From positions 599,095 to 663,094 of the forward strand of contig NZ_CP087114.1 in assembly GCF_022559585.1 (NCBI RefSeq): a DNA stretch of 64,000 nt, in the 5' to 3' direction. This stretch comes from Bartonella machadoae. GTDB lineage: Bacteria; Pseudomonadota; Alphaproteobacteria; Rhizobiales; Rhizobiaceae. Below are positions 1 through 64,000 of the stretch, one piece after another. Numbering within the stretch: the stretch's first letter is position 1; every line of letters begins with the position of its first letter. The position numbers were made by a program, and so were the translations under genes. Under the pieces are notes generated by a model, which was not told the origin of the DNA, did not search any database, and worked only from the letters and a program-made list of their open reading frames with translations.

Positions 1-444
1 AAAGGAATAAAGAGGAGCGAGAGCGGCTTGCATATCAGGTGTTTTGAGAGTTGCAGATCGCCCGATAATGGCGCCCCATAGATTAGGGACAATTTTCCAA
101 TTGTGCGTATTTTGTTTTGGAGCAATGCGAATTCCATTACCAATCAGGGCAGCTAACCCACACAGAGCCGAGACAGCAATAAAATCGAGAGAAGATTGTT
201 GGCATTCAGCCACGTCATAAATATAGTCTCGTAAAGTTGAAGGCATTTGTTCGGGGTGAAAAGGTTCAACCGGTAAAAGCGCTTTGTTTATCGGTTTTAA
301 TTCACCCCATCCCATTTGTTGCAAAGCCTGTTCATAAGGGATGGCTTGTAAACAGGGATGCTCCTTTAAAGAGACAGGGGTGTTATCGTTATCAGTATCA
401 TTTACAGAACTATTTTCATTGTTTTCTAGAATATTTTTTGTCAT
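1..444 (-). CDS. DUF3987-type helicase/primase partner, N-terminal part, cut by window edge
   Basis: The reading frame is open from the ATG at 444 to base 1 and leaves the window, so only the first 148 residues are visible. It aligns residue for residue with the complete 538-aa copy at 47836-49452: shared GWGELKPIN, VAVSA and APKQ blocks, and NWKIVPNLWG before the P-loop-like segment. That segment reads GRSATLKTPDMQ here and GQPSARKTPAMQ in the other copy. DUF3987 proteins accompany Toprim primases in phage satellites and integrative islands and are thought to help replicate the element. The primase and integrase upstream of it in this copy are damaged, so the element is probably dead, but whether this gene is intact cannot be judged from the window. 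Confidence 0.8.
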   Translation of the reverse strand, partial: MTKNILENNENSSVNDTDNDNTPVSLKEHPCLQAIPYEQALQQMGWGELKPINKALLPVEPFHPEQMPSTLRDYIYDVAECQQSSLDFIAVSALCGLAALIGNGIRIAPKQNTHNWKIVPNLWGAIIGRSATLKTPDMQAALAPLYSF

Positions 445-508
445 TGTTTTTCGCTTTCATAATTTAATAATAAAATGTTGAAGTCAGAGCCATGGGGAGC
501 TTGCATCA

Positions 509-857
509 TCAAGACTTCAAAGCCTTGGCGATAAGCACGGGCAGCAAGCATCCATTGTCTTGTAAAAAGGTTCTATGGATTGCAAAGGAGCCACCACCCT
601 CAACAAGAGCAACCAACGCGGGGATGGTTTTGCCAGAGGGATGGGGGCATTTGCTATGAAAGCGTAAACTAGGGGGGCAAGTTACAAGTGATCCCACGCT
701 TGCGTAAATGAAGCTCTGCTATGGTCTCTTTAAAAGAATATAGAGCTAAACTAGGTGACCTATCATCATGGGCAGGGCAGCGGGCTAGTCCATAAGCACC
801 ATGCCAGACACCCCGCAAGGCATTTGTAATGCCCCGAGCATTTATAAAATGATACAT
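509..857 (-). pseudogene. Toprim-type primase remnant (left island copy)
   Basis: This is a decayed copy of the primase at 49425-50352. It starts MYHFINARG and keeps the CPAHDD zinc-binding-type motif. A segment from after SLAL to KETIAEL is missing, apparently lost between two tctcttta direct repeats. The frame stops at 669-671 with the same proline-stop junction as the right copy (ccc ccc tag) and continues in another frame as SLRFHSKC. A second deletion after FLQDNGC then removes the Toprim catalytic region and shifts the frame to a stop at 509. It cannot make an active primase. Confidence 0.85.
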
Positions 858-927
858 TTCTCTTGTCCTTAGACGTTGCGTCACAGGACGGGTTTTGCTA
901 TTTTCAATTTACGATAATTTGAGAAAG

Positions 928-959
928 CCTTGTCCGCCCTTACGTGACAAGGTTTTTTT
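928..959 (+). terminator. Hairpin with T-run between primase and AlpA genes (left copy)
   Basis: Arms CCTTGTC and GACAAGG enclose an 11-base loop and are followed by seven Ts on the plus strand. This is the form of a rho-independent terminator for plus-strand transcription. The neighbouring genes are on the minus strand, so it may block antisense transcription into alpA, or act as a processing hairpin in the minus-strand message. The right island carries the same hairpin at 50421-50452 with one loop difference and intact arms. Confidence 0.5.
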
Positions 960-1164
960 ATGCCACATCACTGAGATGTTGACGTTGCGTTTTGGCTTTT
1001 TCAATCACATTCAACAGATCCGATTTTAACCAACGCGATAAAGAACCCAATTTTAAGGGCTTTGGTAAAGATCCATTGGTGACATGGCGACGGAATGTTG
1101 AAACGCTTATATGCAATAATTTTGCACTTTCGCGGTCTGTAAGAAGAACATCATTTTCAGTCAT
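958..1164 (-). CDS. AlpA-family small DNA-binding regulator (left copy)
   Basis: A 68-aa protein with the excisionase/AlpA layout: LLTDRESAKLLHISVSTF is a MerR-like helix-turn-helix with the recognition helix in SVSTFRRHV, and W45 lies in the wing (SRWLKSDL). AlpA proteins activate or control the integrase of cryptic elements. The start at 1164 is preceded by AAAGGATT. It sits between the integrase and the primase in both islands and differs from the right copy (50451-50657) by two residues. The family is clear; its role in excision is inferred from context. Confidence 0.85.
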   Translation of the reverse strand: MTENDVLLTDRESAKLLHISVSTFRRHVTNGSLPKPLKLGSLSRWLKSDLLNVIEKAKTQRQHLSDVA

Positions 1165-1336
1165 AACTAAATCCTTTCAATCTAAAAATAGTAACAAATC
1201 ATAAGTATTTATTAACCATATTTTATTGAGATTTGAAAGTAAGTTTAATCATAAAAAACAGTACTTTATGATGTATTTTCTCATTTGATAATTTATGAGT
1301 CTTATTGAAACGGAATGAGAGAACGAAGAGAGAAAG

Positions 1337-1345
1337 TTATCCACA
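1337..1345. promoter_or_regulatory. Consensus DnaA box
   Basis: TTATCCACA is a perfect match to the E. coli DnaA-box consensus. It lies between the integrase end and the AlpA start. The same nonamer is kept at the equivalent place in the right island (50830-50838) and a third copy sits beside the integrase stub at 63293-63301. It may belong to an element origin. A single nonamer is weak evidence on its own. Confidence 0.4.
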
Positions 1346-1382
1346 GATAATGGAATAAAAATGGGGTACAAGCCCCCATCTT

Positions 1383-2549
1383 TTAAGATTTGCTCGTGAC
1401 ATAGGCAGCCCATTTATCCATATAAACACGACGCTGCTCTAAATAGTCAGTACGACGGTAGGCACGCTCTACTTTACCCCCGACCACATGACCTAGAATG
1501 GTTTCAGCTACCTCAAAAGGAGCATCTGTTGTTTCAGCTAACCAATCACGTAAACTAGAGCGAAAACCATGCGGACAAGCATCAAGTCCAGTTTTTTGCA
1601 TATATTGAGTCATACAATTTATACCAAGGGGACCCCGACCGGTTGCAGAGAAAAAGAAATCATTGCGAGAAAGCAGGCGTGCTTGTTTCAAAATTTCTAA
1701 TGCCTCTGATGATAAAGGCACGCGAAATTCTGTTGTAGCATCACGCCTTCCTTTCATATTCTCAGCAGGGATGGTCCATATATCACCATCAACTTGATCT
1801 TTATGGATATGACGCAAAGGATAGGTACGAACGCCTGTAAGGATAAGCAAACGCAAAGCCAAATGTGTCATGGTTGTTGTGTTGCAGAGTGTTTATAAAA
1901 AGCCGGTATATCTTTCCAATCCATAGCCGGTACGTTTTGCGTTTTATGGCGTTGTTTGCCTAAAGAGGGCGCGTGCTTTTTCTGTTGCTTGCAAATCAAC
2001 ATCCAAACCCAATGCAGCAGCATGTTTGAGACAAATATTAAGGCGATTTAGTGCTCTATAAGCTGTTGCAGCTTTTGTATGCCAGATAGGAGCAAGCACA
2101 TTACGTATATCATTTTGTGTAATTTCTGAAACGGGGAGGCAGCCTAATTGGGGGAGAATATGAAGTTGTAAAGGTGAAAACCAACGCCCATCTTTAGCAT
2201 CATTTTTTAGTTCAGCTTTACGAGTTTCGAAAGTGTCTAAAGCAATATCTTTTAAATAATGGAGATTGCGCATTGCCTCACGCTTTTGTTTCTCACGTTC
2301 TTTAATGGGGTCACGACCATCACGAATAACAAAACGCCATTGGGTTGCCAATTCACGGGCTTGTTTTAAAGAGACATCTCTTAAAGCACCCAAGCCCATC
2401 TCACGACGCCGCCCGTGAATGGTATATCGATAAATCCATTGAGCACCCCCATCTTTACGCTTATGAAGTACCAAGCCGGCACCATCATTATATTTGCCAG
2501 CCCCCAATGTTGCGACAGCTCTTGCATTAAGACGATTCATTAAAGGCAT
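1383..2549 (-). pseudogene. Tyrosine recombinase (phage-type integrase), frameshifted left copy
   Basis: The N-terminal part (2549 down to 1944) begins MPLMNRLNARAVATLG, the P4-like integrase arm-binding domain. It ends early after ATEKARALF because of one extra base near 1955-1965 relative to the right copy, which reads ALLGKQRHK there. The catalytic part then continues in a second frame to 1383, with box I LTGVRTYPL, HGFRSSLRDW, the LGH motif and the AYRRTDYLEQRR tyrosine region. Its C-terminus (VYMDKWAAYV) is the natural end that the right copy has lost. The gene is broken by a single frameshift. Confidence 0.9.
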
Positions 2550-2640
2550 TTTTACTCCTTTCTAAATGTTTTCTATCCACACGTTAATCCCACTTTTGAT
2601 GTGCAAAGGGATGGTTTTTATTGATTCAAGATAAGCAGGT

Positions 2641-2715
2641 TTGAAATGAGAGAATCTTACAATATTCGGGAGTCTCATTCAACATGCAAAACGATAAATT
2701 ATCTTTATAAATCAA
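2641..2715 (+). repeat. Integrase-upstream repeat, copy R1
   Basis: A 75-bp block containing gagaatcttacaatattcgg, then tctcattcaacatgcaaaa and ending tataaatcaa. It occurs five times in the window (R1 here, R2 3078-3158, R3 13161-13240 inverted, R4 52133-52210, R5 63355-63435), always about 100 bp upstream of an integrase 5' end. R1 belongs to the left integrase. Beyond it the sequence jumps straight into the middle of another integrase stub, so its right edge is a recombination junction. It may hold the attachment core of the element family; that is inference. Confidence 0.8.
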
Positions 2716-2734
2716 CGTGTTATCTAATGTGGTC

Positions 2735-2999
2735 ACAACCCTCACGAAGAACAAAATGCCATTGGGAACAAAACGCCATTGGGTTGCACATTCTACGTGC
2801 TTGTTTTAAAGAGACATCTCTTAAAGAGCACTCAAGCCCATTTCACGACGCTGCTCGTGAATGGTATAGCGTAAAAGCCACTGAGCACCACCATCTTTAC
2901 GCTTATGAAGGTGCAAGCCGGCACCATCATACTCTTTACCGCCCCCCCAATGTTGCCACCACTCTTGCATTAAAACGATTCATAAGAGGCATTTTTGCT
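2735..2999 (-). pseudogene. Integrase 5' stub
   Basis: Minus-strand sequence from about 2999 reads PLMNRFNARVVATLGG and, after frame changes, matches integrase N-terminal segments (HKRKDGGAQWLLRYT-like), ending near the segment that encodes RDGRDPIK in the intact gene. Only about the first 85 codons survive, with several frameshifts. It is stacked directly upstream of the left integrase, as expected from two successive insertions of related elements at one site. Confidence 0.75.
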
Positions 3000-3077
3000 C
3001 CTTTCTAAACGGTTTTCTCCCCACACACAAACCCCGCTTATGACGTGCAGAAACATAGTTTCACTTGATTCAACATA

Positions 3078-3158
3078 AGGGGATTTGAGATGAGAGAATC
3101 TTACAATATTCGGGGTCTCATTCAACAGGCAAAACAGTAAATTATCATTATAAATCAA
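3078..3158 (+). repeat. Integrase-upstream repeat, copy R2
   Basis: Second copy of the integrase-associated block, upstream of the stub at 2735-2999. It is closest in sequence to the inverted copy R3 at 13161-13240: both have ggggatttgaga at one edge and caacaggcaaaac inside. The similarity to R3 continues through the adjoining sequence up to the integrase start, roughly 200 bp in all. Confidence 0.8.
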
Positions 3159-3540
3159 TATCTTGTTTAATTTGTAAAATTTTATTATCCTCAAAGAAGA
3201 TATTATCATAAAATGTGCGAAACTATTGCTCTTGTAAAAGATTTTTAATAAATTTAAATGGTTGGTACAATTTAAAGGATAAATTTTAAAAGGTAAAGAG
3301 GAGTTTGAACAGATAATAGAGAACTTTCTATTTTGAATCCAGCGCTTAGATTTTTCTATTATGAATAGTCCTGATAACAGATTTGAGGGAACTATGCACT
3401 TTGATAAAGCGTTCAAATTTTTAATAAGCTTTTTGAGCAAAAAATAAATCTTGAGTTGTTTTTCTTGTGTTTTATTTTGATTATTGTATATACTCTAATA
3501 ATTGTTATGAAATTTTTTAAGCTTTAAGAAAGAGATATAA
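3159..3540. other. Intergenic region upstream of rpoZ
   Basis: AT-rich sequence between repeat R2 and rpoZ. No supportable gene was seen. The rpoZ promoter probably lies in the last 100 bp (the tatact at 3488-3493 is a possible -10), but no convincing -35 was found. Confidence 0.4.
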
Positions 3541-3939
3541 ATGGCTCGCGTAACAGTAGAAGATTGTATTGATAAAGTCGATAATCGCTTTGAGTTGGTA
3601 CTTTTAGCGGGGCATCGAGCACGACAGATTTCTCAGGGTGCACAGATTACGATTGATCGTGATAATGATAAAAATCCAGTTGTTGCTTTGCGTGAAATAG
3701 CAGAAGAAACATTATCGCCTGCTGATTTAAAAGAAGATCTTATTCATTCGTTGCAAAAGCATGTGGAAGTGGATGAACCAGAAGCAGAAAATGAATTGAT
3801 TACGCATTTAGGTGAAGCTGAAGATGTGTTTAGATCCTCATCAGAAGAAGGGGGAATTTCATTTGATCATATGTCAGAAGAAGAGCTTTTAGCAGGGATT
3901 GAAGGTTTGGTTGTTCCGGAGAAGAGTGACGATTATTGA
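3541..3939 (+). CDS. rpoZ: RNA polymerase omega subunit
   Basis: A 132-aa protein starting [20 protein letters not shown]. The N-terminal 65 residues are the omega fold ([22 protein letters not shown]), which binds the beta' subunit and helps assemble RNA polymerase. The long acidic C-terminal tail is usual in alphaproteobacteria. The start follows AAGAAAGAG. It lies just upstream of rsh, the common rhizobial order; in many bacteria omega also mediates ppGpp sensing by the polymerase, the alarmone made by the next gene. Confidence 0.95.
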
Positions 3940-4073
3940 TTGCGGTGATGTATAGTTACGGAAGCGTATATAGGTTATTATGGAGTAACGGTCGTTTTTT
4001 CTCTTGTACTTTTGACTGGATATATTCATGTTCAGTAAGGATTGAATTGTAAAGAGATAAAGGATGTGCTCGT

Positions 4074-6299
4074 ATGATGCGTCAGTGTGAGCTTGTTGGG
4101 CGTGTTCAACGTTACAAGTCTGACGTGGATGAGGTTTTGTTAAAGAAAGCTTATGATTATGCAATGCAAAAGCATGGTCATCAAAAGCGTGCTTCGGGTG
4201 ATCTTTATTTTTCTCATCCTTTAGAAGTTGCCGCTATTTTGACAGATATGCGGTTGGATGAAGCAACAATTGCCGTTGCTCTTTTGCATGATACAATTGA
4301 AGATACAAGTGCGACACGAGCAGAAATTGATCAACTTTTTGGCTCTGAAATTGGTAAGTTGGTTGAAGGGCTTACAAAACTTAATAAACTTGATCTTGTC
4401 TCGAAAAAGGCCGTACAGGCAGAGAATCTTCGTAAACTTCTTATTGCTATTTCTGATGATGTTCGTGTTCTTTTAGTCAAACTTGCAGATCGTCTTCATA
4501 ATATGCGCACCCTTGGTGTTATGCGTGATGAGAAGCGTCGGCGAATTGCCGAGGAGACGATGGATATTTATGCGCCGCTTGCAGGTCGTATGGGGATGCA
4601 AGATATGCGCGAGGAGCTAGAAGATCTTTCTTTCTTTTATTTAAATCCAGAAGGTTATCGTACGATAACCAATCGACTTTCTGAATTATCAAAGCGCAAT
4701 CGTGATTTGCTTTCTAGGATTGAAAACGAGTTGGCAAAACTTTTTTTCGAGTATGGTATTAAAGCCGATGTTAAAAGCCGTCAGAAAAAATCTTATTCCG
4801 TTTTTCGCAAAATGGAAAGTAAAGCATTATCTTTTGAACAATTATCAGATATTTTTGGATTTCGAGTGATTGTTGAAACAGTAAATGATTGTTATCGCGC
4901 TCTTGGTGTTATCCATACGACGTGGCCAATGGTGCCTGGTCGTTTTAAAGATTATATTTCTATCCCCAAGCAAAATGATTATCGTTCCATTCATACAACG
5001 ATTGTGGGTCCTTCGAGGCAACGTGTAGAACTGCAGATTAGAACTGCTGCTATGGATGAAGTTGCTGAGTACGGTGTTGCAGCACATTCTATTTATAAAG
5101 AGCAAGGTTCTCATTATTCAGCTTCAAGGTTATCAAATGAAACAAATGCGTATGCATGGTTGCGTCAAACGATTCAGTCTTTGTCAGATGGGGATAATCC
5201 AGAAGAGTTTTTAGAGCACACAAAGCTTGAGCTTTTTCAAGATCAAGTTTTTTGTTTTACTCCGAAAGGCCGATTGATTGCTTTTCCAAAAGGTGCTACT
5301 CCGATTGATTTTGCTTACGCCGTTCATACAGACATTGGTAATTCTTGTGTGGGAGTCAAAATCAATGGTCGTATTATGCCTTTAATGACCAAATTGAAAA
5401 ATGGTGATGAGGTTGATATTATACGTTCACAAGCACAAATTCCACCAGCAGCATGGGAGTTTCTTGTTGTAACAGGAAAAGCACGTTCAGCTATTCGCCG
5501 AGCAACCCGCGCAGCGGTACGTAAGCAATATTCAGGTTTGGGATACCGTATACTTGAGCGTTCGTTTGAACATATGGGAAAACAATTTTCAAAAGATGTT
5601 CTGAAACAAGTTTTGCCTCGTTTGGCACGCAAAGATGTCGAAGATGTATTGGCTGCAGTTGGGCGTGGAGAATTACTTTCTGCTGATGTGGTTAAAGCAA
5701 TTTATCCTGATTATCAAGATCACCGTGTTGTACAAAAGTCATCTTTTAGGCCAGGGGAAGAAGGTTGGTTTAACATTGAAAATGCTCAAGGGATGATTTT
5801 TAAAGTTCCAGAAAATGAAAAGGATGCAACTGCGGAGCAACACCAGTCTAAAGCATTACCTATTCGAGGAACCCGTGGAGATATTCCTGTCCGTTTTTCT
5901 CCTGAAGGAGCAGTGCCAGGAGACCGGATTGTTGGCATTATGCAGCCAGGGTCGGGGATTGTTATTTATCCGATACAGTCTTCGGCTTTGATGGCGTATG
6001 ATGATCAACCAGAGCGGTGGATTGATGTCCGCTGGGATATTGATGCTCAAATGAATGAACGTTTTCCTGCTCGCGTGAATATTTTAGCTGTTAATAGTCC
6101 AGGTTCTTTGGCTGAAATTACCCAAGTGATTTCCGCTCATGATGCTAACATCCAAAATTTATCTTTGATCCACAAAGCACCAGATTTCACAGAAATTATG
6201 ATTGATTTGGAAGTTTGGGATTTAAAACATTTGAATCGTATTTTTTCTCAGTTAAAAGAAGCCGGTTCAGTGAGTGCAGTGCGGCGCGTTCATGGATAA
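4074..6299 (+). CDS. rsh: Bifunctional (p)ppGpp synthetase/hydrolase, RelA/SpoT (Rsh)
   Basis: 741 aa, the full length of long RSH proteins. The order is an N-terminal HD hydrolase domain (SHPLEVAAIL and LLHDTIEDT, about residues 45-75), the synthetase domain (FGFRVIVETVNDCYRALG and KDYISIPKQNDYRSIHT, about 260-310), a TGS domain (FCFTPKGRLIAFPKG, about 395-450) and a C-terminal ACT domain (ARVNILAVNSPGSLAEIT). Both catalytic domains keep their motifs, so one enzyme probably both makes and degrades ppGpp, as is usual in alphaproteobacteria. The ATG at 4074 is followed directly by a second ATG; AAAGGA lies upstream. Confidence 0.95.
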   Translation: MMRQCELVGRVQRYKSDVDEVLLKKAYDYAMQKHGHQKRASGDLYFSHPLEVAAILTDMRLDEATIAVALLHDTIEDTSATRAEIDQLFGSEIGKLVEGLTKLNKLDLVSKKAVQAENLRKLLIAISDDVRVLLVKLADRLHNMRTLGVMRDEKRRRIAEETMDIYAPLAGRMGMQDMREELEDLSFFYLNPEGYRTITNRLSELSKRNRDLLSRIENELAKLFFEYGIKADVKSRQKKSYSVFRKMESKALSFEQLSDIFGFRVIVETVNDCYRALGVIHTTWPMVPGRFKDYISIPKQNDYRSIHTTIVGPSRQRVELQIRTAAMDEVAEYGVAAHSIYKEQGSHYSASRLSNETNAYAWLRQTIQSLSDGDNPEEFLEHTKLELFQDQVFCFTPKGRLIAFPKGATPIDFAYAVHTDIGNSCVGVKINGRIMPLMTKLKNGDEVDIIRSQAQIPPAAWEFLVVTGKARSAIRRATRAAVRKQYSGLGYRILERSFEHMGKQFSKDVLKQVLPRLARKDVEDVLAAVGRGELLSADVVKAIYPDYQDHRVVQKSSFRPGEEGWFNIENAQGMIFKVPENEKDATAEQHQSKALPIRGTRGDIPVRFSPEGAVPGDRIVGIMQPGSGIVIYPIQSSALMAYDDQPERWIDVRWDIDAQMNERFPARVNILAVNSPGSLAEITQVISAHDANIQNLSLIHKAPDFTEIMIDLEVWDLKHLNRIFSQLKEAGSVSAVRRVHG

Positions 6300-6315
6300 G
6301 AAGCGAGGTTTTGCA

Positions 6316-6894
6316 ATGGATACACAAGAGGTCATTGATATATTTAAACAAGCAGATGCTATTTTGGAAGGGCATTTCATTTTAACATCAGGTCGTCATA
6401 GTGCTACTTATATGCAAAAGGCGAAAGTCTTTATGCATGCTGATTTGACAGAGAAGTTATGTCGTGGTTTGGCTGAAAAAATCAAAAAATTGATTAAAGA
6501 AAAGATAGATTATGTGGTTGGTCCTGCAATTGGTGGTCTTATTCCTTCTTACGAAACATCACGTCACCTTGGTGTACCTTCTCTTTGGGTAGAACGCGTA
6601 AATGGTGTCTTTGAATTGCGTCGTTTTGAAATTAAGAAGGGTGCACGCGTTGTGATTGTTGAAGATATTGTTACAACAGGTCTTTCCATTCGTGAAACGG
6701 TTGAGGCTCTGGTAGCAGCAGGAGCAGATGTATTGGCGAGTGCATGTATCCTTGATCGTTCTGCTGGTAAGGTTGATGTTGGAGTTCCATTGATTGCACT
6801 TGCTGAATATGAGATAGCATCTTATGCGAGTGATGCACTTCCTGCTGAACTCGCTGTGCTGCCAGCCATTAAGCCAGGAAGTAGAAATATTTAA
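6316..6894 (+). CDS. pyrE: Orotate phosphoribosyltransferase
   Basis: Catalyses orotate + PRPP to OMP in pyrimidine synthesis. The 193-aa protein carries the PRPP-binding motif VVIVEDIVTTGLS and the ILTSGRHSATYMQ start of the family. I chose the ATG at 6316 (MDTQEVIDIF) because GCGAGG precedes it and family members start here; two upstream ATGs at 6274 and 6292 overlap or abut rsh. It lies 16 bp after rsh, so co-transcription is likely. pyrC is elsewhere in this window (15147). Confidence 0.93.
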   Translation: MDTQEVIDIFKQADAILEGHFILTSGRHSATYMQKAKVFMHADLTEKLCRGLAEKIKKLIKEKIDYVVGPAIGGLIPSYETSRHLGVPSLWVERVNGVFELRRFEIKKGARVVIVEDIVTTGLSIRETVEALVAAGADVLASACILDRSAGKVDVGVPLIALAEYEIASYASDALPAELAVLPAIKPGSRNI

Positions 6895-6986
6895 TTGCCT
6901 TTCACTTTTTTTGTGCAAAGGCCTGAAGGAGTGAATTTGCAACATATGGGTTATTTTCTTGTCACAAGATGTGTATTGGGAATGAT

Positions 6987-7583
6987 ATGCTTTTTCGTCG
7001 TAGAGAACCAATAGATTTTGTAAAGCGTATTCGACTTTGGTTATGGCCGCGTCGTTCATTCTCTCGTTCATTTTGTTATATACGCAAACGTATTTTGCGT
7101 ATATCAGCAACACCGCATAAAGTTGCGTTGGGGTTTTCTATTGGCATTTTTTTAGCTTGTTCACCTCTGTTTGGGATGCATATTATTTTGGCAATATTTT
7201 TTTCTTGGATTTTGCGTGGAAACTTTGCGGCAGCAATTATTGGAACGGTTTTTTCTAATCCACTTACATTTTTATTGATTGTCATGGCCGACTATAAGAT
7301 AGGTTATTTCTGTTTATCACTTTTTAGCGATGTAAACGAGATTTCTCTTTCTCAAATTCGCCTTTTGTTTAATGATTTAACACTCTCAAATGTCCCTTTG
7401 CTTTTTAAGGGCGCTTGGAATTCCATTATGAGGCCAATGATTATAGGTGGTACTCTTTTAGGTATTCTTTTGGGTGCTCTCTCTTACATAGGTGTTTATA
7501 GAGCAATTGCCCGCTTTCAACAAAGGCGATATCAAAAGCTTATGAAAAAGCACTTGTATCAAAAGAATTCGAGTAATATTTGA
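6987..7583 (+). CDS. DUF2062 membrane protein
   Basis: A 198-aa protein with the DUF2062 signature: a basic N-terminus, [19 protein letters not shown], then [24 protein letters not shown] and a C-terminal hydrophobic hairpin ([14 protein letters not shown]). Three or four membrane segments are visible. Its function is unknown. An in-frame upstream ATG at 6969 would add six residues. The stop codon overlaps the acpS start by one base, which points to translational coupling. Confidence 0.85.
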
Positions 7584-7984
7584 TGATTATTGGACTTGGA
7601 AATGATCTCATTGATATCAGACGTATTGACAGAATGTTGATTCGTTATGGTGATCGTTTCATTCAACGTATTTTTACTGATATTGAACAGAAAAAGTCTG
7701 AAAATCTTCAAAAGAGATCTTCTTCTTATGCCAAAAGATTTGCCGCTAAAGAAGCATGTGCTAAGGCTCTAGGGACAGGAATTGCTTGTGGTGTAGGGTG
7801 GAAAGATATGGGAGTGATCAATTTGCCCTCCGGTAAACCGATTATGACACTTACAGATCGTGCACAAATGCAATTGCAAAAATTATTGCCTCCCGATTGC
7901 GAAGCTGTCATTCATCTGAGTATGACAGATGATTTTCCTTGGGCGCAGGCATTTATTATTATCGAAGCACTTCCACGTGGATAG
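7583..7984 (+). CDS. acpS: Holo-[acyl-carrier-protein] synthase
   Basis: Transfers the 4'-phosphopantetheine arm of CoA to acyl carrier protein. The 133-aa protein starts [15 protein letters not shown], with the Mg-binding Asp in GNDLIDI, and has [14 protein letters not shown], the conserved Glu/Lys helix of the family. The ATG at 7583 overlaps the preceding TGA; a TTG at 7580 is less likely. It precedes lepB, rnc, era and recO in the usual alphaproteobacterial order. Confidence 0.95.
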
Positions 7985-8066
7985 AGATTGGTTGGAGATT
8001 GTGCTTTTGTTATTTGAATATTATGATAAAAAATGAATTATATCTGTGATGGGAAGGTAATCTGTA

Positions 8067-8879
8067 ATGATGCAGAAAGAACAAATGTATAAAAAGAAAG
8101 AAAAAGGTGGAATTCTTGAATTTATTTGGGTTTTGATACAGGCTCTATTTTTAGCAGCGGTTATTCGTACACTTTTTTTCCAGCCTTTTAGTATTCCTTC
8201 TGGTTCAATGCGTCCTACTCTTCTTGTGGGTGATTATCTGTTTGTTTCTAAATATGCATATGGATATTCTCGTTTTTCTATCCCTTTTTCTCCCCCTCTT
8301 TTTTCGGGGCGTATTTGGGCATCTCAGCCTCAGCGTGGAGATGTTGTGGTTTTTCGCTTACCAAGTAATCCTAGTATTGATTATATAAAACGTATTGTTG
8401 GGTTACCGGGTGATCGTATACAAGTTCGTCAAAGTGTTCTTTATATTAATGATCAGGCTGTTTCGCGCCATTTCATGGGGAAGATAAATAATTCTGATAT
8501 AACAGAGGTTAATTCCCCTGTTGACGTTTATCGTGAGACGATGCCGAATGGTGTGAGCTACGATACACTTGATTTAGCTTTCATTCCACAAGTTGATGAT
8601 ACGAAAGTCTTCGAAGTTCCACAGGGGCATTATTTTATGATGGGGGATAACCGCGATAATTCAGACGATAGTCGTCTGGATGTAGGCTATGTTCCAGAAG
8701 AGAATCTTATTGGACGCGCAAGTGTGATTTTTTTCTCTATCAGCAATGGCTCAAGTGCTTGGCAAATTTGGCGTTGGCCGTTTGATGTGCGTTGGAGTCG
8801 TTTATTTTCTTTGATCAATACTGTTCATGATTTGCCACTTGTCAAGCAAGGAATCAACGATGAAGCGTCCAATCATTGA
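8067..8879 (+). CDS. lepB: Signal peptidase I
   Basis: A 270-aa inner-membrane protease that removes signal peptides from exported proteins. It has one N-terminal membrane anchor (FIWVLIQALFLAAVIRTLFF), the catalytic serine in IPSGSMRPTL, the catalytic lysine in DYIKRIVGLPGD and the C-terminal GDNRDNSDDSR box. All catalytic parts are present. The start region has ATGATG at 8067. Its 3' end overlaps rnc by 20 bases. Confidence 0.95.
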   Translation: MMQKEQMYKKKEKGGILEFIWVLIQALFLAAVIRTLFFQPFSIPSGSMRPTLLVGDYLFVSKYAYGYSRFSIPFSPPLFSGRIWASQPQRGDVVVFRLPSNPSIDYIKRIVGLPGDRIQVRQSVLYINDQAVSRHFMGKINNSDITEVNSPVDVYRETMPNGVSYDTLDLAFIPQVDDTKVFEVPQGHYFMMGDNRDNSDDSRLDVGYVPEENLIGRASVIFFSISNGSSAWQIWRWPFDVRWSRLFSLINTVHDLPLVKQGINDEASNH

Positions 8880-9567
8880 TCAGCTTGAAAAGCTGACAGG
8901 GCATCGTTTTCAAGATGAAAAGAGGTTAAAAAGGGCATTAACCCATTCTAGTGTGCAAGATTCGGAACAGGGCAATTATGAAAGACTGGAATTTTTAGGT
9001 GATCGGGTTCTAGGGCTTTTGATTGCCGAAATGCTCTATCAGTTTTTTCCGCAGGCAAGCGAAGGGGAGTTATCTGTACGTTTAAACGGTTTGGTCAATG
9101 CGCAGACATGTGCCGATATTGCGCGAGAGATGGGTTTACCTGAAATGATTCATGTTGGTTTTGAAATGAAAAACTTTGAAGGACGCCGACTCATCAATAT
9201 GCATGCTGATGTGATAGAAGCTTTAATAGCTGTGATGTATCTAGAAGGAGGATTGGAGAGCGTTCGCCCCTTTATCCAAAGATATTGGCAAAGTCGAGCA
9301 AAACAAATGGACGCAGGGCGACGTGATGCCAAGACACAATTACAGGAATGGGCGCACATGCAAGGGAATGCACAACCACATTATAGAGTTATAAAACGTT
9401 CTGGTCCAGATCATGATCCTGTTTTTATGGTAGAAGTAAGTATTTTGGGGTTTGCCCCAGAGATTGGGCAGGGCAACTCTAAACGCTATGCTGAAAGAAT
9501 GGCAGCTGAAAAAATTTTACAACGGGAGGGTATATGGGGAAAAATGGGAAAAAATAATCATGGATGA
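8860..9567 (+). CDS. rnc: Ribonuclease III
   Basis: Cleaves double-stranded RNA in rRNA maturation and sRNA decay. The catalytic domain carries the signature ERLEFLGDRVL and the second acidic site in HADVIEALIA. A double-stranded-RNA-binding domain follows (DAKTQLQEWAH onward). The start MKRPIIDQLEK at 8860 lies inside the end of lepB and gives 235 aa, the normal length; an upstream ATG would extend it further into lepB. It overlaps era by 8 bases. Confidence 0.95.
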   Translation: MKRPIIDQLEKLTGHRFQDEKRLKRALTHSSVQDSEQGNYERLEFLGDRVLGLLIAEMLYQFFPQASEGELSVRLNGLVNAQTCADIAREMGLPEMIHVGFEMKNFEGRRLINMHADVIEALIAVMYLEGGLESVRPFIQRYWQSRAKQMDAGRRDAKTQLQEWAHMQGNAQPHYRVIKRSGPDHDPVFMVEVSILGFAPEIGQGNSKRYAERMAAEKILQREGIWGKMGKNNHG

Positions 9568-10465
9568 CGCTATGAAAACGCGTTCTGGTTTTGTTGTGCT
9601 TATTGGGATGCCGAATGCTGGAAAATCGACATTGGTTAATCAGTTAGTTGGAACGAAGGTTTCAATTGTAACACATAAGGTACAAACAACACGAACTTTA
9701 ATCCGTGGTATTGTCATTCATGATAAGACGCAAATTGTATTAATTGACACACCAGGTGTTTTTCGTCCTCATAAGCGGTTAGAACGTGCAATGGTGTCTG
9801 CTGCGTGGGGGAGTGCTAAGAGTGCTGATATTCTTTTGGTTTTAATTGATGCACAAAATGGTCTTTCAGATGATGTTTATACGATGTTAGATATTGTCAA
9901 AACTATTAAACAGGATAAGATTCTCGTTCTGAATAAGGTTGATACAGTTGTTAAATCATCCCTTTTAGCGTTAACCACTAAAATTAATGAACATGTGCAG
10001 TTTGTGCAGACATTTATGATTTCGGCTCTTACTGGGTCTGGTTGCAAGGATTTGCTTCATGGGTTGAGTAACATGATGCAGGAGGGGCCATGGTATTATC
10101 CAGAAGATCAAATTTCAGATATGCCCATGCGTCATCTTGCTGCTGAAATTACCCGTGAAAAACTTTTTCTCCGCCTTCATGATGAGTTGCCTTATTCTTC
10201 AACAGTTGAAACAGAAAACTGGGAAGAGCGTCCAGATGGTTCCGTTAAAATTAACCAAGTGATTTATGTCGAGCGTGATAGTCAGAAAAAAATTGTTTTA
10301 GGAGCAAAAGGCGATACAATTAAAGCGATTGGTCAGGCAGCACGTAAGGAATTAATGGAAATTATGGATCAGAAGGTTCATCTTTTTCTCTTTGTGAAAG
10401 TGCGTAATAATTGGGATACTGATCCAGAGCGTTATCGTGAAATGGGGTTGGATTGTTTACAATAA
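9560..10465 (+). CDS. era: GTPase Era
   Basis: A 301-aa GTPase that binds the 3' end of 16S rRNA during 30S assembly. The G motifs are GMPNAGKST (G1), DTPG (G3) and NKVD (G4). A C-terminal KH domain is visible around VILGAKGDTIKAIG-like sequence (KIVLGAKGDTIKAIG). I placed the start at MDDAMKTRSGF (9560), which overlaps the rnc stop; an ATG further upstream would only extend it into rnc coding sequence. Confidence 0.95.
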   Translation: MDDAMKTRSGFVVLIGMPNAGKSTLVNQLVGTKVSIVTHKVQTTRTLIRGIVIHDKTQIVLIDTPGVFRPHKRLERAMVSAAWGSAKSADILLVLIDAQNGLSDDVYTMLDIVKTIKQDKILVLNKVDTVVKSSLLALTTKINEHVQFVQTFMISALTGSGCKDLLHGLSNMMQEGPWYYPEDQISDMPMRHLAAEITREKLFLRLHDELPYSSTVETENWEERPDGSVKINQVIYVERDSQKKIVLGAKGDTIKAIGQAARKELMEIMDQKVHLFLFVKVRNNWDTDPERYREMGLDCLQ

Positions 10466-10466
10466 C

Positions 10467-11213
10467 ATGAAATGGAAAGAACAAGCCATTATTCTTGCGA
10501 CACGCCAATATGGTGAAACGAGTGTTATTCTTGAGATTATGACGCGTCAGCATGGCCGCTATATGGGAGTGGTAAAAGGGGGACGTTCGCGTCGCATGGC
10601 AGCTCTTCTTCAACCTGGGAATTTGGTTGAAGCTGAATGGTGGGCGCGTTTAGAGGAACATTTAGGACTTTTTAGGCTTGAAGCACTTGATCTATATGCG
10701 GCACGATTAATACTCTTACCAGAGGCGCTCTATGCTTTGCAGTTGATGGCGTTTCATTTGCGTCTTCTTCCTGAGCGTGATCCACATCCTGTATTATATG
10801 ATCTGTTGCATCTTTTTATGCGCAATTTTGAGGAACCGTCTGTCATTGCAGAATTGCTTGTGCGTTTTGAAATGCGACTTCTTGAGGAATTGGGCTTTGG
10901 TCTTGATTTATCTCGTTGTGCAGCGACAGGGAGTTCAGAAAAGCTTTGTTATGTATCTCCAAAATCGGGACGAGCTGTCTGTGAAGAAGCGGGGCATCCT
11001 TGGAGAGAGAAGCTTTTACGTTTACCACAATTTCTGGTACAAAGGACTGTCCGTCCTGTTGATTTTAAAGATATAATAAATGGTTTTGTTCTAACAGGTT
11101 TCTTTTTAACACGTCATGTTTGGGAGCCACGGGATATAAAACAGCCCTCCGCCCGTACTCATTTGATAGAATTATTTGAACGTCGATTCCATAGGCAAAA
11201 ATTAGTTTGTTAA
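10467..11213 (+). CDS. recO: DNA repair protein RecO
   Basis: A 248-aa RecO, which with RecR loads RecA on SSB-coated single strands. It has the N-terminal OB fold (MKWKEQAIILATRQYGETS, GVVKGGRSRR) and the helical domain with LLEELGFGLDLSRCAATG. The zinc-finger cysteines of some RecO proteins are only partly present (C in SRCAATG). The start at 10467 is one base after the era stop codon. Confidence 0.93.
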   Translation: MKWKEQAIILATRQYGETSVILEIMTRQHGRYMGVVKGGRSRRMAALLQPGNLVEAEWWARLEEHLGLFRLEALDLYAARLILLPEALYALQLMAFHLRLLPERDPHPVLYDLLHLFMRNFEEPSVIAELLVRFEMRLLEELGFGLDLSRCAATGSSEKLCYVSPKSGRAVCEEAGHPWREKLLRLPQFLVQRTVRPVDFKDIINGFVLTGFFLTRHVWEPRDIKQPSARTHLIELFERRFHRQKLVC

Positions 11214-11234
11214 TTCGATAAAAATGAAGAGAAT

Positions 11235-12086
11235 ATGAAGATGCGAATCTTGAAAACAATTGCCGAGGTACGCCACTCTCTCAAAGAAGAGAGACGTTTA
11301 GGACGTTCTATTGGTTTTGTGCCAACCATGGGGGCATTGCATGAAGGGCACCTTGCATTGGTACAGCAAGCAAGGGCCATGTGTGAGAGCGTGGTAGTGT
11401 CTATTTTTGTCAATCCAAAGCAGTTTGGTCCCCATGAAGATTTTGATAAATATCCAAGAGATTTGAGAGGCGATTGCGCTTTGTTAAAGAACGCAGGTGT
11501 TGAGTATATTTTTGCACCCTCGGTAGAAGAAATGTGGCCCCAGGGCAATGATACAATTGTAGAGGTGAAAAAACTATCACGTATTTTGATGGGAAAATTG
11601 CGTCCAGGACATTTTTGCGGTGTGACCAGTGTTGTTGCTAAGCTTTTTAATATTGTTCAACCAGAGAAGGCTTTTTTTGGAGAAAAAGATTTTCAACAAA
11701 TTTTGATTATTCGTCGTATGGTTGAAGATTTGGCTTTTCCTGTTGAAATTGTTGGAGTACCTATTTTACGCGAAGCAGATGGTGTGGCAAGCTCTTCACG
11801 TAATCAACTTTTAACATTAGAAGATCGCAAAGCGGCAAAAATTATTCCTGAAAGTGGTAAAGCCGCTAAAGAGCTTTATAACCAAGGGGAACGATCGGTT
11901 GTTAAGCTATGCAAAATTGTTCGCGATATTTTACAACAAGAATCCCGCGCGGTCATAGAATCAATAGATTTACGAGATATGGAAACTTTATCTGTAGTGA
12001 AGGAGATGTTAGAGAAACCTGCCGTTTTATTACTCACTGTCCGCTTTGGTGAGGTTAGGCTTATTGATCAATATATTTTGCAATGA
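11235..12086 (+). CDS. panC: Pantothenate synthetase
   Basis: Condenses pantoate and beta-alanine using ATP, the last step of pantothenate (vitamin B5) synthesis. The 283-aa protein has the nucleotidyl-transferase signature [16 protein letters not shown], the site [17 protein letters not shown] and FFGEKDFQQ. It sits 21 bp after recO and is followed by panB, so the two pathway genes form a unit. Confidence 0.95.
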
Positions 12087-12096
12087 AGGGCTTAAA

Positions 12097-12912
12097 ATGA
12101 GTGTACAGAAAACCATAAAGCGAATGACCGCTTCTGAAATAAGAGCGAGAAAAGGAAAAGAACCAATTGTGTCTTTAGCGACTTATCAGGCTTATAGTGC
12201 ACGGATTGCTGACCCATATTGTGATTTTCTTTTGGTTGGTGATAGTGTTGGTATGGTTGTACATGGGTTTGAAACAACCCTCCCTGTGAGTGTTGATATG
12301 ATGATTTTGCATGGGCAGGCAGTTATGCGTGGCTCTCAAAAAGCTCTTGTTGTTGTGGATATGCCTTTTGGTTCTTATGAAGAAAGTCCACAACAAGCTT
12401 TTTCTAATGCCTCACGGATTGTTGCAGAAACAGGGTGTGGTGCAATTAAGCTTGAAGGGGGTATTTATATAGCAGAAACAATTGATTTTTTGTGTAAACG
12501 TGGCATTCCGGTTATGGGCCATATCGGTCTTACACCACAGGCTGTCAATCGTTTTGGTGGTTTTAAGACGCAAGGGCGTGATGAAAGCAATTGGCGGCAA
12601 ATTGAAGAAGACGCGATAGCGATTGAAAAGGCAGGGGCTTTTGCTGTTGTTGTGGAAGCGGTTATCGAACCATTAGCAGTAAAGCTTACAGAGATGCTTT
12701 CTATCCCTACCATTGGCATTGGAGCATCTCGTCAATGTGATGGGCAAATATTGGTGATGGAAGATATGTTGGGCTATGGCACTTTTGTCCCTAAATTTGT
12801 ACGCCGTTATGGTACTCTTGAACAAGCAATGGAGACCGCAATTAAGAATTATGCAGAGGATGTGACATCTCGTGCTTTTCCAGCGGATAAGGAAGTTTAT
12901 AAACTTAAATAA
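12097..12912 (+). CDS. panB: 3-methyl-2-oxobutanoate hydroxymethyltransferase
   Basis: Makes ketopantoate from alpha-ketoisovalerate and methylene-tetrahydrofolate, the first committed step to pantothenate. Visible motifs are [12 protein letters not shown] (Mg-binding Asp), GAIKLEGG and [11 protein letters not shown], with [12 protein letters not shown] near the end. The start at 12097 ([11 protein letters not shown]) lies 10 bp past panC; an upstream in-frame start would overlap panC. The product is 271 aa. Confidence 0.95.
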
Positions 12913-13160
12913 AATCTTGGGTTCATACAAAAGCTTTACGGAAAAGAGTTTATTATTGAAACTTTGATAAAATTGATTGCGTATTCTCTCATAAGTCCTT
13001 TACGCGTATTCAATTTAAACTCTGATTTTTTGCTTGTTATGTATTAATATTATAAGAAACAAATCACTTTTTAAGTTTTCTAGACTCTTACTGATAGTAT
13101 TTTGCAGAAAATCTTAGCATTTAATAACAGTCGCTTTTTTTGTTATAAAGAATCAACCAA
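12913..13160. other. Intergenic region after panB
   Basis: AT-rich spacer before the inverted repeat R3. No gene was supported, and no strong terminator hairpin with a T-run was seen. With the stub that follows, 680 bp separate panB from the HD-domain gene. Confidence 0.3.
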
Positions 13161-13240
13161 TTGATTTATAATGATAATTTATCGTTTTGCCTGTTGAATG
13201 AGACCCCCGAATATTGTAAGATTCTCTCGTCTCAAATCCC
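13161..13240 (-). repeat. Integrase-upstream repeat, copy R3 (inverted)
   Basis: Third copy of the 75-80 bp block, in the opposite orientation to R1, R2, R4 and R5. The match to R2 continues to the integrase start at 13328. With R2 it forms inverted repeats about 10 kb apart that bracket rpoZ to panB. Confidence 0.8.
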
Positions 13241-13327
13241 CTTATGTTGAATCAAGTGAAACGATGTTTCTGCACATCATAAGCGGGGTTGGTGTGTGGG
13301 GTGAAAACCGTTTAGAAAGGAGCAAAA

Positions 13328-13423
13328 ATGCCTTTAATGAATCGTCTAAATACCAAGGGCTGTTGCAACATTGGGGGGCGGTAAAGAGTATAGATGGGGC
13401 CGGCTTATTACTTCATAAAGCTA
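13328..13423 (+). pseudogene. Integrase 5' stub (plus strand)
   Basis: From the ATG at 13328, preceded by GAAAGGAG, the sequence reads MPLMNRLN as in the integrases. The frame shifts after the next few codons; a nearby frame gives GAGLLLHK. About 30 codons are recognisable and the rest is gone. A longer reading frame across this region (13198-13557) is mostly a translation of the repeat and is not a believable gene. Confidence 0.7.
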
Positions 13424-13595
13424 CAAGTTATTATAAAAGCAAAAATTTAGAATATCAGATATTTATGGGGCAATGGAGAGAAGGAAGAGATTTATTTTTT
13501 TGTGATTGTATTCAAGTTAGGAATAAGGAAAAGAAGTTTGCTCCATTCATTTTTTAAAATGGGAGCCATAAAAGAAGAATGATGCAAGGGGAATA

Positions 13596-14216
13596 TTAGC
13601 ATGATCTCTGAGTATCAAGGTTGCGAAAACGGATTAAAAAGTTGTTTTCAATTTGTTGTGTAGAGCATGGTTGCAAATTGAGGTCATCGGATAAAATATT
13701 ATTTGGAGAGCCAAAATAGCGAAGAGCTTCTTCTCTATGAAATCCAGCAAGCGTGATAGCTTCGTAGAATGCCGCGATACGGTCAGCTTGTTTGATTTTT
13801 TTTAAAAGTTTTTGAGAAGGGTCGACAGGGAGAGAAAAGCGCATGTGGATAGCATCTTGTATACGTTTTTCGATGATTTCATATTGTTTTCCTATGACAG
13901 CTTTAAAGGGTGAAATCATGTCACCGATGACATATTCCGGTGCATCATGCAGAAGAGCGCACAAGCGTTCATCATTATGCGATTGCGGAAAAAGCTTCTG
14001 GAATATTTGTTCTACCAAAAGTGAATGTTGTGCAACAGAATAGGCATGGTCTCCTCGTGTTTGGCCATTCCAACGTGCAACGCGGGCAAGCCCATGGGCA
14101 ATATCTTCAATTTCAACATCAAAAGGAGAAGGGTTTAGCAAATCAAGCCGTCGGCCAGAAAGCATTCTTTGCCAAGCCCGCGCTTGTCCCTGTCGTGATA
14201 ATTCAGCTTTAGCCAT
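13596..14216 (-). CDS. HD-domain phosphohydrolase, YfbR-like
   Basis: A 206-aa protein with the HD metal-dependent fold: HAYSVAQHSLLV, then LCALLHDAPEYVIGDM containing the paired His-Asp, and QADRIAAFYEA near the end. The layout resembles YfbR-type 5'-deoxynucleotidases and related rhizobial HD hydrolases; the exact substrate is not evident. Its start abuts the stop of the upstream ygfZ-like gene (14216), so the two are probably translated from one message. Confidence 0.8.
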   Translation of the reverse strand: MAKAELSRQGQARAWQRMLSGRRLDLLNPSPFDVEIEDIAHGLARVARWNGQTRGDHAYSVAQHSLLVEQIFQKLFPQSHNDERLCALLHDAPEYVIGDMISPFKAVIGKQYEIIEKRIQDAIHMRFSLPVDPSQKLLKKIKQADRIAAFYEAITLAGFHREEALRYFGSPNNILSDDLNLQPCSTQQIENNFLIRFRNLDTQRSC

Positions 14217-15082
14217 TATTGTGTTTCCGTAGGATTTTCAGGAAAGGTAAAGTTCATATTTTCAGCAATGCTTACGGTGACGGGAACATTTCCTACTGTC
14301 AATGGAAGAGCTTTGTCCATAGCATCTTTGACGTGGTCAATACGCATTAAAGCGAGCGCTTCATTTGCAACACATGTTCCCAAAAAACCAAGGACTTTTG
14401 TTCCAGCTACAATGCTAGAACCTGCGGTTAATTCATGCTGGCTTTTGATGATGAGAACACGGCGACGTGCTGCGCGACGGTGATGCATCCGTGAAACAAT
14501 TTCTTGCCCTATATAACAGCCTTTATCAAAGGCTAATCCACCAATTTGATCGTAGTTAATATCATGAGGAAAGACTTTTCCTATTTCATAGTCTTGATCG
14601 CTTTCAGCAATGGCATAACGGATACGCAATTGCTTCCAATTGTCATGGTCTTCGGGAGCAGAAAAGGGGCTTTCCCCATAGATTCGGATTACTTTTTCTT
14701 TTTGTGGAAATCGTTTATCCATAAAACTTGAATCAAAATCTAAAGTCTCTGATTCATTGTTCCAAAAAACTGTAATAAGTTCTTGTAATGGTTGTGTAAT
14801 TTCCACTTTTTTATGAAGTCTATAGAGGAGCAGGCGTTTATAGAAGATATCAGCTAAAGAGGCAATGATATCAATAAAATAACCATCATTTCTTCTACCG
14901 ATAAGAAAATCAGCAATAACTTTTCCTTGTGGTGATAAAAGAGCTCCAGGAAAAATTTCTTGTGCACCGATTTTTGTCATATCTGTCGTGATAAGAACTT
15001 GTAAAAAATCCGTTGCTTCTTCGCCAGTAACTTTAATAATTCTACGGTTTTTAAAGAGAATGGCATTTTGTTTTTCAATCAT
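14216..15082 (-). CDS. ygfZ: Folate-binding protein YgfZ (GcvT-like, Fe-S cluster maturation)
   Basis: A 288-aa GcvT-fold protein with the YgfZ hallmark KGCYIGQEIVSRMHHR. YgfZ/IBA57 proteins use tetrahydrofolate to support assembly or repair of certain iron-sulfur enzymes. The N-terminus (VTGEEATDFLQVLITTD) and GALLSPQGKVIADFLI match the family. I chose the ATG at 15082 (MIEKQNAILF) over one at 15103; AGAAAGG lies upstream. It is divergent from pyrC, whose start is 64 bp away. Confidence 0.88.
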   Translation of the reverse strand: MIEKQNAILFKNRRIIKVTGEEATDFLQVLITTDMTKIGAQEIFPGALLSPQGKVIADFLIGRRNDGYFIDIIASLADIFYKRLLLYRLHKKVEITQPLQELITVFWNNESETLDFDSSFMDKRFPQKEKVIRIYGESPFSAPEDHDNWKQLRIRYAIAESDQDYEIGKVFPHDINYDQIGGLAFDKGCYIGQEIVSRMHHRRAARRRVLIIKSQHELTAGSSIVAGTKVLGFLGTCVANEALALMRIDHVKDAMDKALPLTVGNVPVTVSIAENMNFTFPENPTETQ

Positions 15083-15146
15083 GGTTCTTGCCTTTCTACC
15101 CAAAGTTACATAATCGATAAAGAAAGGATATGTAAGGAGCTCAGCT

Positions 15147-16475
15147 ATGTTTAAAACATTTGATACAATTTTTAAAGGTGCAACAGTTGTGAATCATGAT
15201 GGCAGTAGTAAGCGCGATATTGGTATTACCAATGGTCGTATTGCTGAAATTGGTGATCTTACATGTGCCTCTGCTGGTGAAGTCATTGATTGTACAGGGC
15301 TCCATATTTTGCCAGGAATTATCGACAGTCAAGTTCATTTTCGCGAGCCGGGCAATGAACATAAGGAAGATTTAGAAAGTGGCTCCTATTCTGCGGTGTT
15401 GGGTGGGGTGACAGCGATATTTGAAATGCCTAATACCAATCCATTAACCACATCAGAAGCAGCATTATCCGATAAGATGAAACGTGGATTTCATAGGATG
15501 CATTGTGATTTTGCATTTTGGGTTGGAGGAACGCGTGAGAATGCACATCAATTGGCTGAGTTAGAGAAACTTCCTGGTGCTGCTGGGATTAAAGTCTTCA
15601 TGGGGTCTTCTACCGGCGATCTTTTGGTAGATGATGATGAAAGTGTGCGTCTTATTTTGCAAAACACACGTCGTCGTGTGGCTTTTCATTCTGAAGATGA
15701 GGCAAGGCTTAGAGAGCGCAAAATGTTGCGTGTTGAAGGAGATGCATCATCACATCCGATTTGGCGTGATGAGATTGCAGCATTAAAATGTACCCAACGT
15801 TTAGTAAAAATTGCCCATGAAACAAAGTCACGTATCCATGTGTTGCACCTTTCTACAGCAGAAGAAATTGCGTTTTTGAAACATCATAAAGATGTGGCAA
15901 CGATTGAAGTAACACAGCATCATTTGACTTTAACGGCAGATGATTACCAACGATTTGGGACATTGATTCAAATGAATCCACCAATTCGTGAGAGCCACCA
16001 TCGTGAATCTCTTTGGTACGGTGTTCAGCAGGGTATCGTTGATGTGTTAGGTTCTGATCACGCTCCTCATACACTTGAAGAAAAGAGCAAGTCCTATCCT
16101 GCTTCACCTTCAGGGATGACAGGTGTGCAAACAACAGCAGCAATTATGCTAACCCATGTCAATGCAGGGAAGATATCTCTTGAACGTTTTGTTGATCTCA
16201 CGTCGCATGGTCCTAGTCGCGTTTTTGGTATAAGCTGTAAAGGGCGCCTTGCTGTTGGATATGATGCGGACTTAACCATTGTTGATCTTAAACGGGAAGA
16301 AGTGCTTACAAATACATTGATTGGTTCGCGCGCAGGGTGGACACCTTATGATGGTAAAAAGGTTAAAGGTTGGCCTGTTGGGACTATTATTCGGGGTAGG
16401 CGTATTATGTGGGAAGGGGAAATTATTACACCTTCACAAGGTGAACCTATTAAATTTATGGAAGCTTTGGCATAA
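15147..16475 (+). CDS. pyrC: Dihydroorotase (class I type)
   Basis: A 442-aa amidohydrolase annotated as dihydroorotase, the step before PyrD in pyrimidine synthesis. It has GGVTAIFEMPNTNP, KVFMGSSTGDLLV, HVLHLSTAEE and VLGSDHAPHTLEEK. The usual first metal motif is DxHxH, but here it reads IDSQVHFREPG, with Gln in place of the first His. I believe related rhizobial enzymes share this, so it may be a lineage trait. The metal site could differ, or the protein may act on another cyclic amide. The start has AAGGAGC upstream. Confidence 0.85.
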   Translation: MFKTFDTIFKGATVVNHDGSSKRDIGITNGRIAEIGDLTCASAGEVIDCTGLHILPGIIDSQVHFREPGNEHKEDLESGSYSAVLGGVTAIFEMPNTNPLTTSEAALSDKMKRGFHRMHCDFAFWVGGTRENAHQLAELEKLPGAAGIKVFMGSSTGDLLVDDDESVRLILQNTRRRVAFHSEDEARLRERKMLRVEGDASSHPIWRDEIAALKCTQRLVKIAHETKSRIHVLHLSTAEEIAFLKHHKDVATIEVTQHHLTLTADDYQRFGTLIQMNPPIRESHHRESLWYGVQQGIVDVLGSDHAPHTLEEKSKSYPASPSGMTGVQTTAAIMLTHVNAGKISLERFVDLTSHGPSRVFGISCKGRLAVGYDADLTIVDLKREEVLTNTLIGSRAGWTPYDGKKVKGWPVGTIIRGRRIMWEGEIITPSQGEPIKFMEALA

Positions 16476-16645
16476 GCACACAAACTTAATGGATTTTGTA
16501 AAATAATCTTATTGGTGAAAAGATGCTTATGGTGATGTTATGATACAAAGGAAAAAGCACATTAAGGTGTTATTCTGCATTCTGCAAAATTAGCATAATT
16601 TATAGCAAAGTAAGCTTATTGACCTACTCATTTTTTAGATTATTA

Positions 16646-17062
16646 TCAGTGGGATAGATCAAACTGAGGGGGTGATAACTTTTGTACAGGTTGATTGTTA
16701 TAATAGGTGAGAAGACTTTCAGATAAAGCCCTTCCTTCCTGAATATATCTTTGATTTGCTATAATTGCTGATTGTGTACAATGATGATAATTTTCTGAGA
16801 AAGCACGATATGCTCCATTAAACGCTTGGTAAAAATAAGCGCGTCTTTGTGGTGCTGGCTGTTCTGCTTCAATGAGTGCACTCATATAGTTATACCATTG
16901 GTTTGTTGGAGTGCTGCAAAGATTTTGTAAATAGTGAAGGGACCCCAAAACTTCTGCTAGTCGCAATAGTTTTTCCTCATAGGGTGGTAATTGTTGTGTA
17001 AAGGTTGGAGTTGTAGCTAAAAAAAATATAAAAAAATGAATTTTTATCAATATGTTACGCAT
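16646..17062 (-). CDS. TIGR02301-family exported protein
   Basis: A 138-aa protein with an N-terminal signal peptide (IKIHFFIFFLATTPTFT) and the TIGR02301 pattern LAEVLGSLHYLQNLC, RRAYFYQAFNGAYRAF and YHHCTQSA. Two cysteines could form a disulfide in the periplasm. The family is found in Rhizobiales and its function is unknown. It is convergent with pyrC. Confidence 0.75.
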   Translation of the reverse strand: MRNILIKIHFFIFFLATTPTFTQQLPPYEEKLLRLAEVLGSLHYLQNLCSTPTNQWYNYMSALIEAEQPAPQRRAYFYQAFNGAYRAFSENYHHCTQSAIIANQRYIQEGRALSESLLTYYNNQPVQKLSPPQFDLSH

Positions 17063-17569
17063 TTTTATTGCCCCTCTTTAATGAAACTTGGTAAATTGTA
17101 ATCGCAGATGAAATGGCTTTGTGATAGAGCAGGTGTTAAAGGTTAAGACAAAAATGATCCGCATATTATTACCAGTAACGGATGCATTATAAAACTTAGG
17201 GCGCAAAAGAGGGTAAGGAAAGCGTTAGAGAGGGAATTTATTGAAGATTTTACAAAGTTTTATGTGATTAAAAACTTCAAACTTTCCGTATGCAAACTGT
17301 TGTTTGTATGAATTTATCGAGCGTCTTGCAGATTTCTTCTTGAGGCGCTTTTTCATCAAAGAAAAAATATGCTTTTTATAAGGAGAATACTTTTATCCAA
17401 TCAAATAAAGTGAGTTTTTTTGTGAAAAACAATAAATACAGCTTAGGAATGGGGTAATTATTAAAAATTTTATATAAGAGAAAAGTTTTTCATTTAAAAC
17501 TGCATAATGCAATGATTTGGAATAAAATTCATCTTGAAAAGCGGTGTGTAATATCGCTAACGGAGTGTA
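17063..17569. other. Intergenic region upstream of cysS
   Basis: A 507-bp AT-rich spacer between divergent genes, presumably holding promoters for both. A weak inverted repeat near 17318-17350 (gagcg / cgctttttc) could be a terminator-like hairpin. No open frame of coding quality was seen. Confidence 0.35.
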
Positions 17570-19081
17570 ATGATGAGAGAATTGCGATTTTATAACACGC
17601 TTACACGTAAAAAAGAAATTTTTACACCAATAGATGCAACGAGAGTACGCCTTTATGTTTGTGGTCCAACGGTTTATGATTATGCGCATATAGGCAATGC
17701 ACGCCCAGTCATTGTTTTTGATATGTTGTTCCGTTTATTGCGTCATATCTATGGTAAAGAGCACGTTATATACGCACGTAATATTACAGATGTAGATGAT
17801 AAAATTAATGCACGAGCAGCTTGCGAATATCCAGAGTTAGCACTTAATGAGGCTATTCGTCGATTAACGGAGCAAACCTATTCTCAATTTCAACAAGACA
17901 CGATAGCACTTGGTTGTTTGTTGCCAACTAGTCAACCCCGTGCAACGGATCATTTAGAAGAAATGCGCTGTTTGATTGAACGGTTGCTTGAAAAAGGGCA
18001 TGCTTATATAGCGGAAAATCATATATTATTTTCTGTAAGCAGCGTAAAAAATCATCCTCATTATGGGGAATTTGCAAAGCGCTCTTTGGAAGAAATGAGG
18101 GCAGGGGCACGTGTTGATGTTGCTGCTTATAAAAGGGAGGAGATGGATTTTGTTTTATGGAAACCCTCTCTAGAGGGAGAACCAGGTTGGGCATCGCCGG
18201 CAGGAATTCCTGTTTTAGGTCGCCCAGGGTGGCATATTGAATGTTCAGCAATGTCAATGGCAAAACTTTTAAAACCCTATGGTGGTGGTTTAACTTGTGA
18301 TAATCCAACAGCCAATATTTTTGATATTCATGGTGGTGGTATTGATTTGATTTTTCCTCATCATGAAAATGAGATTGCACAAAGTTGTTCAGCTTTTGGA
18401 ACGGAGCGAATGGCTAATTTTTGGATGCATAATGGTTTTTTGCAGGTTGAAGGTCAAAAGATGTCTAAAAGCCTTGGCAATTTTATTACTATACGTTCTA
18501 TTTTAGAGAATGATGTGTTTGAATTTAATGATATTTTAACAAAAGAAATGAAACAAAATTGGGCTGGTTTGTCCGCACGTTTTTCAATGTTACAAACACA
18601 TTATCGAGAACCATTAAATTGGACAATGCAGCGTTTAGTGCATTCTAGTAGAGAACTGTATCGTTGGTATGAATTGCTGCGTCGTGAAAAAGGATGTGTA
18701 GAGAAGACGGAATTTCTTGATGACTCTTTGATAAACACATTAAGTGATGATCTTAATACCCCAAATGCATTTGCTCTTTTACGACAATTTTATAAAACCG
18801 GTAATGCTGTTGCTCTCGCAAATGCGATGCGTTTATTTGGGCTCTTGTGTCAAGAATGGGTTATGGATGCAGAGTGTCCATTATTTATGAAAAAAACACG
18901 TCTTGATTCGAAATTTATCGAACAGCGCATTGCCGAAAGGCTACAACTTATCCATAATAAAGAGTGGACAGCTGCGGATAGTATTCGTGATGAGCTTGCA
19001 GCAAGGGGGATTGTTTTAAGAGATGAAAAAGACCCACAAACTGGCGAGCGTATAACTGTATGGGATATACAACACTTATAA
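17570..19081 (+). CDS. cysS: Cysteinyl-tRNA synthetase
   Basis: Charges tRNA-Cys. The 503-aa class I synthetase has the zinc-ligand and HIGH-like segment [18 protein letters not shown], the second zinc motif WHIECSAMS with HHENEIAQS, and KMSKS within [11 protein letters not shown]. Length and domains are complete. Translation could begin at 17570 or at the adjacent ATG 17573. Confidence 0.96.
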
Positions 19082-19123
19082 GTCGGGTACTCTAGCAGTT
19101 TCCATAACAAGGGAGACAGTTTG

Positions 19124-19795
19124 ATGGAATTTTTATATCATTACGGTTATGTCACACTTAAGTTGGTTGTAGGACTTATCGCTTTCCTCTTGATTTTAAG
19201 AACAACAGGGCGTGGAAGTCTGAGTCAAATGACACCCGTTGATTTGGTAAGCAATTTTGTCATGGGGGGTATTCTTGGAGGCGTTGTTTATAATCCCAAT
19301 ATTACTACTATTCAATTGTTGCTTGTTTTATTCATTTGGCAAACTTTGATTGTATCTCTTAATTTTTTAGCACGTTATTCAGTTTTTTTTCGTCGTCTAA
19401 TTACTGGACAAAAGACAGCATTGGTTTTAGATGGTGTCTTTCAAATAGATAAGATTAAAAAATTGAATATCAGTGTAAATAATTTGACTACAATGCTGCG
19501 AATTAAAGGTTGTAGTTTACATGAAGCTGCTTTTGTTCATTTAGAAACCAGTGGTGATTGTTCGGTCGTTAAAAAGGAAGAAGGGAAGAAGTCTGTCATT
19601 TTAGTAGAAAATGGTGAAATTATAGATGATGGACTTCAAGAGATTGGTAAATCAAAAACATGGCTTCAAGCAGAATTGAAAAAAAAGCGTGTAAAGCTTG
19701 AGACTTTATTTGTAGCAGAATGGTATGAGAATACAGATCAAAATAATAAACCTTATGGTGGATTATTTCTTGTCCCTTTTTCAAAAACAGTCTAA
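19124..19795 (+). CDS. DUF421 (YetF/YcaP family) membrane protein
   Basis: A 223-aa protein with three N-terminal membrane helices (about 8-80), including the family block GRGSLSQMTPVDLVSNFVMGG, followed by a soluble DUF421 domain with TTMLRIKGCSLHEAAFVHLE and GGLFLVPFSKTV. The function is not known with confidence. The ATG at 19124 has AAGGGAGACAG before it; a TTG one codon upstream is less likely. Confidence 0.82.
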   Translation: MEFLYHYGYVTLKLVVGLIAFLLILRTTGRGSLSQMTPVDLVSNFVMGGILGGVVYNPNITTIQLLLVLFIWQTLIVSLNFLARYSVFFRRLITGQKTALVLDGVFQIDKIKKLNISVNNLTTMLRIKGCSLHEAAFVHLETSGDCSVVKKEEGKKSVILVENGEIIDDGLQEIGKSKTWLQAELKKKRVKLETLFVAEWYENTDQNNKPYGGLFLVPFSKTV

Positions 19796-19906
19796 CCTAG
19801 CCACCAATGCTTATGCTTACTAAAAGCGTATAAAGATGAGCTGTAAATGGCAAGAGGGGAGGCATTACCATGCTTGTTAAGTGGATGATAGAGAAATAAG
19901 AGTTTT

Positions 19907-21784
19907 ATGAAACAGAATAAAATGACAAAAACCGTATCGTCAGATACAGGTCAGACTTTCCGCACACTTTATAATTTATGGCCTTATATGTGGCCAGCAG
20001 ATCGGCGTGATCTAAAAACGCGTGTTTTATGGGCGATATTTTATCTTGTTTTAGCCAAGCTTATTCTCATATCTGTACCGTATTTCTTTAAATATGCTAC
20101 AGATACTCTTGATGCAAGCACCTCTACGTGGGGATCGTCCAGTTATATTGTTCCTCTCATGCTTGTTTTGGCATATAATGTTGCACGGATTGTTCAAGCT
20201 GCATTAAATCAGTTGCGCGACTCTTTGTTTGCAACCGTTGGTCAACATGCCATCCGCCAGTTAGCCTATAAAACCTTTATACATATTCATGGATTGTCTT
20301 TGCGCTTTCATTTGGAAAAGCGAACGGGTGGGCTTTCTCGCGTCATTGAGCGTGGTACAAAAGGAATTGAAGCGATTGTTAGATTTTCAATTCTCAATAC
20401 CGTACCAACGGTTTTAGAATTTATTTTGACAGCACTTGTCTTTTACATAGGTTATGGATGGCATTATCTGCTGATAGTTGTCATAATGGTTTGCCTTTAT
20501 ACTTGGTTTACAATTAAGGCGAGCGATTGGCGTATTCGTATTCGGCAAGAAATGAATATGGCAGATACTGAGGCCAATACACGTGCTGTTGATTCTCTTT
20601 TGAATTTTGAAACGGTCAAATATTTTTGCAATGAAACTCTGGAAGCACGTCGATTTGATTCTTCTATGGAAAATTACGAAAAAGCCGCTACAAAAATTTG
20701 GACATCATTGAGCTGGCTTAATTTTGGTCAGGCGCTCATTTTTGGTATTGGAATGGCTATTCTGATGGTGATGTCGGCTTATGAAGTTTTTCATGAGACA
20801 CAAACTTTAGGAGATTTCGTTTTTATTAATGCGCTTTTAATACAGCTTTCTATTCCATTAAATTTTATTGGCTCAATTTATCGTGATGTTCGACAAGGAT
20901 TAACGGATATTGAAGCCATGTTTGATCTTTTAGATGTTCAGCAGGAAATCGTTGATAAATCAGATGCAAAACCATTGACAGTGAGTTGCGGAGCTATTCG
21001 GTTTCATCAGGTAAAATTTTCCTATGATCAAACGCGCCAGATTCTCAAAGATATTGATTTTGAGGTTCCTGGAGGTAAAACAGTTGCAATTGTTGGTCCA
21101 TCAGGTGCTGGTAAATCGACTATTTCTCGATTACTTTTTCGTTTTTATGATGTTGATTCAGGCTCCATTACAATTGATGGACAAGATATTCGTGATGTAA
21201 CGCAAAAAAGTTTGCGTGAAGCTATTGGTATGGTACCGCAGGATACGGTATTATTTAATGATACAATTGCATATAATATTTACTATGGGCGTCCAACTGC
21301 TACAGAGGAAGAGATGCGCAAAGCGGCTGAAATGGCACAGATATCAAAATTTATCGAGATGCTTCCAGAAGGTTTTCAGTCTATGGTAGGTGAACGTGGG
21401 CTTAAGCTATCAGGAGGCGAAAAACAGCGTGTCGCTATTGCACGGACATTGTTGAAAGCTCCCCCCCTTCTTATTCTAGATGAAGCAACAGCGGCTCTTG
21501 ATACGGCAACAGAACAGGAAATTCAACAAGCCCTAGATATCGTCAGCCGTGGGCGGACCACCTTAATCATTGCGCATCGTTTGTCTACTGTTATTAATGC
21601 TGATGAAATTTTGGTTCTTAAAAATGGACGTATTATTGAAAATGGTACGCATGCACAGCTCTTACATAAGAAAGGTCTCTATGCTTCAATGTGGAATAAG
21701 CAGCTTGAAGCATCGCAAGCTGAAGAAAAATTACGTAAAATTCGTGAAGAAGATGAGATAGGCGTTGTTAATCGTAAAAAATAA
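19907..21784 (+). CDS. Atm1/HMT1-type ABC transporter (permease-ATPase fusion)
   Basis: A 625-aa half-transporter. Residues about 30-330 form a six-helix membrane domain. The nucleotide-binding domain has Walker A GPSGAGKST, signature LSGGEKQR, Walker B LLILDEATAALD and the H-loop IAHRLST. The N-terminal LWPYMWPADRRDLK and the block VKYFCNE are typical of Atm1-type exporters, which move glutathione-linked sulfur or metal conjugates out of mitochondria and alphaproteobacteria. The substrate here is inferred from the family. Confidence 0.88.
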   Translation: MKQNKMTKTVSSDTGQTFRTLYNLWPYMWPADRRDLKTRVLWAIFYLVLAKLILISVPYFFKYATDTLDASTSTWGSSSYIVPLMLVLAYNVARIVQAALNQLRDSLFATVGQHAIRQLAYKTFIHIHGLSLRFHLEKRTGGLSRVIERGTKGIEAIVRFSILNTVPTVLEFILTALVFYIGYGWHYLLIVVIMVCLYTWFTIKASDWRIRIRQEMNMADTEANTRAVDSLLNFETVKYFCNETLEARRFDSSMENYEKAATKIWTSLSWLNFGQALIFGIGMAILMVMSAYEVFHETQTLGDFVFINALLIQLSIPLNFIGSIYRDVRQGLTDIEAMFDLLDVQQEIVDKSDAKPLTVSCGAIRFHQVKFSYDQTRQILKDIDFEVPGGKTVAIVGPSGAGKSTISRLLFRFYDVDSGSITIDGQDIRDVTQKSLREAIGMVPQDTVLFNDTIAYNIYYGRPTATEEEMRKAAEMAQISKFIEMLPEGFQSMVGERGLKLSGGEKQRVAIARTLLKAPPLLILDEATAALDTATEQEIQQALDIVSRGRTTLIIAHRLSTVINADEILVLKNGRIIENGTHAQLLHKKGLYASMWNKQLEASQAEEKLRKIREEDEIGVVNRKK

Positions 21785-21897
21785 GCTATGTAAATGTGAC
21801 CGATAACTTTATAGGGAATATACGTTAAATACACAAGAGGATAAGGAAAAACCAAGAGGTTTATGACTTATTGAAATGATTATGAATAGGAAATTAT

Positions 21898-22596
21898 ATG
21901 AGTGTTTTACAATCTATCCATAATGGTTTTGTGCCAATTCATAAAGAAGGTTACCCTTTCATTGTCATCTTTTTTGTTGTTTCGCTCATTCTTGGTTGTA
22001 TATGGAGCCCGCTATTTTGGTGCGGTCTTGTTCTCACGGTGTGGTGTATATTTTTTTTCCGTGATCCAAATCGTGTCATTCCTTTAAATTCAAATTGGAT
22101 TATCTCGCCTGCGGATGGGCGTGTCTCGTTTGCTGAACCGTGTATTCCACCTGAGGAATTGGGATTAGGCAAAGAAGAAATGATCAGAATTTCCGTATTT
22201 ATGAATATTTTTTCGTGCCATATTAATCGCATTCCCATAAGTGGTACAATAGAATCTATAGTTTATCGTCCAGGACAGTTTGCCAATGCAGAGCTTGATA
22301 AGGCTAGTCAGTTTAATGAGCGCAATGGGATGGTTATTGATAGCAAACATGGTAAAATTGGTATGGTGCAAATAGCTGGAATGGTTGCTCGCCGGATTGT
22401 TTGCTGGTCAAAAGAAAATGATTCCGTCATTACCGGAGAGCGATTTGGATTGATTCGTTTTGGTTCTCGCCTTGATATTTATATCCCAAGAGAAGTAAAC
22501 TTGCGTGTTGCAGTTGGTCAGACGGCAATTGCAGGAGAAACAGTTTTAGGTTCTTTTGATGATAAGAGTGCTACAACGGATTTCAGATTTGATTAG
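21898..22596 (+). CDS. psd: Phosphatidylserine decarboxylase proenzyme
   Basis: A 232-aa short-type PSD that makes phosphatidylethanolamine. Two N-terminal membrane segments ([28 protein letters not shown]) precede the catalytic part with [22 protein letters not shown] and the self-cleavage site [11 protein letters not shown], where cutting before Ser would create the pyruvoyl group. It lies 9 bp before pssA, the preceding step of the pathway. AGGAAATT precedes the ATG. Confidence 0.94.
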
Positions 22597-22604
22597 GATA
22601 AAAA

Positions 22605-23444
22605 ATGAAAAACTTTTCGTTCTTTTCTTCATTTAATCCTGAAGGGCAGCATGATGATGGTGCCAATCGCTGGCGTTCACCTACACCAATGCGGTATGTC
22701 ATTCCCAATGTTATCACTATTTTGGCGATTTGCGCAGGGATGAGCAGTGTTCGTTTGGCTTTCGAGCACCGTTATGAGGCTGCTATTTTAATGGTGCTTT
22801 TAGCAGCAATCTTAGATGGCGCTGATGGACGTATCGCTCGTTTGATGGATGGCAGTTCATCTTTTGGAGCACAGATGGATTCTCTTGCTGATGTCATTAA
22901 TTTTGGTGTTGCACCTGCGCTTATTGTTTACTCCTTTGTTTTAGCTCAAGCACACCAAGTTGGTTGGGTAGCAGCACTTGTTTATTGTGTTGCTTGTTGT
23001 TTGCGGTTAGCGCGTTTTAATGTGATGTTAGATAATAAGGATACACCAAAATGGCAGGGCAATTATTTTGTTGGTGTTCCTGCACCAGCAGGAGCATTAT
23101 TGCTTCTTTTGCCTATGTATCTAGGGGCTCTTGGTTTGATGCCGAGTTGGAGTTGGGCATTATTTTTTAGTCTTTATACTGTCATTATTGCTTTTCTGTT
23201 GGTTAGCCGTTTACCGGTGTGGAATGCAAAGACAATCGACCAAAATTTGAGGCGTGATATTGTTGTACCGTGCATGTTGGGCGTTGTGATTTATGTAGGT
23301 TTTCTTGCCACTTACACATGGCACACCTTACTCATTACAGCTGTTTGCTATATGATTTTTCTTCCCTGTAGTTTTGTGGCTTATCATAAACGCGCTCTTT
23401 TGGAAGAAAAAAAGAGTAGCACGAAAACTCTCCCCAAATCATAG
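22605..23444 (+). CDS. pssA: CDP-diacylglycerol-serine O-phosphatidyltransferase
   Basis: Makes phosphatidylserine for the Psd enzyme encoded just upstream. The 279-aa membrane protein has the CDP-alcohol phosphotransferase signature spread over LDGADGRIARLMDGSS and FGAQMDSLADVINFG (DG...AR...G...D...D). About eight hydrophobic segments follow. It is co-directional with psd and 9 bp after it. Confidence 0.94.
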   Translation: MKNFSFFSSFNPEGQHDDGANRWRSPTPMRYVIPNVITILAICAGMSSVRLAFEHRYEAAILMVLLAAILDGADGRIARLMDGSSSFGAQMDSLADVINFGVAPALIVYSFVLAQAHQVGWVAALVYCVACCLRLARFNVMLDNKDTPKWQGNYFVGVPAPAGALLLLLPMYLGALGLMPSWSWALFFSLYTVIIAFLLVSRLPVWNAKTIDQNLRRDIVVPCMLGVVIYVGFLATYTWHTLLITAVCYMIFLPCSFVAYHKRALLEEKKSSTKTLPKS

Positions 23445-23524
23445 AACTTTATATTGTTTGCAAAGAAAAGCAGCGATAGGACGAAGTTCAATTTAGATTT
23501 GTTATTTTTATTCTATGTCTATAG

Positions 23525-24277
23525 CTAATCAGGGACATGATAATCCATGAATCTATTTTTACGGACATTAAAAAGTTTTCCTGTTTCTTTTAAATGAGGT
23601 GAGGCTAAATGTATTATCTTTGTTGCAACTTCTTGTGGTGAAGGGAGTGTTTGAGGATCCTCACCAGGCATGGCTTGCGCACGCATGGCAGTGCGTGTTG
23701 CACCGGGATCAACACAGTTGATTTTGATAGGGGTTTGTTTGAGTTCTTCTGCCCAGCATCTTGCAATGATTTCTAAAGCAGCTTTAGAGGCAGCATAAGG
23801 CCCCCAGAAAGGGCGTGCAACATGAGCAACGCTTGAGGATAACAAAATTGCTCGTCCAGCATCAGATTTACGCAATAAAGGTTCTACAGCTTTCATTAAG
23901 CGCCATTGGCTGATAAGGTTTATCTGTAAAACATCTTCAAATACGATATTCTCAGTATGCGCTACAGGTGAGAGTGTTCCGAGGATTCCCGCATTAGCGA
24001 TCATAATATCAAGCTTTTCCCAGCGTTTTGCAATTGAAACACTAAGAGTGTCAATATTTTCCATATGATGTAAGTCAAGTGGAACAAGTGTTACATGTGC
24101 GCCTGTTTCTCGAATTTTATTGTCAAGTTCAGTAAGCCCACTCATTGTTCGTGCAAGAGCGATAATATGAGCACCCCGTTTTGCAAGTTCTAATGCTAAA
24201 TGGTAACCAATCCCCCTTGAAGCACCGGTAACAAGTGCAACACGACCAAAGAGACTAAAATCAAGTTTTGTCATCAT
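23525..24277 (-). CDS. Short-chain dehydrogenase/reductase
   Basis: A 250-aa SDR with the cofactor motif VTGASRGIG, the NAG motif IANAGILG, the catalytic serine in LLSSSVAH and the YAASKAAL tyrosine-lysine pair. The substrate is not evident. The start overlaps the purF stop by one base (TAATG), so it is probably translationally coupled to purF; a second ATG is at 24274. It is convergent with pssA. Confidence 0.88.
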   Translation of the reverse strand: MMTKLDFSLFGRVALVTGASRGIGYHLALELAKRGAHIIALARTMSGLTELDNKIRETGAHVTLVPLDLHHMENIDTLSVSIAKRWEKLDIMIANAGILGTLSPVAHTENIVFEDVLQINLISQWRLMKAVEPLLRKSDAGRAILLSSSVAHVARPFWGPYAASKAALEIIARCWAEELKQTPIKINCVDPGATRTAMRAQAMPGEDPQTLPSPQEVATKIIHLASPHLKETGKLFNVRKNRFMDYHVPD

Positions 24278-25770
24278 TAATCTCTTGTTTTGAGAACAGA
24301 TGATTGATGGATTTGAGGAATACTTTCTTGATCAACGAGCTGTGTAGGGTAATGCCCAGTAAAATAATGGTCAGTAAATTGTGGATCAGTATTATTTCGC
24401 CTTTCTCCTGCTACAGCAAGATAGAGACCATCAGTTGAGAGAAACTCTAATGAATCAGCACCAACAAAATTGCACATGGATTTTAAGTCTGGATATTGAT
24501 TAGCCAACAAGCTTTCAACTTTAGGTGTATCAATGCCATAGAAATCGGGATAGAAAATCATAGGGCTAGAAATGCGCATATGCACTTCTTTTGCTCCTGC
24601 ATCACGGAGCATTCGTACAATTTTGAGGGATGTTGTACCCCGTACAATGGAATCATCAACCAAAATAACACGTTTTCCTTGGATGACAGAACGATTTGCA
24701 GAATGCTTTAATTTTACTCCAAAAGCACGAATTTGTTGTGTTGGTTCAATAAATGTGCGACCAACATAGTGGTTACGAATAATACCAAGCTCAAAGGGAA
24801 TGCCAATTTCTTGTGCATAACCAATTGCTGCGGGTGTTCCACCATCAGGAACGGGAACCACGACATCGCCTTCACAGGGTGCTTCTTGGGCTAAACGAAT
24901 TCCCATATTTTTACGTACCGTGTAAACACTGCGTCCTCCAACAATTGAATCCGGACGCGCAAAATAAACATATTCAAAAAGGCAAAGTTTTTCTGGTTTC
25001 TGATTTTCTGGTTCTATAATTTTTTTAGTAATTTCCCCATTTTTCTGTATTTCACATATAATGATTTCCCCATTTTTGACATCGCGCACATATTTTGCTC
25101 CAATAATATCAAGAGCACAGGTTTCAGAACAAAAGATTGGTTTACCATCAAGTTCACCCATCACGAGAGGTCTAATTCCTGTTGGGTCACGTGCTGCAAT
25201 AAGCTTTGTACGAGTGAGTGCCAACATGGCATATCCACCTTCTACTTGACGAATAGCATCAACAAAACGATCAGAGGACGATTCATAACGTGATCGCGCA
25301 ATAAGATGAAGAAAAACTTCTGAATCTGATGTCGATTGGCAAATAGCACCCGAGGCAATGAGTTCACGGCGTAATGTTAGACCATTGGTGAGATTACCAT
25401 TATGGGCAATAGCAATTCCTCCAGCTTTTAATTCAGCGAAAAGAGGTTGAACATTGCGTAATGCTATTTCTCCAGTTGTTGAATAACGGGTATGTCCGAT
25501 AGCACGATTTCCTGGTAAACGAGCCAATGTTGCAGGATTTGTATAGTGATCACCGACAAGACCGAGATACTTCTCTTGATGAAACATTTTATGATGGTAA
25601 GAGACAATACCGGCTGCTTCTTGCCCACGATGCTGAAGTGCATGGAGGCCAAGAGCTGTTAATGTTGCTGCATCTTCATGACCAAGAATACCAAAAACCC
25701 CACATTCTTCATGAAGAGTATCGCCATCCAATGCAAAATCCTGATAGGAAACATCGTTTTTTTTCATCAT
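24277..25770 (-). CDS. purF: Amidophosphoribosyltransferase
   Basis: First committed enzyme of purine synthesis: PRPP + glutamine to phosphoribosylamine. The 497-aa protein has a short propeptide before the nucleophilic cysteine in HEECGVFGILG. Its glutaminase residues are in HALQHRGQEAAGI and IGHTRYST, and its PRPP motif is VILVDDSIVRGTTS. It follows cvpA, the usual partner, with a 91-bp gap. Confidence 0.96.
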   Translation of the reverse strand: MMKKNDVSYQDFALDGDTLHEECGVFGILGHEDAATLTALGLHALQHRGQEAAGIVSYHHKMFHQEKYLGLVGDHYTNPATLARLPGNRAIGHTRYSTTGEIALRNVQPLFAELKAGGIAIAHNGNLTNGLTLRRELIASGAICQSTSDSEVFLHLIARSRYESSSDRFVDAIRQVEGGYAMLALTRTKLIAARDPTGIRPLVMGELDGKPIFCSETCALDIIGAKYVRDVKNGEIIICEIQKNGEITKKIIEPENQKPEKLCLFEYVYFARPDSIVGGRSVYTVRKNMGIRLAQEAPCEGDVVVPVPDGGTPAAIGYAQEIGIPFELGIIRNHYVGRTFIEPTQQIRAFGVKLKHSANRSVIQGKRVILVDDSIVRGTTSLKIVRMLRDAGAKEVHMRISSPMIFYPDFYGIDTPKVESLLANQYPDLKSMCNFVGADSLEFLSTDGLYLAVAGERRNNTDPQFTDHYFTGHYPTQLVDQESIPQIHQSSVLKTRD

Positions 25771-25861
25771 ATTCTTTCAGTTGTAATAGGGGGGATGATT
25801 ATTCCATACTCCACAAGTTATTTATATCACATGTTATTTATAACTTTTCACCCATGAAAAA

Positions 25862-26443
25862 TTATTTTCTATTTTGCTGAGTTTCTTTTTCATGAGGATG
25901 TTTATTCTGTATATTATCACTGTCTCTTTTAAAAAAATTTTCTGTTTTTTCGAGAACAGTATCGAGGTCTTGAGGAAGGACGTCCCAAATTTTTTGTCCC
26001 AATGAATCTAAGATGGGCTTTGTTTTCGCATCTTTTAACCAGTGAGCTTGGTTTTCGGGTTTAATAAGGGCATTAATAAGAAGCATACCAATAACCATAA
26101 TAAATAAACCACGAAATGCCCCAAAAACAAAACCAATAGTGCGGTCAAGGATACCAATGCGACTATCAATAATAAAATCAGAGATTTTCATTGTAATAAT
26201 TGAAGTAATAATAAGAACAATAATAAAAATTGTAACCAATGTTGTGATCAATGCAATCATTTTGTTAGAGAGATATTGCTCAAAAAAGGGCAAGAAAGGT
26301 TTAAATAAAAACAGTGTAGCAACAGCTGCGACTGCCCAAGAAACTAACGATAGCACCTCACGTGAAAACCCTCGGAGCATAGCGAGAAAAGCGGACAACA
26401 GGATGACGACTACGACAATTCCATCAAGGACTGTTATGATCAT
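25862..26443 (-). CDS. cvpA: CvpA-family membrane protein
   Basis: A 193-aa protein with four membrane segments, beginning ITVLDGIVVVVILLSAFLAM, and the family's GFSREVLSLVSWAVA and DRTIGFVFGAFRG. CvpA is needed for colicin V export in E. coli and more generally for envelope homeostasis. The hydrophilic tail is rich in Lys, Gln and Glu. Its place upstream of purF matches many proteobacteria. Confidence 0.88.
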   Translation of the reverse strand: MIITVLDGIVVVVILLSAFLAMLRGFSREVLSLVSWAVAAVATLFLFKPFLPFFEQYLSNKMIALITTLVTIFIIVLIITSIITMKISDFIIDSRIGILDRTIGFVFGAFRGLFIMVIGMLLINALIKPENQAHWLKDAKTKPILDSLGQKIWDVLPQDLDTVLEKTENFFKRDSDNIQNKHPHEKETQQNRK

Positions 26444-26584
26444 TTGTTTGTTCCTTATACATAGAGTTGTGTTCTTTTAGGTTCGTATAAAAATGCATTT
26501 CTAGTTATGCTATTTTTGTTCTTATAGCAGGGATATTTTATATTTTGTAGGATTTTTTCTCTCTTATCATATGTGCGGCGCAGA

Positions 26585-27961
26585 TCATTTTTTACCTGTA
26601 GTAATAGCAGCAACCAGCACAGGAAGGTCAGAGAATGTTTTTTGTTGAAAATTGCACGCTTTCGTTGTTTCAGTTGTTGTAATAGGTTGAACAGCCCCTT
26701 GAAAGCCAAGTTTTTTGGCTTCATTGATGCGTTGTGCTGAATGTGCAACAGCGCGGATGGCTCCTGAAAGGCTGATTTCACCAAAATAGACATGATCAGT
26801 TGGAAGAGGAATATTTGCAAGTGAAGAGACCAAAGCGGCTGCGACAGCTAAATCAGCGGCTGGTTCGGATATGCGATATCCTCCTGCCACATTAAGATAG
26901 ACATCATGTTGTCCAAAACGAACACCACAATAAGCCTCTAAAACAGCAAGAATCATTGAAAGACGATTGCCATCCCATCCTACAACAGCACGTCGTGGTG
27001 TTCCAAGTGAAGAAGGAGCCACAAGCGCTTGAATTTCTACGAGTATGGGACGCGTTCCCTCCATTCCTGCAAAGACAGCTGCACCTGGTGCTTTTTCATT
27101 TCGTTCGCCTAAAAAAAGTTCGGATGGATTTATGACTTCCCGTAATCCTTTATCAGACATTTCAAAAACACCAATTTCATCCGTTGGTCCAAAGCGATTT
27201 TTTACAGTTCTAAGGATTCGATAATGATGTCCCCCTTCACCTTCAAAATAGAGAACAGCATCAACCATATGTTCTACAACACGGGGACCGGCAATTTGCC
27301 CATCTTTTGTAACATGACCAACAAGAACAACAGCTGCTCCTGTTTTTTTTGCAAAGCGGATCATTGCTTGAGCACCAATACGCACTTGTGTGACTGTACC
27401 CGGTGCTGAATCCGCGGCATCTGACCATAAAGTTTGAATGGAATCGATAATAACCATATCGATATTTTTATGCTCCTTTAAGGTTGCAAGAATATCTTCA
27501 ACATTTGTTTCAGCAGCAAGTTTTACCTCTGTATTTGCAGCTCCAAGTCTTTGAGCACGAAGGCATATTTGTGCAAGTGCTTCTTCTCCTGAAACATAGA
27601 TGACATTATGTCCCTTGCGTGATAAAGCAGCCGCTGTTTGTGTCAGCAATGTTGATTTTCCAATACCTGGGTCTCCACCAACAAGCAATGCCGATCCACG
27701 AACAAATCCCCCACCTGTAACACGATCAAGCTCATCGATGCCAGAATGAATACGAGGAGCATCTTGAAGATCTCCAGAAAGAGACGTAAGGGCAACTATA
27801 CGTCCTTTACGGATATTTTGCGTAGGGCCGCCACCAATACCACTATTTTCATTTTCTTCGATAAGGGAATTCCATTCGCCACAGGAATTACATTTCCCAG
27901 ACCAGCGTGAATGAACAGTTCCACAATTTTGGCAAATAAATTGGAGACGGTGACGTGCCAT
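26585..27961 (-). CDS. radA: DNA repair protein RadA
   Basis: A 458-aa RecA-like branch-migration helicase. The N-terminal four-cysteine zinc finger is CQNCGTVHSRWSGKCNSCGE. Walker A is GGDPGIGKSTLL, the RadA signature is VKNRFGPTDEIGVFEM, and a Lon-protease-like C-terminal domain ends the protein. It is 6 bp after the dnaB stop, so the two are probably co-transcribed. Confidence 0.95.
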   Translation of the reverse strand: MARHRLQFICQNCGTVHSRWSGKCNSCGEWNSLIEENENSGIGGGPTQNIRKGRIVALTSLSGDLQDAPRIHSGIDELDRVTGGGFVRGSALLVGGDPGIGKSTLLTQTAAALSRKGHNVIYVSGEEALAQICLRAQRLGAANTEVKLAAETNVEDILATLKEHKNIDMVIIDSIQTLWSDAADSAPGTVTQVRIGAQAMIRFAKKTGAAVVLVGHVTKDGQIAGPRVVEHMVDAVLYFEGEGGHHYRILRTVKNRFGPTDEIGVFEMSDKGLREVINPSELFLGERNEKAPGAAVFAGMEGTRPILVEIQALVAPSSLGTPRRAVVGWDGNRLSMILAVLEAYCGVRFGQHDVYLNVAGGYRISEPAADLAVAAALVSSLANIPLPTDHVYFGEISLSGAIRAVAHSAQRINEAKKLGFQGAVQPITTTETTKACNFQQKTFSDLPVLVAAITTGKK

Positions 27962-27967
27962 GATGAT

Positions 27968-29473
27968 TTAACCAATTTGCTCTGGAAGATAATTACTATC
28001 TGCCAAATCACTGAAACGTGTGTAGTCAGACTGAAAGGCAAGATGAACGGTTCCTGTTGGTCCATGGCGTTGTTTTGCAACAATAACGTCAGCTTTTCCA
28101 AAAGCTTTGTCCATTGTATTCTGCCATCTTTCATATTCAAGAGTGCCTATCTTTGGTTCTTCATTTTTGAGATAATATTCTTCACGATAGACAAACAGCA
28201 CGATGTCAGCGTCTTGTTCAATGGAACCAGATTCACGCAAATCGGAGAGTTGTGGGCGTTTATCTGTTCGATTTTCAACTTGTCGAGAAAGTTGTGAAAG
28301 AGCAATGATGGGAATATTCAATTCTTTTGCCAATGCTTTTAATCCTGTGGTAATCTCTGTAATTTCCTGAACACGGTTTTCAGATGAACGCTTTGAATTG
28401 CTTGTCATTAACTGAATATAGTCAATAATCAAAACATCTAAACCATGTTGCCGCTTGAGACGACGTGCGCGTGCTGCCAATTGTGTGATTGATATACCCC
28501 CCGTTTGATCGATATAAAGCGGTGCTTTTTGTAAACGATTCATAGCACGGATAATTTTTGCAAATTGCTCTTCTGAGATATTTCCACGGCGGATATCAGA
28601 AGAAGAAACTTCGGTTTGTTCAGAAATAATACGGGTTGCCAGTTGTTCTGATGACATTTCCAGCGAGAAAAATCCAACGATGCCGCCTTCATTCTCTCGT
28701 GTTTTTCCATCACGATTGCAAGCATTGGCAATATTAAAAGCAATATTGGTTGCAAGTGAAGTTTTTCCCATTCCAGGGCGCCCGGCGAGGATAATAAGAT
28801 CAGATTTTTGTAATCCTCCCATTTTTTCATCAAGTGTTTTAATGTGAGTTGCTATCCCTGATAAGTGTGAGGAACGCTTTTTAGCCGCACTTGCCATTTC
28901 AAGTGCTTTTTTGACAGCATCATTAAAGTTTTCAAATCCCCCTCCATATTTTCCCTTTTCTGCGAGTTCAAATAAATGTTGCTCAACAGTTTCAATTTGC
29001 CTAGAGGGTGTGAGTTCTACAGGAGCATCAAAGGCTGTGTTGACAACTTGAGTTCCAATATTAATCAAGGAGCGTCGGAGAAAAAGATCGTAGATGACCC
29101 GTCCATAATCTTCAGTATTGATGATTGTTACGGCTTCTTTGGTTAAACGAACAACATAATTATATACAGTAATATCGGCAATTTTTTCTTCTGCTGGAAT
29201 GAAGGGTTTTATAGTAACTGGATCGGCAATTTTTCCTTTTTCGATAAGATGAGATAAAACAGCATAGATTTTTTGATGGAGAGGCTCAAAAAAATGTTCG
29301 GGCTTCAAAAAATCTGCAACGCGGTCATGGGCATCGTTGTTGATGAGAAGCGCTCCAAGCAAGGCTTGTTCAGCTTCAATATTATGTGGGAGTTGTTGAA
29401 AAGAAGAGGGATCTTCTTTTTGTGAAGAGCTAAAATTAATGATGCTGGTTTCTTCCATAACAGTTTTTCTCAT
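27968..29473 (-). CDS. dnaB: Replicative DNA helicase
   Basis: Unwinds DNA at the replication fork. The N-terminal domain starts LPHNIEAEQALLGALL. Walker A is GRPGMGKTSLA, Walker B LIIDYIQLM, and the arginine-finger region QHGPTGTVHLAF is near the end. No good ribosome-binding site separates the possible starts: ATG at 29473 (MRKTVMEETS), ATG at 29458 (MEETSIINF) or TTG at 29494. I took 29473. The gene is complete at about 500 aa. Confidence 0.94.
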   Translation of the reverse strand: MRKTVMEETSIINFSSSQKEDPSSFQQLPHNIEAEQALLGALLINNDAHDRVADFLKPEHFFEPLHQKIYAVLSHLIEKGKIADPVTIKPFIPAEEKIADITVYNYVVRLTKEAVTIINTEDYGRVIYDLFLRRSLINIGTQVVNTAFDAPVELTPSRQIETVEQHLFELAEKGKYGGGFENFNDAVKKALEMASAAKKRSSHLSGIATHIKTLDEKMGGLQKSDLIILAGRPGMGKTSLATNIAFNIANACNRDGKTRENEGGIVGFFSLEMSSEQLATRIISEQTEVSSSDIRRGNISEEQFAKIIRAMNRLQKAPLYIDQTGGISITQLAARARRLKRQHGLDVLIIDYIQLMTSNSKRSSENRVQEITEITTGLKALAKELNIPIIALSQLSRQVENRTDKRPQLSDLRESGSIEQDADIVLFVYREEYYLKNEEPKIGTLEYERWQNTMDKAFGKADVIVAKQRHGPTGTVHLAFQSDYTRFSDLADSNYLPEQIG

Positions 29474-30109
29474 CAAAATTTCACGTTTAGGCAATCAATC
29501 GAGCACTTTATATGAAAGAAGAAGGAGACAGAATCTTGATTTTAAGTTCAAATCTTCTTTTCAATTCTTTTTTAGCGCTCTCCAATTTCTGATTCATCCT
29601 TTGTGTATTACTGGAGCTTATTCCTTTACATTTTATTTTCATAATATAAAAATTTTAGAAAATATGTAAATTTTCTAGATTGCACTTTTGGTGTTCTAAA
29701 AAACACAATGCCTAAAAAACAGAATGCTCTGTCTCTGATGTTTTGAGGGTATAGGATACTAGGGTTTTAAGAGTGCTATAAGTAAATTACTTTTTTATAG
29801 TGACAATATTTTAAATGAGAGGAGATGCTACAACCAATGTACCCCTTTAGGAGAAAATTATTCTTTTAAAAGCAGAGGTTTAGAAATTCTGGTTTTTATT
29901 TGAAGAAAGTATGGGAACATTTCTGCTTACTATGTTTTTTTAGTATGCAATTTTCTATACAATACTGATGGATATTGTTGCCATAAAAATTCATGTTTCA
30001 CGATAACACAACAGAACATATAGCCTTTTAGGGTAAATGCTCTGTTGTGTATCACTATTATGAGACGATAGAAAAACAGAAAATGCAAGACAGGTAATAA
30101 AAATGGCAG
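29474..30109. other. Intergenic region between rplI and dnaB
   Basis: A 636-bp AT-rich region upstream of dnaB and downstream of rplI, both on the minus strand. It holds the hairpin at 30006-30050 and presumably the dnaB promoter. No believable coding frame was found. Confidence 0.4.
30006..30050 (-). terminator. Strong hairpin downstream of the rpsF-rplI operon
   Basis: Arms ACACAACAGAACAT and ATGCTCTGTTGTGT pair over 14 positions with one mismatch, around a loop of about 17 bases. It lies 60 bp past the rplI stop. No T-run follows on the minus strand, so it may be a 3' end stabiliser or a rho-aided terminator rather than a classic intrinsic one. Confidence 0.5.
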
Positions 30110-30706
30110 TTAAGCTTCTTGATCAATGCTCTCTACATCATTATCGTTCATTTCTTCTACTGATGGCTCTTCCTGATTTTCTTCTACGGATTCTTTTTGA
30201 GTATCATAGATTGCTTCAGCAGAAGTTAGAGTTTCACCTTCTGCTTGACGTTGTGCTTCATTAGCTGAACGTGCAACATTAATGATTACAGAAATTTGCA
30301 CTTCAGGGTGAAGACTAAGAGTGATAGTATGGAGGCCAATAGTTTTTATTGGATGATTCAGCTCAATCTGATTGCGTTCAATAGAAAAACCCTCATTCGT
30401 TATAATTTCGGCAATATCACGTGTTGATACTGATCCATAAAGTTGCCCTGTTTCACCTGCTGAACGAACGGCAACAAATGATTTTCCGTCAAGTTTTTCA
30501 GCGATTTTTTGTGCTTCGCTTTTGCGTTCAAGATTACGCGCTTCAAGTTGAGCACGTTGTATTTCAAAATGTCTTTTATTAACGTCATTAGCACGTAAAG
30601 CTTTGCCTTGCGGTAAGAGAAAGTTACGTGCATAACCATCCTTAACGGAGACAACATCCCCCATTTGACCAAGACGAGGAATGCGTTCAAGTAGAATAAT
30701 ATCCAT
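30110..30706 (-). CDS. rplI: 50S ribosomal protein L9
   Basis: The N-terminal RNA-binding domain has the L9 pattern [33 protein letters not shown] and the long connecting helix. The C-terminal domain includes [13 protein letters not shown]. At 198 aa it is longer than E. coli L9 (149 aa) because of a Glu-rich acidic tail, common in Rhizobiales. It is last in the rpsF-rpsR-DUF2232-rplI operon; AAAGGAAAAA precedes the start. Confidence 0.96.
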
Positions 30707-30731
30707 AGTTTTTCCTTTCGAACAAATAAAT

Positions 30732-31712
30732 CTAGTGAAGTTTTTTGCGTGATTGAAAGTTGTATTGAATCGCTCCCCAAATTCCCATCAAGAGCATCAT
30801 GAAAGAAATAGGTGGAGCAAAAACAACAGTTAAAATGGCAATATAAACAAGAGAAAGTATAATAATTCGGCCATTGATTCCTTGGGTAATATTATGGAGA
30901 TATGCTAAACCACTAATCGAGATAATAACAGTATAGGCAGTGCTAAAGACACGCGTGCTCAAATTAAGAGGTGCACTCAATTCAGCCATTGATACGAGGC
31001 AAACAACGATAAAAATAATAATTCCAGAAATTGGAAAACGGAGAGTTTTACTCCAATCATCTCGAGGTCTTTTCAGCCACTTCATATGTTGAGCTGTTAT
31101 TATCGAAAAATAAAGATTACCAATGAGAAAAAGTAAACTATAAACTGTGAGAGCAATAGCTGTTAAAGTTGCTGTATTTGCCATGATAAAATCGCTAAAA
31201 GCGCGGATATCAGTTTCCCTGAGTGACTGCGATTGTTGCAGAGCTTGTGCTACGTTTGCTGTGACTTTTTGTACAATAATGGGTGTGGATGAACGGGTTT
31301 GAATATAAACTCCGATGAAGGTTGCTATAAGAGCGATAAAGTTCGTTAAATGAAAAATAACTGATGATAATGGATACCATATCAGTGTGTTTTTCTTATG
31401 GTCTGGTCGTGCAAGCCCAAGGAGCCAAGAAGCATAGACAGCAGGAAGAAAAAATAACAGCATAAAGCTAAGAGCAATATAGATATTAGTGGTTATGATA
31501 AGAACAATCGTCGCACTTATGAGAGCAACGAGGCTAGCTAAAGTTCCTTGACCAAATGCAACAATAAAAATTGGCAAGGAAAGAAAGCAACCAAGGAGAA
31601 GAGAAAAATGGGGTGCAATATTTGCAACGCTAATAAGTGCCATCCCTATTACAACAGCAAAAAGGCCGGCCAAAATACCGGTCATAATTTTATAAACATG
31701 AAGATTTTTCAT
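30732..31712 (-). CDS. DUF2232 membrane protein
   Basis: A 326-aa integral membrane protein with about eight hydrophobic segments. It starts [19 protein letters not shown] and contains [19 protein letters not shown], a conserved stretch in DUF2232 proteins. DUF2232 genes are commonly found between rpsR and rplI in alphaproteobacteria, exactly as here. The function is unknown. Confidence 0.82.
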
Positions 31713-31864
31713 TTATCGCTGTCCTGCTGTTTGCAGTTAGGGGCATTACAATACCTCAACTTATGGCATTTTTATACTCTTCGTACAATCCATAATCAGT
31801 TTTTGTTAAATCAGATAGGAAAAGCAACTGGGGTGCTTCCCCAGTTGCGTAACGTATGAATATC

Positions 31865-32116
31865 TTACTTTATAACGTATGGGAGTAATCCTAGAAAACG
31901 AGCACGTTTAATAGCATTCGCTAACTCACGTTGTTTTTTCTGACTGACGGCTGTAATACGCGAAGGAACGATTTTCCCCCGTTCTGAAATATAACGTTGC
32001 AACAATTTGACATCTTTATAATCAATTTTAGGAGCATTAGCACCTAAAAACGGACATGTTTTACGACGACGATGAAAAGGACGACGTGCTGCAGTTTGAT
32101 TCATATCGGTCATCAT
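31865..32116 (-). CDS. rpsR: 30S ribosomal protein S18
   Basis: An 83-aa S18 with the signature [21 protein letters not shown], here read as its two halves [10 protein letters not shown] and VKLLQRYI, and [20 protein letters not shown]. The ATG at 32116 overlaps the rpsF stop by four bases (ATGA), giving coupling with its structural partner S6. A second ATG follows immediately. Confidence 0.96.
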
Positions 32117-32520
32117 TCTACTCCTTCTATGACATCTTCACGTTGGCGACGCGGGGAACGATAGTGCTCTTCATCATGACCAATGTGATCATTACGATCA
32201 ACACGTGAAAATATAGGAGATTTTTCTTTTTCGTGTTTTTCCACGCGAATGGTCATATAACGTAAAATATCCTCATTAATACGCATTTGACGTTCAACTT
32301 CAGCAATTGCCGCCGCTGGTGCATCGATATTAACCAGTACATAATAAGCTTTACGATTTTTACGAATACGATAAGCGAGAGGGCGAAGACCCCAATTTTC
32401 TGTACGCCCAACTTTCCCACCGTGCGCTTCAATGACCCCTTTATAGGTATTTAATAGTTCATCAATTTGCTGCGGTGCAATGTCTTGTCGAGCAAGAAAT
32501 ATATGTTCATAAAGAGCCAT
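32113..32520 (-). CDS. rpsF: 30S ribosomal protein S6
   Basis: A 135-aa S6 starting [14 protein letters not shown], with [13 protein letters not shown] and the C-terminal arginine/acid-rich tail. The start at 32520 is preceded by GAAAGG at good spacing; an ATG 18 bases upstream is less likely. S6 and S18 bind 16S rRNA together and are known in several bacteria to repress their own message through the leader. Confidence 0.96.
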
Positions 32521-32540
32521 TGCTTTGCCTTTCTTCAATT

Positions 32541-32720
32541 AAACTTTACCGGTTTTAGCGCAAAGCCTCTGCGACTTGCCTTTTTTGGAAATCCAAAGAA
32601 GAAAGGACGCGCTTACAATTTGAGACATCCGAGAGCGGAGACACAGGAGGTCGGAAACATTGCATTTCCTACTGATAACTCTTCAGTCCTCCGTTCAACC
32701 TCCAGCTAAACGCCGGTAAC
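32541..32720 (-). promoter_or_regulatory. Structured RNA leader of the rpsF operon
   Basis: On the minus strand TTACCGG (32719-32713) pairs perfectly with CCGGTAA (32552-32546) and the helix extends through TTTAGC with GCTAAA, closing a domain of about 175 nt that ends just before the rpsF ribosome-binding site. Inside, GGAGGT (32703-32698) pairs with ACCTCC (32651-32646), and hairpins ACTGA/TCAGT and GGAAA/TTTCC are nested within it. The layout suggests an autoregulatory leader; S6-S18 complexes are known to bind such leaders elsewhere. Binding here is inference. Confidence 0.6.
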
Positions 32721-32873
32721 AAACATTTCACGTTTACAACTTATCTTTGAAAATAGCAAGCTTATGTGCATAAAAAAATCGATTTATTAAATTTTGATAT
32801 ATTTTTTATACAATTCACTTTTTTTATAAAAAGATGATACTGTAAAACTATAAATATAAAGGAAAAAAGAAGA

Positions 32874-33452
32874 ATGGATTATTTAAACCGGATTGATGTT
32901 GCACTCTTTGAAATGCTAGCTGGTAATCATCAATCTTGGTCGGTTTTAGTTTTGTTTAGTATTTTTTGTGCGAAATTTTTGATTTATATTATTCCATTAC
33001 ATCTTTGTGTGTTGTGGTTTTGTGGTAAAGAGAAGGAGCGACGCGTAGCACTAAGCATTGTTATGAGTATTTGTGTGTCTCTTTTTATAGGTTATCTCAT
33101 TTCTCTTATTTATTTTCATCCACGTCCATTTGTTACGGGATTGTCAATACCACTGATTAAGCATAAAGCAACAGCTTCTTTTCCTAGTAATCATGCTTTG
33201 ACTATTGCATCTTATACAGCAAGTCTTTATTTTTATAGATATAAAGTCGCTTCTCAGTTTGCAACGGTATTTTTATGTTTGATCTCTTGGGGGCGTATCT
33301 TTGTTGGTGTGCATTATCCTTTTGATGTTTTGGCTGGTACAATTTTAGGCGGTCTTATAAGCTGGAGTGTTATTCAGTTTATAGCGCCATATTTTCCTAA
33401 GTTTCTATACCAAACTCCGCTATTAATTAAGAAAAGACATAAAAATCAATAA
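32874..33452 (+). CDS. PAP2-family phosphatase, probable undecaprenyl-diphosphatase
   Basis: A 192-aa membrane protein with the three PAP2 motifs: YFHPRPF, SFPSNHALTIA and GRIFVGVHYPFDVLAG. The PSNH form and overall layout resemble BcrC-type undecaprenyl pyrophosphate phosphatases, which recycle the cell-wall lipid carrier. Other phosphatidic-acid-type substrates remain possible. GGAAAAAAGAAGA lies upstream. It is the last core gene before the accessory region. Confidence 0.82.
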   Translation: MDYLNRIDVALFEMLAGNHQSWSVLVLFSIFCAKFLIYIIPLHLCVLWFCGKEKERRVALSIVMSICVSLFIGYLISLIYFHPRPFVTGLSIPLIKHKATASFPSNHALTIASYTASLYFYRYKVASQFATVFLCLISWGRIFVGVHYPFDVLAGTILGGLISWSVIQFIAPYFPKFLYQTPLLIKKRHKNQ

Positions 33453-33810
33453 GCCATATTAAAAGCAAGGAATTCGATGTGTATTGATTCTATGATGTTT
33501 TGTGTTTGAGTGTGTTTTGTGGTTGGTGCTCTTTATATAGAAGGATGCCATGTTATCATCTGTCCATCCAAAGATTGCGTAAAGTTGTAAGACTGTTACG
33601 CTTGAGTTAGCAGCGTATGTTGCTGCTCATTTTCTCAAACGATGCACTGATTTTTTATACCGGCTTAATTGCATGCTTTATAAAATAGAATATCAAAATT
33701 TTCTTTGAGGAGTTTTTTCTCCGTTTCCTATAAATGAACGTTTTCTCTCCAATAGGACCAATTTTAAGAGTTGCTGCTAATTACGGTAAAATAGGAGGAA
33801 AAACATCCGT
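33453..33810. other. Spacer between PAP2 gene and prophage remnant
   Basis: A 358-bp region with no open frame of coding quality, no tRNA that I could recognise and no clear attachment repeat. It marks the change from core to accessory DNA. Confidence 0.35.
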
Positions 33811-34562
33811 TTAGTATTTACTTTTCTCAGTCTTGAAATGAATGATATTCTTTTTGACATCTTTCCAACCAATGCGAACAGCATCACCACGACGGCAACC
33901 CCATGTAAAGGACGCAAACCCGTGTACAAAAGAACATCAATCCAAACACGTTCATATGTTCCTAAAGCCCATGTTTTATAATATTTCTCCACATCTTTTT
34001 CTGTTCAAACAGCAATCCCTCCTGTTTTTTTGAGCGGAGGCCTTTTGACACCTAAAGTTGGATTATCTTCTAAAAGACCTTGATCAATTGCCCATTTAAA
34101 AGGATTATTCAGTACTTTTAAAAGCTCTCTAGCCATTCTAGGTGGTTCTTTACGTCGTTCAACACCAGCTATAAACTATTTCTTCTCAATATTTTTGTAT
34201 GGAATATTTCCTATTAAATCGCATGCCTTCATAAGAATGAATTTTTTTGTAGCTTCAGCAAAGCTATGCTAATTTGAGCTGTTACAATATTGTCAAAACA
34301 GCCATGCAAAGGAACCCTCAACAAGTTTTCCTGGTTTGGATTTAGGAAATATCAGCCTTTGTAATTGGGCAAGTGCGTTTTTGTAATTGTCAACAAATTC
34401 TTGTGTTCCATAGGTTCCTCGTACTCTAATACGTTGCTCATGACCAATCCGCACATACCATATAATTTTACCATGGTGTGTGATTTCTTTGACAAGATGA
34501 GGGGGGAGCGTGTTTTTACATGGAACGGGCTTATAAGATGATATCAAGGTCGTATTTATCAT
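33811..34562 (-). pseudogene. Degraded tyrosine recombinase (prophage integrase)
   Basis: The minus strand from the ATG at 34562 gives a phage integrase N-terminus (PPHLVKEITHHGKIIWYVR, then IRVRGTYGTQEFVDNY). Later fragments read KRPPLKKTGGIAV, an in-frame TGA where Trp is expected, then EKYYKTWALGTYERVWID and VLLYTGLR. A frame change follows and the text continues RRGDAVRIGWKDV to a stop at 33811. The box II His-Arg-Tyr half is missing. At least one nonsense change and two frameshifts show it is dead. It is unrelated to the integrases at 2 and 51 kb. Confidence 0.85.
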
Positions 34563-34744
34563 TTAATGAATTCCAAATGTTATCACAGGCTGTGTGGCTA
34601 AATTTGGTATTGGAATATCGGATTTAAGAGAAAGAAGGAGTTCATACGTATGTTTTATTTCTCTTAATTTACATCCTTGTTTTTTTGCTTCTCTTAAGAT
34701 GCGTGCAATAGCGGGTTGTATATAGTGGCAGGGCGTGGTATCAT
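34563..34744 (-). pseudogene. Frameshifted small gene upstream of the prophage integrase
   Basis: An ATG at 34744 with AAAGGAG in front reads MIPRPATI and then leaves frame. Another frame gives QPAIARILREAKKQGCK and continues to a TAA that overlaps the integrase start region. Small proteins of the form MxRPA...ARxxRAAKxAG commonly precede phage integrases in Rhizobiales, so this is probably that partner gene, broken by a frameshift. The family match is from memory. Confidence 0.6.
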
Positions 34745-35667
34745 ATTTAATTCTCCTTTCTTAGATACAATTTGCCTGTGGTATGCAGTACGCATTTCTT
34801 GAAAGTTGTTATGAGAGGGGGGGCTGGGAAGCATATGGAACTTTCCCATTTAAAAAAAAATTGTACGTTTATTTTTTAGATATGCTTAATTTCATATTTT
34901 CAATTCTGTATCGTGATAAATTCTGTTGGATTATTTGCAAATCATACGTTTTTTACCCTGTTTCATTTGGGCTTTTAAGAATAACAGGATAAAAGAGGAC
35001 ATGTGTGGCTTAGAACACATCAGGTTCAATAAGATTCACTTTTCTTTTTATCAGACTTTTTTTCAGAGAAGGTTTGTTTTAAATATGCTTTATCTCGACA
35101 GATATTTATCGTGTGGGCATTTGAGATTTTATATTCTAAATGGGTAGAGATCTTATTGGACAATTATTGCCCAAGGATCTGTAAGATTAAGAATATTACA
35201 AAAGTTTTTTTAATTTGCGCTGATGACGTGTGCGCATAATAAACCCATCAGTGGCTTTATTAGAACCTAGTACGCTTACCTTTTGTAAGTTTATCCCAAT
35301 TTGTGCAGTAAGTTATAATTTTCGCATGATTAAATGTTTCGCATTCAATAATACTCATGTATTTGCTTTTATAGAATTGAGTACATAAAAACAGAAATTT
35401 TTGAGGAGATATCATTGAATATTGAGTATTTGCGCTGCTTTAACAATCCTATCCAAGCCAACGGTTATGAACATAATCCTCACCATAAACTTTAGCAATA
35501 TTAAGGATTCAACCAAGACAATTTTTTTCTATCTATCTTTATTGGAATGATTTGGTGAAAAAGGCCGCGAGATTTTTTTATGCCATAAAAAATGTTTATC
35601 GCTAGCTCTCCCTTTAAGCACTTTGCTTTTTAAATTCGATTGAAAGGCGCACTCTCTTTTTTCTTTT
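34745..35667. other. Decayed accessory DNA
   Basis: A 920-bp AT-rich stretch with only fragments. On the minus strand an ATG at about 35357 gives a short frame (MSIIECETFNHAKIITYC...) and, after a shift, VSVLGSNKATDGFIMRTRHQ. This looks like a small phage gene with a frameshift but I do not recognise it. The rest is featureless. Confidence 0.35.
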
Positions 35668-36360
35668 TTAGCGCACGCGTTGATATTTGCTTGCGTACCG
35701 TTTTAAAAATCCTCTTTCAACCAAGGTGCGCCTTAAACGTGCAAAATCTACAGTAAAGAGGCTGCATATCTTTGAGATTTCAGTTTCGCTATAGATTTTT
35801 TCCATTTGAAATGCCTCACTAATTTTTGTAAGCATATCTTCAGTTTCTAGGGAACGGTCACCTAAATTCTCCATATTTCGTACGTTTTTATCTTCTAGTG
35901 CTTGCCATAATGTATCTACGACTTGAAATCCCTCTTTTGTGTTTTGAATAAGACCAAGATTCAAAAGGCGATTAATGGATTTATGAATGCTTTTGGCATC
36001 TGAATCGACATGCTTGAGAATATCAGAAAGATTTTTAGCGCCAAGTATAATTGTTGCATAAACAGCACGTAAGGTAGGTGAGGTCATTGCAGAAATCAAA
36101 GAATTGCGTGTATTGCGTTTATGAAGTGCTTCTTTTCCCATGGGTAAAAGATCATTGCGAATAGGCAGTTCATTGATCTCTCTCAATTCTGATTGTAATG
36201 ATTGTGAGCGCACAATTTGTTCAATACTAGTGCGTTTACGGATGATACCGAGACCACTTTGGCGATATTTGTGGTTTTCGGGCAGTGTTAAAGCTTCATA
36301 GGAGCGATCGAGTCGATAGAGGATTTCTTCCCATAGAGGGGTTCTTATGCGTCGAACACG
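35668..36360 (-). pseudogene. 5'-truncated protein with winged-helix features, unrecognised
   Basis: The frame is open from 36360 to the stop at 35668, with a stop codon at 36361-36363 directly upstream and no ATG in the first 49 codons, so the true start is probably lost. A GTG at 36213 would give 181 aa. The upstream open part reads RIRTPLWEEILYRLDRSY. The middle (LSDILKHVDSDAKSIHKSIN, RLLNLGLIQNT) and end (SETEISKICSLF, LRRTLVERGFLKRY) look like helix-turn-helix segments. It may be a phage or plasmid regulator. No family was recognised. Confidence 0.5.
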
Positions 36361-37126
36361 TTACCGGCACATTTCAAAGAAAAACACAATAAAATCAGTA
36401 TATTGGGTGTATTTATTTTATATAAATCCCCATCAGAATCCATACTTTTATGCACGATTCAATTGACCATTTTTTACAAACAATAGCCATCTATAAACAG
36501 AGCATAAAAAGCAAATCATGATGCCAATATTATAACACATGAGAGCATTCAAATGAAATGCAAAGCAGTTATCATTCATAACATCCCATAAATTTTACAA
36601 GACGTTTTTATCATAATAAATCGCATTGTTAAAACGCAATTGAATATGAGGGCTTGTTTAAATGCAGATGTTTGAAACGTTTTTTTGAAAGGAGTTAATC
36701 CAAATTTGGATTGAGTGATTAAGGACTTCTCAAAAATGAGGGCATCTTTTTTCATAAGCAGAGAGAAGTTGAGAGTTGATATAACTTTACAAAGCGTTTT
36801 GAGAAGGTGCTTTCTTTCAAATTGACCACCTCAAATATGAGGGCATTGTTATGAATAGGTTTAAATCATCACAGAGCTAATAGGCTTTTCTCATTCAAAT
36901 GTGATGATCTAAAAGAACGCTTTCATAATCATTCCTTTATATTATTTTGGATAAGTTTTTATAAAGCGAATACAAAGCTTGTAATATAATACGTTTTGTA
37001 TATATGCATTTATTACTCCATTAGAGTTGAGACATGAAAGCCGCGTCACGTAAAATGGCACGGCTTTCTTTTTTGCACTCTTGTCTTTTGAAATGGTATA
37101 AAACCAACGCCCCCCGCATTTATTGT
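36361..37126. other. Spacer downstream of the YdcK-like array
   Basis: A 766-bp AT-rich region without a gene. The phrase tatgagggc or aatgagggc recurs at least three times between 36640 and 36860, which looks like a decayed short repeat. A hairpin lies at 37038-37078. Confidence 0.35.
37038..37078 (+). terminator. Hairpin with T-rich tail
   Basis: AAAGCCG and CGGCTTT pair over seven bases around a loop that itself contains cgtca/tggca-like partial pairing, and the plus strand continues ctttctttttt. It reads as a plus-strand intrinsic terminator. It also sits 50 bp past the last array gene on the other strand, where it may act as a weaker 3' hairpin. Confidence 0.5.
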
Positions 37127-37906
37127 TTATTCTTCAGTATCAATAATCTCTATAAGAATATCGCTCTTATTAACCTCCTTATTTTTGGGAACCTCTCTTA
37201 TCTCACTTTTTCGATTCAGTTTTGCACGCCCACAAGCACGACCAAAGACCTTGATAGTATGAGAAACCTGAGCTTTACCATAAACAGAGCCATAAATTTG
37301 CGCACAGCCACTCACTTTTGCATAGTCATAAACCTTGCCATAAATTTTGGCACGGCTATTAACAACAGCATAGCCATAAACATGCGCAGTGCTAAAAAGA
37401 CAAGCAGAGCCTAACACTCTAGCGTTGCCATAAAGCCTTGCATATTCAAAAAGATAACTATTATGAAAAAGATGCGCATTGCCATAAACATGGGCTTCAA
37501 TTGAAACGCGACTATTGCCATAGACACGAGCCTTGCCATAAACATAGCCAGCCACATGCGCACTATCATAAACAAATGCATTGTCATAAATTTTTGCATA
37601 TTGAGAAATAAACACCTTATCATGCACCTGAGCATTGCCATAGACAAGACCACAAATTTGCGCATTGCCTCGTATTTTTGCATTCTCATAGACACGGGCA
37701 TGTTTATAAACCAATGCATTATCATAAACCCAGCAAAGACCGTTATGAGAAAGATTTTCTTCCTTTTCAATAAAGCCACCGAGTTGACCAGCCTTGACAT
37801 CAGAAAAGCTTTTTAAAGCCTGAATGCGATAAAGCGTTGTAATTTTTTGTGTAATTTTATCTTTCAGTTGTTTTGTTTCATTAGTTAGTTTGTATTTTTT
37901 GGACAT
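37127..37906 (-). CDS. YdcK-like repeat protein, array gene 5
   Basis: Starts MSKKYKLTNETKQL after GAGGGG; the ATG directly upstream is an alternative. About 60 N-terminal residues form a module shared by all five array proteins (ALKSFSDVKAGQLGGFIE, then ENLSHNGLCWVYDNA). It is followed by about 25 imperfect six-residue turns of the type A-x-V-Y-G-N, which should fold as a left-handed beta-helix or similar solenoid. E. coli YdcK has the same head and repeat type and unknown function. The C-terminus leaves the repeat and ends acidic (DILIEIIDTEE). Confidence 0.75.
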   Translation of the reverse strand: MSKKYKLTNETKQLKDKITQKITTLYRIQALKSFSDVKAGQLGGFIEKEENLSHNGLCWVYDNALVYKHARVYENAKIRGNAQICGLVYGNAQVHDKVFISQYAKIYDNAFVYDSAHVAGYVYGKARVYGNSRVSIEAHVYGNAHLFHNSYLFEYARLYGNARVLGSACLFSTAHVYGYAVVNSRAKIYGKVYDYAKVSGCAQIYGSVYGKAQVSHTIKVFGRACGRAKLNRKSEIREVPKNKEVNKSDILIEIIDTEE

Positions 37907-37982
37907 CATAAGACCCCTCACAATCTCTCTTGTGAAAAAAGTTGCATGGAAAATGTTGGAAAAATGGAGTGACCGCCGCGCT

Positions 37983-38480
37983 TTAAAGATTTAAAAAGGC
38001 TTTATTACGCAGCCAGATGATTTTTATTTCATTATTGGAAAGCAATTCGATATAAGACCTTGTTTCAATATCATCACGAGTCTTTTCTAAAATCATAACA
38101 ATGCCGTGACTATGAGCATTTTCACAAATATGAACATAATTGACGACACGGGCGTGATCATAAATTTGTGCATTACCATAGACATGAGCATGGTCATAAA
38201 TGATCGATTTACCAAGAACGATTGCATTGCCATAGACATAACCAGCGATAATAGCGTTATGATAGACCCTAGCATTTTCAGAAACCCGACCTGAGTTTAA
38301 AACCAGAGCATTACCATAAACCCAGCAATTGCCATCATGGGAGAGGTTATTTTCATTTTCGATAAAACCACCGAGTTGACCAGCCTTGACATCAGAAAAG
38401 CTTTTTAAAGCCTGAATGCGATACAATATGCGATTACCAAAGAGACGCGTTTCATTTGTAAGTGCAAATTTCTTTTGCAT
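37983..38480 (-). CDS. YdcK-like repeat protein, array gene 4 (short)
   Basis: A 165-aa paralogue starting MQKKFALTNETRLFG at 38480, with AAGGATTG upstream; a start 63 bases earlier has no ribosome-binding site. The head module (FSDVKAGQLGGFIE) is intact but only about 12 hexapeptide turns follow (YGNAIVLGKSIIYDHA). The C-terminal tail (DDIETRSYIELLSNNE) resembles that of gene 2. Its head is nearly identical to that of gene 5, which suggests recent duplication or gene conversion. Confidence 0.72.
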   Translation of the reverse strand: MQKKFALTNETRLFGNRILYRIQALKSFSDVKAGQLGGFIENENNLSHDGNCWVYGNALVLNSGRVSENARVYHNAIIAGYVYGNAIVLGKSIIYDHAHVYGNAQIYDHARVVNYVHICENAHSHGIVMILEKTRDDIETRSYIELLSNNEIKIIWLRNKAFLNL

Positions 38481-38523
38481 AGGAACAATCCTTATAGAAT
38501 GAAATTTGAAATGAAAGAATTTG

Positions 38524-38552
38524 GAAAGCAGGCGCCCCCGCAACGCCTGTTA
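38524..38552 (-). repeat. GC-rich intergenic hairpin, array spacer 3
   Basis: A short GC-rich block (aggcgcccccgcaacgcct on the plus strand) directly after the stop region of array gene 3. Related blocks follow genes 1 and 2. It stands out sharply from the AT-rich background and can fold through AGGCG / CGCCT. Confidence 0.55.
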
Positions 38553-38553
38553 T

Positions 38554-39336
38554 TTACGTTGCTTCATTTTCGATAATTTTTTCACGATTATTGATTATAA
38601 CATCATCACTTACTTCATTACGAACATACGCATTTCCAAATATTTTTGCATTGCCATAAATCTTGATATTTTTTTCAATAACCGCTTTTCCATAAACCCT
38701 AGCATTTTCAAAAATATGAGCACCCTCACTTACATAAGCAGAGCCCGATACTTTTGCATTGCCATAAACAGAGCCATTCACATAAGCACTATGCAAAACT
38801 TTTGCATTGTCATATATTTTTGCCTCTATAGTAATAAAGGCTTTTCCATAAACCACGGCATTGTCATAAACTTGACCACAAACCTTGGCATTCCCATTAA
38901 CCACGCACTTGCCATAAACCCATCCCTTGTCTCGAAACCACATATTCCCTGAGATACTAGCATGATCATAAACCTTGGCATTGTCATAAACATGGGTATC
39001 ATGACCATAAACTTTAGCATGATCACTAATAACAGCATTCCCATAAGCTTTAGCATGTTTAGCAACAACAGCTTCATTACGAAGTTTTGCATTTTCAGAC
39101 ACGACGCCATTGTCAGCAACCCACGCCTCATCATAAACCCAGCAATTACCATCATGAGAGAGGTTATCTTCATTTTCAATAAAACCACCCAATTGACCAG
39201 CCTTGACATCATCAAAATCTCTTAAAGCACGAATGCGATAAAGATTTATAGGCACAAATTTACCATCCTTATTTTGGTAAATTTCTTTGATTTCATTTGT
39301 TAATTCATATTTTTTAGTTACAACTGTACTAATCAT
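38554..39336 (-). CDS. YdcK-like repeat protein, array gene 3
   Basis: 260 aa from MISTVVTKKYELTNEI. The head module is ALRDFDDVKAGQLGGFIE followed by DNLSHDGNCWVYDEA, then about 27 hexapeptide turns (AKVYDHASISGN, AKIYDNAKVLHS). An extra insert, QNKDGKFVPIN, precedes the head. The ribosome-binding site is poor, so translation may depend on coupling with the upstream array gene. Family and fold are inferred from the repeat and from similarity to YdcK. Confidence 0.74.
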   Translation of the reverse strand: MISTVVTKKYELTNEIKEIYQNKDGKFVPINLYRIRALRDFDDVKAGQLGGFIENEDNLSHDGNCWVYDEAWVADNGVVSENAKLRNEAVVAKHAKAYGNAVISDHAKVYGHDTHVYDNAKVYDHASISGNMWFRDKGWVYGKCVVNGNAKVCGQVYDNAVVYGKAFITIEAKIYDNAKVLHSAYVNGSVYGNAKVSGSAYVSEGAHIFENARVYGKAVIEKNIKIYGNAKIFGNAYVRNEVSDDVIINNREKIIENEAT

Positions 39337-39387
39337 GAGAAAACCCAATCTAAATAATCGATAAAATTTGAATGAAATGTTCTTAAG

Positions 39388-39420
39388 AAGGGGGCGCCCC
39401 CGCCGCGCCCGCGGTGTTAT
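39388..39420 (-). repeat. GC-rich intergenic hairpin, array spacer 2
   Basis: After array gene 2's upstream neighbour region the minus strand reads taacaccgcgggcgcggc followed by gggggcgccccc; GGGCGC can pair with GCGCCC. It is nearly identical to the block at 39990-40020. Confidence 0.6.
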
Positions 39421-39432
39421 TTATGCTGCTTT

Positions 39433-39942
39433 TTATGGACGACACATTACAAAGGAAATCTCGCCATAAGGAGAGAGCCGTTCTGTATAAACATTCTCTC
39501 TTGTATTGCTATAGGCATTTTTAGTAACAATAGCCATGCCATAGGCACTTGCATTTTCATAAATATGGACATTACTGATAATTTTTGCACTATCAAAAAC
39601 CCGTGCGTTATCATAGACATGGGCATTGGCAAAAACCTTGGCAAAATCATAAACATGCGCATTGCCATAAACAAAACCACCAACCGCAGCATTGCCATAA
39701 ACCCTAGCATTCTCATAAACACGACCGGGTTTTAAAACATACGCATCATCAGCAACCCAGCAATTGCCCTCATGAGAGAGATTACTCTCATCTTCAATAA
39801 AGCCCCCCAATTGACCAGCCTTAACATCATCAAAGTCTCTCAAAGCACGAATGCGATAAAGGGTATGATTATCAAAAACACGGGTTTCATTTGTAATTTC
39901 ATATTTTTTGGATACAATTTTAGATACATTTATAGTGGTCAT
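39433..39942 (-). CDS. YdcK-like repeat protein, array gene 2 (short)
   Basis: 169 aa from MTTINVSKIVSKKYEITN, with GGAGCTCCCT upstream. The head has ALRDFDDVKAGQLGGFIE and NLSHEGNCWVADDA. Around 14 repeat turns follow (ARVYGNAAVGGFVYGNA, AHVYDNARVFDSA). The tail (RENVYTERLSPYGEISFV) ends in a form like that of gene 4, so short and long forms alternate in the array. Confidence 0.73.
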   Translation of the reverse strand: MTTINVSKIVSKKYEITNETRVFDNHTLYRIRALRDFDDVKAGQLGGFIEDESNLSHEGNCWVADDAYVLKPGRVYENARVYGNAAVGGFVYGNAHVYDFAKVFANAHVYDNARVFDSAKIISNVHIYENASAYGMAIVTKNAYSNTRENVYTERLSPYGEISFVMCRP

Positions 39943-39989
39943 AGGGAGCTCCTAATCTATAGTTAGTAAAATTTTGAATGAAATTTAGA

Positions 39990-40020
39990 GAGGGGCGCCC
40001 CCGCCGCGCCCACGGTGTTA
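39990..40020 (-). repeat. GC-rich intergenic hairpin, array spacer 1
   Basis: Minus strand taacaccgtgggcgcggc followed by gggggcgcccct, almost the same as the block at 39388-39420 with one base change. It lies directly behind the stop of array gene 1. The conservation suggests it was duplicated along with the genes, or that it works as a transcript-end or recombination signal. Confidence 0.6.
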
Positions 40021-40021
40021 T

Positions 40022-40807
40022 TTACGCAGCATCTTTAAGAGACTGATCGTTAGTACAAATATCATCACGAATTTTTATATGGCTATTAACCACGGCATTG
40101 CCATAAATTTTTACATGATGATCGATATTTGATTTACCATAAACCTTGGCATTATCATAAATTCTTGCCAAGCAACCAACGCGCGCCGAGCCAGAGACTT
40201 TTGCATTGCCATAGACACTTGCATAATCCTTAATCCAGGCATTGCAAAAGACATGGGCATTATCATAAATATGTGCCCATACATAAATACGTGATTTACC
40301 ATAAACATGGGCATTTCCAAAAACATAGCCACAAATATGTGCCCTCTCATAAACCCGTGCGTTATCATAAACCTTGGCACCATCAGCAATAGTAGCGTTA
40401 TCACTTACAACGGCATTGCCAGAGACATGACCACAGACCCTAGCGTTATCGTTAATTTTTGCATTTTCATAAACATGAGCTTTATAATCAAACACCCATG
40501 CCTTGCCATTTACAGTAGCATTTCCATAAACCTTGGCTTGTCTAAAAACTTTAGCTTCTTGATAAATTTTAGCATTCTCATAAAGCTTGGCATCCAAAAA
40601 AACCGCGGCATTATCATAAATCCAACAATTGCCATCATGAGAGAGGTTATCTTCGTTTTCAATAAAGCCACCCAATTGACCAGCCTTTACATCATCAAAA
40701 TCTCTTAATGCGCGAATGCGGTGTAAAGTAATCCCATCAAAAGTGAAGTTTTCAGTGGTTAATTCATATTTTTTGGATGATTTTCTATTTTTAACAGTAG
40801 CATTCAT
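40022..40807 (-). CDS. YdcK-like repeat protein, array gene 1
   Basis: First gene of the array, 261 aa from MNATVKNRKSSKKYEL, with a good AAGGAGA site; an upstream in-frame ATG at 40873 has no such site. The head module is FDDVKAGQLGGFIE and NLSHDGNCWIYDNA. About 28 hexapeptide turns follow (AKVYGNATVNGKAWVFD, AKVYGKSNIDHHVKIYGN). It ends TNDQSLKDAA. A consensus promoter and a structured leader lie upstream. Confidence 0.75.
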   Translation of the reverse strand: MNATVKNRKSSKKYELTTENFTFDGITLHRIRALRDFDDVKAGQLGGFIENEDNLSHDGNCWIYDNAAVFLDAKLYENAKIYQEAKVFRQAKVYGNATVNGKAWVFDYKAHVYENAKINDNARVCGHVSGNAVVSDNATIADGAKVYDNARVYERAHICGYVFGNAHVYGKSRIYVWAHIYDNAHVFCNAWIKDYASVYGNAKVSGSARVGCLARIYDNAKVYGKSNIDHHVKIYGNAVVNSHIKIRDDICTNDQSLKDAA

Positions 40808-40842
40808 GGCTAGTGTCTCCTTGTAGTAATAAAAGTTTTGAA

Positions 40843-40955
40843 TTGACACCCTATAAGGGCATCGGGCGCTCAAAACACGGCTACAAGTCCGTTGTTACGC
40901 TTTTCCTTCGAAAAGGTATTGTATGGCGTAACTACACCCGACAGAATCTTAATAT
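40843..40955 (-). promoter_or_regulatory. Hairpin-rich 5' leader of the YdcK-like array
   Basis: On the minus strand TCGGG (about 40942-40938) can pair with CCCGA (about 40866-40862). Within it GTTACGC pairs with GCGTAAC around the tight hairpin CTTTTCcttcGAAAAG-like arms, and ACGG/CCGT forms a further hairpin. CCCT/AGGG (cccttataggg) follows before the ribosome-binding site. Nested pairing between promoter and first gene suggests a cis-acting RNA; no known riboswitch class was recognised. Confidence 0.45.
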
Positions 40956-41055
40956 ACTAACAAGAGCATAAAAGACAGCCAGTTTTTTTAGATTAGGGAT
41001 TAGGTTTATCGTAACCCATCCGCTTGTAGATTAGTGTTTTGATCACTTGAGTATT

Positions 41056-41084
41056 TATATAACAAATTACGTATTTATTGTCAA
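41056..41084 (-). promoter_or_regulatory. Consensus promoter of the YdcK-like array
   Basis: TTGACA (41084-41079) and TATATA (41061-41056) are separated by exactly 17 bp on the minus strand. Transcription would start near 41049 and give a 5' leader of about 240 nt before array gene 1. Confidence 0.6.
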
Positions 41085-42287
41085 CTATCTTTTATTCTTT
41101 TTTGTGTTTTTTATAATTATTTTTTATACCATTATGTATAAATATGCGTCATATGCTTATGAATAGTTTCTGTTTTATTGCATCTATTTGACTCTATATT
41201 ACGCAATTGCGTTATTTTTCTCTTTTAAACATCATAATAACTAAAAACGCTCTCATAATGCCTATTTTTAACTTTATAACGCATCATTATTTTTATGAGA
41301 TAACTTGTGAATATTTTTGTGAATTTTTTATAAGAGGTTTGTAATTTAAACAGCTTTATAGAGACCGCGTCTTTATAACCAGCGCTTTTGATTCAAATCT
41401 ATTGTTTTGATTCATTCTCTATAGCCACCGCATCATTCTCATAAAAAGGATAATATGATCATGCGGTTTTGATTTTTATAAAAACATTTTGAATTCTTGT
41501 ATCCTTATCAAAATGCCTTTTTATGGGCTTTTGTCTCTTTTGTTTGTTTTGTCAGTTAATTTACCCCCCCCCTTTTATTTAAAAAAATTGAGATAAAATA
41601 AAAACATTATATTTCAATAGGTTAGTATTTTTCAAAATTTTAAAACATCACGTATAAAAGCAATGTGAGTAATATAGACAATTAATGACACGCATTTTGT
41701 CTGTTTTGTCAAATTTTGTCAGTAAATTTTAAAAGACAATTGTTATGATTAGAGTGCGTGTTTAAATCATGTTTTATGAGAGGAAATATGGCTCTTTAAA
41801 TGCCTTTCAAAAGACAAGAGATGGTTATGAGGCGTGTTATAAAGAGTAACTTATCAATTTAAAGGGGGTTTTGAGTTTTGAAACTTTGTGTTTTAAAGAA
41901 AAAAACACTAAAAAGATAAAAAGTATTATATTTCAATATATTAAGTCTTATCAATGCTTCAAAAAACAATCTCTCTTGATAAATACAACCTATTAATACG
42001 CATAATTCTCTTTAAAGAGAGCTTATGAGAGATATGATAGCATCATTTGAGATTGCGATATAATCTTTTAAAGGCAATGTAAAAAAATCTCATTCTATTT
42101 AAGATGGGATTTCTTAAAAACCTTAAAGCAATCCAAATAAGAGTGTCTAAAAGTGCAAGGCTTCTCTTTTTAGAATAGCGCATAGTAAATCATTCCTTTT
42201 AAGATTATAGGTAAGCAACCTAATAAGAGAGTATAGATTATGGTTATAAGATCTATACCCCTTATGAGATTGGCATGCTTCATAAAT
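41085..42287. other. Long AT-rich non-coding region
   Basis: About 1.2 kb without a supportable gene, between the restriction-modification gene and the array promoter. It contains three TTTTGTC words in close succession (around 41694-41722), a further one near 41550, and a G/C-run element at 41548-41588 that is inverted relative to one at 47703-47738. Several short tracts of tatatttcaata recur. It may hold replication or packaging sites of the element. Confidence 0.45.
41548..41588 (-). repeat. Inverted flank element, left
   Basis: On the minus strand the text is a T/A run, a long G run, then gggtaaattaactgacaa. The element at 47703-47738 on the plus strand reads ggggggtaaatcaaccgacaa after a similar T/A run. 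The two face each other across the restriction-modification gene. Confidence 0.45.
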
Positions 42288-45200
42288 CTATTCAGCTTCT
42301 CTTAATTCTAGATTTGGTAAGTTCTTAACAATCTTCATTGTTTCTAAACTTACCGTAATAACCCTTTGGAATAATTCCAATGGATAAGCAGGGTTTCCAA
42401 TGGTCTCAAGTGCATAGCGATTGGCATCATTAACAATGCCACTCTTTTTATCAGTCTTTACACATTGACGTTCCATAACCCATTCAAGAGCGGGTTTACC
42501 ATTTACGATATACTCATAAGCTTCCTTAGGTATATCTGTTATTGTGATATTACTGTTATAAAAAACAGTGGTTTTATCCTTTTCTTGACCATTCCCAGCA
42601 AATTTTATTTCTGTAACGTAATAGAATTTCTCAGGATTAGGAATATTTGTAAGTTTAGGGTCACCTTTTTTAAAGGTCACTGGATAAGGCTCTACCGTTT
42701 CATAATTGACGTGTAAATTGCCTAATTCACGCCCCGCATTAACAAATGCCCAGAAATCTTCAGCACTCTTTACGCAAGGGATGCGAGGCAATTCTTTAGA
42801 GAGATTATCAGCATAGCGAGCACGGTAATCTTCTGAATGCAAGAGACCGTATACGTAATAGAAGATATCATCTTTAGTGATGGTCTCATTCGGATAAGCT
42901 GTTTTAAAATGTGCTAATCCTTCATCAGTAATGGCATCACGACGTTGTAAACCAGCAGCTTTGGTTTCTTCTGTAGAATTTGCAAATAAATGAGATTGGT
43001 CAGAATTTTTATCTTTTGAAGTTCCAGTATCTTCGTAAAAATACCGAGGAAAACATTGACTAGTATCTAGTGCATGAATATCAGGCAAAACTTTACTCAT
43101 CAAAACAGAAAAGCCTTTCATTGCTCCTATTCCGGTAACTTGTATTACTCTATTATCAACTGCTTGTTCCATAGGAAATATATGCGGCATTTGAAAAACT
43201 CTATGGTTAAAAATACGATTGTAATATAGCCATTGTTTTGTAAAGGGACGATAAAGACTTTGCACAAAGCGGCTTTCTTCAAATTCAGAGCATTTGCCTC
43301 TTACAAATTCTTGTTTTAGACTACTACTCCAACTTATCTTCTTTTCGTCAGAATTGACGAAATTGTCTACAGTCTTTGTACGTGCTTTACGGTCAGCATG
43401 GGGATAAGTATTATTAAAACGTCCTACTTCACTATTATAGAACGTAATCGTATTCTTCATGTTGTTTGCTAGAGATTCACGACTTGAATTATATACCCAA
43501 GCATCACGACTAGTTTGTACACCACAAGAGTAAATTTCAAACAGCTTTTTATCATGTCCTTTTCTATACCCTAAGACTAGAAATGTCTTAAAACTGTCAT
43601 CACGTTGATTTACCCAATCACCATGTTTATCTGGTGTAATGATTTTCCAACCGTGTTCACTCCGTGTAATACCATCAACACTACCAAAGTCCTTAATTGA
43701 CTTAAGCTTTTTTTCTCTTGTGAGATAATCTCCAATATCATAGAAATATATTTTACCGCGCTGTTTGGATTCTGGATTTTTTACGAGAATGGAGATTGCA
43801 ATAGGTGCTCGTGATCCAGAACCAAAAATCTTTCCACCTTCTTTTCGAGAAAGCTCTCCAGAGGTTCGTTGATTACCACGTAAGTGGAAAATATAAAGGC
43901 TGCTAAATTCCTCAACAAGGCATTTACGTAAGCCATCCATAGATTTAGTATCTACAAAACTTGCATTTGTCACAAAACCAATAACACCACGGTCTTTTAT
44001 ACGGTCACTAGCCCAGCGGATGGCACGAATATAACTATCATAAAGTGCTTGCACATTAGTTGCATTTGACTGAGCAGCGTAAGTTTCACCAATACGGTCA
44101 TTTAATATGGGATAAGGGGTATTTTTTGCATTGTCATTTTCGCTTTTTTGCCCTGTTGAATAAGGAGGATTACCAAAGATAACTTCAATATTCAGCTTTT
44201 TCTGAAGCTCTAAATATGCACTGTTTTCCTCTAATAAACCCTCCATCAGATCTTGCTTTTCAACCATCTGAAACGTATCGGTTAATCCGATATGTTTGAA
44301 GGGGATATAATTACTTTTCGTAAGACCATGATAGGTTGCTTCAATATTGATGGCAGCAATGTAATAGGCTAATAAAACAATCTCATTGGCATGGATATCG
44401 TAACGGTATTTATATTCCATATCTTCCGGTTTTATCAGATTAGAATGTAAAAGCCGCGTGATAAAGGTACCAGTTCCCGTAAAGGGGTCAAGAATAGAAA
44501 CACCACGGGAGCCTAAGCTCTTGCCAAATTCCTTGCGTAAAACATCATCAACGGAATGAATAATAAAATCCACAATTTCAATAGGGGTATAAACAATGCC
44601 TAATTTTTCTACCGTACGCGGAAAGGCATAACGGAAAAATTCATTATAAAGCTCTACAATTAAGTTTTGTTGTGCTTCAAGACTCGTAATTCCTCGTGTG
44701 TAAAACTGTACACTCCTAGAGAGAGTTCTGTAATCTTGAGATTCTTCGTTAAGAGTAACTTTATCAAGGATATTGAGTACACGTTGTAAAGCACAAGAGA
44801 CGGGATTTTCTTGAACAAACTGATGCCCCTCAAACAAAGCATCAAAGACAGGACGCGTTGCAAGGTGTTGTGCAAGCATTTCAATCGCATTTTCTTCGGA
44901 GATGGTTGCGTTTAAATTGCTACGCAATTCTGTCATAAAATCATTAAACACCCGCCGCGTTTCCGTTTCTGATTGCGTCAAAACTTCAGTTAAGCGTGTG
45001 ATATGATTTTGAGCAAGATCAGCAACATTCGTTGCCCATCTTTTCCAATAGCTAGGGTCGTAATTTTTCTTAACAATAGCCGCTCTAATGAGCTCCGCAC
45101 ATTGAGAGAATAAGTCAAGTTCTTCTTCTGGTTTATAGGCGTGAAAGGATTCATAAGTTGGTGACCCAATATCCAGTCCTGAATATTCTGCTTTTGAGTG

Positions 45201-47261
45201 TATCGGTAAGTCATCAATAACCACAGTTGTATCTTCTGAGGTAGCCTTTTGAGAAGGAACAACAATGTCAAGAGCATAGCTTACGTCTTGTTTTATGGAC
45301 ATATGGTGAATGATTTTATTAAAACCATCATCATGGGCACGCAAAGCATTGACGACTTGCCAGATGACATCATATTTCGGATTATTTTCCAAGGCTTTTA
45401 CTGGTGGAATGCCAGCCGGTATTCCAACGGGTAAAATGATGTAGCCTCTTTTTTTACCCTCTGCTCGACGCATGACGCGTCCTATTGCTTGAATGATCTC
45501 GATTTGACTTTTGCGCGGGTGTAAAAACAGTATCGCATCAAGAGCGGGAACATCCACACCTTCAGAAAGACAACGAACATTGCTTAACACACGGCAGGTA
45601 TTTTCCCCAGTGTCTTCCTTTAACCAATCAAGCAATTTATTACGGTCCTTAGCACTAACAGTTCCGTCAATATGGGCAAATGTACAGTCAAGAGGAGGCG
45701 TTTCTTTATGGCTTTCATGAAGAGCAAGCAAATTTTCTTTCATTTTTTTAGAATTGAATCTTTTACAGATGCGTTTAGAGGTCTTGATATCTTTACAAAA
45801 AGCCAAAGCGCGACGCATAGGGTTGGGGTCATCGCCAAGATCAATTTTTAGATCCATTTTGGTCAGGGCTCGATAACAACCATGGATTTTGGTTCTATAA
45901 TCAAGAATGAGTTCATAATTTTTATCTGTAATAAGACGTTGAATAGATTTGCTTACTTCTGTTTCGTTGACAACTAATATGATCACTTTACAAGGTGATA
46001 ACAGTTTATGTTCTAGAGCTTCTGCAAATGTGTAATGATAGAGTTGTTTCCCATAAAGTGTTTCATCATCCATAGAGGCAAGAACAGTATCAGATAAGTC
46101 AGCTTTCCTTTTTAACCTATCCGTAAAGATTTTTGGGGTTGCGGTCATATAGAGACGTTTTTTACCCTGTATAATGCTGTTATCATGCACTTTGACAAAC
46201 TCAGATTCACTTTTATCTGATCCCAACACAGCACCCGTTGTACGGTGAGCTTCATCACAAATGATCAGATCAAATTCGGGTAAACCATGATCTTTTTGTG
46301 CATCCGATATCACTTGTATCGAATGATAAGTCGAAAACACCACCGTCATTGCATCTGCTTGGTTTTCACGAGCTTCTTTGGCAAGTGCTTGTGCATCCGT
46401 TGTAGCAGGCAATGCAAGATCGGATGTTTCCATTCCAAGAATATCCTCTTGATTTTTACGACGCTTGCCAACTTTTGTATCCGAACAAACAGCAAAGGAA
46501 TGCAATGGAATTTGTGCATCCGCTGTCCATTCCCTTATGGTTTGTGAGACTAATGCAAGAGAAGGCACTAAAAACAAAACACGCTTGCCTTGACCAGCAA
46601 GAGTTTCTGCTATCTTAAGACTTGTAAATGTTTTACCTGTTCCACAAGCCATAATCAGCTTGCCACGGTTAGCTTCTTTTAAACCATCACAGACTTTCTG
46701 AATTGCTTCTATCTGATGAGGGCGTGGTTCTTTTGTCGATTTAAGGACAACTTCTTCTTTTGTTGCAAAGATTTGCCAGTCTATACGACTGTTTTCCATA
46801 TGACGAAGGTCAATGCGATAAACCGGTATCGCTTGTCCTTTAATCATTGCATTCACATTGTCACTTAAATTCACTTCAGTGCTATCAACCAGAAGGCGAT
46901 ATTTGAAGATATCTTTCCCAGAGGCAGCAATAAAGCTATCAATATCCTTTTTACTGATCTGATGGTCTGCTTCATAAAATTTGCATTGAATAGCAACATA
47001 CCCATCTCGATTACGCAGTTTAGCAACCAAATCAATGCCGATATCATTTTTATTCCAACCTTCACGCTCTTTAGCCCACTCGTAATAGCTTTGAACCTTT
47101 TCATATCGCCCATAATGAAGAGGGTCATGCATAAGGTATTTAGTAACAAAACTTTCAAAGATTTTTCCTTTTTTTGCATTTGAGGTTGCCTGTTGGCGAT
47201 AAGACTGTAAGAGAGCGCGTAAAGAGGATTGTTTGTTATCAGAATTGATGGTTTGAGACAT
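42288..47261 (-). CDS. Single-chain restriction-modification enzyme (nuclease-helicase-methylase, type ISP-like)
   Basis: About 1657 aa from MSQTINSDNKQ at 47261; the upstream ATG has no ribosome-binding site. An N-terminal Mrr-like PD-(D/E)xK nuclease has NDIGIDLVAKL and AIQCKF (about 72-95). A superfamily 2 helicase follows: ACGTGKTF (about 206), CDEAHRTTG (about 336), MTATP and QAIGRVMRRAEG (about 590). An N6-adenine methylase has LDPFTGTGTF (about 922) and GNPPYS (about 1030), and a long target-recognition region ends the chain. The layout matches LlaGI/LlaBIII-type ISP enzymes, which cut and protect DNA with one polypeptide. All catalytic motifs are intact. It is probably the island's anti-phage cargo. 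Confidence 0.9.
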   Translation of the reverse strand: MSQTINSDNKQSSLRALLQSYRQQATSNAKKGKIFESFVTKYLMHDPLHYGRYEKVQSYYEWAKEREGWNKNDIGIDLVAKLRNRDGYVAIQCKFYEADHQISKKDIDSFIAASGKDIFKYRLLVDSTEVNLSDNVNAMIKGQAIPVYRIDLRHMENSRIDWQIFATKEEVVLKSTKEPRPHQIEAIQKVCDGLKEANRGKLIMACGTGKTFTSLKIAETLAGQGKRVLFLVPSLALVSQTIREWTADAQIPLHSFAVCSDTKVGKRRKNQEDILGMETSDLALPATTDAQALAKEARENQADAMTVVFSTYHSIQVISDAQKDHGLPEFDLIICDEAHRTTGAVLGSDKSESEFVKVHDNSIIQGKKRLYMTATPKIFTDRLKRKADLSDTVLASMDDETLYGKQLYHYTFAEALEHKLLSPCKVIILVVNETEVSKSIQRLITDKNYELILDYRTKIHGCYRALTKMDLKIDLGDDPNPMRRALAFCKDIKTSKRICKRFNSKKMKENLLALHESHKETPPLDCTFAHIDGTVSAKDRNKLLDWLKEDTGENTCRVLSNVRCLSEGVDVPALDAILFLHPRKSQIEIIQAIGRVMRRAEGKKRGYIILPVGIPAGIPPVKALENNPKYDVIWQVVNALRAHDDGFNKIIHHMSIKQDVSYALDIVVPSQKATSEDTTVVIDDLPIHSKAEYSGLDIGSPTYESFHAYKPEEELDLFSQCAELIRAAIVKKNYDPSYWKRWATNVADLAQNHITRLTEVLTQSETETRRVFNDFMTELRSNLNATISEENAIEMLAQHLATRPVFDALFEGHQFVQENPVSCALQRVLNILDKVTLNEESQDYRTLSRSVQFYTRGITSLEAQQNLIVELYNEFFRYAFPRTVEKLGIVYTPIEIVDFIIHSVDDVLRKEFGKSLGSRGVSILDPFTGTGTFITRLLHSNLIKPEDMEYKYRYDIHANEIVLLAYYIAAINIEATYHGLTKSNYIPFKHIGLTDTFQMVEKQDLMEGLLEENSAYLELQKKLNIEVIFGNPPYSTGQKSENDNAKNTPYPILNDRIGETYAAQSNATNVQALYDSYIRAIRWASDRIKDRGVIGFVTNASFVDTKSMDGLRKCLVEEFSSLYIFHLRGNQRTSGELSRKEGGKIFGSGSRAPIAISILVKNPESKQRGKIYFYDIGDYLTREKKLKSIKDFGSVDGITRSEHGWKIITPDKHGDWVNQRDDSFKTFLVLGYRKGHDKKLFEIYSCGVQTSRDAWVYNSSRESLANNMKNTITFYNSEVGRFNNTYPHADRKARTKTVDNFVNSDEKKISWSSSLKQEFVRGKCSEFEESRFVQSLYRPFTKQWLYYNRIFNHRVFQMPHIFPMEQAVDNRVIQVTGIGAMKGFSVLMSKVLPDIHALDTSQCFPRYFYEDTGTSKDKNSDQSHLFANSTEETKAAGLQRRDAITDEGLAHFKTAYPNETITKDDIFYYVYGLLHSEDYRARYADNLSKELPRIPCVKSAEDFWAFVNAGRELGNLHVNYETVEPYPVTFKKGDPKLTNIPNPEKFYYVTEIKFAGNGQEKDKTTVFYNSNITITDIPKEAYEYIVNGKPALEWVMERQCVKTDKKSGIVNDANRYALETIGNPAYPLELFQRVITVSLETMKIVKNLPNLELREAE

Positions 47262-47702
47262 TATAGAGAAACTCCATACCTTATGACATTGACTCATTAA
47301 CAGTGTAAGAATCACAATGGCGTTTCATAAATACATTTAGAACAAATATCGAGTACCCAATAAACCAAAATGGCGCGAAAACCTATCAAATGCGTCAAAA
47401 AAATTTAACAAGTTGCAATTATAAACAGCCTATAAACAGCAAAGTAGTAAAATTTACTATTCGTTTTTGTGTTAATAAAAACAAATTCGATATGTATTTT
47501 AAGAGATCAAAATAAATAGTTTGAAGTGTTTTATGATCACAAAAATCATAAATGGTGTCAGTTCAATTTTTAGACAAATACAGACAAGTTTTGATCAATT
47601 ATTCCCATTAATTCTCTATACAGATCATCTTATTGGGATGGTTTTTTTGTAAAAATATCATAACATATTGAAATGTAATGTTTTTTACTTTTTGCTAAAA
47701 GG

Positions 47703-47738
47703 TGTTTTTTAAAATGAGGGGGGTAAATCAACCGACAA
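47703..47738 (+). repeat. Inverted flank element, right
   Basis: Plus strand reads tttttaaaatgaggggggta then aatcaaccgacaacgaccga. It matches, in inverted orientation, the element at 41548-41588 over roughly 35 bp. A short tandem (accgacaac, accgacaag) is embedded. Confidence 0.45.
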
Positions 47739-47750
47739 CGACCGACAAGA

Positions 47751-47787
47751 ATATGACCTGAGTTATGGTTATTCATTCAGGTCATAT
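47751..47787 (-). terminator. Hairpin downstream of the DUF3987 gene
   Basis: ATATGACCTGA (47751-47761) pairs perfectly with TCAGGTCATAT (47777-47787) around a 15-base loop. It is 49 bp past the stop of the replication operon and upstream of the restriction gene. It has no clear T-run, so it may be a terminator or a protein-binding palindrome. Confidence 0.5.
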
Positions 47788-47835
47788 CTTTCTCTTTTGC
47801 CAGCACTCTTTAAAATCATCTTTTGTTCATTCGCT

Positions 47836-49452
47836 TTATTGCCTTGCATTCTCGTTTTTTACCAAAGGATGCCATTCATAGTAGGTACTCGATTTACTTG
47901 TCTGATGGGTTATAAACTTTTTGCGAATGTGGTTTGTATGGCATAAAAGCTCTAAAGCTTGTTTGACCGCTTCCTTGTCTTTTAAATGCGCCCAGCAGCG
48001 TCTGTAGATATCACGAGCAGTAAAAACCTCAGGTAAGCAATTACAACGTTCTATAATCAAATTTGCACGCTCCTTTACCAAGATATCGCCCGCAGTATAA
48101 AACCGTTTCGCATGGCTTAACAGATAGTTTGACCAACGCAAGGCTGTTGAGAGAGAAGGCAAAGTGATCTCAAAACGCCCATCCTCAACAAGTTCGATAA
48201 TGAGGGCAAGGCTTGCTATGGTTTTTGGCATTTTTAAAAGATGCGCTTGGTAAGAGACAGAAACTTTGCTTTCCTTGATTTCTTTATGATGATTTTCCCA
48301 CCATTCACGAAACAATTCTTGAGCATTAGCAGCAAAGCGCATGATCCGTGGGTGCTTAGGTGATCCCAAGGGTTTGTCATAAAAAGAACGAAGCACCTTT
48401 TCATATTCTTGATAGGCTTCTTGATTGGGATTTTTATCTTTCCATTCCCACTCTTGGTTTTCATCCGGCCACACCATCATTTGAAACCGTTGCAATAAAC
48501 CGTCATCTGCTTTTCCAGAAAGCATTGCCTGAATGATAGGAATAATCCGAGAAGGTTGTATTCCCCCAATCATTGAAAGCATTACATTGGGAATATGAAT
48601 CGTTCCACGTCCAATACGGTCATAGGTATAGAGTTGATCCCCATTAAAAACTTGTAAATAAAACCCACGGTCTGTTTGATATTCCTTAAGTTCCAAGTTT
48701 GCTAAAAAACCAGAAAGTTCATCACGAACCATCAATAATCCTCGCGGGTTTTCATTGAGTAATTCCCCAAGCTTTTCGACGGTCACATCATTGACAATAA
48801 AGCGAGAGAGGCAATCATCTTTTTCATTGTCTTTAGAAAGGGTTTCCGACAAAAGAGCATTGGCAGCCTCAGAATCTCCTTTTTTAAGAGCTTTAGAAGC
48901 TTGTTTTCTCTTTTCTTTCTGATTGAGCTCCTCAAGGATTTCTTTAATTTTTGCACGTTTTTTTTGTTTTTTCCATTCTTGATACCATTCTTTTTGCAGG
49001 TGAGCGATAGGTGTTAAAGCGGCTTGCATGGCAGGTGTTTTTCGTGCAGAAGGTTGACCAATAATCATCCCCCATAGATTAGGAACAATCTTCCAATTAT
49101 TACTATGTTGTTTTGGAGCGATACGAACCCCATTGCCAATCACAGCTGCTAAAGCACAGATAGCAGAGACAGCCACAAAATCGACAGGGGATTGTTGATG
49201 GTTAGCAATATCATAAATATACCTTCCCAAGACCAATGGAACTTGTGTAGCATGAAAAGGCTCGACCGGTAAAAGAGCGGTGTTAATCGGTTTTAATTCA
49301 CCCCAGCCCATTTGTTGCAAAGCCTGTTCATAAGGGATGGCTTGTAAACAGGGATGCTCCTTTAAAGAGACAGGGGTGTTATCGTTATCAGTATCATTTA
49401 AAGAAGTATTGCCATTTTTATTGGTTAAATCAGTTTTATTTTTGTGGTCCAT
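47836..49452 (-). CDS. DUF3987 helicase/primase partner protein
   Basis: A 538-aa protein with the DUF3987 pattern: VAVSAICALAAVIGNG, NWKIVPNLWGMIIG, then a P-loop-like GQPSARKTPAMQ. Later blocks are LLMVRDELSGFLANLE and MLSMIGGIQPSRI, with RFQMMVWPD. A charged, probably coiled-coil stretch (EILEELNQKEKRKQASKALK) lies around residues 165-185. These proteins are linked to Toprim primases in satellites and integrative elements. It overlaps the primase 3' end by 28 bases. The ribosome-binding site GAAAGGAATA fits the start at 49452. Confidence 0.85.
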   Translation of the reverse strand: MDHKNKTDLTNKNGNTSLNDTDNDNTPVSLKEHPCLQAIPYEQALQQMGWGELKPINTALLPVEPFHATQVPLVLGRYIYDIANHQQSPVDFVAVSAICALAAVIGNGVRIAPKQHSNNWKIVPNLWGMIIGQPSARKTPAMQAALTPIAHLQKEWYQEWKKQKKRAKIKEILEELNQKEKRKQASKALKKGDSEAANALLSETLSKDNEKDDCLSRFIVNDVTVEKLGELLNENPRGLLMVRDELSGFLANLELKEYQTDRGFYLQVFNGDQLYTYDRIGRGTIHIPNVMLSMIGGIQPSRIIPIIQAMLSGKADDGLLQRFQMMVWPDENQEWEWKDKNPNQEAYQEYEKVLRSFYDKPLGSPKHPRIMRFAANAQELFREWWENHHKEIKESKVSVSYQAHLLKMPKTIASLALIIELVEDGRFEITLPSLSTALRWSNYLLSHAKRFYTAGDILVKERANLIIERCNCLPEVFTARDIYRRCWAHLKDKEAVKQALELLCHTNHIRKKFITHQTSKSSTYYEWHPLVKNENARQ

Positions 49453-50352
49453 AAGATATTCCTTTCAAAGGGTAAAAAATCATTAAAATCAGCTCCTTCG
49501 GGAGCTTGCATCATCAAGACATTGAAGCCTTGGCGATAAGCACGGGCAGCAAGGGCAAAACCTGCTTTACGACCCGCATCATCGCCATCCATAGCTATGG
49601 TGAGATGGGTTTTTGATTTGATATGGGGTAAATTCACATGCACCATGCCACTGGTTGAAAGGGATGCCCATAAAGTCACAGGCTGCGATAACAGACCAGA
49701 CAGCAGAGAAAGACCTGTTTCAATTCCTTCACAAATGACCAGATGTTGAGAATTAGCTTGGCATAAATGCACAGCACCGCCCTTAACAGAGCCCAGCATG
49801 GCTTTTTTTGGTAACTGTTCTGTTTTGCATCCATTGTCTTGTAAAAAGGTTCTATGGATTGCAAAGGAGCCACCACCCTCAACACGAGCAACCAACGCGG
49901 GGATATTTTTCCCAGAAGGATAGGGGCATTTGCTATGAAAACGTAAACTAGGGAGGCAAGTTACAAGTGATCCCACGCTTGCATAAATAAAGCTCTGCTA
50001 TGGTCTCTTTAATCGGTTGACTTTGCTTCCAAATCTTTTGTGCTCTCTCTGCTTTCTGTTTTGCCTTGTTATCTTCACAACAAAACTGTTTTGAGAGAGA
50101 AAACCTATAATCATAAGTTTTATCAAAACATGTTTGTGTATTGATAAGACCAATGCTCTTAAGAGCTTGTAAGATCTCTTTAAAAGAGCATCCGGCATAA
50201 CAATAAAGCAAGAGACGCCCGTCATTTCCATTGGCAAGGGATAAACTAGGCACTTGATCATCATGAGCAGGGCAGCGGGCTAGTCCATAAGCACCATGCC
50301 AGATACCCCGCAAGGCATTTGTAATGCCCCGAGCATTTATAAAATGATACAT
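49425..50352 (-). CDS. Toprim-type primase, reading frame changes at a CCC-TAG
   Basis: The zero frame runs from MYHFINARGITNALRG (50352) with the zinc-type motif CPAHDD and CYAGCSFKEI to ITCNLPP and a TAG at 49948-49950. The family text continues in the +1 frame as SLRFHSKC, ALVARVEGGG, then the Toprim core LVICEGIETGLSLL and AMDGDDAGRKA, ending at 49425. Joining needs a +1 shift at ccc-tag, where a ribosome could slip from CCC to CCT. The decayed left copy has the same junction. It is either a programmed frameshift or an old shared mutation. Confidence 0.8.
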
Positions 50353-50420
50353 TTTCTCATCCTTAGACGTTGCGTCACAGGACGGTTTTTGCTATTTTCT
50401 TATCGGTTCATAAGAGAAAG

Positions 50421-50452
50421 CCTTGTCCGTCCTTACGTGACAAGGTTTTTTT
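50421..50452 (+). terminator. Hairpin with T-run between primase and AlpA genes (right copy)
   Basis: CCTTGTC and GACAAGG enclose an 11-base loop and seven Ts follow on the plus strand. It has the same arms as the copy at 928-959, with one loop change. In the minus-strand message it is the only feature between alpA and the primase. Confidence 0.5.
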
Positions 50453-50657
50453 ATGCCACATCACTGAGATGTTGACGTTGCGTTTTGGCTTTTTCAATCA
50501 CATTCAACAGATCCGATTTTAACCAACGCGATAAAGAACCAAACTTTAAGGGCTTTGGTAAAGCTCCATTGGTGACATGGCGACGGAATGTTGAAACGCT
50601 TATATGCAATAATTTTGCACTTTCACGGTCTGTAAGAAGCACATCATTTTCAGTCAT
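50451..50657 (-). CDS. AlpA-family small DNA-binding regulator (right copy)
   Basis: 68 aa, starting MTENDVLLTDRESAKLLHIS. The MerR-like helix-turn-helix (KLLHISVSTFRRHV) and the wing with SLSRWLKSDL mark an AlpA/excisionase-type protein. It has GAAAGGATT upstream. It sits between the integrase and the primase and probably controls integrase expression or excision. It is nearly identical to the left copy, which survives in an otherwise ruined island. Confidence 0.87.
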   Translation of the reverse strand: MTENDVLLTDRESAKLLHISVSTFRRHVTNGALPKPLKFGSLSRWLKSDLLNVIEKAKTQRQHLSDVA

Positions 50658-50829
50658 AACTAAATCCTTTCAATCTAAAAAGAGTAACAAATCATAAGTA
50701 TTTATTAACCATATTTTACTGAGATTTGAAAGTAAGTTTAATCATAAAAAACAGTACCTTATGATGTATTTTCTCATTTGATAATTTATGAGTCTTATTG
50801 AGTCATAGTGAGCAAACGAAGAGAGAAAG

Positions 50830-50838
50830 TTATCCACA
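50830..50838. promoter_or_regulatory. Consensus DnaA box
   Basis: TTATCCACA within agttatccacagataatgg, which is conserved between the two islands. It lies between alpA and the integrase end, a place where satellites can carry their origin. Confidence 0.4.
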
Positions 50839-50906
50839 GATAATGGAATAAAAATGGGGTACAAGACCCCATCTTTTAAGATTGCCCCGTGACATAAGCC
50901 GCCCAT

Positions 50907-52043
50907 TTATCCATATAAAACACGGCGCTGTTCTAAATAGTCAGTACGACGGTAGGCACGCTCCACTTTACCCCCGACCACATGACCTAGAATGGTTTCT
51001 GCGACCTCAAAAGGGGCATCGGTTGTTTCTGCTAGCCAATCGCGTAAACTAGACCGAAAACCATGCGGGCAGGCTTCAAGTCCAATTTTTTTCATATATT
51101 GTGACATACAAGTATCAGCAAGAGGACCACGACCAGTTGCAGAAAAAAAGAAATCATTACGAGAGAGAGGACGCGCTTGTTTCAAAATTTCTAATGCTTC
51201 ATTTGATAAAGGCACACGAAACTCTGTTGTAGCATCACGTTTTCCTTTCATATTTTCAGCAGGGATGGTCCATATATCATCTTCAACTTGATCTTTATGG
51301 ATATGACGCAAAGGATAGGTACGAACACCTGTCAAAATAAGCAAACGCAAAGCCAGTTGTGTTAGAGTTGGTGTTTTGCAAAGTATTTTATAAAAAGCCG
51401 GTATATCTTTCCAATCCATTGCTGGTCTATTTTTGATTTTATGACGTTGTTTGCCTAAAAGAGCCTTTGCTTTTTCTGTAGCCTGTAAATCAACATCCAA
51501 TCCCATTGCAGCAGCATGTTTGAGACAAATATTAAGACGAATGAGAGCTTTCTCTGCTGTTCCAGCTTTTGTATGCCAGATGGGAGCGAGGACATTGCGT
51601 ATATCGGTTTGAGTAATTTCTGAAACCGGCATACAACCTAACTTAGGGAGAATATGAAGTTGTAAAGGTGAAAACCAACGCCCATCTTTAGCATCATTTT
51701 TTAATTCTGCTTTACGAGTTTCAAAAGTATCTAAAGCGATATCTTTTAGATAATGCAGATTACGCATTGCCTCACGCTTTTGTTTGTCACGTTCTTTAAT
51801 GGGGTCACGACCATCACGAAGAACAAAACGCCATTGGGTTGCCAATTCACGAGCTTTTTTTAAAGAGACATTTCTTAAAGCACCCAAGCCCATTTCGCGA
51901 CGCCGCCCGTGGATGGTATAGCGTAAAAGCCATTGAGCACCACCATCTTTACGCTTATGAAGTAGCAAGCCGGCACCATCATTATATTTGCCAGCCCCCA
52001 ATGTTGCGACAGCCCTTGCATTAAGACGATTCATTAAAGGCAT
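50907..52043 (-). CDS. Tyrosine recombinase (P4-like integrase), right copy
   Basis: 378 aa from MPLMNRLNARAVATLG. It has the DUF4102-type arm-binding domain (about 1-90), a core-binding domain and the catalytic domain with R (LTGVRTYPLRH), HGFRSSLRDW, LGHVVGGKVERAY and the tyrosine region RRTDYLEQRR. Compared with the left copy, one extra base in an A-run near 50920 shifts the frame after EQRRV and replaces the last 12 or so residues with LYG. The catalytic residues are all before this, so activity is possible. It probably mobilised the island to its left. Confidence 0.9.
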   Translation of the reverse strand: MPLMNRLNARAVATLGAGKYNDGAGLLLHKRKDGGAQWLLRYTIHGRRREMGLGALRNVSLKKARELATQWRFVLRDGRDPIKERDKQKREAMRNLHYLKDIALDTFETRKAELKNDAKDGRWFSPLQLHILPKLGCMPVSEITQTDIRNVLAPIWHTKAGTAEKALIRLNICLKHAAAMGLDVDLQATEKAKALLGKQRHKIKNRPAMDWKDIPAFYKILCKTPTLTQLALRLLILTGVRTYPLRHIHKDQVEDDIWTIPAENMKGKRDATTEFRVPLSNEALEILKQARPLSRNDFFFSATGRGPLADTCMSQYMKKIGLEACPHGFRSSLRDWLAETTDAPFEVAETILGHVVGGKVERAYRRTDYLEQRRVLYG

Positions 52044-52132
52044 TTTTGTTCTTTTCTAAACTGTTTTTTACCCACACACCAACCCCACTTATGACGTGCA
52101 AATAAGTGACTTTAATTGATTGAACATAATAT

Positions 52133-52210
52133 GATTTGAATTGAGAGAATCTTACAATATTCGGGGGTCTAATTCAACATGCAAAACAGTAAATTATCAT
52201 TATAAATCAA
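52133..52210 (+). repeat. Integrase-upstream repeat, copy R4
   Basis: Fourth copy, about 100 bp upstream of the right integrase. Its outer end (tataaatcaa, 52201-52210) supplies the stop codon of the methyltransferase gene, so the repeat edge coincides with a gene end. That is what an attachment-site junction would look like. Confidence 0.8.
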
Positions 52211-52770
52211 TGCGTTGTACACCGTTGTTCGCCATTAAGGGTGACGACTGTCGTCATTATTGGTTCGTGAAGACAGAGATAACCACCAGGGGTGATATGT
52301 TCCCAAAGTGTTATAATAAATCGCACATCGTCTGCTGGAGTTCCAGCATCAATCCAAGCAAAATCTATTGGTCCCCAAGATTTGAGTGTATTTTCATCGA
52401 GGGAGAAAAAATTTTCATTGATAAATGTTACAGTGTTTTTTTCAATATTGGCATTGAGAAGTTTTTGCCATGCTTCTTCTGCAGATTGACCTTCTGCTGT
52501 AAAATCATCAATTGTGATAAGTCGTGGTTCATAAGTGTCTGGAATTCCTGAGGGGTCAAGCAGAGCTGTGCACTCCTCCCAATGAGAGGATTCGAGAAGC
52601 CTTTTATCTTGTTGCCATGATAATTTAGCTTTTTGAAGGGCTTGAGCAATAAAGCATGTACTATCGCCAGCACCGATTTCAATAACTGTGCGTGGTCTTG
52701 CCATTTGAATAAGTGTACCAATAAGTTCAGCACTCTTTTCTGTTCCCATTCTAGGTTTTATCAGTGGCAT
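52207..52770 (-). CDS. Class I SAM-dependent methyltransferase, 3' end replaced by repeat
   Basis: 187 aa from MPLIKPRMGTEKSAEL at 52770, after AAGGATAAAA. The SAM-binding motif I is TVIEIGAGDST and the later core is IDFAWIDAGTPADDV followed by TPGGYLCLHEP, a Rossmann methyltransferase resembling O-methyltransferases. The last residues (GEQRCTTH) run into repeat R4, whose sequence provides the TGA. The final beta strands may therefore be missing or altered. It ends the minus-strand peptide/oxygenase locus, 11 bp after the preceding gene, and could methylate the product. Confidence 0.78.
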   Translation of the reverse strand: MPLIKPRMGTEKSAELIGTLIQMARPRTVIEIGAGDSTCFIAQALQKAKLSWQQDKRLLESSHWEECTALLDPSGIPDTYEPRLITIDDFTAEGQSAEEAWQKLLNANIEKNTVTFINENFFSLDENTLKSWGPIDFAWIDAGTPADDVRFIITLWEHITPGGYLCLHEPIMTTVVTLNGEQRCTTH

Positions 52771-52780
52771 CTTTTTATCC

Positions 52781-53455
52781 TTATAAGAGAAGAAATCGCA
52801 ACATTCCTGCTTTAACAAAAAGCTTTATTGAATTGTCTACAGGGGGTTGAATAGGTATCGGTGTTGCAGTTCTTTTTAAGAAATGCTTGGTTTTTTCATT
52901 AAGCCGAATTGTGCGCCTATTAAGCTGGTTGATGGCAAGGTAGCCGATGGGGGAGTGAGTGATAAAGCATGTTGGTTCTCGTAAAAGAGCTGTTATATTA
53001 TCCTCTGAAAGGGCTTTTTGATCTGTTTCAATGATTCCATGTCGTACCAATGATATTAAAAGAATTCCAGCAGAGAAAAGAGAACCATTAAGTTGTATTT
53101 TTTTCAATGATTGTATAACACATCCTTCACGAAGCGCTTCAGATGTTTGGAAATCAAATCCACCAAATGCTGCTCCTGTCGGAAAAATAGCAGTGATAGG
53201 TTGAATTTGGCGTTTTCCAATTAAAGCAGGCTTCTCCTTCTGTATCTGTACATCCTTTGCCCATTGAACACGTGCCAAAGGATTTAATTCACGTGAATAA
53301 ACAGCTAAAGAATTTATCGCTATCGGCGGAGTAGGTTTTTGCAATTCAAGGGAATGGACGTACTCATGGCAATCATGTTGCATATAGTCTGCAAGTTGCC
53401 ATACATAACCGCCTGTTCCATTGTAAAAATTTAAACCTATCGGGTCTTGTTGCAT
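52781..53455 (-). CDS. Unrecognised protein of the peptide/oxygenase locus
   Basis: A 224-aa soluble protein that I do not recognise. No ribosome-binding site is clear before MQQDPIGLNFYNG. A leucine-rich segment (SAGILLISLVRHGIIE, about 130-145) looks like part of a winged helix. The C-terminal stretch IGYLAINQLNRRTIRLN followed by EKTKHFL resembles the C-terminus of the oxygenase gene upstream and, loosely, PqqD-like peptide-binding domains. That would fit a peptide-recognition role, but it is only a pattern impression. Confidence 0.55.
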   Translation of the reverse strand: MQQDPIGLNFYNGTGGYVWQLADYMQHDCHEYVHSLELQKPTPPIAINSLAVYSRELNPLARVQWAKDVQIQKEKPALIGKRQIQPITAIFPTGAAFGGFDFQTSEALREGCVIQSLKKIQLNGSLFSAGILLISLVRHGIIETDQKALSEDNITALLREPTCFITHSPIGYLAINQLNRRTIRLNEKTKHFLKRTATPIPIQPPVDNSIKLFVKAGMLRFLLL

Positions 53456-53650
53456 AATGTTAAATCGACTTATTGGACTCTTTCAAGGTTTAAAGCTTTT
53501 GAAAAGTTTGTTCGTTCATATATATTTTAGGACATGAAATAAGATTGACTCATAAGAGGTTTATATTATTTCAAAATCAACAATTCTATCGAGTAGTTGG
53601 TGCACCTTTTAGCTTGTTGCATTGTTTACTTTAGAAAAAAACGCAGCTTT

Positions 53651-54859
53651 CTACGAACCATCATAAACTTCCCTTTTTTGTACAGTGCTATTTAACACAA
53701 AACCTAAAGTGCCTACGACCATTGTGGCGATGCCGATTGCAAGGAGAGTGTTTTGGGTATCATGCACACGAATAAAGCCTGCTCCGATAAAACCAATACA
53801 CACAGATGTTTGTAGAATAAAGACATAAGCTGGCATTTGATTGTTTCTATGTTCTTTCGCAATGGCTTTCATCATAAAGCTTGCCATGAGGGCATTTTGC
53901 ACGCCATTGGCTGCTCCAAGGATAAAAAATGAAACCATCATCAACCAAACAAAATCTGTTAAGGAAAAACAGAAAACTCCAAAGCCGATGATTGTTGCGG
54001 ACAAAGATGCTCCAGCGGCATTGCCAAAGCGATTAAAAAGGCTAGAGAAGCAGAGTGGACCAACCACTAATCCTAGACTTACCATGCTTGCGATCATTCC
54101 ATATGTTTGCGCGCTTAAATGAAGATTGGTACGGATACGGACAATAGATAAAACGTTGAGAGCAGAGGTGAGTATGATGGTGATAATGAGTGGCGTAAGA
54201 GCATAGAGAACATTTTTTTTACGCAATAATCCTCTTACATCTAGTCCTTTTTTGGTTTGCTCGGATGTGTTGATCTTTTCTGAATGTATTTTTAATATTT
54301 TAACACAGAATGTGGTGATAAAGGTTGCACAAAGAACGATGACTGAAAGCACAAACAACCCTTTTTGTCCGTTTGATAAACTGTATAACAGACCCCCTAA
54401 GAGGGGGCCTCCAATATAACCAAGGTTGCGAACTGTTTGGATGATACGATTGATGAAGTCTAACTGGTGATCATTCTTGACAAATTCAGGGACAGAAACG
54501 AGGATTGCAGACCAAAAGAGTGATCCAGCACATCCTAGTGCAAAAGAAATGGAAATGTATGCCCAAAATTGGTTTACGATTGCAGCTATGGCTATAAATA
54601 TTGCTTGAAACAATAAAACAGCAGGCACTGTATAGGTGGGGCTGAGAAGATATAAGAGCCGTGGTGCAACTGGTCCAGCGCAAATTGCACCGATAAGTCC
54701 GGCGAGCAAGAGCATTGAAATAGAAGCTGTGCTTTTTGCTAAGTGGAGAGCAAATGTAACTTGCGCTGTTTCATCGGTAAAGCTGCTTAAAGCTAAAACA
54801 AGAAAAAAGCAAATTTGGGCAAGAATAATGGATTTTTTCTTTATCAAAGCGTTCCCCAA
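53651..54859 (-). CDS. MFS transporter, probable exporter of the locus product
   Basis: A 402-aa protein with 12 hydrophobic segments in the MFS pattern. It begins SIILAQICFFLVLALSSF, has an ETAQVTFALHLAKSTASIS first loop and a second-half motif NRFGNAAGASLSAT. The start overlaps the oxygenase stop by 16 bases, so the two are translationally coupled. A tight link to a modifying enzyme and a small peptide gene suggests it exports the product or gives self-protection. Confidence 0.8.
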   Translation of the reverse strand: MGNALIKKKSIILAQICFFLVLALSSFTDETAQVTFALHLAKSTASISMLLLAGLIGAICAGPVAPRLLYLLSPTYTVPAVLLFQAIFIAIAAIVNQFWAYISISFALGCAGSLFWSAILVSVPEFVKNDHQLDFINRIIQTVRNLGYIGGPLLGGLLYSLSNGQKGLFVLSVIVLCATFITTFCVKILKIHSEKINTSEQTKKGLDVRGLLRKKNVLYALTPLIITIILTSALNVLSIVRIRTNLHLSAQTYGMIASMVSLGLVVGPLCFSSLFNRFGNAAGASLSATIIGFGVFCFSLTDFVWLMMVSFFILGAANGVQNALMASFMMKAIAKEHRNNQMPAYVFILQTSVCIGFIGAGFIRVHDTQNTLLAIGIATMVVGTLGFVLNSTVQKREVYDGS

Positions 54860-56037
54860 GATGCTAAAGCTTTTACGGTTTTTAAGACTTCTTCCCGCAT
54901 GACAGGTGTGTATGATTTATCATTGAGTTTTGCTAAGTCGATTTTCTTTCCTGCTGAAAGTTGAGACAGGAAGCTCTCTAGATGAGCGCTATATTTAAAA
55001 CTGGCACAATGCCCATTTGCGGCAATAAGCAGTTCTTTTGTTTCAGGTAAGAAAACCCATTGGAGGGTAGCAGAGGGGCGAAGCATAATTTCACTCTCAA
55101 TTTCAGATACATCAACAAGAGGGCGGCCGACGCATAAACGCGAACTTGTGTCGCAAATTAATTGGGTAATAAGCATACGGCGTTTTAGGGAACTATTCGC
55201 AATTTCCGAGCTTAGAGCGGATAGCTGAAAAGTGTTCTCAGGGTTTAAACTTGCTCTACCCGATGTTCGAATATCATGTCGTGACCGCTCATCAATATGG
55301 AGGAGATGAGAAATATACTCTTTATATTTGTGAGCATCACTTGCTGTTTCCCAAAAGGCAATATTGACATTTACGGCAATATTTTTTCCAGTTTCGGCAA
55401 CATGGAAAGCATCATGAGGAAAGTATGCAACACGATCAGTACGATTTTGTAGTGCGATCGCTGTTGATTTATACGATTCATATTCGGGGTATCTTAGCCC
55501 TTGGAGGTCATCTCGTGTACTGGGCCATGTGAACATTGTTTTCCCATCCCGTAGAGTGAAGCCGAAATTATGAGCATGATCCACGTGGACACCAACATGG
55601 GTAGAAGAATATCGACCGATGAAACAATCAATATCTACTCGTCCGCCTGGTCGAAAGCCCAAAGAGTGTGCTAACCGATCTGCAAATCTTTTTGCCACAT
55701 CCCACATAATTGGGGTGGCCGCGTATAGCCCATAATACATGACTCCCCATTCTTTTCCCTCAGCACAGTGATCAACGCGGGTTATATATTCATCTATAGT
55801 TTGATCAGTGTCCGAAACGAGAAAGTTTGGAAGAGGGCGTGGGGTGCGCATTCCATTAATAACTGTTACTGCCTCAGATTGAGAGTTAAGCGCTAAAAGT
55901 TTATTTGGATTTTCTGCGTATTGCTTTAAAGCACGCAAAACATCCCTTTCATGAAAAGGGATGTTTGTAATTGACAATTCAGCTGCTTTCTTAGCCCAAA
56001 CTTCTTGAGAAAAGCCCTCAGAAAACAATTTAAACAT
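54844..56037 (-). CDS. JmjC/cupin-like Fe(II)/2-oxoglutarate oxygenase
   Basis: A 397-aa protein. The central cupin core has the putative iron ligands H151 and D153 in GVHVDHAHNFGF and the distal H212 in FPHDAFHVAETG, with NVNIAFWE closing the barrel. This is the layout of JmjC-type hydroxylases that act on proteins, peptides or small molecules. Residues 275-397 form a separate domain (LQWVFLPETKELLIAANGH, then a short helix pair) similar to the end of the 52781-53455 protein. It starts 70 bp after the 50-aa peptide gene. No alternative family fits as well; the substrate is unknown. Confidence 0.75.
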   Translation of the reverse strand: MFKLFSEGFSQEVWAKKAAELSITNIPFHERDVLRALKQYAENPNKLLALNSQSEAVTVINGMRTPRPLPNFLVSDTDQTIDEYITRVDHCAEGKEWGVMYYGLYAATPIMWDVAKRFADRLAHSLGFRPGGRVDIDCFIGRYSSTHVGVHVDHAHNFGFTLRDGKTMFTWPSTRDDLQGLRYPEYESYKSTAIALQNRTDRVAYFPHDAFHVAETGKNIAVNVNIAFWETASDAHKYKEYISHLLHIDERSRHDIRTSGRASLNPENTFQLSALSSEIANSSLKRRMLITQLICDTSSRLCVGRPLVDVSEIESEIMLRPSATLQWVFLPETKELLIAANGHCASFKYSAHLESFLSQLSAGKKIDLAKLNDKSYTPVMREEVLKTVKALASWGTL

Positions 56038-56107
56038 GACGATGAAATATGCTAAGCTTTCTTACACTGAATACGCTAAACGCATACAGGTTTGCACCCA
56101 TAATACA

Positions 56108-56260
56108 TTATTGAACTTCATGTAACACATTCACATCGCAGTCTTCTTTGAAAACTTGAGAATCGATACGTTGAGCGTATTTAGTGCTGCTCAAAGGTGG
56201 CGCAACATCATCGACAGCCAATTCAGAGATATTTTCTAATTCATGAAGTGAGATATTCAT
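56108..56260 (-). CDS. 50-aa peptide, candidate precursor peptide
   Basis: MNISLHELENISELAVDD is followed by VAPPLSSTKYAQRIDS and QVFKEDCDVNVLHEVQ. The ATG at 56260 has a very strong ribosome-binding site (AAGGGGGG, 4-6 bases away), and a consensus-like promoter lies 63 bp upstream. The acidic, leucine-spaced first half looks like a leader. The second half holds Tyr, Arg, Lys, Asp and one Cys that could be modified. It heads the oxygenase-exporter-methyltransferase locus. The precursor role is inference from size, position and translation signals. Confidence 0.6.
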   Translation of the reverse strand: MNISLHELENISELAVDDVAPPLSSTKYAQRIDSQVFKEDCDVNVLHEVQ

Positions 56261-56322
56261 ATTTCCCCCCTTAGATAGTTGATAAAAAATTGATGATAAC
56301 CAAAATAAGTTATTGACAACCA

Positions 56323-56351
56323 AAGTTAGCAGAGATTTTATTTTTTGTCAA
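56323..56351 (-). promoter_or_regulatory. Promoter of the peptide/oxygenase locus
   Basis: TTGACA (56351-56346) and TAACTT (56328-56323) with a 17-bp spacer on the minus strand. It would give a leader of about 55 nt before the 50-aa peptide gene. The direct tracts tttggttgtcaataa / tttggttatcatcaa lie just downstream, a place for repressor control. Confidence 0.5.
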
Positions 56352-56721
56352 ATAGTATGTTCATTGAAAATATCGCTTGTTTTTATAGAGGCTAAATGTT
56401 TTTTGCAAACGCAATTTTGTTCCTCAAGATATTGATTTTATGAAATTAATAGCTCTTTCCATCCTTCGTATTTTGTTAAAAAAATGAGAATGACAAGATA
56501 TTTTGTATTGGTATTGTTTCATGAATGCTTTTACAGTGTAAGGTTCTTGTTCTATATACTAGAACAATGTCTATAAGAATGTGCATTGTTTTAGGTAGAT
56601 AGAGGCTTCTTACAAATATCGCTTTCAACATGAAAATGAATGCAGAATATCGAAGCATATGATAGAAATTATCTTATAAACAGGAGAGAGTAAAAAAAGC
56701 AATTAAGAGTAGTTTGTAATA

Positions 56722-56752
56722 AAAAGCCGTACAGTCTGTACAGCTTTTTTCT
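56722..56752 (-). terminator. Bidirectional-type terminator hairpin
   Basis: AAAAGCCGTACAG and CTGTACAGCTTTT pair almost fully (one bulge) with As on one side and Ts on the other, so it can work on both strands. It lies 40 bp past the stop of the membrane-protein gene and separates it from the peptide/oxygenase locus. Confidence 0.75.
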
Positions 56753-56791
56753 AGTATTATGCCTTATGTCCCTGTCAGTTTTATAGTATAT

Positions 56792-57880
56792 TTATAGCAT
56801 GAAGGTGTCCTTATGGCTTCGATAGCCATAATAACCACAAACACTGGAAAGCAAGGCACCAATCAAGCCTCCTAAAAAGCCCCACCATCCCATGTAAGAG
56901 GCTGTCGTTGCAACTTTGTCTGCACTATGACGTGCTTCTTTCATCGTTTTGTCTAGCTTTTGAGAAAGTGTATGGGCCTGCGCTTCAAGGTCTTTAAGTG
57001 CCTGTTCGGTTTTTTCTTCTGCTGTTTGATAAAGATCAAGCGCATTGTTAGCGGTTTTTTGTGCATCCGCACGTGTCATGCCATTGTTCATCAGGGCTTT
57101 AACGATATCATTTTGATTGATGTCTTCTGTGATATCTTCGATACGATCAGAAAGATGATCATGGAGGTCTTTCAGAGTGGTGCGGTAGTGAGAAGGATCT
57201 TCCTTAAAAGCCGTTATCGCAGAACTGATCTCTTTAAGAGCGGCTTGATAGGATTGCTTTAAACGATCAGGATTGAGAGCAGGGATATCGCTTTTCTTGA
57301 GAAGTGTGCGTAATTCACTGCGCAATTTATCAAAATCAACGCCATTGTCCTTTATTTCACGAAAAAAGTTGGCAAAATTGTCATCATTTGCTTGTGAAAA
57401 GAAGGGGACAAGATTTGTTTTGAGGTTGTCTCCAGTTTGTTGGAGTGCCGATGTGCTTTCTCCAACAGCTTTCGCGCCTATTTTTGCTGTACTTGAAACC
57501 ATGTGGACGGCTTGAAGGGTCATGATAAGGGTTAACAGAGCCCAAGTGAGAAAGCCATGAAGTGTGCCGGATGATTCAGCAAAGCGCCCAGCAACAAAGC
57601 TTCCTAAAGCAAGGCTGATAAGCATAACGATAAGAGAGCCAATCCCAAAGGAAAGAAAGCTTCCTGCAAAAGGTGTTGAAGAGGTGAAGTCCATTTGGTT
57701 GAACCCTAACGCTGCAACCAGAAAAGATAAGCAGATTGAAGTGGCAAGGGCTGTGATCAGTCCAGCAAAGATTGCTGACCATGAAATTGGTGTTTGAAAA
57801 AAGGGATAATCTGTCTCTAGCGATGTTTCTCCTAGAAAGTGGCTATCGAAGGGTGTATCCTCAGGAATGCGGGTTTCCAT
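56792..57880 (-). CDS. Membrane protein with long coiled-coil segment
   Basis: A 362-aa protein starting METRIPEDTPFDSHFL after GAGGAGATAAA. Three or four membrane segments occupy about residues 30-145 (ISWSAIFAGLITALATSICL, SLIVMLISLALGSFVAGRFA). A helical, charged region of about 170 residues follows (DLYQTAEEKTEQALKDLEAQ), then a last membrane segment (YMGWWGFLGGLIGALLSSV). It looks like rhizobial conserved membrane proteins of unknown function. It separates the two peptide loci and need not belong to either. Confidence 0.65.
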   Translation of the reverse strand: METRIPEDTPFDSHFLGETSLETDYPFFQTPISWSAIFAGLITALATSICLSFLVAALGFNQMDFTSSTPFAGSFLSFGIGSLIVMLISLALGSFVAGRFAESSGTLHGFLTWALLTLIMTLQAVHMVSSTAKIGAKAVGESTSALQQTGDNLKTNLVPFFSQANDDNFANFFREIKDNGVDFDKLRSELRTLLKKSDIPALNPDRLKQSYQAALKEISSAITAFKEDPSHYRTTLKDLHDHLSDRIEDITEDINQNDIVKALMNNGMTRADAQKTANNALDLYQTAEEKTEQALKDLEAQAHTLSQKLDKTMKEARHSADKVATTASYMGWWGFLGGLIGALLSSVCGYYGYRSHKDTFML

Positions 57881-58207
57881 ATTTTTATCTCCTCAAATGA
57901 TGCTGGAGATAAAATGCCCCGTTAGCAATTATGTTCCAAAAGTGATAAGATATGCGCTAAAAAGGGCAGAAAACACTGAAAACAGATACTGACTATTACA
58001 AGGATGAGAATAAAACATTTTTTTAGGGAACTTTCGTTTCATACCCGTTGATTGAGAAGGTATGTTTTATAAGTGATAAATACTTTCAAGGGGAATAAAG
58101 AAAAAGTAAAAATATGATAATAAAGATTTTTTATTTATGTTCATAAATAAAAAAGAGTGTTATATTAATCAACATTCATTTTTAAGTTGCAAATTGTGTT
58201 TTCCCTC
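57881..58207. other. Divergent control region
   Basis: A 327-bp spacer between the divergent membrane-protein and MFS genes. It holds the palindrome at 58127-58154 and a possible -10 (TATATT, 58161-58166). Nothing else was identified. Confidence 0.45.
58127..58154. promoter_or_regulatory. 13-bp perfect palindrome upstream of the MFS gene
   Basis: TTTTTTATTTATG and CATAAATAAAAAA are perfect inverted arms with a 2-bp centre. It lies about 55 bp before the MFS start, overlapping the likely -35 of a promoter whose -10 is TATATT at 58161-58166. It is a plausible repressor operator; it could also serve as a terminator. Confidence 0.45.
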
Positions 58208-59404
58208 ATGAGTTATAAATATACATTACCATTCATTATACTTATCGTATGCTTATCAACGGGAGGTCTGATTTCTACAGACATTTTTCTTCCGGCACTT
58301 GGAGAAATGCATCAATATTACCATGTTACTGAATCTCAGATTCAGAGTGCTGTAGCGATTTTTCTTTTTGCATTGGCTCTTGGACAGCTCATTTATGGTC
58401 CACTGAGTGATAATTTTGGGCGTAAAAAAACACTTCTGTTTGGCTTGTTTTTATGGTTATTGACCACGCTCAGTGTAATTTATACTGTTAATATTCATGC
58501 TTTCCTTGGATTGCGTTTTTTACAAGGACTTGGAGCTTGTGCAGGAATTGTTTTAAGCCGTGCTATTATCAATGATTTATTGGATAAAAAAGCGGCCGGA
58601 AAACTTTACTTGATTGTTTTTCCCTTTATTGGCATGTCACCAGCACTTGCTCCTTTAGTGGGAGGGCTCTTATTACAAGTTTTTAATTGGCAAGCTACCT
58701 TTATCTTTTTAAGCTTGTTTATATTTCTAACCATTTTGCTCTGTTATTTTGTGCTCACAGAAACCTTGCCACCTCAAAAACGTCAACGTTTTTCTTCAGT
58801 AGGATTTATAAAAGGATGTTTAGGCGTTCTTAGAAATAAACAATTTATTTTTTATGCGCTTATTCCGTGTTTTTCTTATGCGGCATATTTCGCTTATACT
58901 GTAGAATCGCCCTTTTTACTTACAACTTTAGGTTTGCCAGTAATATATATTGGTTATAGCTATATTGGTGTTTCTCTTCCATATATTATAGGAAATCTTG
59001 TAGCACGGTGGTTTTTTAAGCGAGAATCTATGGAAAGAACCGTATGGCGAGGGTATATTATTTTTGTTGTGGGTGGATTGTTATTTGCTCTACAAATGTA
59101 TGTAAGCCCATGGCCGCTTGTGACGAGTTTTATGGCTATTGCTGTTCTCACTTTTGGGAATGGTTTTTTATTGCCTTTAGGGACAGCGTTGGCTATTTCT
59201 TCGCATCCACAAGCTGCTGGAGCAGCTTCCGGTATGATGGGAGCTTTACAATTGGGGAGCGCTGCGTTGAGTGCTGCGGTTATTGGAAAGATATCTGGGC
59301 ACAATCCGCAGACAATGGCAGCTTTATTAGCAGTGTGTTGTCTGTTGGGTTTTATGATTTATATCTTCAAAGCGTATGATTTTATGCATTCAGAAAATAA
59401 TTGA
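58208..59404 (+). CDS. Bcr/CflA-type MFS multidrug exporter
   Basis: A 398-aa, 12-segment MFS protein. The first-half signature DIFLPALGEMHQYY, the loop motif YGPLSDNFGRKKTLL and VLSRAIINDLLDKKAAGK match the Bcr/CflA (DHA1) drug-exporter group. The start MSYKYTLPF at 58208 is the first ATG; a TTG 21 bases upstream is possible. No strong ribosome-binding site is visible. It precedes the small peptide gene by 185 bp on the same strand and may export the locus product. Confidence 0.82.
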   Translation: MSYKYTLPFIILIVCLSTGGLISTDIFLPALGEMHQYYHVTESQIQSAVAIFLFALALGQLIYGPLSDNFGRKKTLLFGLFLWLLTTLSVIYTVNIHAFLGLRFLQGLGACAGIVLSRAIINDLLDKKAAGKLYLIVFPFIGMSPALAPLVGGLLLQVFNWQATFIFLSLFIFLTILLCYFVLTETLPPQKRQRFSSVGFIKGCLGVLRNKQFIFYALIPCFSYAAYFAYTVESPFLLTTLGLPVIYIGYSYIGVSLPYIIGNLVARWFFKRESMERTVWRGYIIFVVGGLLFALQMYVSPWPLVTSFMAIAVLTFGNGFLLPLGTALAISSHPQAAGAASGMMGALQLGSAALSAAVIGKISGHNPQTMAALLAVCCLLGFMIYIFKAYDFMHSENN

Positions 59405-59589
59405 GAGAGATAAAAAAGAGCACGTCATGTGTAAACATTTTGCTGTTATTTTCCTTAAATGGAGATTGCCATAGCTGAGAATGGATTCTCATTAAGCGCA
59501 TTGCATTGTACATATTTAAAATTTTTCGTCGTTTAATTGAATTTTGATACAATTGGTTATTCTTGACAGTTTTACAGGGAGGGGATTTT

Positions 59590-59712
59590 ATGCGTGTTAG
59601 AGTTCTGAAATGTCTGCGTTTTAATCGTTATCTTCAGTTGGAAAGTTTTGGCTCCAATCGATCTTCTGAGAGAAGGCGATCTTCTGGGAGAAGGGATGCA
59701 GGAGATAAATAA
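59590..59712 (+). CDS. 40-aa Arg/Ser-rich peptide, candidate precursor
   Basis: MRVRVLKCLRFNRYLQLE is followed by SFGSNRSSERRRSSGRRD and AGDK. The ATG is preceded by a strong AGGGAGGGGA site and the TAA overlaps the ATG of the next gene (TAATG), so the ribosomes that read it should feed the hydrolase gene. An 18-bp tandem repeat in the DNA encodes RSSERR and RSSGRR. It is strongly basic. It could be a modified peptide precursor, or a leader peptide that only sets translation of the downstream genes. Confidence 0.55.
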   Translation: MRVRVLKCLRFNRYLQLESFGSNRSSERRRSSGRRDAGDK

Positions 59713-60443
59713 TGAACCTTCGTGTTGTCATTCTGTCTCCTGTGATGCCAATTTGGGATGACGGCGTTTTTTGTTCTTCATTTACAAAGCTATGTTTAGC
59801 AAAAGGATTCCAAATTACGCTATGCGATACAATGTCCCTTTTTCCGCGTGACTCTTCTTTTTGTAATAACTCCGCCCTAGAAATTTTGTCTTTTATTACA
59901 GAAAAACTGGAAAGACATTTTAAAGAGCCTTCCGTTCTCGTGGGTTTTTCTATGGCTGGAACATTAGTACAAATACTAGCTGCGCGGCTTTCAAATGTTC
60001 GAGCCGTCCTAGCTGTAAATGCGCCAGGCTATCCAGATACGCTTTTGCAACGGCGTATTGGACATATTCTTAATTTCTTGAAAAATAAAGATTTGTCAGG
60101 AGCGCTAGAAGCACTGAATGCTTTTATGCACTCTCGTGGAGTTATAAAAAAAAGAGCTTTATTGGAGGTTCCTACTGACAAAAAGAACATAGCTATTGAG
60201 CGTATGCAAAAGGGATTTCAACTCCTTTTAGAAATGGATGCAAGGGACGAGATTATCAAGTACACTGGAAAGTTTTTAGCTTTGATAGGTGAAAAATCGC
60301 AACTTGCAACTGTAGATAATCAAACACGAAGTCATTGTGTGAATCATGAATATAAGATTGTTGCTAATGCTGGTACGCGTTTATGGGATGATAATCCCGT
60401 TATGACGAATAGAATTCTTTCTGAATGGATGTGTGAATTATGA
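59712..60443 (+). CDS. Alpha/beta-hydrolase-like protein
   Basis: A 243-aa protein with the nucleophile elbow GFSMAGTLVQ (G-x-S-x-A-G), preceded by a short strand VLVGFS, and a possible acid in the later ALIGEKSQL region. A terminal His occurs in CVNHEYKIV. The fold looks like an alpha/beta hydrolase or thioesterase; the substrate is not evident. It overlaps the 40-aa gene by one base and the next gene by four bases (ATGA), so all three are translationally coupled. Confidence 0.7.
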   Translation: MNLRVVILSPVMPIWDDGVFCSSFTKLCLAKGFQITLCDTMSLFPRDSSFCNNSALEILSFITEKLERHFKEPSVLVGFSMAGTLVQILAARLSNVRAVLAVNAPGYPDTLLQRRIGHILNFLKNKDLSGALEALNAFMHSRGVIKKRALLEVPTDKKNIAIERMQKGFQLLLEMDARDEIIKYTGKFLALIGEKSQLATVDNQTRSHCVNHEYKIVANAGTRLWDDNPVMTNRILSEWMCEL

Positions 60444-62608
60444 AAAAGAAAGTTCTTGTATTTCCTGGTGATGGGATAGGACCAGAAGTCTGTGATGCTG
60501 CGCTAATGGTCTTAGAGCAATTGAATTTGCCGATTGAATTAATCTATGGCGCTATTGGTTGGGAATGTTGGAAACAGGAAGGGGATTCTATTCCTCAAGC
60601 GACTTGGCAAAAAATAACGGAGAGTGATGCCATTTTACTTGGTGCTGTGACCAGTAAAGAGAAAGAGGTTGCTTTAAAGGAACTTGCGCCACATTTACAA
60701 GAAAGGCAACGGACCTATATTTCACCTGTCATTCAACTTCGCCAAAAGTTAGGCTTATTTGCCAATATACGTCCTATAAGATACATTATTGGTCCAAGAA
60801 AGCCTTTTCATTTTTGTGTTATCAGAGAGAATAGCGAGGGTCTCTATGCGGGGCTTGATTTTCGTAGTATATCTCCTGAAAAAGCAACATGGTTAAAACA
60901 TCCCAATTTAGAAAAATATAGCCTTGAAGATGCCGCATGGACAGTACGGTTGCAGACACGCTTTGGTTTAGAGCGGATCTTTGAATATGCTTTTTCTTAT
61001 GCACGAGAACATGGTTTCAAACGGGTTACTTTTGCTGATAAGCCAAATATCATGCGAGAAAGTAGCCCATTTGCTCAAGAAATTTTTGAGAAAGTTGCTC
61101 AAAATTATCCGGAGATTGAAGCAGATATTCACAATGTTGATGCGGTTGCTTTATGGATTGTAACAAAACCAGAACAGTTTGGTGTGATTGTTGCTGAAAA
61201 TATGTTTGGTGATATTCTCTCTGGTCTTGGTGCTGGAGTGATGGGTGGATTGGGACTGGCGCCTAGTGCAAATGTGGGAAGCAAAATTGCTTATTTTGAA
61301 CCCGTTCATGGCAGTGCACCGCGCATTGCTGGACAAAATAAAGCAAATCCTTCTGCTATGCTCTATACCACAGCTTTACTCTTGGATCATTTAGGTTTTA
61401 AAGAGGTGGCGCAACAATTGTCGGAGAGTGTTGATCAGGTTATTCGTGTTGGAAAAACGGTGACCTATGACTTAGGGGGGGTAGCCACGACACGTCAAAT
61501 GGTTGAAGCTGTTACGAACTCTCTTGTAAATCCTATCCCTATTTGTCGAGCGGCGATTATTACGGTCGGTGATGAACTTCTTTCAGGACAGTATTTGAAT
61601 ACAAATTTGCAGGATTTGAGTCAAAGCCTGAACAAGAGAAACATCCAAGTTACCCGCCATTTTGTTTGTGCTGATCAATTACAGCAAATCAGTGAGACAG
61701 TGATTGCTTGTCTTGGACAAGAAAATCTCATCATTATCAGTGGAGGATTAGGACCAACGTCTGATGATAAAACCCGTGATGCGATTGCACAAGCTGTGCA
61801 AAAGCCCTTAGTCCATCATGAAGAGGTATGGCAAACAATCAAAGGTCAATTGCAACGGTTAGGGATTGCGCCGGATACCAATAATGCCCGTCAAGCGTTG
61901 TTTCCTGAGACGGCACAAGTTCTTGATAACCCTACGGGGACAGCACCTGGTTTCACCCTCTCTTGTAGTGGGAGTTCTCTTGTGGTCTTGCCTGGTCCGC
62001 CCACCCAGGCTCTGTCATTGTTAGAACATTATTTAGAACACGGTGAGAAAAAATATTTTACTGTACCGCGTGCTCAATATGCGTGGACTTTGATTGGAAT
62101 TGATGAAAGTACTATTGCGCATTGGGTTGATAGCCATTTTGCCAATGAACCGTTTGAGCGGCATTTTTTATGGAAAAGTCCTTATGTCCTTGTACAACTG
62201 ATTGGTAATTCATCAACACCCTTAGCACAGCATTTAATCGAAGAGTTTGAAGATCATTTTCGTCCATATTTGGTTGGTGCAGAAATTACTACTGCTTGTC
62301 AGCAATTAGCGAGGTATGCAGAAGTACATTGGTCAGCAAGTGATCCCATGCTTTTAAAATATTTTCAACAAACGGAAAAAAATGCGAAAGCTCTTCCACA
62401 GCTCGAGGTTAAGGTTAGCTTATCGCCTTCTTTAGAAGGTTTAGAAAACCAAAAAGAAAGCCTTGGGCATGCAACAATGACTGTACGAATTGAAGGGTTT
62501 GGTGATGATCATATTATGTTTCCCTATACGCGACCGCTGTTAGGTGTCGTCTTACAGGAATATGCTGCTTGGTTAGTTTTAAAAAGGTATTTGCAAGTAG
62601 AAACTTAA
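60440..62608 (+). CDS. Fusion: isopropylmalate-dehydrogenase-like enzyme + CinA N-terminal domain
   Basis: 722 aa. Residues 1-362 are a beta-decarboxylating dehydrogenase: FPGDGIGPEV, GLFANIRP, VIRENSEGLYAG, catalytic K201 in ADKPNIMR, and NMFGDILSG. The second metal Asp of GDILSD is Gly262. The EPVHGSAPRIAG segment has Arg295 where NAD enzymes have Asp, which points to NADP. Residues 369-620 are a CinA/MoaB-type domain (ITVGDELLSGQ, GGLGPTSDDKTRD, PTGTAPGF, LPGPP); the CinA nicotinamide-nucleotide deamidase domain is absent. The last 100 residues are unassigned. It is unlikely to be the leucine-pathway LeuB. Confidence 0.8.
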   Translation: MKKKVLVFPGDGIGPEVCDAALMVLEQLNLPIELIYGAIGWECWKQEGDSIPQATWQKITESDAILLGAVTSKEKEVALKELAPHLQERQRTYISPVIQLRQKLGLFANIRPIRYIIGPRKPFHFCVIRENSEGLYAGLDFRSISPEKATWLKHPNLEKYSLEDAAWTVRLQTRFGLERIFEYAFSYAREHGFKRVTFADKPNIMRESSPFAQEIFEKVAQNYPEIEADIHNVDAVALWIVTKPEQFGVIVAENMFGDILSGLGAGVMGGLGLAPSANVGSKIAYFEPVHGSAPRIAGQNKANPSAMLYTTALLLDHLGFKEVAQQLSESVDQVIRVGKTVTYDLGGVATTRQMVEAVTNSLVNPIPICRAAIITVGDELLSGQYLNTNLQDLSQSLNKRNIQVTRHFVCADQLQQISETVIACLGQENLIIISGGLGPTSDDKTRDAIAQAVQKPLVHHEEVWQTIKGQLQRLGIAPDTNNARQALFPETAQVLDNPTGTAPGFTLSCSGSSLVVLPGPPTQALSLLEHYLEHGEKKYFTVPRAQYAWTLIGIDESTIAHWVDSHFANEPFERHFLWKSPYVLVQLIGNSSTPLAQHLIEEFEDHFRPYLVGAEITTACQQLARYAEVHWSASDPMLLKYFQQTEKNAKALPQLEVKVSLSPSLEGLENQKESLGHATMTVRIEGFGDDHIMFPYTRPLLGVVLQEYAAWLVLKRYLQVET

Positions 62609-63192
62609 AAATGAAATTCTGAGGAGTTATAGAAAGACTTCCCTAGTTATTATTATTATAGTTTTGGTTAAAGGCGGTGTCGTTTTTATGCTATAGAGTG
62701 TTTGTATTTGCTAGTAGATTTTAGTCATCAGATAACAGCTGAGGAGTTTTAAATAACGAGCAAATAGGAAAATATTTTATTCTAAATGAATGCATAGAAA
62801 ACGCAGCTATTGTCTTTAAAATTTTGTTGAGGCTATTATTGAGGTTAGAATTCTATATTAACGCATTTTGCAAAAAATATTGATACAGTTTAGTCTTAAA
62901 AAACATGCATTATAGGGGATTTTTATCATACAATAAAATCAAAATTGTTTTATTCTGTTTAGAAGAAAAAATCTCGGTGCATTTTGATTGAAAGAAGAGA
63001 GATCCGTTGTTAAGAGGGGCAATAAAGAAAATCTTTCTACTACAAGACAATGTGATGTCTCAATTCTTTACAATGCTGAATTTTTTTTAATTTTGTTGAA
63101 AAATATATCTGCAAGAAGTCTATCAAAAATATGCATTGTTCGTTTGCTTGTTAAATTGCCATAACATAAAGGAATCTCTGGAGGATTTTATA
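62609..63192. other. Non-coding region after the fusion gene
   Basis: About 580 bp of AT-rich sequence with no supportable gene or clear terminator. Confidence 0.35.
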
Positions 63193-63275
63193 CTATCGCT
63201 TTATCATTATATTTACCGGCCCCCAATGTTGTGACAGCTCTTGCATTAATACGATTCACAAGAGGCCTTTTTACT
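63193..63275 (-). pseudogene. Integrase 5' stub
   Basis: The minus strand reads NRINARAVTTLGAGKYND, the first integrase residues, then runs into AIV and a stop. The original ATG has become GTG-like (cttgtgaat). Only 25 codons remain. A DnaA-box nonamer and repeat R5 lie upstream of it. Confidence 0.75.
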
Positions 63276-63292
63276 CCTTTCTTTAGAGTTTT

Positions 63293-63301
63293 TTATCCAC
63301 A
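63293..63301. promoter_or_regulatory. Consensus DnaA-box sequence beside integrase stub
   Basis: TTATCCACA in the stretch between the stub start and repeat R5. The equivalent position in the other copies is tctatccacacg or tacccacacacc, so here it may be chance drift in a conserved ccacac word and not a working site. Confidence 0.25.
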
Positions 63302-63354
63302 CGCCAGTCCCGCTTATGATGTGCAAATAAATGATAATGATTTATTCAACATAA

Positions 63355-63435
63355 GAGGATTTGAGATGAGAGTATCTTACAATATTCTGGGGTCTCATTC
63401 AACATGCAAAATAATAAATTATCATTATAAATCAA
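63355..63435 (+). repeat. Integrase-upstream repeat, copy R5
   Basis: Fifth copy of the block, with a few substitutions (gagtatcttacaatattctg). It lies upstream of the stub at 63193-63275. With R4 it forms direct repeats that bracket the 52.2-63.3 kb segment holding both peptide loci. Confidence 0.78.
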
Positions 63436-63548
63436 AGCATTGTCATTATTAGGCGTTATGCGTCATATGTGGTGATTTCTAATTGTATGTCGTAAGTGAA
63501 AGTGATGTGTGGATAAAGAACGTTTTTAAAAGGAGTAACAAGCCTTTT

Positions 63549-63653
63549 ATGAATCGTTTTGATGCAAGAATTGTTAAGCAATATTGGAAGTTGCTAAACA
63601 GGAAAATGATATTTGTTTTATATTTTTATAAGCGTAAAGATAATGATGCTTAA
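63549..63653 (+). pseudogene. Short open frame derived from an integrase 5' end
   Basis: From the ATG at 63549, with AAAGGAGTAA upstream, the frame gives MNRFDARIVKQYWKLLNR, then FYKRKDNDA and a stop, 34 aa. Start and end resemble integrase MNRLNARAV and LHKRKDGG. The middle has drifted. It is probably a remnant pointing opposite to the stub at 63193-63275. Confidence 0.5.
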
Positions 63654-64000
63654 CAGAAGCTCATATTTTTTGTGCTAAAAGCATAAATTCTATATTTGGC
63701 ATGCACGATAGCATTTAACAATACTTTAAAGAAGAAAAAAGGAGAAATTGTACGCTGCAAAAAATATATACGCAACATTTTTAGAGTTTAAAACTATATA
63801 TCATTGTTATTCTTAAATGAATATTTTTAATATATCTCAACAAAAAGATATATATATCTTATAAAGAATTTCGCTATTTATTTCTATTCTTTTTACGTAG
63901 AATATTTCTACGATTCACTGCTTGACAATTTAAATATATATCTCGTTTGTTTTTGATTAATTTTGAGGATATCTAGATAAATTTTATAAAAAGTCATTTT
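63654..64000. other. AT-rich end of window
   Basis: About 350 bp, very AT-rich (runs such as atatatatctt). No gene, repeat or RNA was recognised. Confidence 0.3.

What the first reader, a model, noticed from the sequence alone, without database searches (positions are those of the whole stretch)
52207..56351. Possible new RiPP-like locus: 50-aa peptide, JmjC/cupin oxygenase, MFS exporter, unknown protein, methyltransferase
Seen: a 50-codon gene with a very strong ribosome-binding site and a good promoter, followed on the same strand by an oxygenase with H151/D153/H212, a coupled MFS exporter, an unrecognised 224-aa protein and a SAM methyltransferase. Known: JmjC-type oxygenases hydroxylate peptides and proteins, and modified peptides often have dedicated exporters. 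Inference: the peptide is the substrate, the oxygenase and methyltransferase modify it, and the exporter releases it. I do not know a described pathway with this gene set.
Basis: partly seen in the sequence, partly recalled or inferred. Interest (0 to 1): 0.8.

Follow-up and report, generated by a model that had tools for sequence, protein, structure and literature searches.

The report
Conserved KYAQ peptide-modification gene cassette
In this Bartonella genome a 50-residue peptide gene sits beside an oxygenase, a predicted exporter, an unknown protein and a methyltransferase fragment; the same genes, with the peptide's Lys-Tyr-Ala-Gln motif repeated up to five times, occur in Burkholderia relatives and Streptomyces, and they likely make and export a chemically modified peptide of a kind we did not find described.

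Summary
The 50-aa peptide lies next to the oxygenase in 15 of 15 Bartonella genomes with a full-length oxygenase. It also occurs in Burkholderia, Paraburkholderia, Pandoraea and Streptomyces, there with 2-5 tandem copies of one core, [VI]xPxxxxxKYAQ, mostly at a 17-residue period. Within Bartonella KYAQ shows no amino-acid change despite synonymous changes at all four codons, while the preceding spacer drifts (pN/pS 0 versus 1.19). The oxygenase models as a JmjC fold with an RRE-like C-terminal domain; the unknown protein models as two winged-helix domains, with RiPP proteins among its best but middling matches. Intact cassettes elsewhere have six genes, including a second methyltransferase missing here; the remaining one is cut in two by a 15.9-kb integrative element. 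Best reading: a RiPP cassette of a type we did not find described, with KYAQ the likely oxidised core. Fourteen Bartonella genomes keep an intact exporter gene without an intact oxygenase, which would fit self-protection. The chemistry is untested.

The parts
56108..56260 (-). precursor peptide gene, 50 aa, single KYAQ core
   Evidence: homologues
56171..56182 (-). KYAQ core codons (residues 27-30)
   Evidence: position; pN/pS 0 in 14 distinct Bartonella sequences
56265..56272 (-). Shine-Dalgarno-like AAGGGGGG, 4 bases before the ATG
   Evidence: read; similar G-rich sites upstream of Bartonella homologues
54844..56037 (-). JmjC-type Fe/2OG oxygenase (397 aa; H151, D153, H212; K166), modelled with a C-terminal RRE-like winged helix at residues 325-393
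53651..54859 (-). MFS transporter, predicted exporter (402 aa), start overlaps the oxygenase stop
   Evidence: Pfam MFS_1 5.6e-24
52781..53455 (-). unknown protein (224 aa), modelled as two winged-helix/RRE-like domains (58-146, 150-224)
52207..52770 (-). N-terminal piece (187 aa) of the Methyltransf_24 + DUF2087 methyltransferase (MT2), interrupted by a mobile element
35668..36360 (-). C-terminal piece of MT2 (homologous to residues 183-409 of the Burkholderia protein; DUF2087 retained), stranded beyond the insert
36347..52222 (.). integrative element (~15.9 kb) inside MT2: tyrosine integrase 50907-52043, HTH_17 50451-50657, Toprim 49425-49976, DUF3987 47836-49452, type ISP restriction-modification enzyme 42288-47315, YdcK-like beta-solenoid paralogues 37127-40873; imperfect 13-bp repeat (11/13, not tested against chance) at 36347-36359 and 52210-52222

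Best explanation
Window 52207-56260 (minus strand) is a conserved precursor-peptide cassette that is predicted to make a ribosomally synthesised, post-translationally modified peptide (RiPP), in which the JmjC oxygenase likely oxidises the Lys-Tyr-Ala-Gln core of the 50-aa peptide and the MFS protein would export the product. Shown by sequence: the cassette, its gene order, the multi-core precursors elsewhere, the constraint on KYAQ, and the absence of the second methyltransferase and the splitting of the remaining one here. Inferred: the conserved leader (M-x-I-S-L...EL) is bound by the RRE-like domains of the oxygenase and of the 224-aa protein; the oxygenase then uses Fe(II), O2 and 2-oxoglutarate on each core, Lys being my first choice of target because the JmjC enzyme BipG hydroxylates ornithine in biphenomycin precursors (PMC12707348); in intact cassettes the two methyltransferases then methylate the product; an unlinked host protease would cut the cores out; MFS exports them and perhaps also protects the producer. 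In this genome the pathway would stop at a non-methylated or poorly methylated product.
Against: No modification has been observed. No Pfam or NCBIfam model reaches its cut-off for the window's peptide, oxygenase or unknown protein; the only model to reach a cut-off among the homologous peptides, oxygenase and unknown protein scanned is PF18874 (QPE, 25.0 bits, cut-off 25) on the Streptomyces repeat peptide, with no stretch passing on its own. RRE assignments rest on predicted models, with middling Z (most 5-7) and no significant Foldseek E-value for the unknown protein; 11 of its 19 VIA rows are not RiPP proteins. No protease is among the cassette proteins; flanking genes were not scanned by family. 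L032 (Burkholderia territorii) has no KYAQ peptide upstream; L040 is degraded; L041 (35% identity) has no such peptide. In one of the 15 genomes (G027, = L029) the peptide has a reading-frame change near its start. Only 15 of 71 Bartonella genomes keep an intact oxygenase, and between the window and its nearest relative oxygenase pN/pS is 0.52 on only 22 differences, so constraint may be relaxed in this lineage.
Confidence: 0.72

Rival explanations
1. The peptide is a scaffold for an excised small molecule or cofactor (as PqqA is for PQQ): KYAQ residues are oxidised and cut out, giving one invariant product across phyla, and the number of repeats only sets the yield.
For: The core is nearly invariant between Actinomycetota and Pseudomonadota while spacers vary; core number varies from 1 to 5; the cassette is patchy but the core does not diversify.
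Against: No peptidase or radical-SAM family among the cassette proteins (flanks not scanned); the predicted exporter is conserved; 44 of 71 Bartonella genomes lack any oxygenase match at E<=0.001, so the product is not an essential cofactor.
Confidence: 0.13
2. The JmjC enzyme is a protein or ribosome hydroxylase of the RoxA/NO66 type whose neighbourhood is incidental, and the peptide is a regulatory peptide.
For: Closest folds are ribosomal oxygenases NO66 and YcfD.
Against: PF08007 does not match; the peptide travels with the oxygenase across phyla and carries tandem repeats of the constrained motif; the oxygenase was found in 1 of 398 genomes of a phylum sample, the window's own, unlike a housekeeping ribosomal oxygenase.
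Confidence: 0.05
3. In Bartonella the cassette is a decaying remnant with no product; what selection remains is on the transporter and its neighbours, perhaps for another function.
For: MT2 split here and frameshifted in the nearest relative L042; 12 of the 27 oxygenase-bearing genomes have only broken or partial copies; intact MFS in 14 genomes without an intact oxygenase; L071 and L072 keep MFS, unknown protein and MT2 without peptide or oxygenase.
Against: The peptide with KYAQ, the oxygenase with its iron ligands, MFS and the unknown protein are all open in the window; KYAQ is under strong constraint across the genus.
Confidence: 0.1

Closest known systems
Biphenomycin-type RiPP pathway, JmjC ornithine hydroxylase BipG / PbsQ (PMC12707348 section 9 and passages; PMC12257519 two passages)
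   Same: A JmjC-type oxygenase encoded with a small precursor peptide and, in bip, an MFS transporter; BipG hydroxylates a basic residue flanked by aromatic residues (Phe-Orn-Phe)
   Different: Those clusters also have an MNIO, a B12-radical SAM enzyme, an Arg-to-Orn enzyme and a TldD-type peptidase (per those papers); here none of the cassette proteins scanned matches such families; core KYAQ; two SAM methyltransferases in intact cassettes; multi-core precursor. Sequence relation of this oxygenase to BipG was not tested
Ribosomal oxygenases YcfD/RoxA, NO66, MINA53
   Different: 9-17% identity, no PF08007 match at E<=1; linked to a peptide gene; the substrate is predicted to be that peptide
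RRE proteins (ThcOx N-terminal domain, TigE, TbiB1, PbtF)
   Same: Winged-helix fold similarity of both halves of the 224-aa protein
alphaKG dioxygenase forming a Cys-Tyr crosslink in a RiPP (Xia et al. 2025, seen only as a citation and one sentence in PMC12636437)
   Same: alphaKG enzyme acting on a Tyr in a precursor
   Different: KYAQ has no conserved Cys; enzyme relation not checked (paper not held)
Multi-core precursors such as cyanobactins or microviridins (recalled)
   Same: Several cores behind one leader
   Different: Unrelated enzymes; cores here hardly vary

Membership tests
RiPP pathways in general | Genetically encoded precursor peptide conserved beside modifying enzymes | tested here: met
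   15 of 15 Bartonella genomes with an intact oxygenase; 18 of 21 loci
RiPP pathways in general | Leader plus constrained core(s) in the precursor | tested here: met
   pN/pS by segment; repeats
RiPP pathways in general | Post-translational modification of the precursor | not testable with these tools
   needs mass spectrometry
JmjC Fe(II)/2OG oxygenases | HxD...H iron triad and a Lys 15 residues after the first His (the FIH K214 position is recalled) | tested here: met
   H151, D153, H212, K166 invariant in 24 of 24
JmjC Fe(II)/2OG oxygenases | Double-stranded beta-helix JmjC fold | tested here: met
   predicted model matched to NO66, YcfD, JMJD5, FIH by Foldseek and VIA
JmjC Fe(II)/2OG oxygenases | 2OG-dependent turnover | not testable with these tools
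   -
Ribosomal oxygenases (PF08007) | Match to the PF08007 profile | tested here: not met
   0 Pfam families at E<=1 for the window oxygenase; only PF23161 at E 0.23 for the Burkholderia one
RRE (PqqD-like, PF05402) | Sequence profile match | tested here: not met
   no PF05402 match at E<=1 for oxygenase or unknown protein
RRE (PqqD-like, PF05402) | Three strands followed by three helices | tested here: inconclusive
   oxygenase residues 325-393 show this order in the model; the two domains of the unknown protein match RREs at middling Z but not in strict order
Biphenomycin-type cluster | MNIO and B12-radical SAM enzymes | tested here: not met
   none of the cassette proteins scanned matches such a family; genes outside the cassette were not scanned for them

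The most novel reading that the evidence does not exclude
A new RiPP class with one nearly fixed core shared by distant phyla: the JmjC enzyme does not merely hydroxylate but forges an oxidative crosslink inside KYAQ (for instance Tyr to Gln in Y-A-Q, the aromatic-x-x spacing of three-residue cyclophanes, or Lys to Tyr), giving a small exported agent against which non-producing Bartonella keep the MFS pump as immunity.
Probability: 0.15. Interest if true: 0.88.

Novelty: new variant of a known kind. Interest (0 to 1): 0.74.

Why it matters
It defines a precursor family, a core motif and a six-gene set whose peptide, oxygenase and 224-aa protein general profile libraries do not name and whose motif a text search of 5.39 million papers did not show (figures and supplements are not searched). 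JmjC-family enzymes are best known as protein and ribosome hydroxylases; a RiPP class built around one with its own RRE-like domain would link the two and give an easily tested substrate. The multi-core precursors from Streptomyces or Paraburkholderia make the test simple, because each peptide offers several copies of the same site. The retention of the transporter after loss of peptide and oxygenase in Bartonella gives a handle on whether the product is an antagonist.

Tried and rejected
Considered and rejected: (1) that the five genes are an accidental neighbourhood: excluded by the same order in other phyla. (2) That the peptide is a spurious ORF: excluded by codon-level constraint. (3) A plasmid- or phage-borne cassette: the Burkholderia oxygenase found one weak hit in the plasmid collection (43% coverage, 26.7% identity) and no phage hit. 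(4) A strong promoter upstream of the peptide: not above chance. (5) Sequence search of solved structures: only FIH at E 0.7-1 for the oxygenase and nothing credible for the unknown protein. (6) Literature: searches with JmjC/RiPP, Bartonella/RiPP, KYAQ, NVKYAQ, multiple cores, DUF2087 and others gave no description of this set in the listings; most subscription papers are not held, and supplements were not searched. (7) L041, a 35%-identical Streptomyces oxygenase beside an MFS-like and a DUF2087-like ORF, lacks a KYAQ peptide; its substrate was not found. (8) pN/pS for MT2 between the window and L042 is meaningless because L042 is frameshifted. (9) Exact direct repeats between the two ends of the element: the longest is a 13-mer at 36613 and 52313, which is not at the homology junction; the imperfect 13-mer at the junction was read by eye, so the attachment site is uncertain.

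Limits: the peptide profile was seeded with KYAQ peptides, and one search counted only sites with K and at least three of the four letters, so KYAQ frequency there is partly circular; adjacency and pN/pS do not rest on that profile search. One search started from 17 Bartonella genes; L028 (early stop), L042 (near-copy of the window) and L058 (altered tail) were left out of the pN/pS, though all three encode KYAQ; L029, which has a reading-frame change near its start, was kept. The sequences are related and no tree correction was made. The phylum sample is 398 genomes of the window's own phylum; Streptomyces and Burkholderia families were not surveyed. Metagenome contigs were not scanned.
Full report
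WHAT IS THERE. The finding covers five minus-strand ORFs: a 50-aa peptide (56108-56260), a 397-aa oxygenase (54844-56037), an MFS transporter (53651-54859), a 224-aa protein without a family match (52781-53455) and a Methyltransf_24 protein (52207-52770). Above their cut-offs, Pfam recognises only the transporter and the methyltransferase and NCBIfam none of the five. The genome is a Bartonella by its protein relatives; the nearest named oxygenase is that of Bartonella harrusi (97%).

THE CASSETTE IS WIDESPREAD AND ORDERED. The oxygenase has 53 homologues at E<=1e-3 in the protein database, in Bartonella, Burkholderia, Paraburkholderia, Caballeronia, Pandoraea, Ralstonia, Cupriavidus, Verminephrobacter, Arthrobacter and Streptomyces among others. 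A genome-contig scan gave 21 loci. In Burkholderia, Paraburkholderia, Pandoraea and Streptomyces (L031, L033, L036, L037, L039) the order is peptide, oxygenase, MFS, a second SAM methyltransferase (MT1; Methyltransf_25 in L031; 293 aa there, 301 aa in L037), the unknown protein, and MT2 (Methyltransf_24 with a C-terminal DUF2087 in L031, 414 aa). L032 lacks the peptide, and the L034 contig ends inside MT1. Bartonella doshiae (L027) has all six; no other Bartonella locus searched has a full MT1, and remnants show in L024, L035, L073, L074 and L076. In Bartonella bacilliformis (L038) the unknown protein and MT2 are turned round and lie on the other side of the peptide.

THE PEPTIDE IS A MULTI-CORE PRECURSOR. 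Translating the gene upstream of each oxygenase showed what the window cannot: outside Bartonella the same leader is followed by tandem units, e.g. three in Burkholderia L031 (type VEPVVANVKYAQRND), four in Paraburkholderia oxyphila L036 and five in Streptomyces L037, where the peptide ends in KYAQL; some actinobacterial-type and other peptides have a single core. Over 75 distinct precursors there are 120 cores; 34 of 75 have two or more; 43 of 46 intervals are 17 residues; Pro at -6 is present in 120 of 120; the one core not KYAQ reads KCAQ; one further peptide (P0110) has no core by this rule. Bartonella precursors mostly have one core; P0058 has two. The codons tell the same: across 14 distinct Bartonella genes KYAQ has no nonsynonymous difference, with two synonymous codons in use at each of the four positions; the leader is constrained (0.39), the spacer is not (1.19), the tail weakly (0.58). 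KYAQ lies within 500 bases upstream of the oxygenase in 18 of 21 loci and almost nowhere else in them (1 in 374,122 bases, six frames, oxygenase genes left out). The three exceptions are L032 (no peptide), L040 (peptide and oxygenase both broken) and L041 (distant homologue).

CO-OCCURRENCE IN THE GENUS. Of 71 Bartonella genomes, 27 have an oxygenase match at E<=0.001 and 15 a full-length one without stops. The peptide profile hits 23 genomes: all 15 with an intact oxygenase, each within 350 bases of it (in G027 with a reading-frame change near the start), 6 of the 12 with a broken or partial one, and 2 of the 44 without a match, both of which keep a short 3' oxygenase remnant. The intact MFS gene is wider: 29 genomes, namely all 15 plus 14 without an intact oxygenase. 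In G025 and G055 (L071, L072) MFS, unknown protein and MT2 are full-length while peptide and oxygenase are absent. Keeping the pump after losing synthesis would be expected if it also protects the cell, but another role of the transporter would look the same. In a sample of 398 genomes of the phylum only the window's own genome had the oxygenase at E<=1e-10, so the cassette is rare and patchy. In the oxygenase tree B. bacilliformis falls outside the group of the other Bartonella and the Burkholderia relatives, at weak support (88/81) and on a long branch whose place is unsure.

WHAT HAPPENED IN THIS GENOME. MT2 residues 1-184 lie at 52770-52219 and residues 183-409 at 36360-35680. Between them is an element with a tyrosine integrase next to the junction, an HTH_17 regulator, Toprim and DUF3987 proteins, a 1675-aa type ISP restriction-modification enzyme and a row of YdcK-like beta-solenoid paralogues. 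A 13-base imperfect repeat (11 of 13) lies at both junctions (read; not tested against chance; the longest exact repeat found is elsewhere). The nearest relative (L042) has no such insert but a frameshift in MT2. So the MT2 gene is broken in two different ways in these two genomes, while peptide, oxygenase, MFS and unknown protein remain open in both. Intact copies exist in other Bartonella.

MECHANISM, WITH STATUS. Shown: gene set, order, repeats, constraint, MT2 split; folds are predicted models. Inferred: leader recognition by RRE-like domains; oxidation of KYAQ by the JmjC enzyme; Lys as likeliest target, from the precedent of BipG, a JmjC ornithine gamma-hydroxylase acting on a precursor (PMC12707348, section 9 read) and PbsQ (PMC12257519, two passages); methylation by MT1 and MT2 where present; a regulatory role of the DUF2087 part of MT2 is possible, since a DUF2087 protein, BtmL, modulates the bottromycin precursor gene (PMC7113386, one passage); export and perhaps immunity by MFS; proteolysis by an unlinked enzyme. 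An oxidative crosslink instead of hydroxylation is open; a Cys-Tyr crosslink by an alphaKG enzyme has been reported (one sentence in PMC12636437).

VERDICT. A real, conserved, probably undescribed RiPP-type cassette, best called a new variant of a known kind.

Noticed in passing
window 36347-52222: A ~15.9 kb integrative element with integrase, HTH_17 and Toprim/DUF3987 genes carries a 1675-aa type ISP restriction-modification enzyme and has inserted into a methyltransferase gene; no tRNA gene lies in the window.
   Followed up: partly
window 37127-40873: Five neighbouring ORFs with similar sequences (three scanned, all three matching YdcK beta-solenoid repeats) on the element; function unknown.
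   Followed up: partly
window 60440-62608: One ORF of 722 aa fuses an isocitrate/isopropylmalate dehydrogenase domain (PF00180) to a MoCF_biosynth (CinA-like) domain (PF00994), which looks an unusual pairing.
   Followed up: no
L022 1954, L025 11129, L028 11122, L047 7845, L056 8197: Some Bartonella oxygenases themselves carry KYAQ near the C-terminus; the window's does not. Chance or substrate mimicry is undecided.
   Followed up: no
L046 around 10731-10734: MT2 matches in two frames with the break at residue ~182, the same place where the element sits in the window; possibly a preferred integration or excision site.
   Followed up: no
L025 11176-13667: Two tandem copies of the MFS gene in Bartonella tribocorum L103.
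   Followed up: no
L041 7642-9307: A Streptomyces relative at 35% identity follows an MFS-like ORF and precedes a DUF2087-like ORF, without a KYAQ peptide; perhaps a sister system with another substrate.
   Followed up: partly
L021 15813-15936, L025 17124-17270: Extra fragments of the MT2 C-terminus lie about 1.3 kb downstream of an intact MT2.
   Followed up: no
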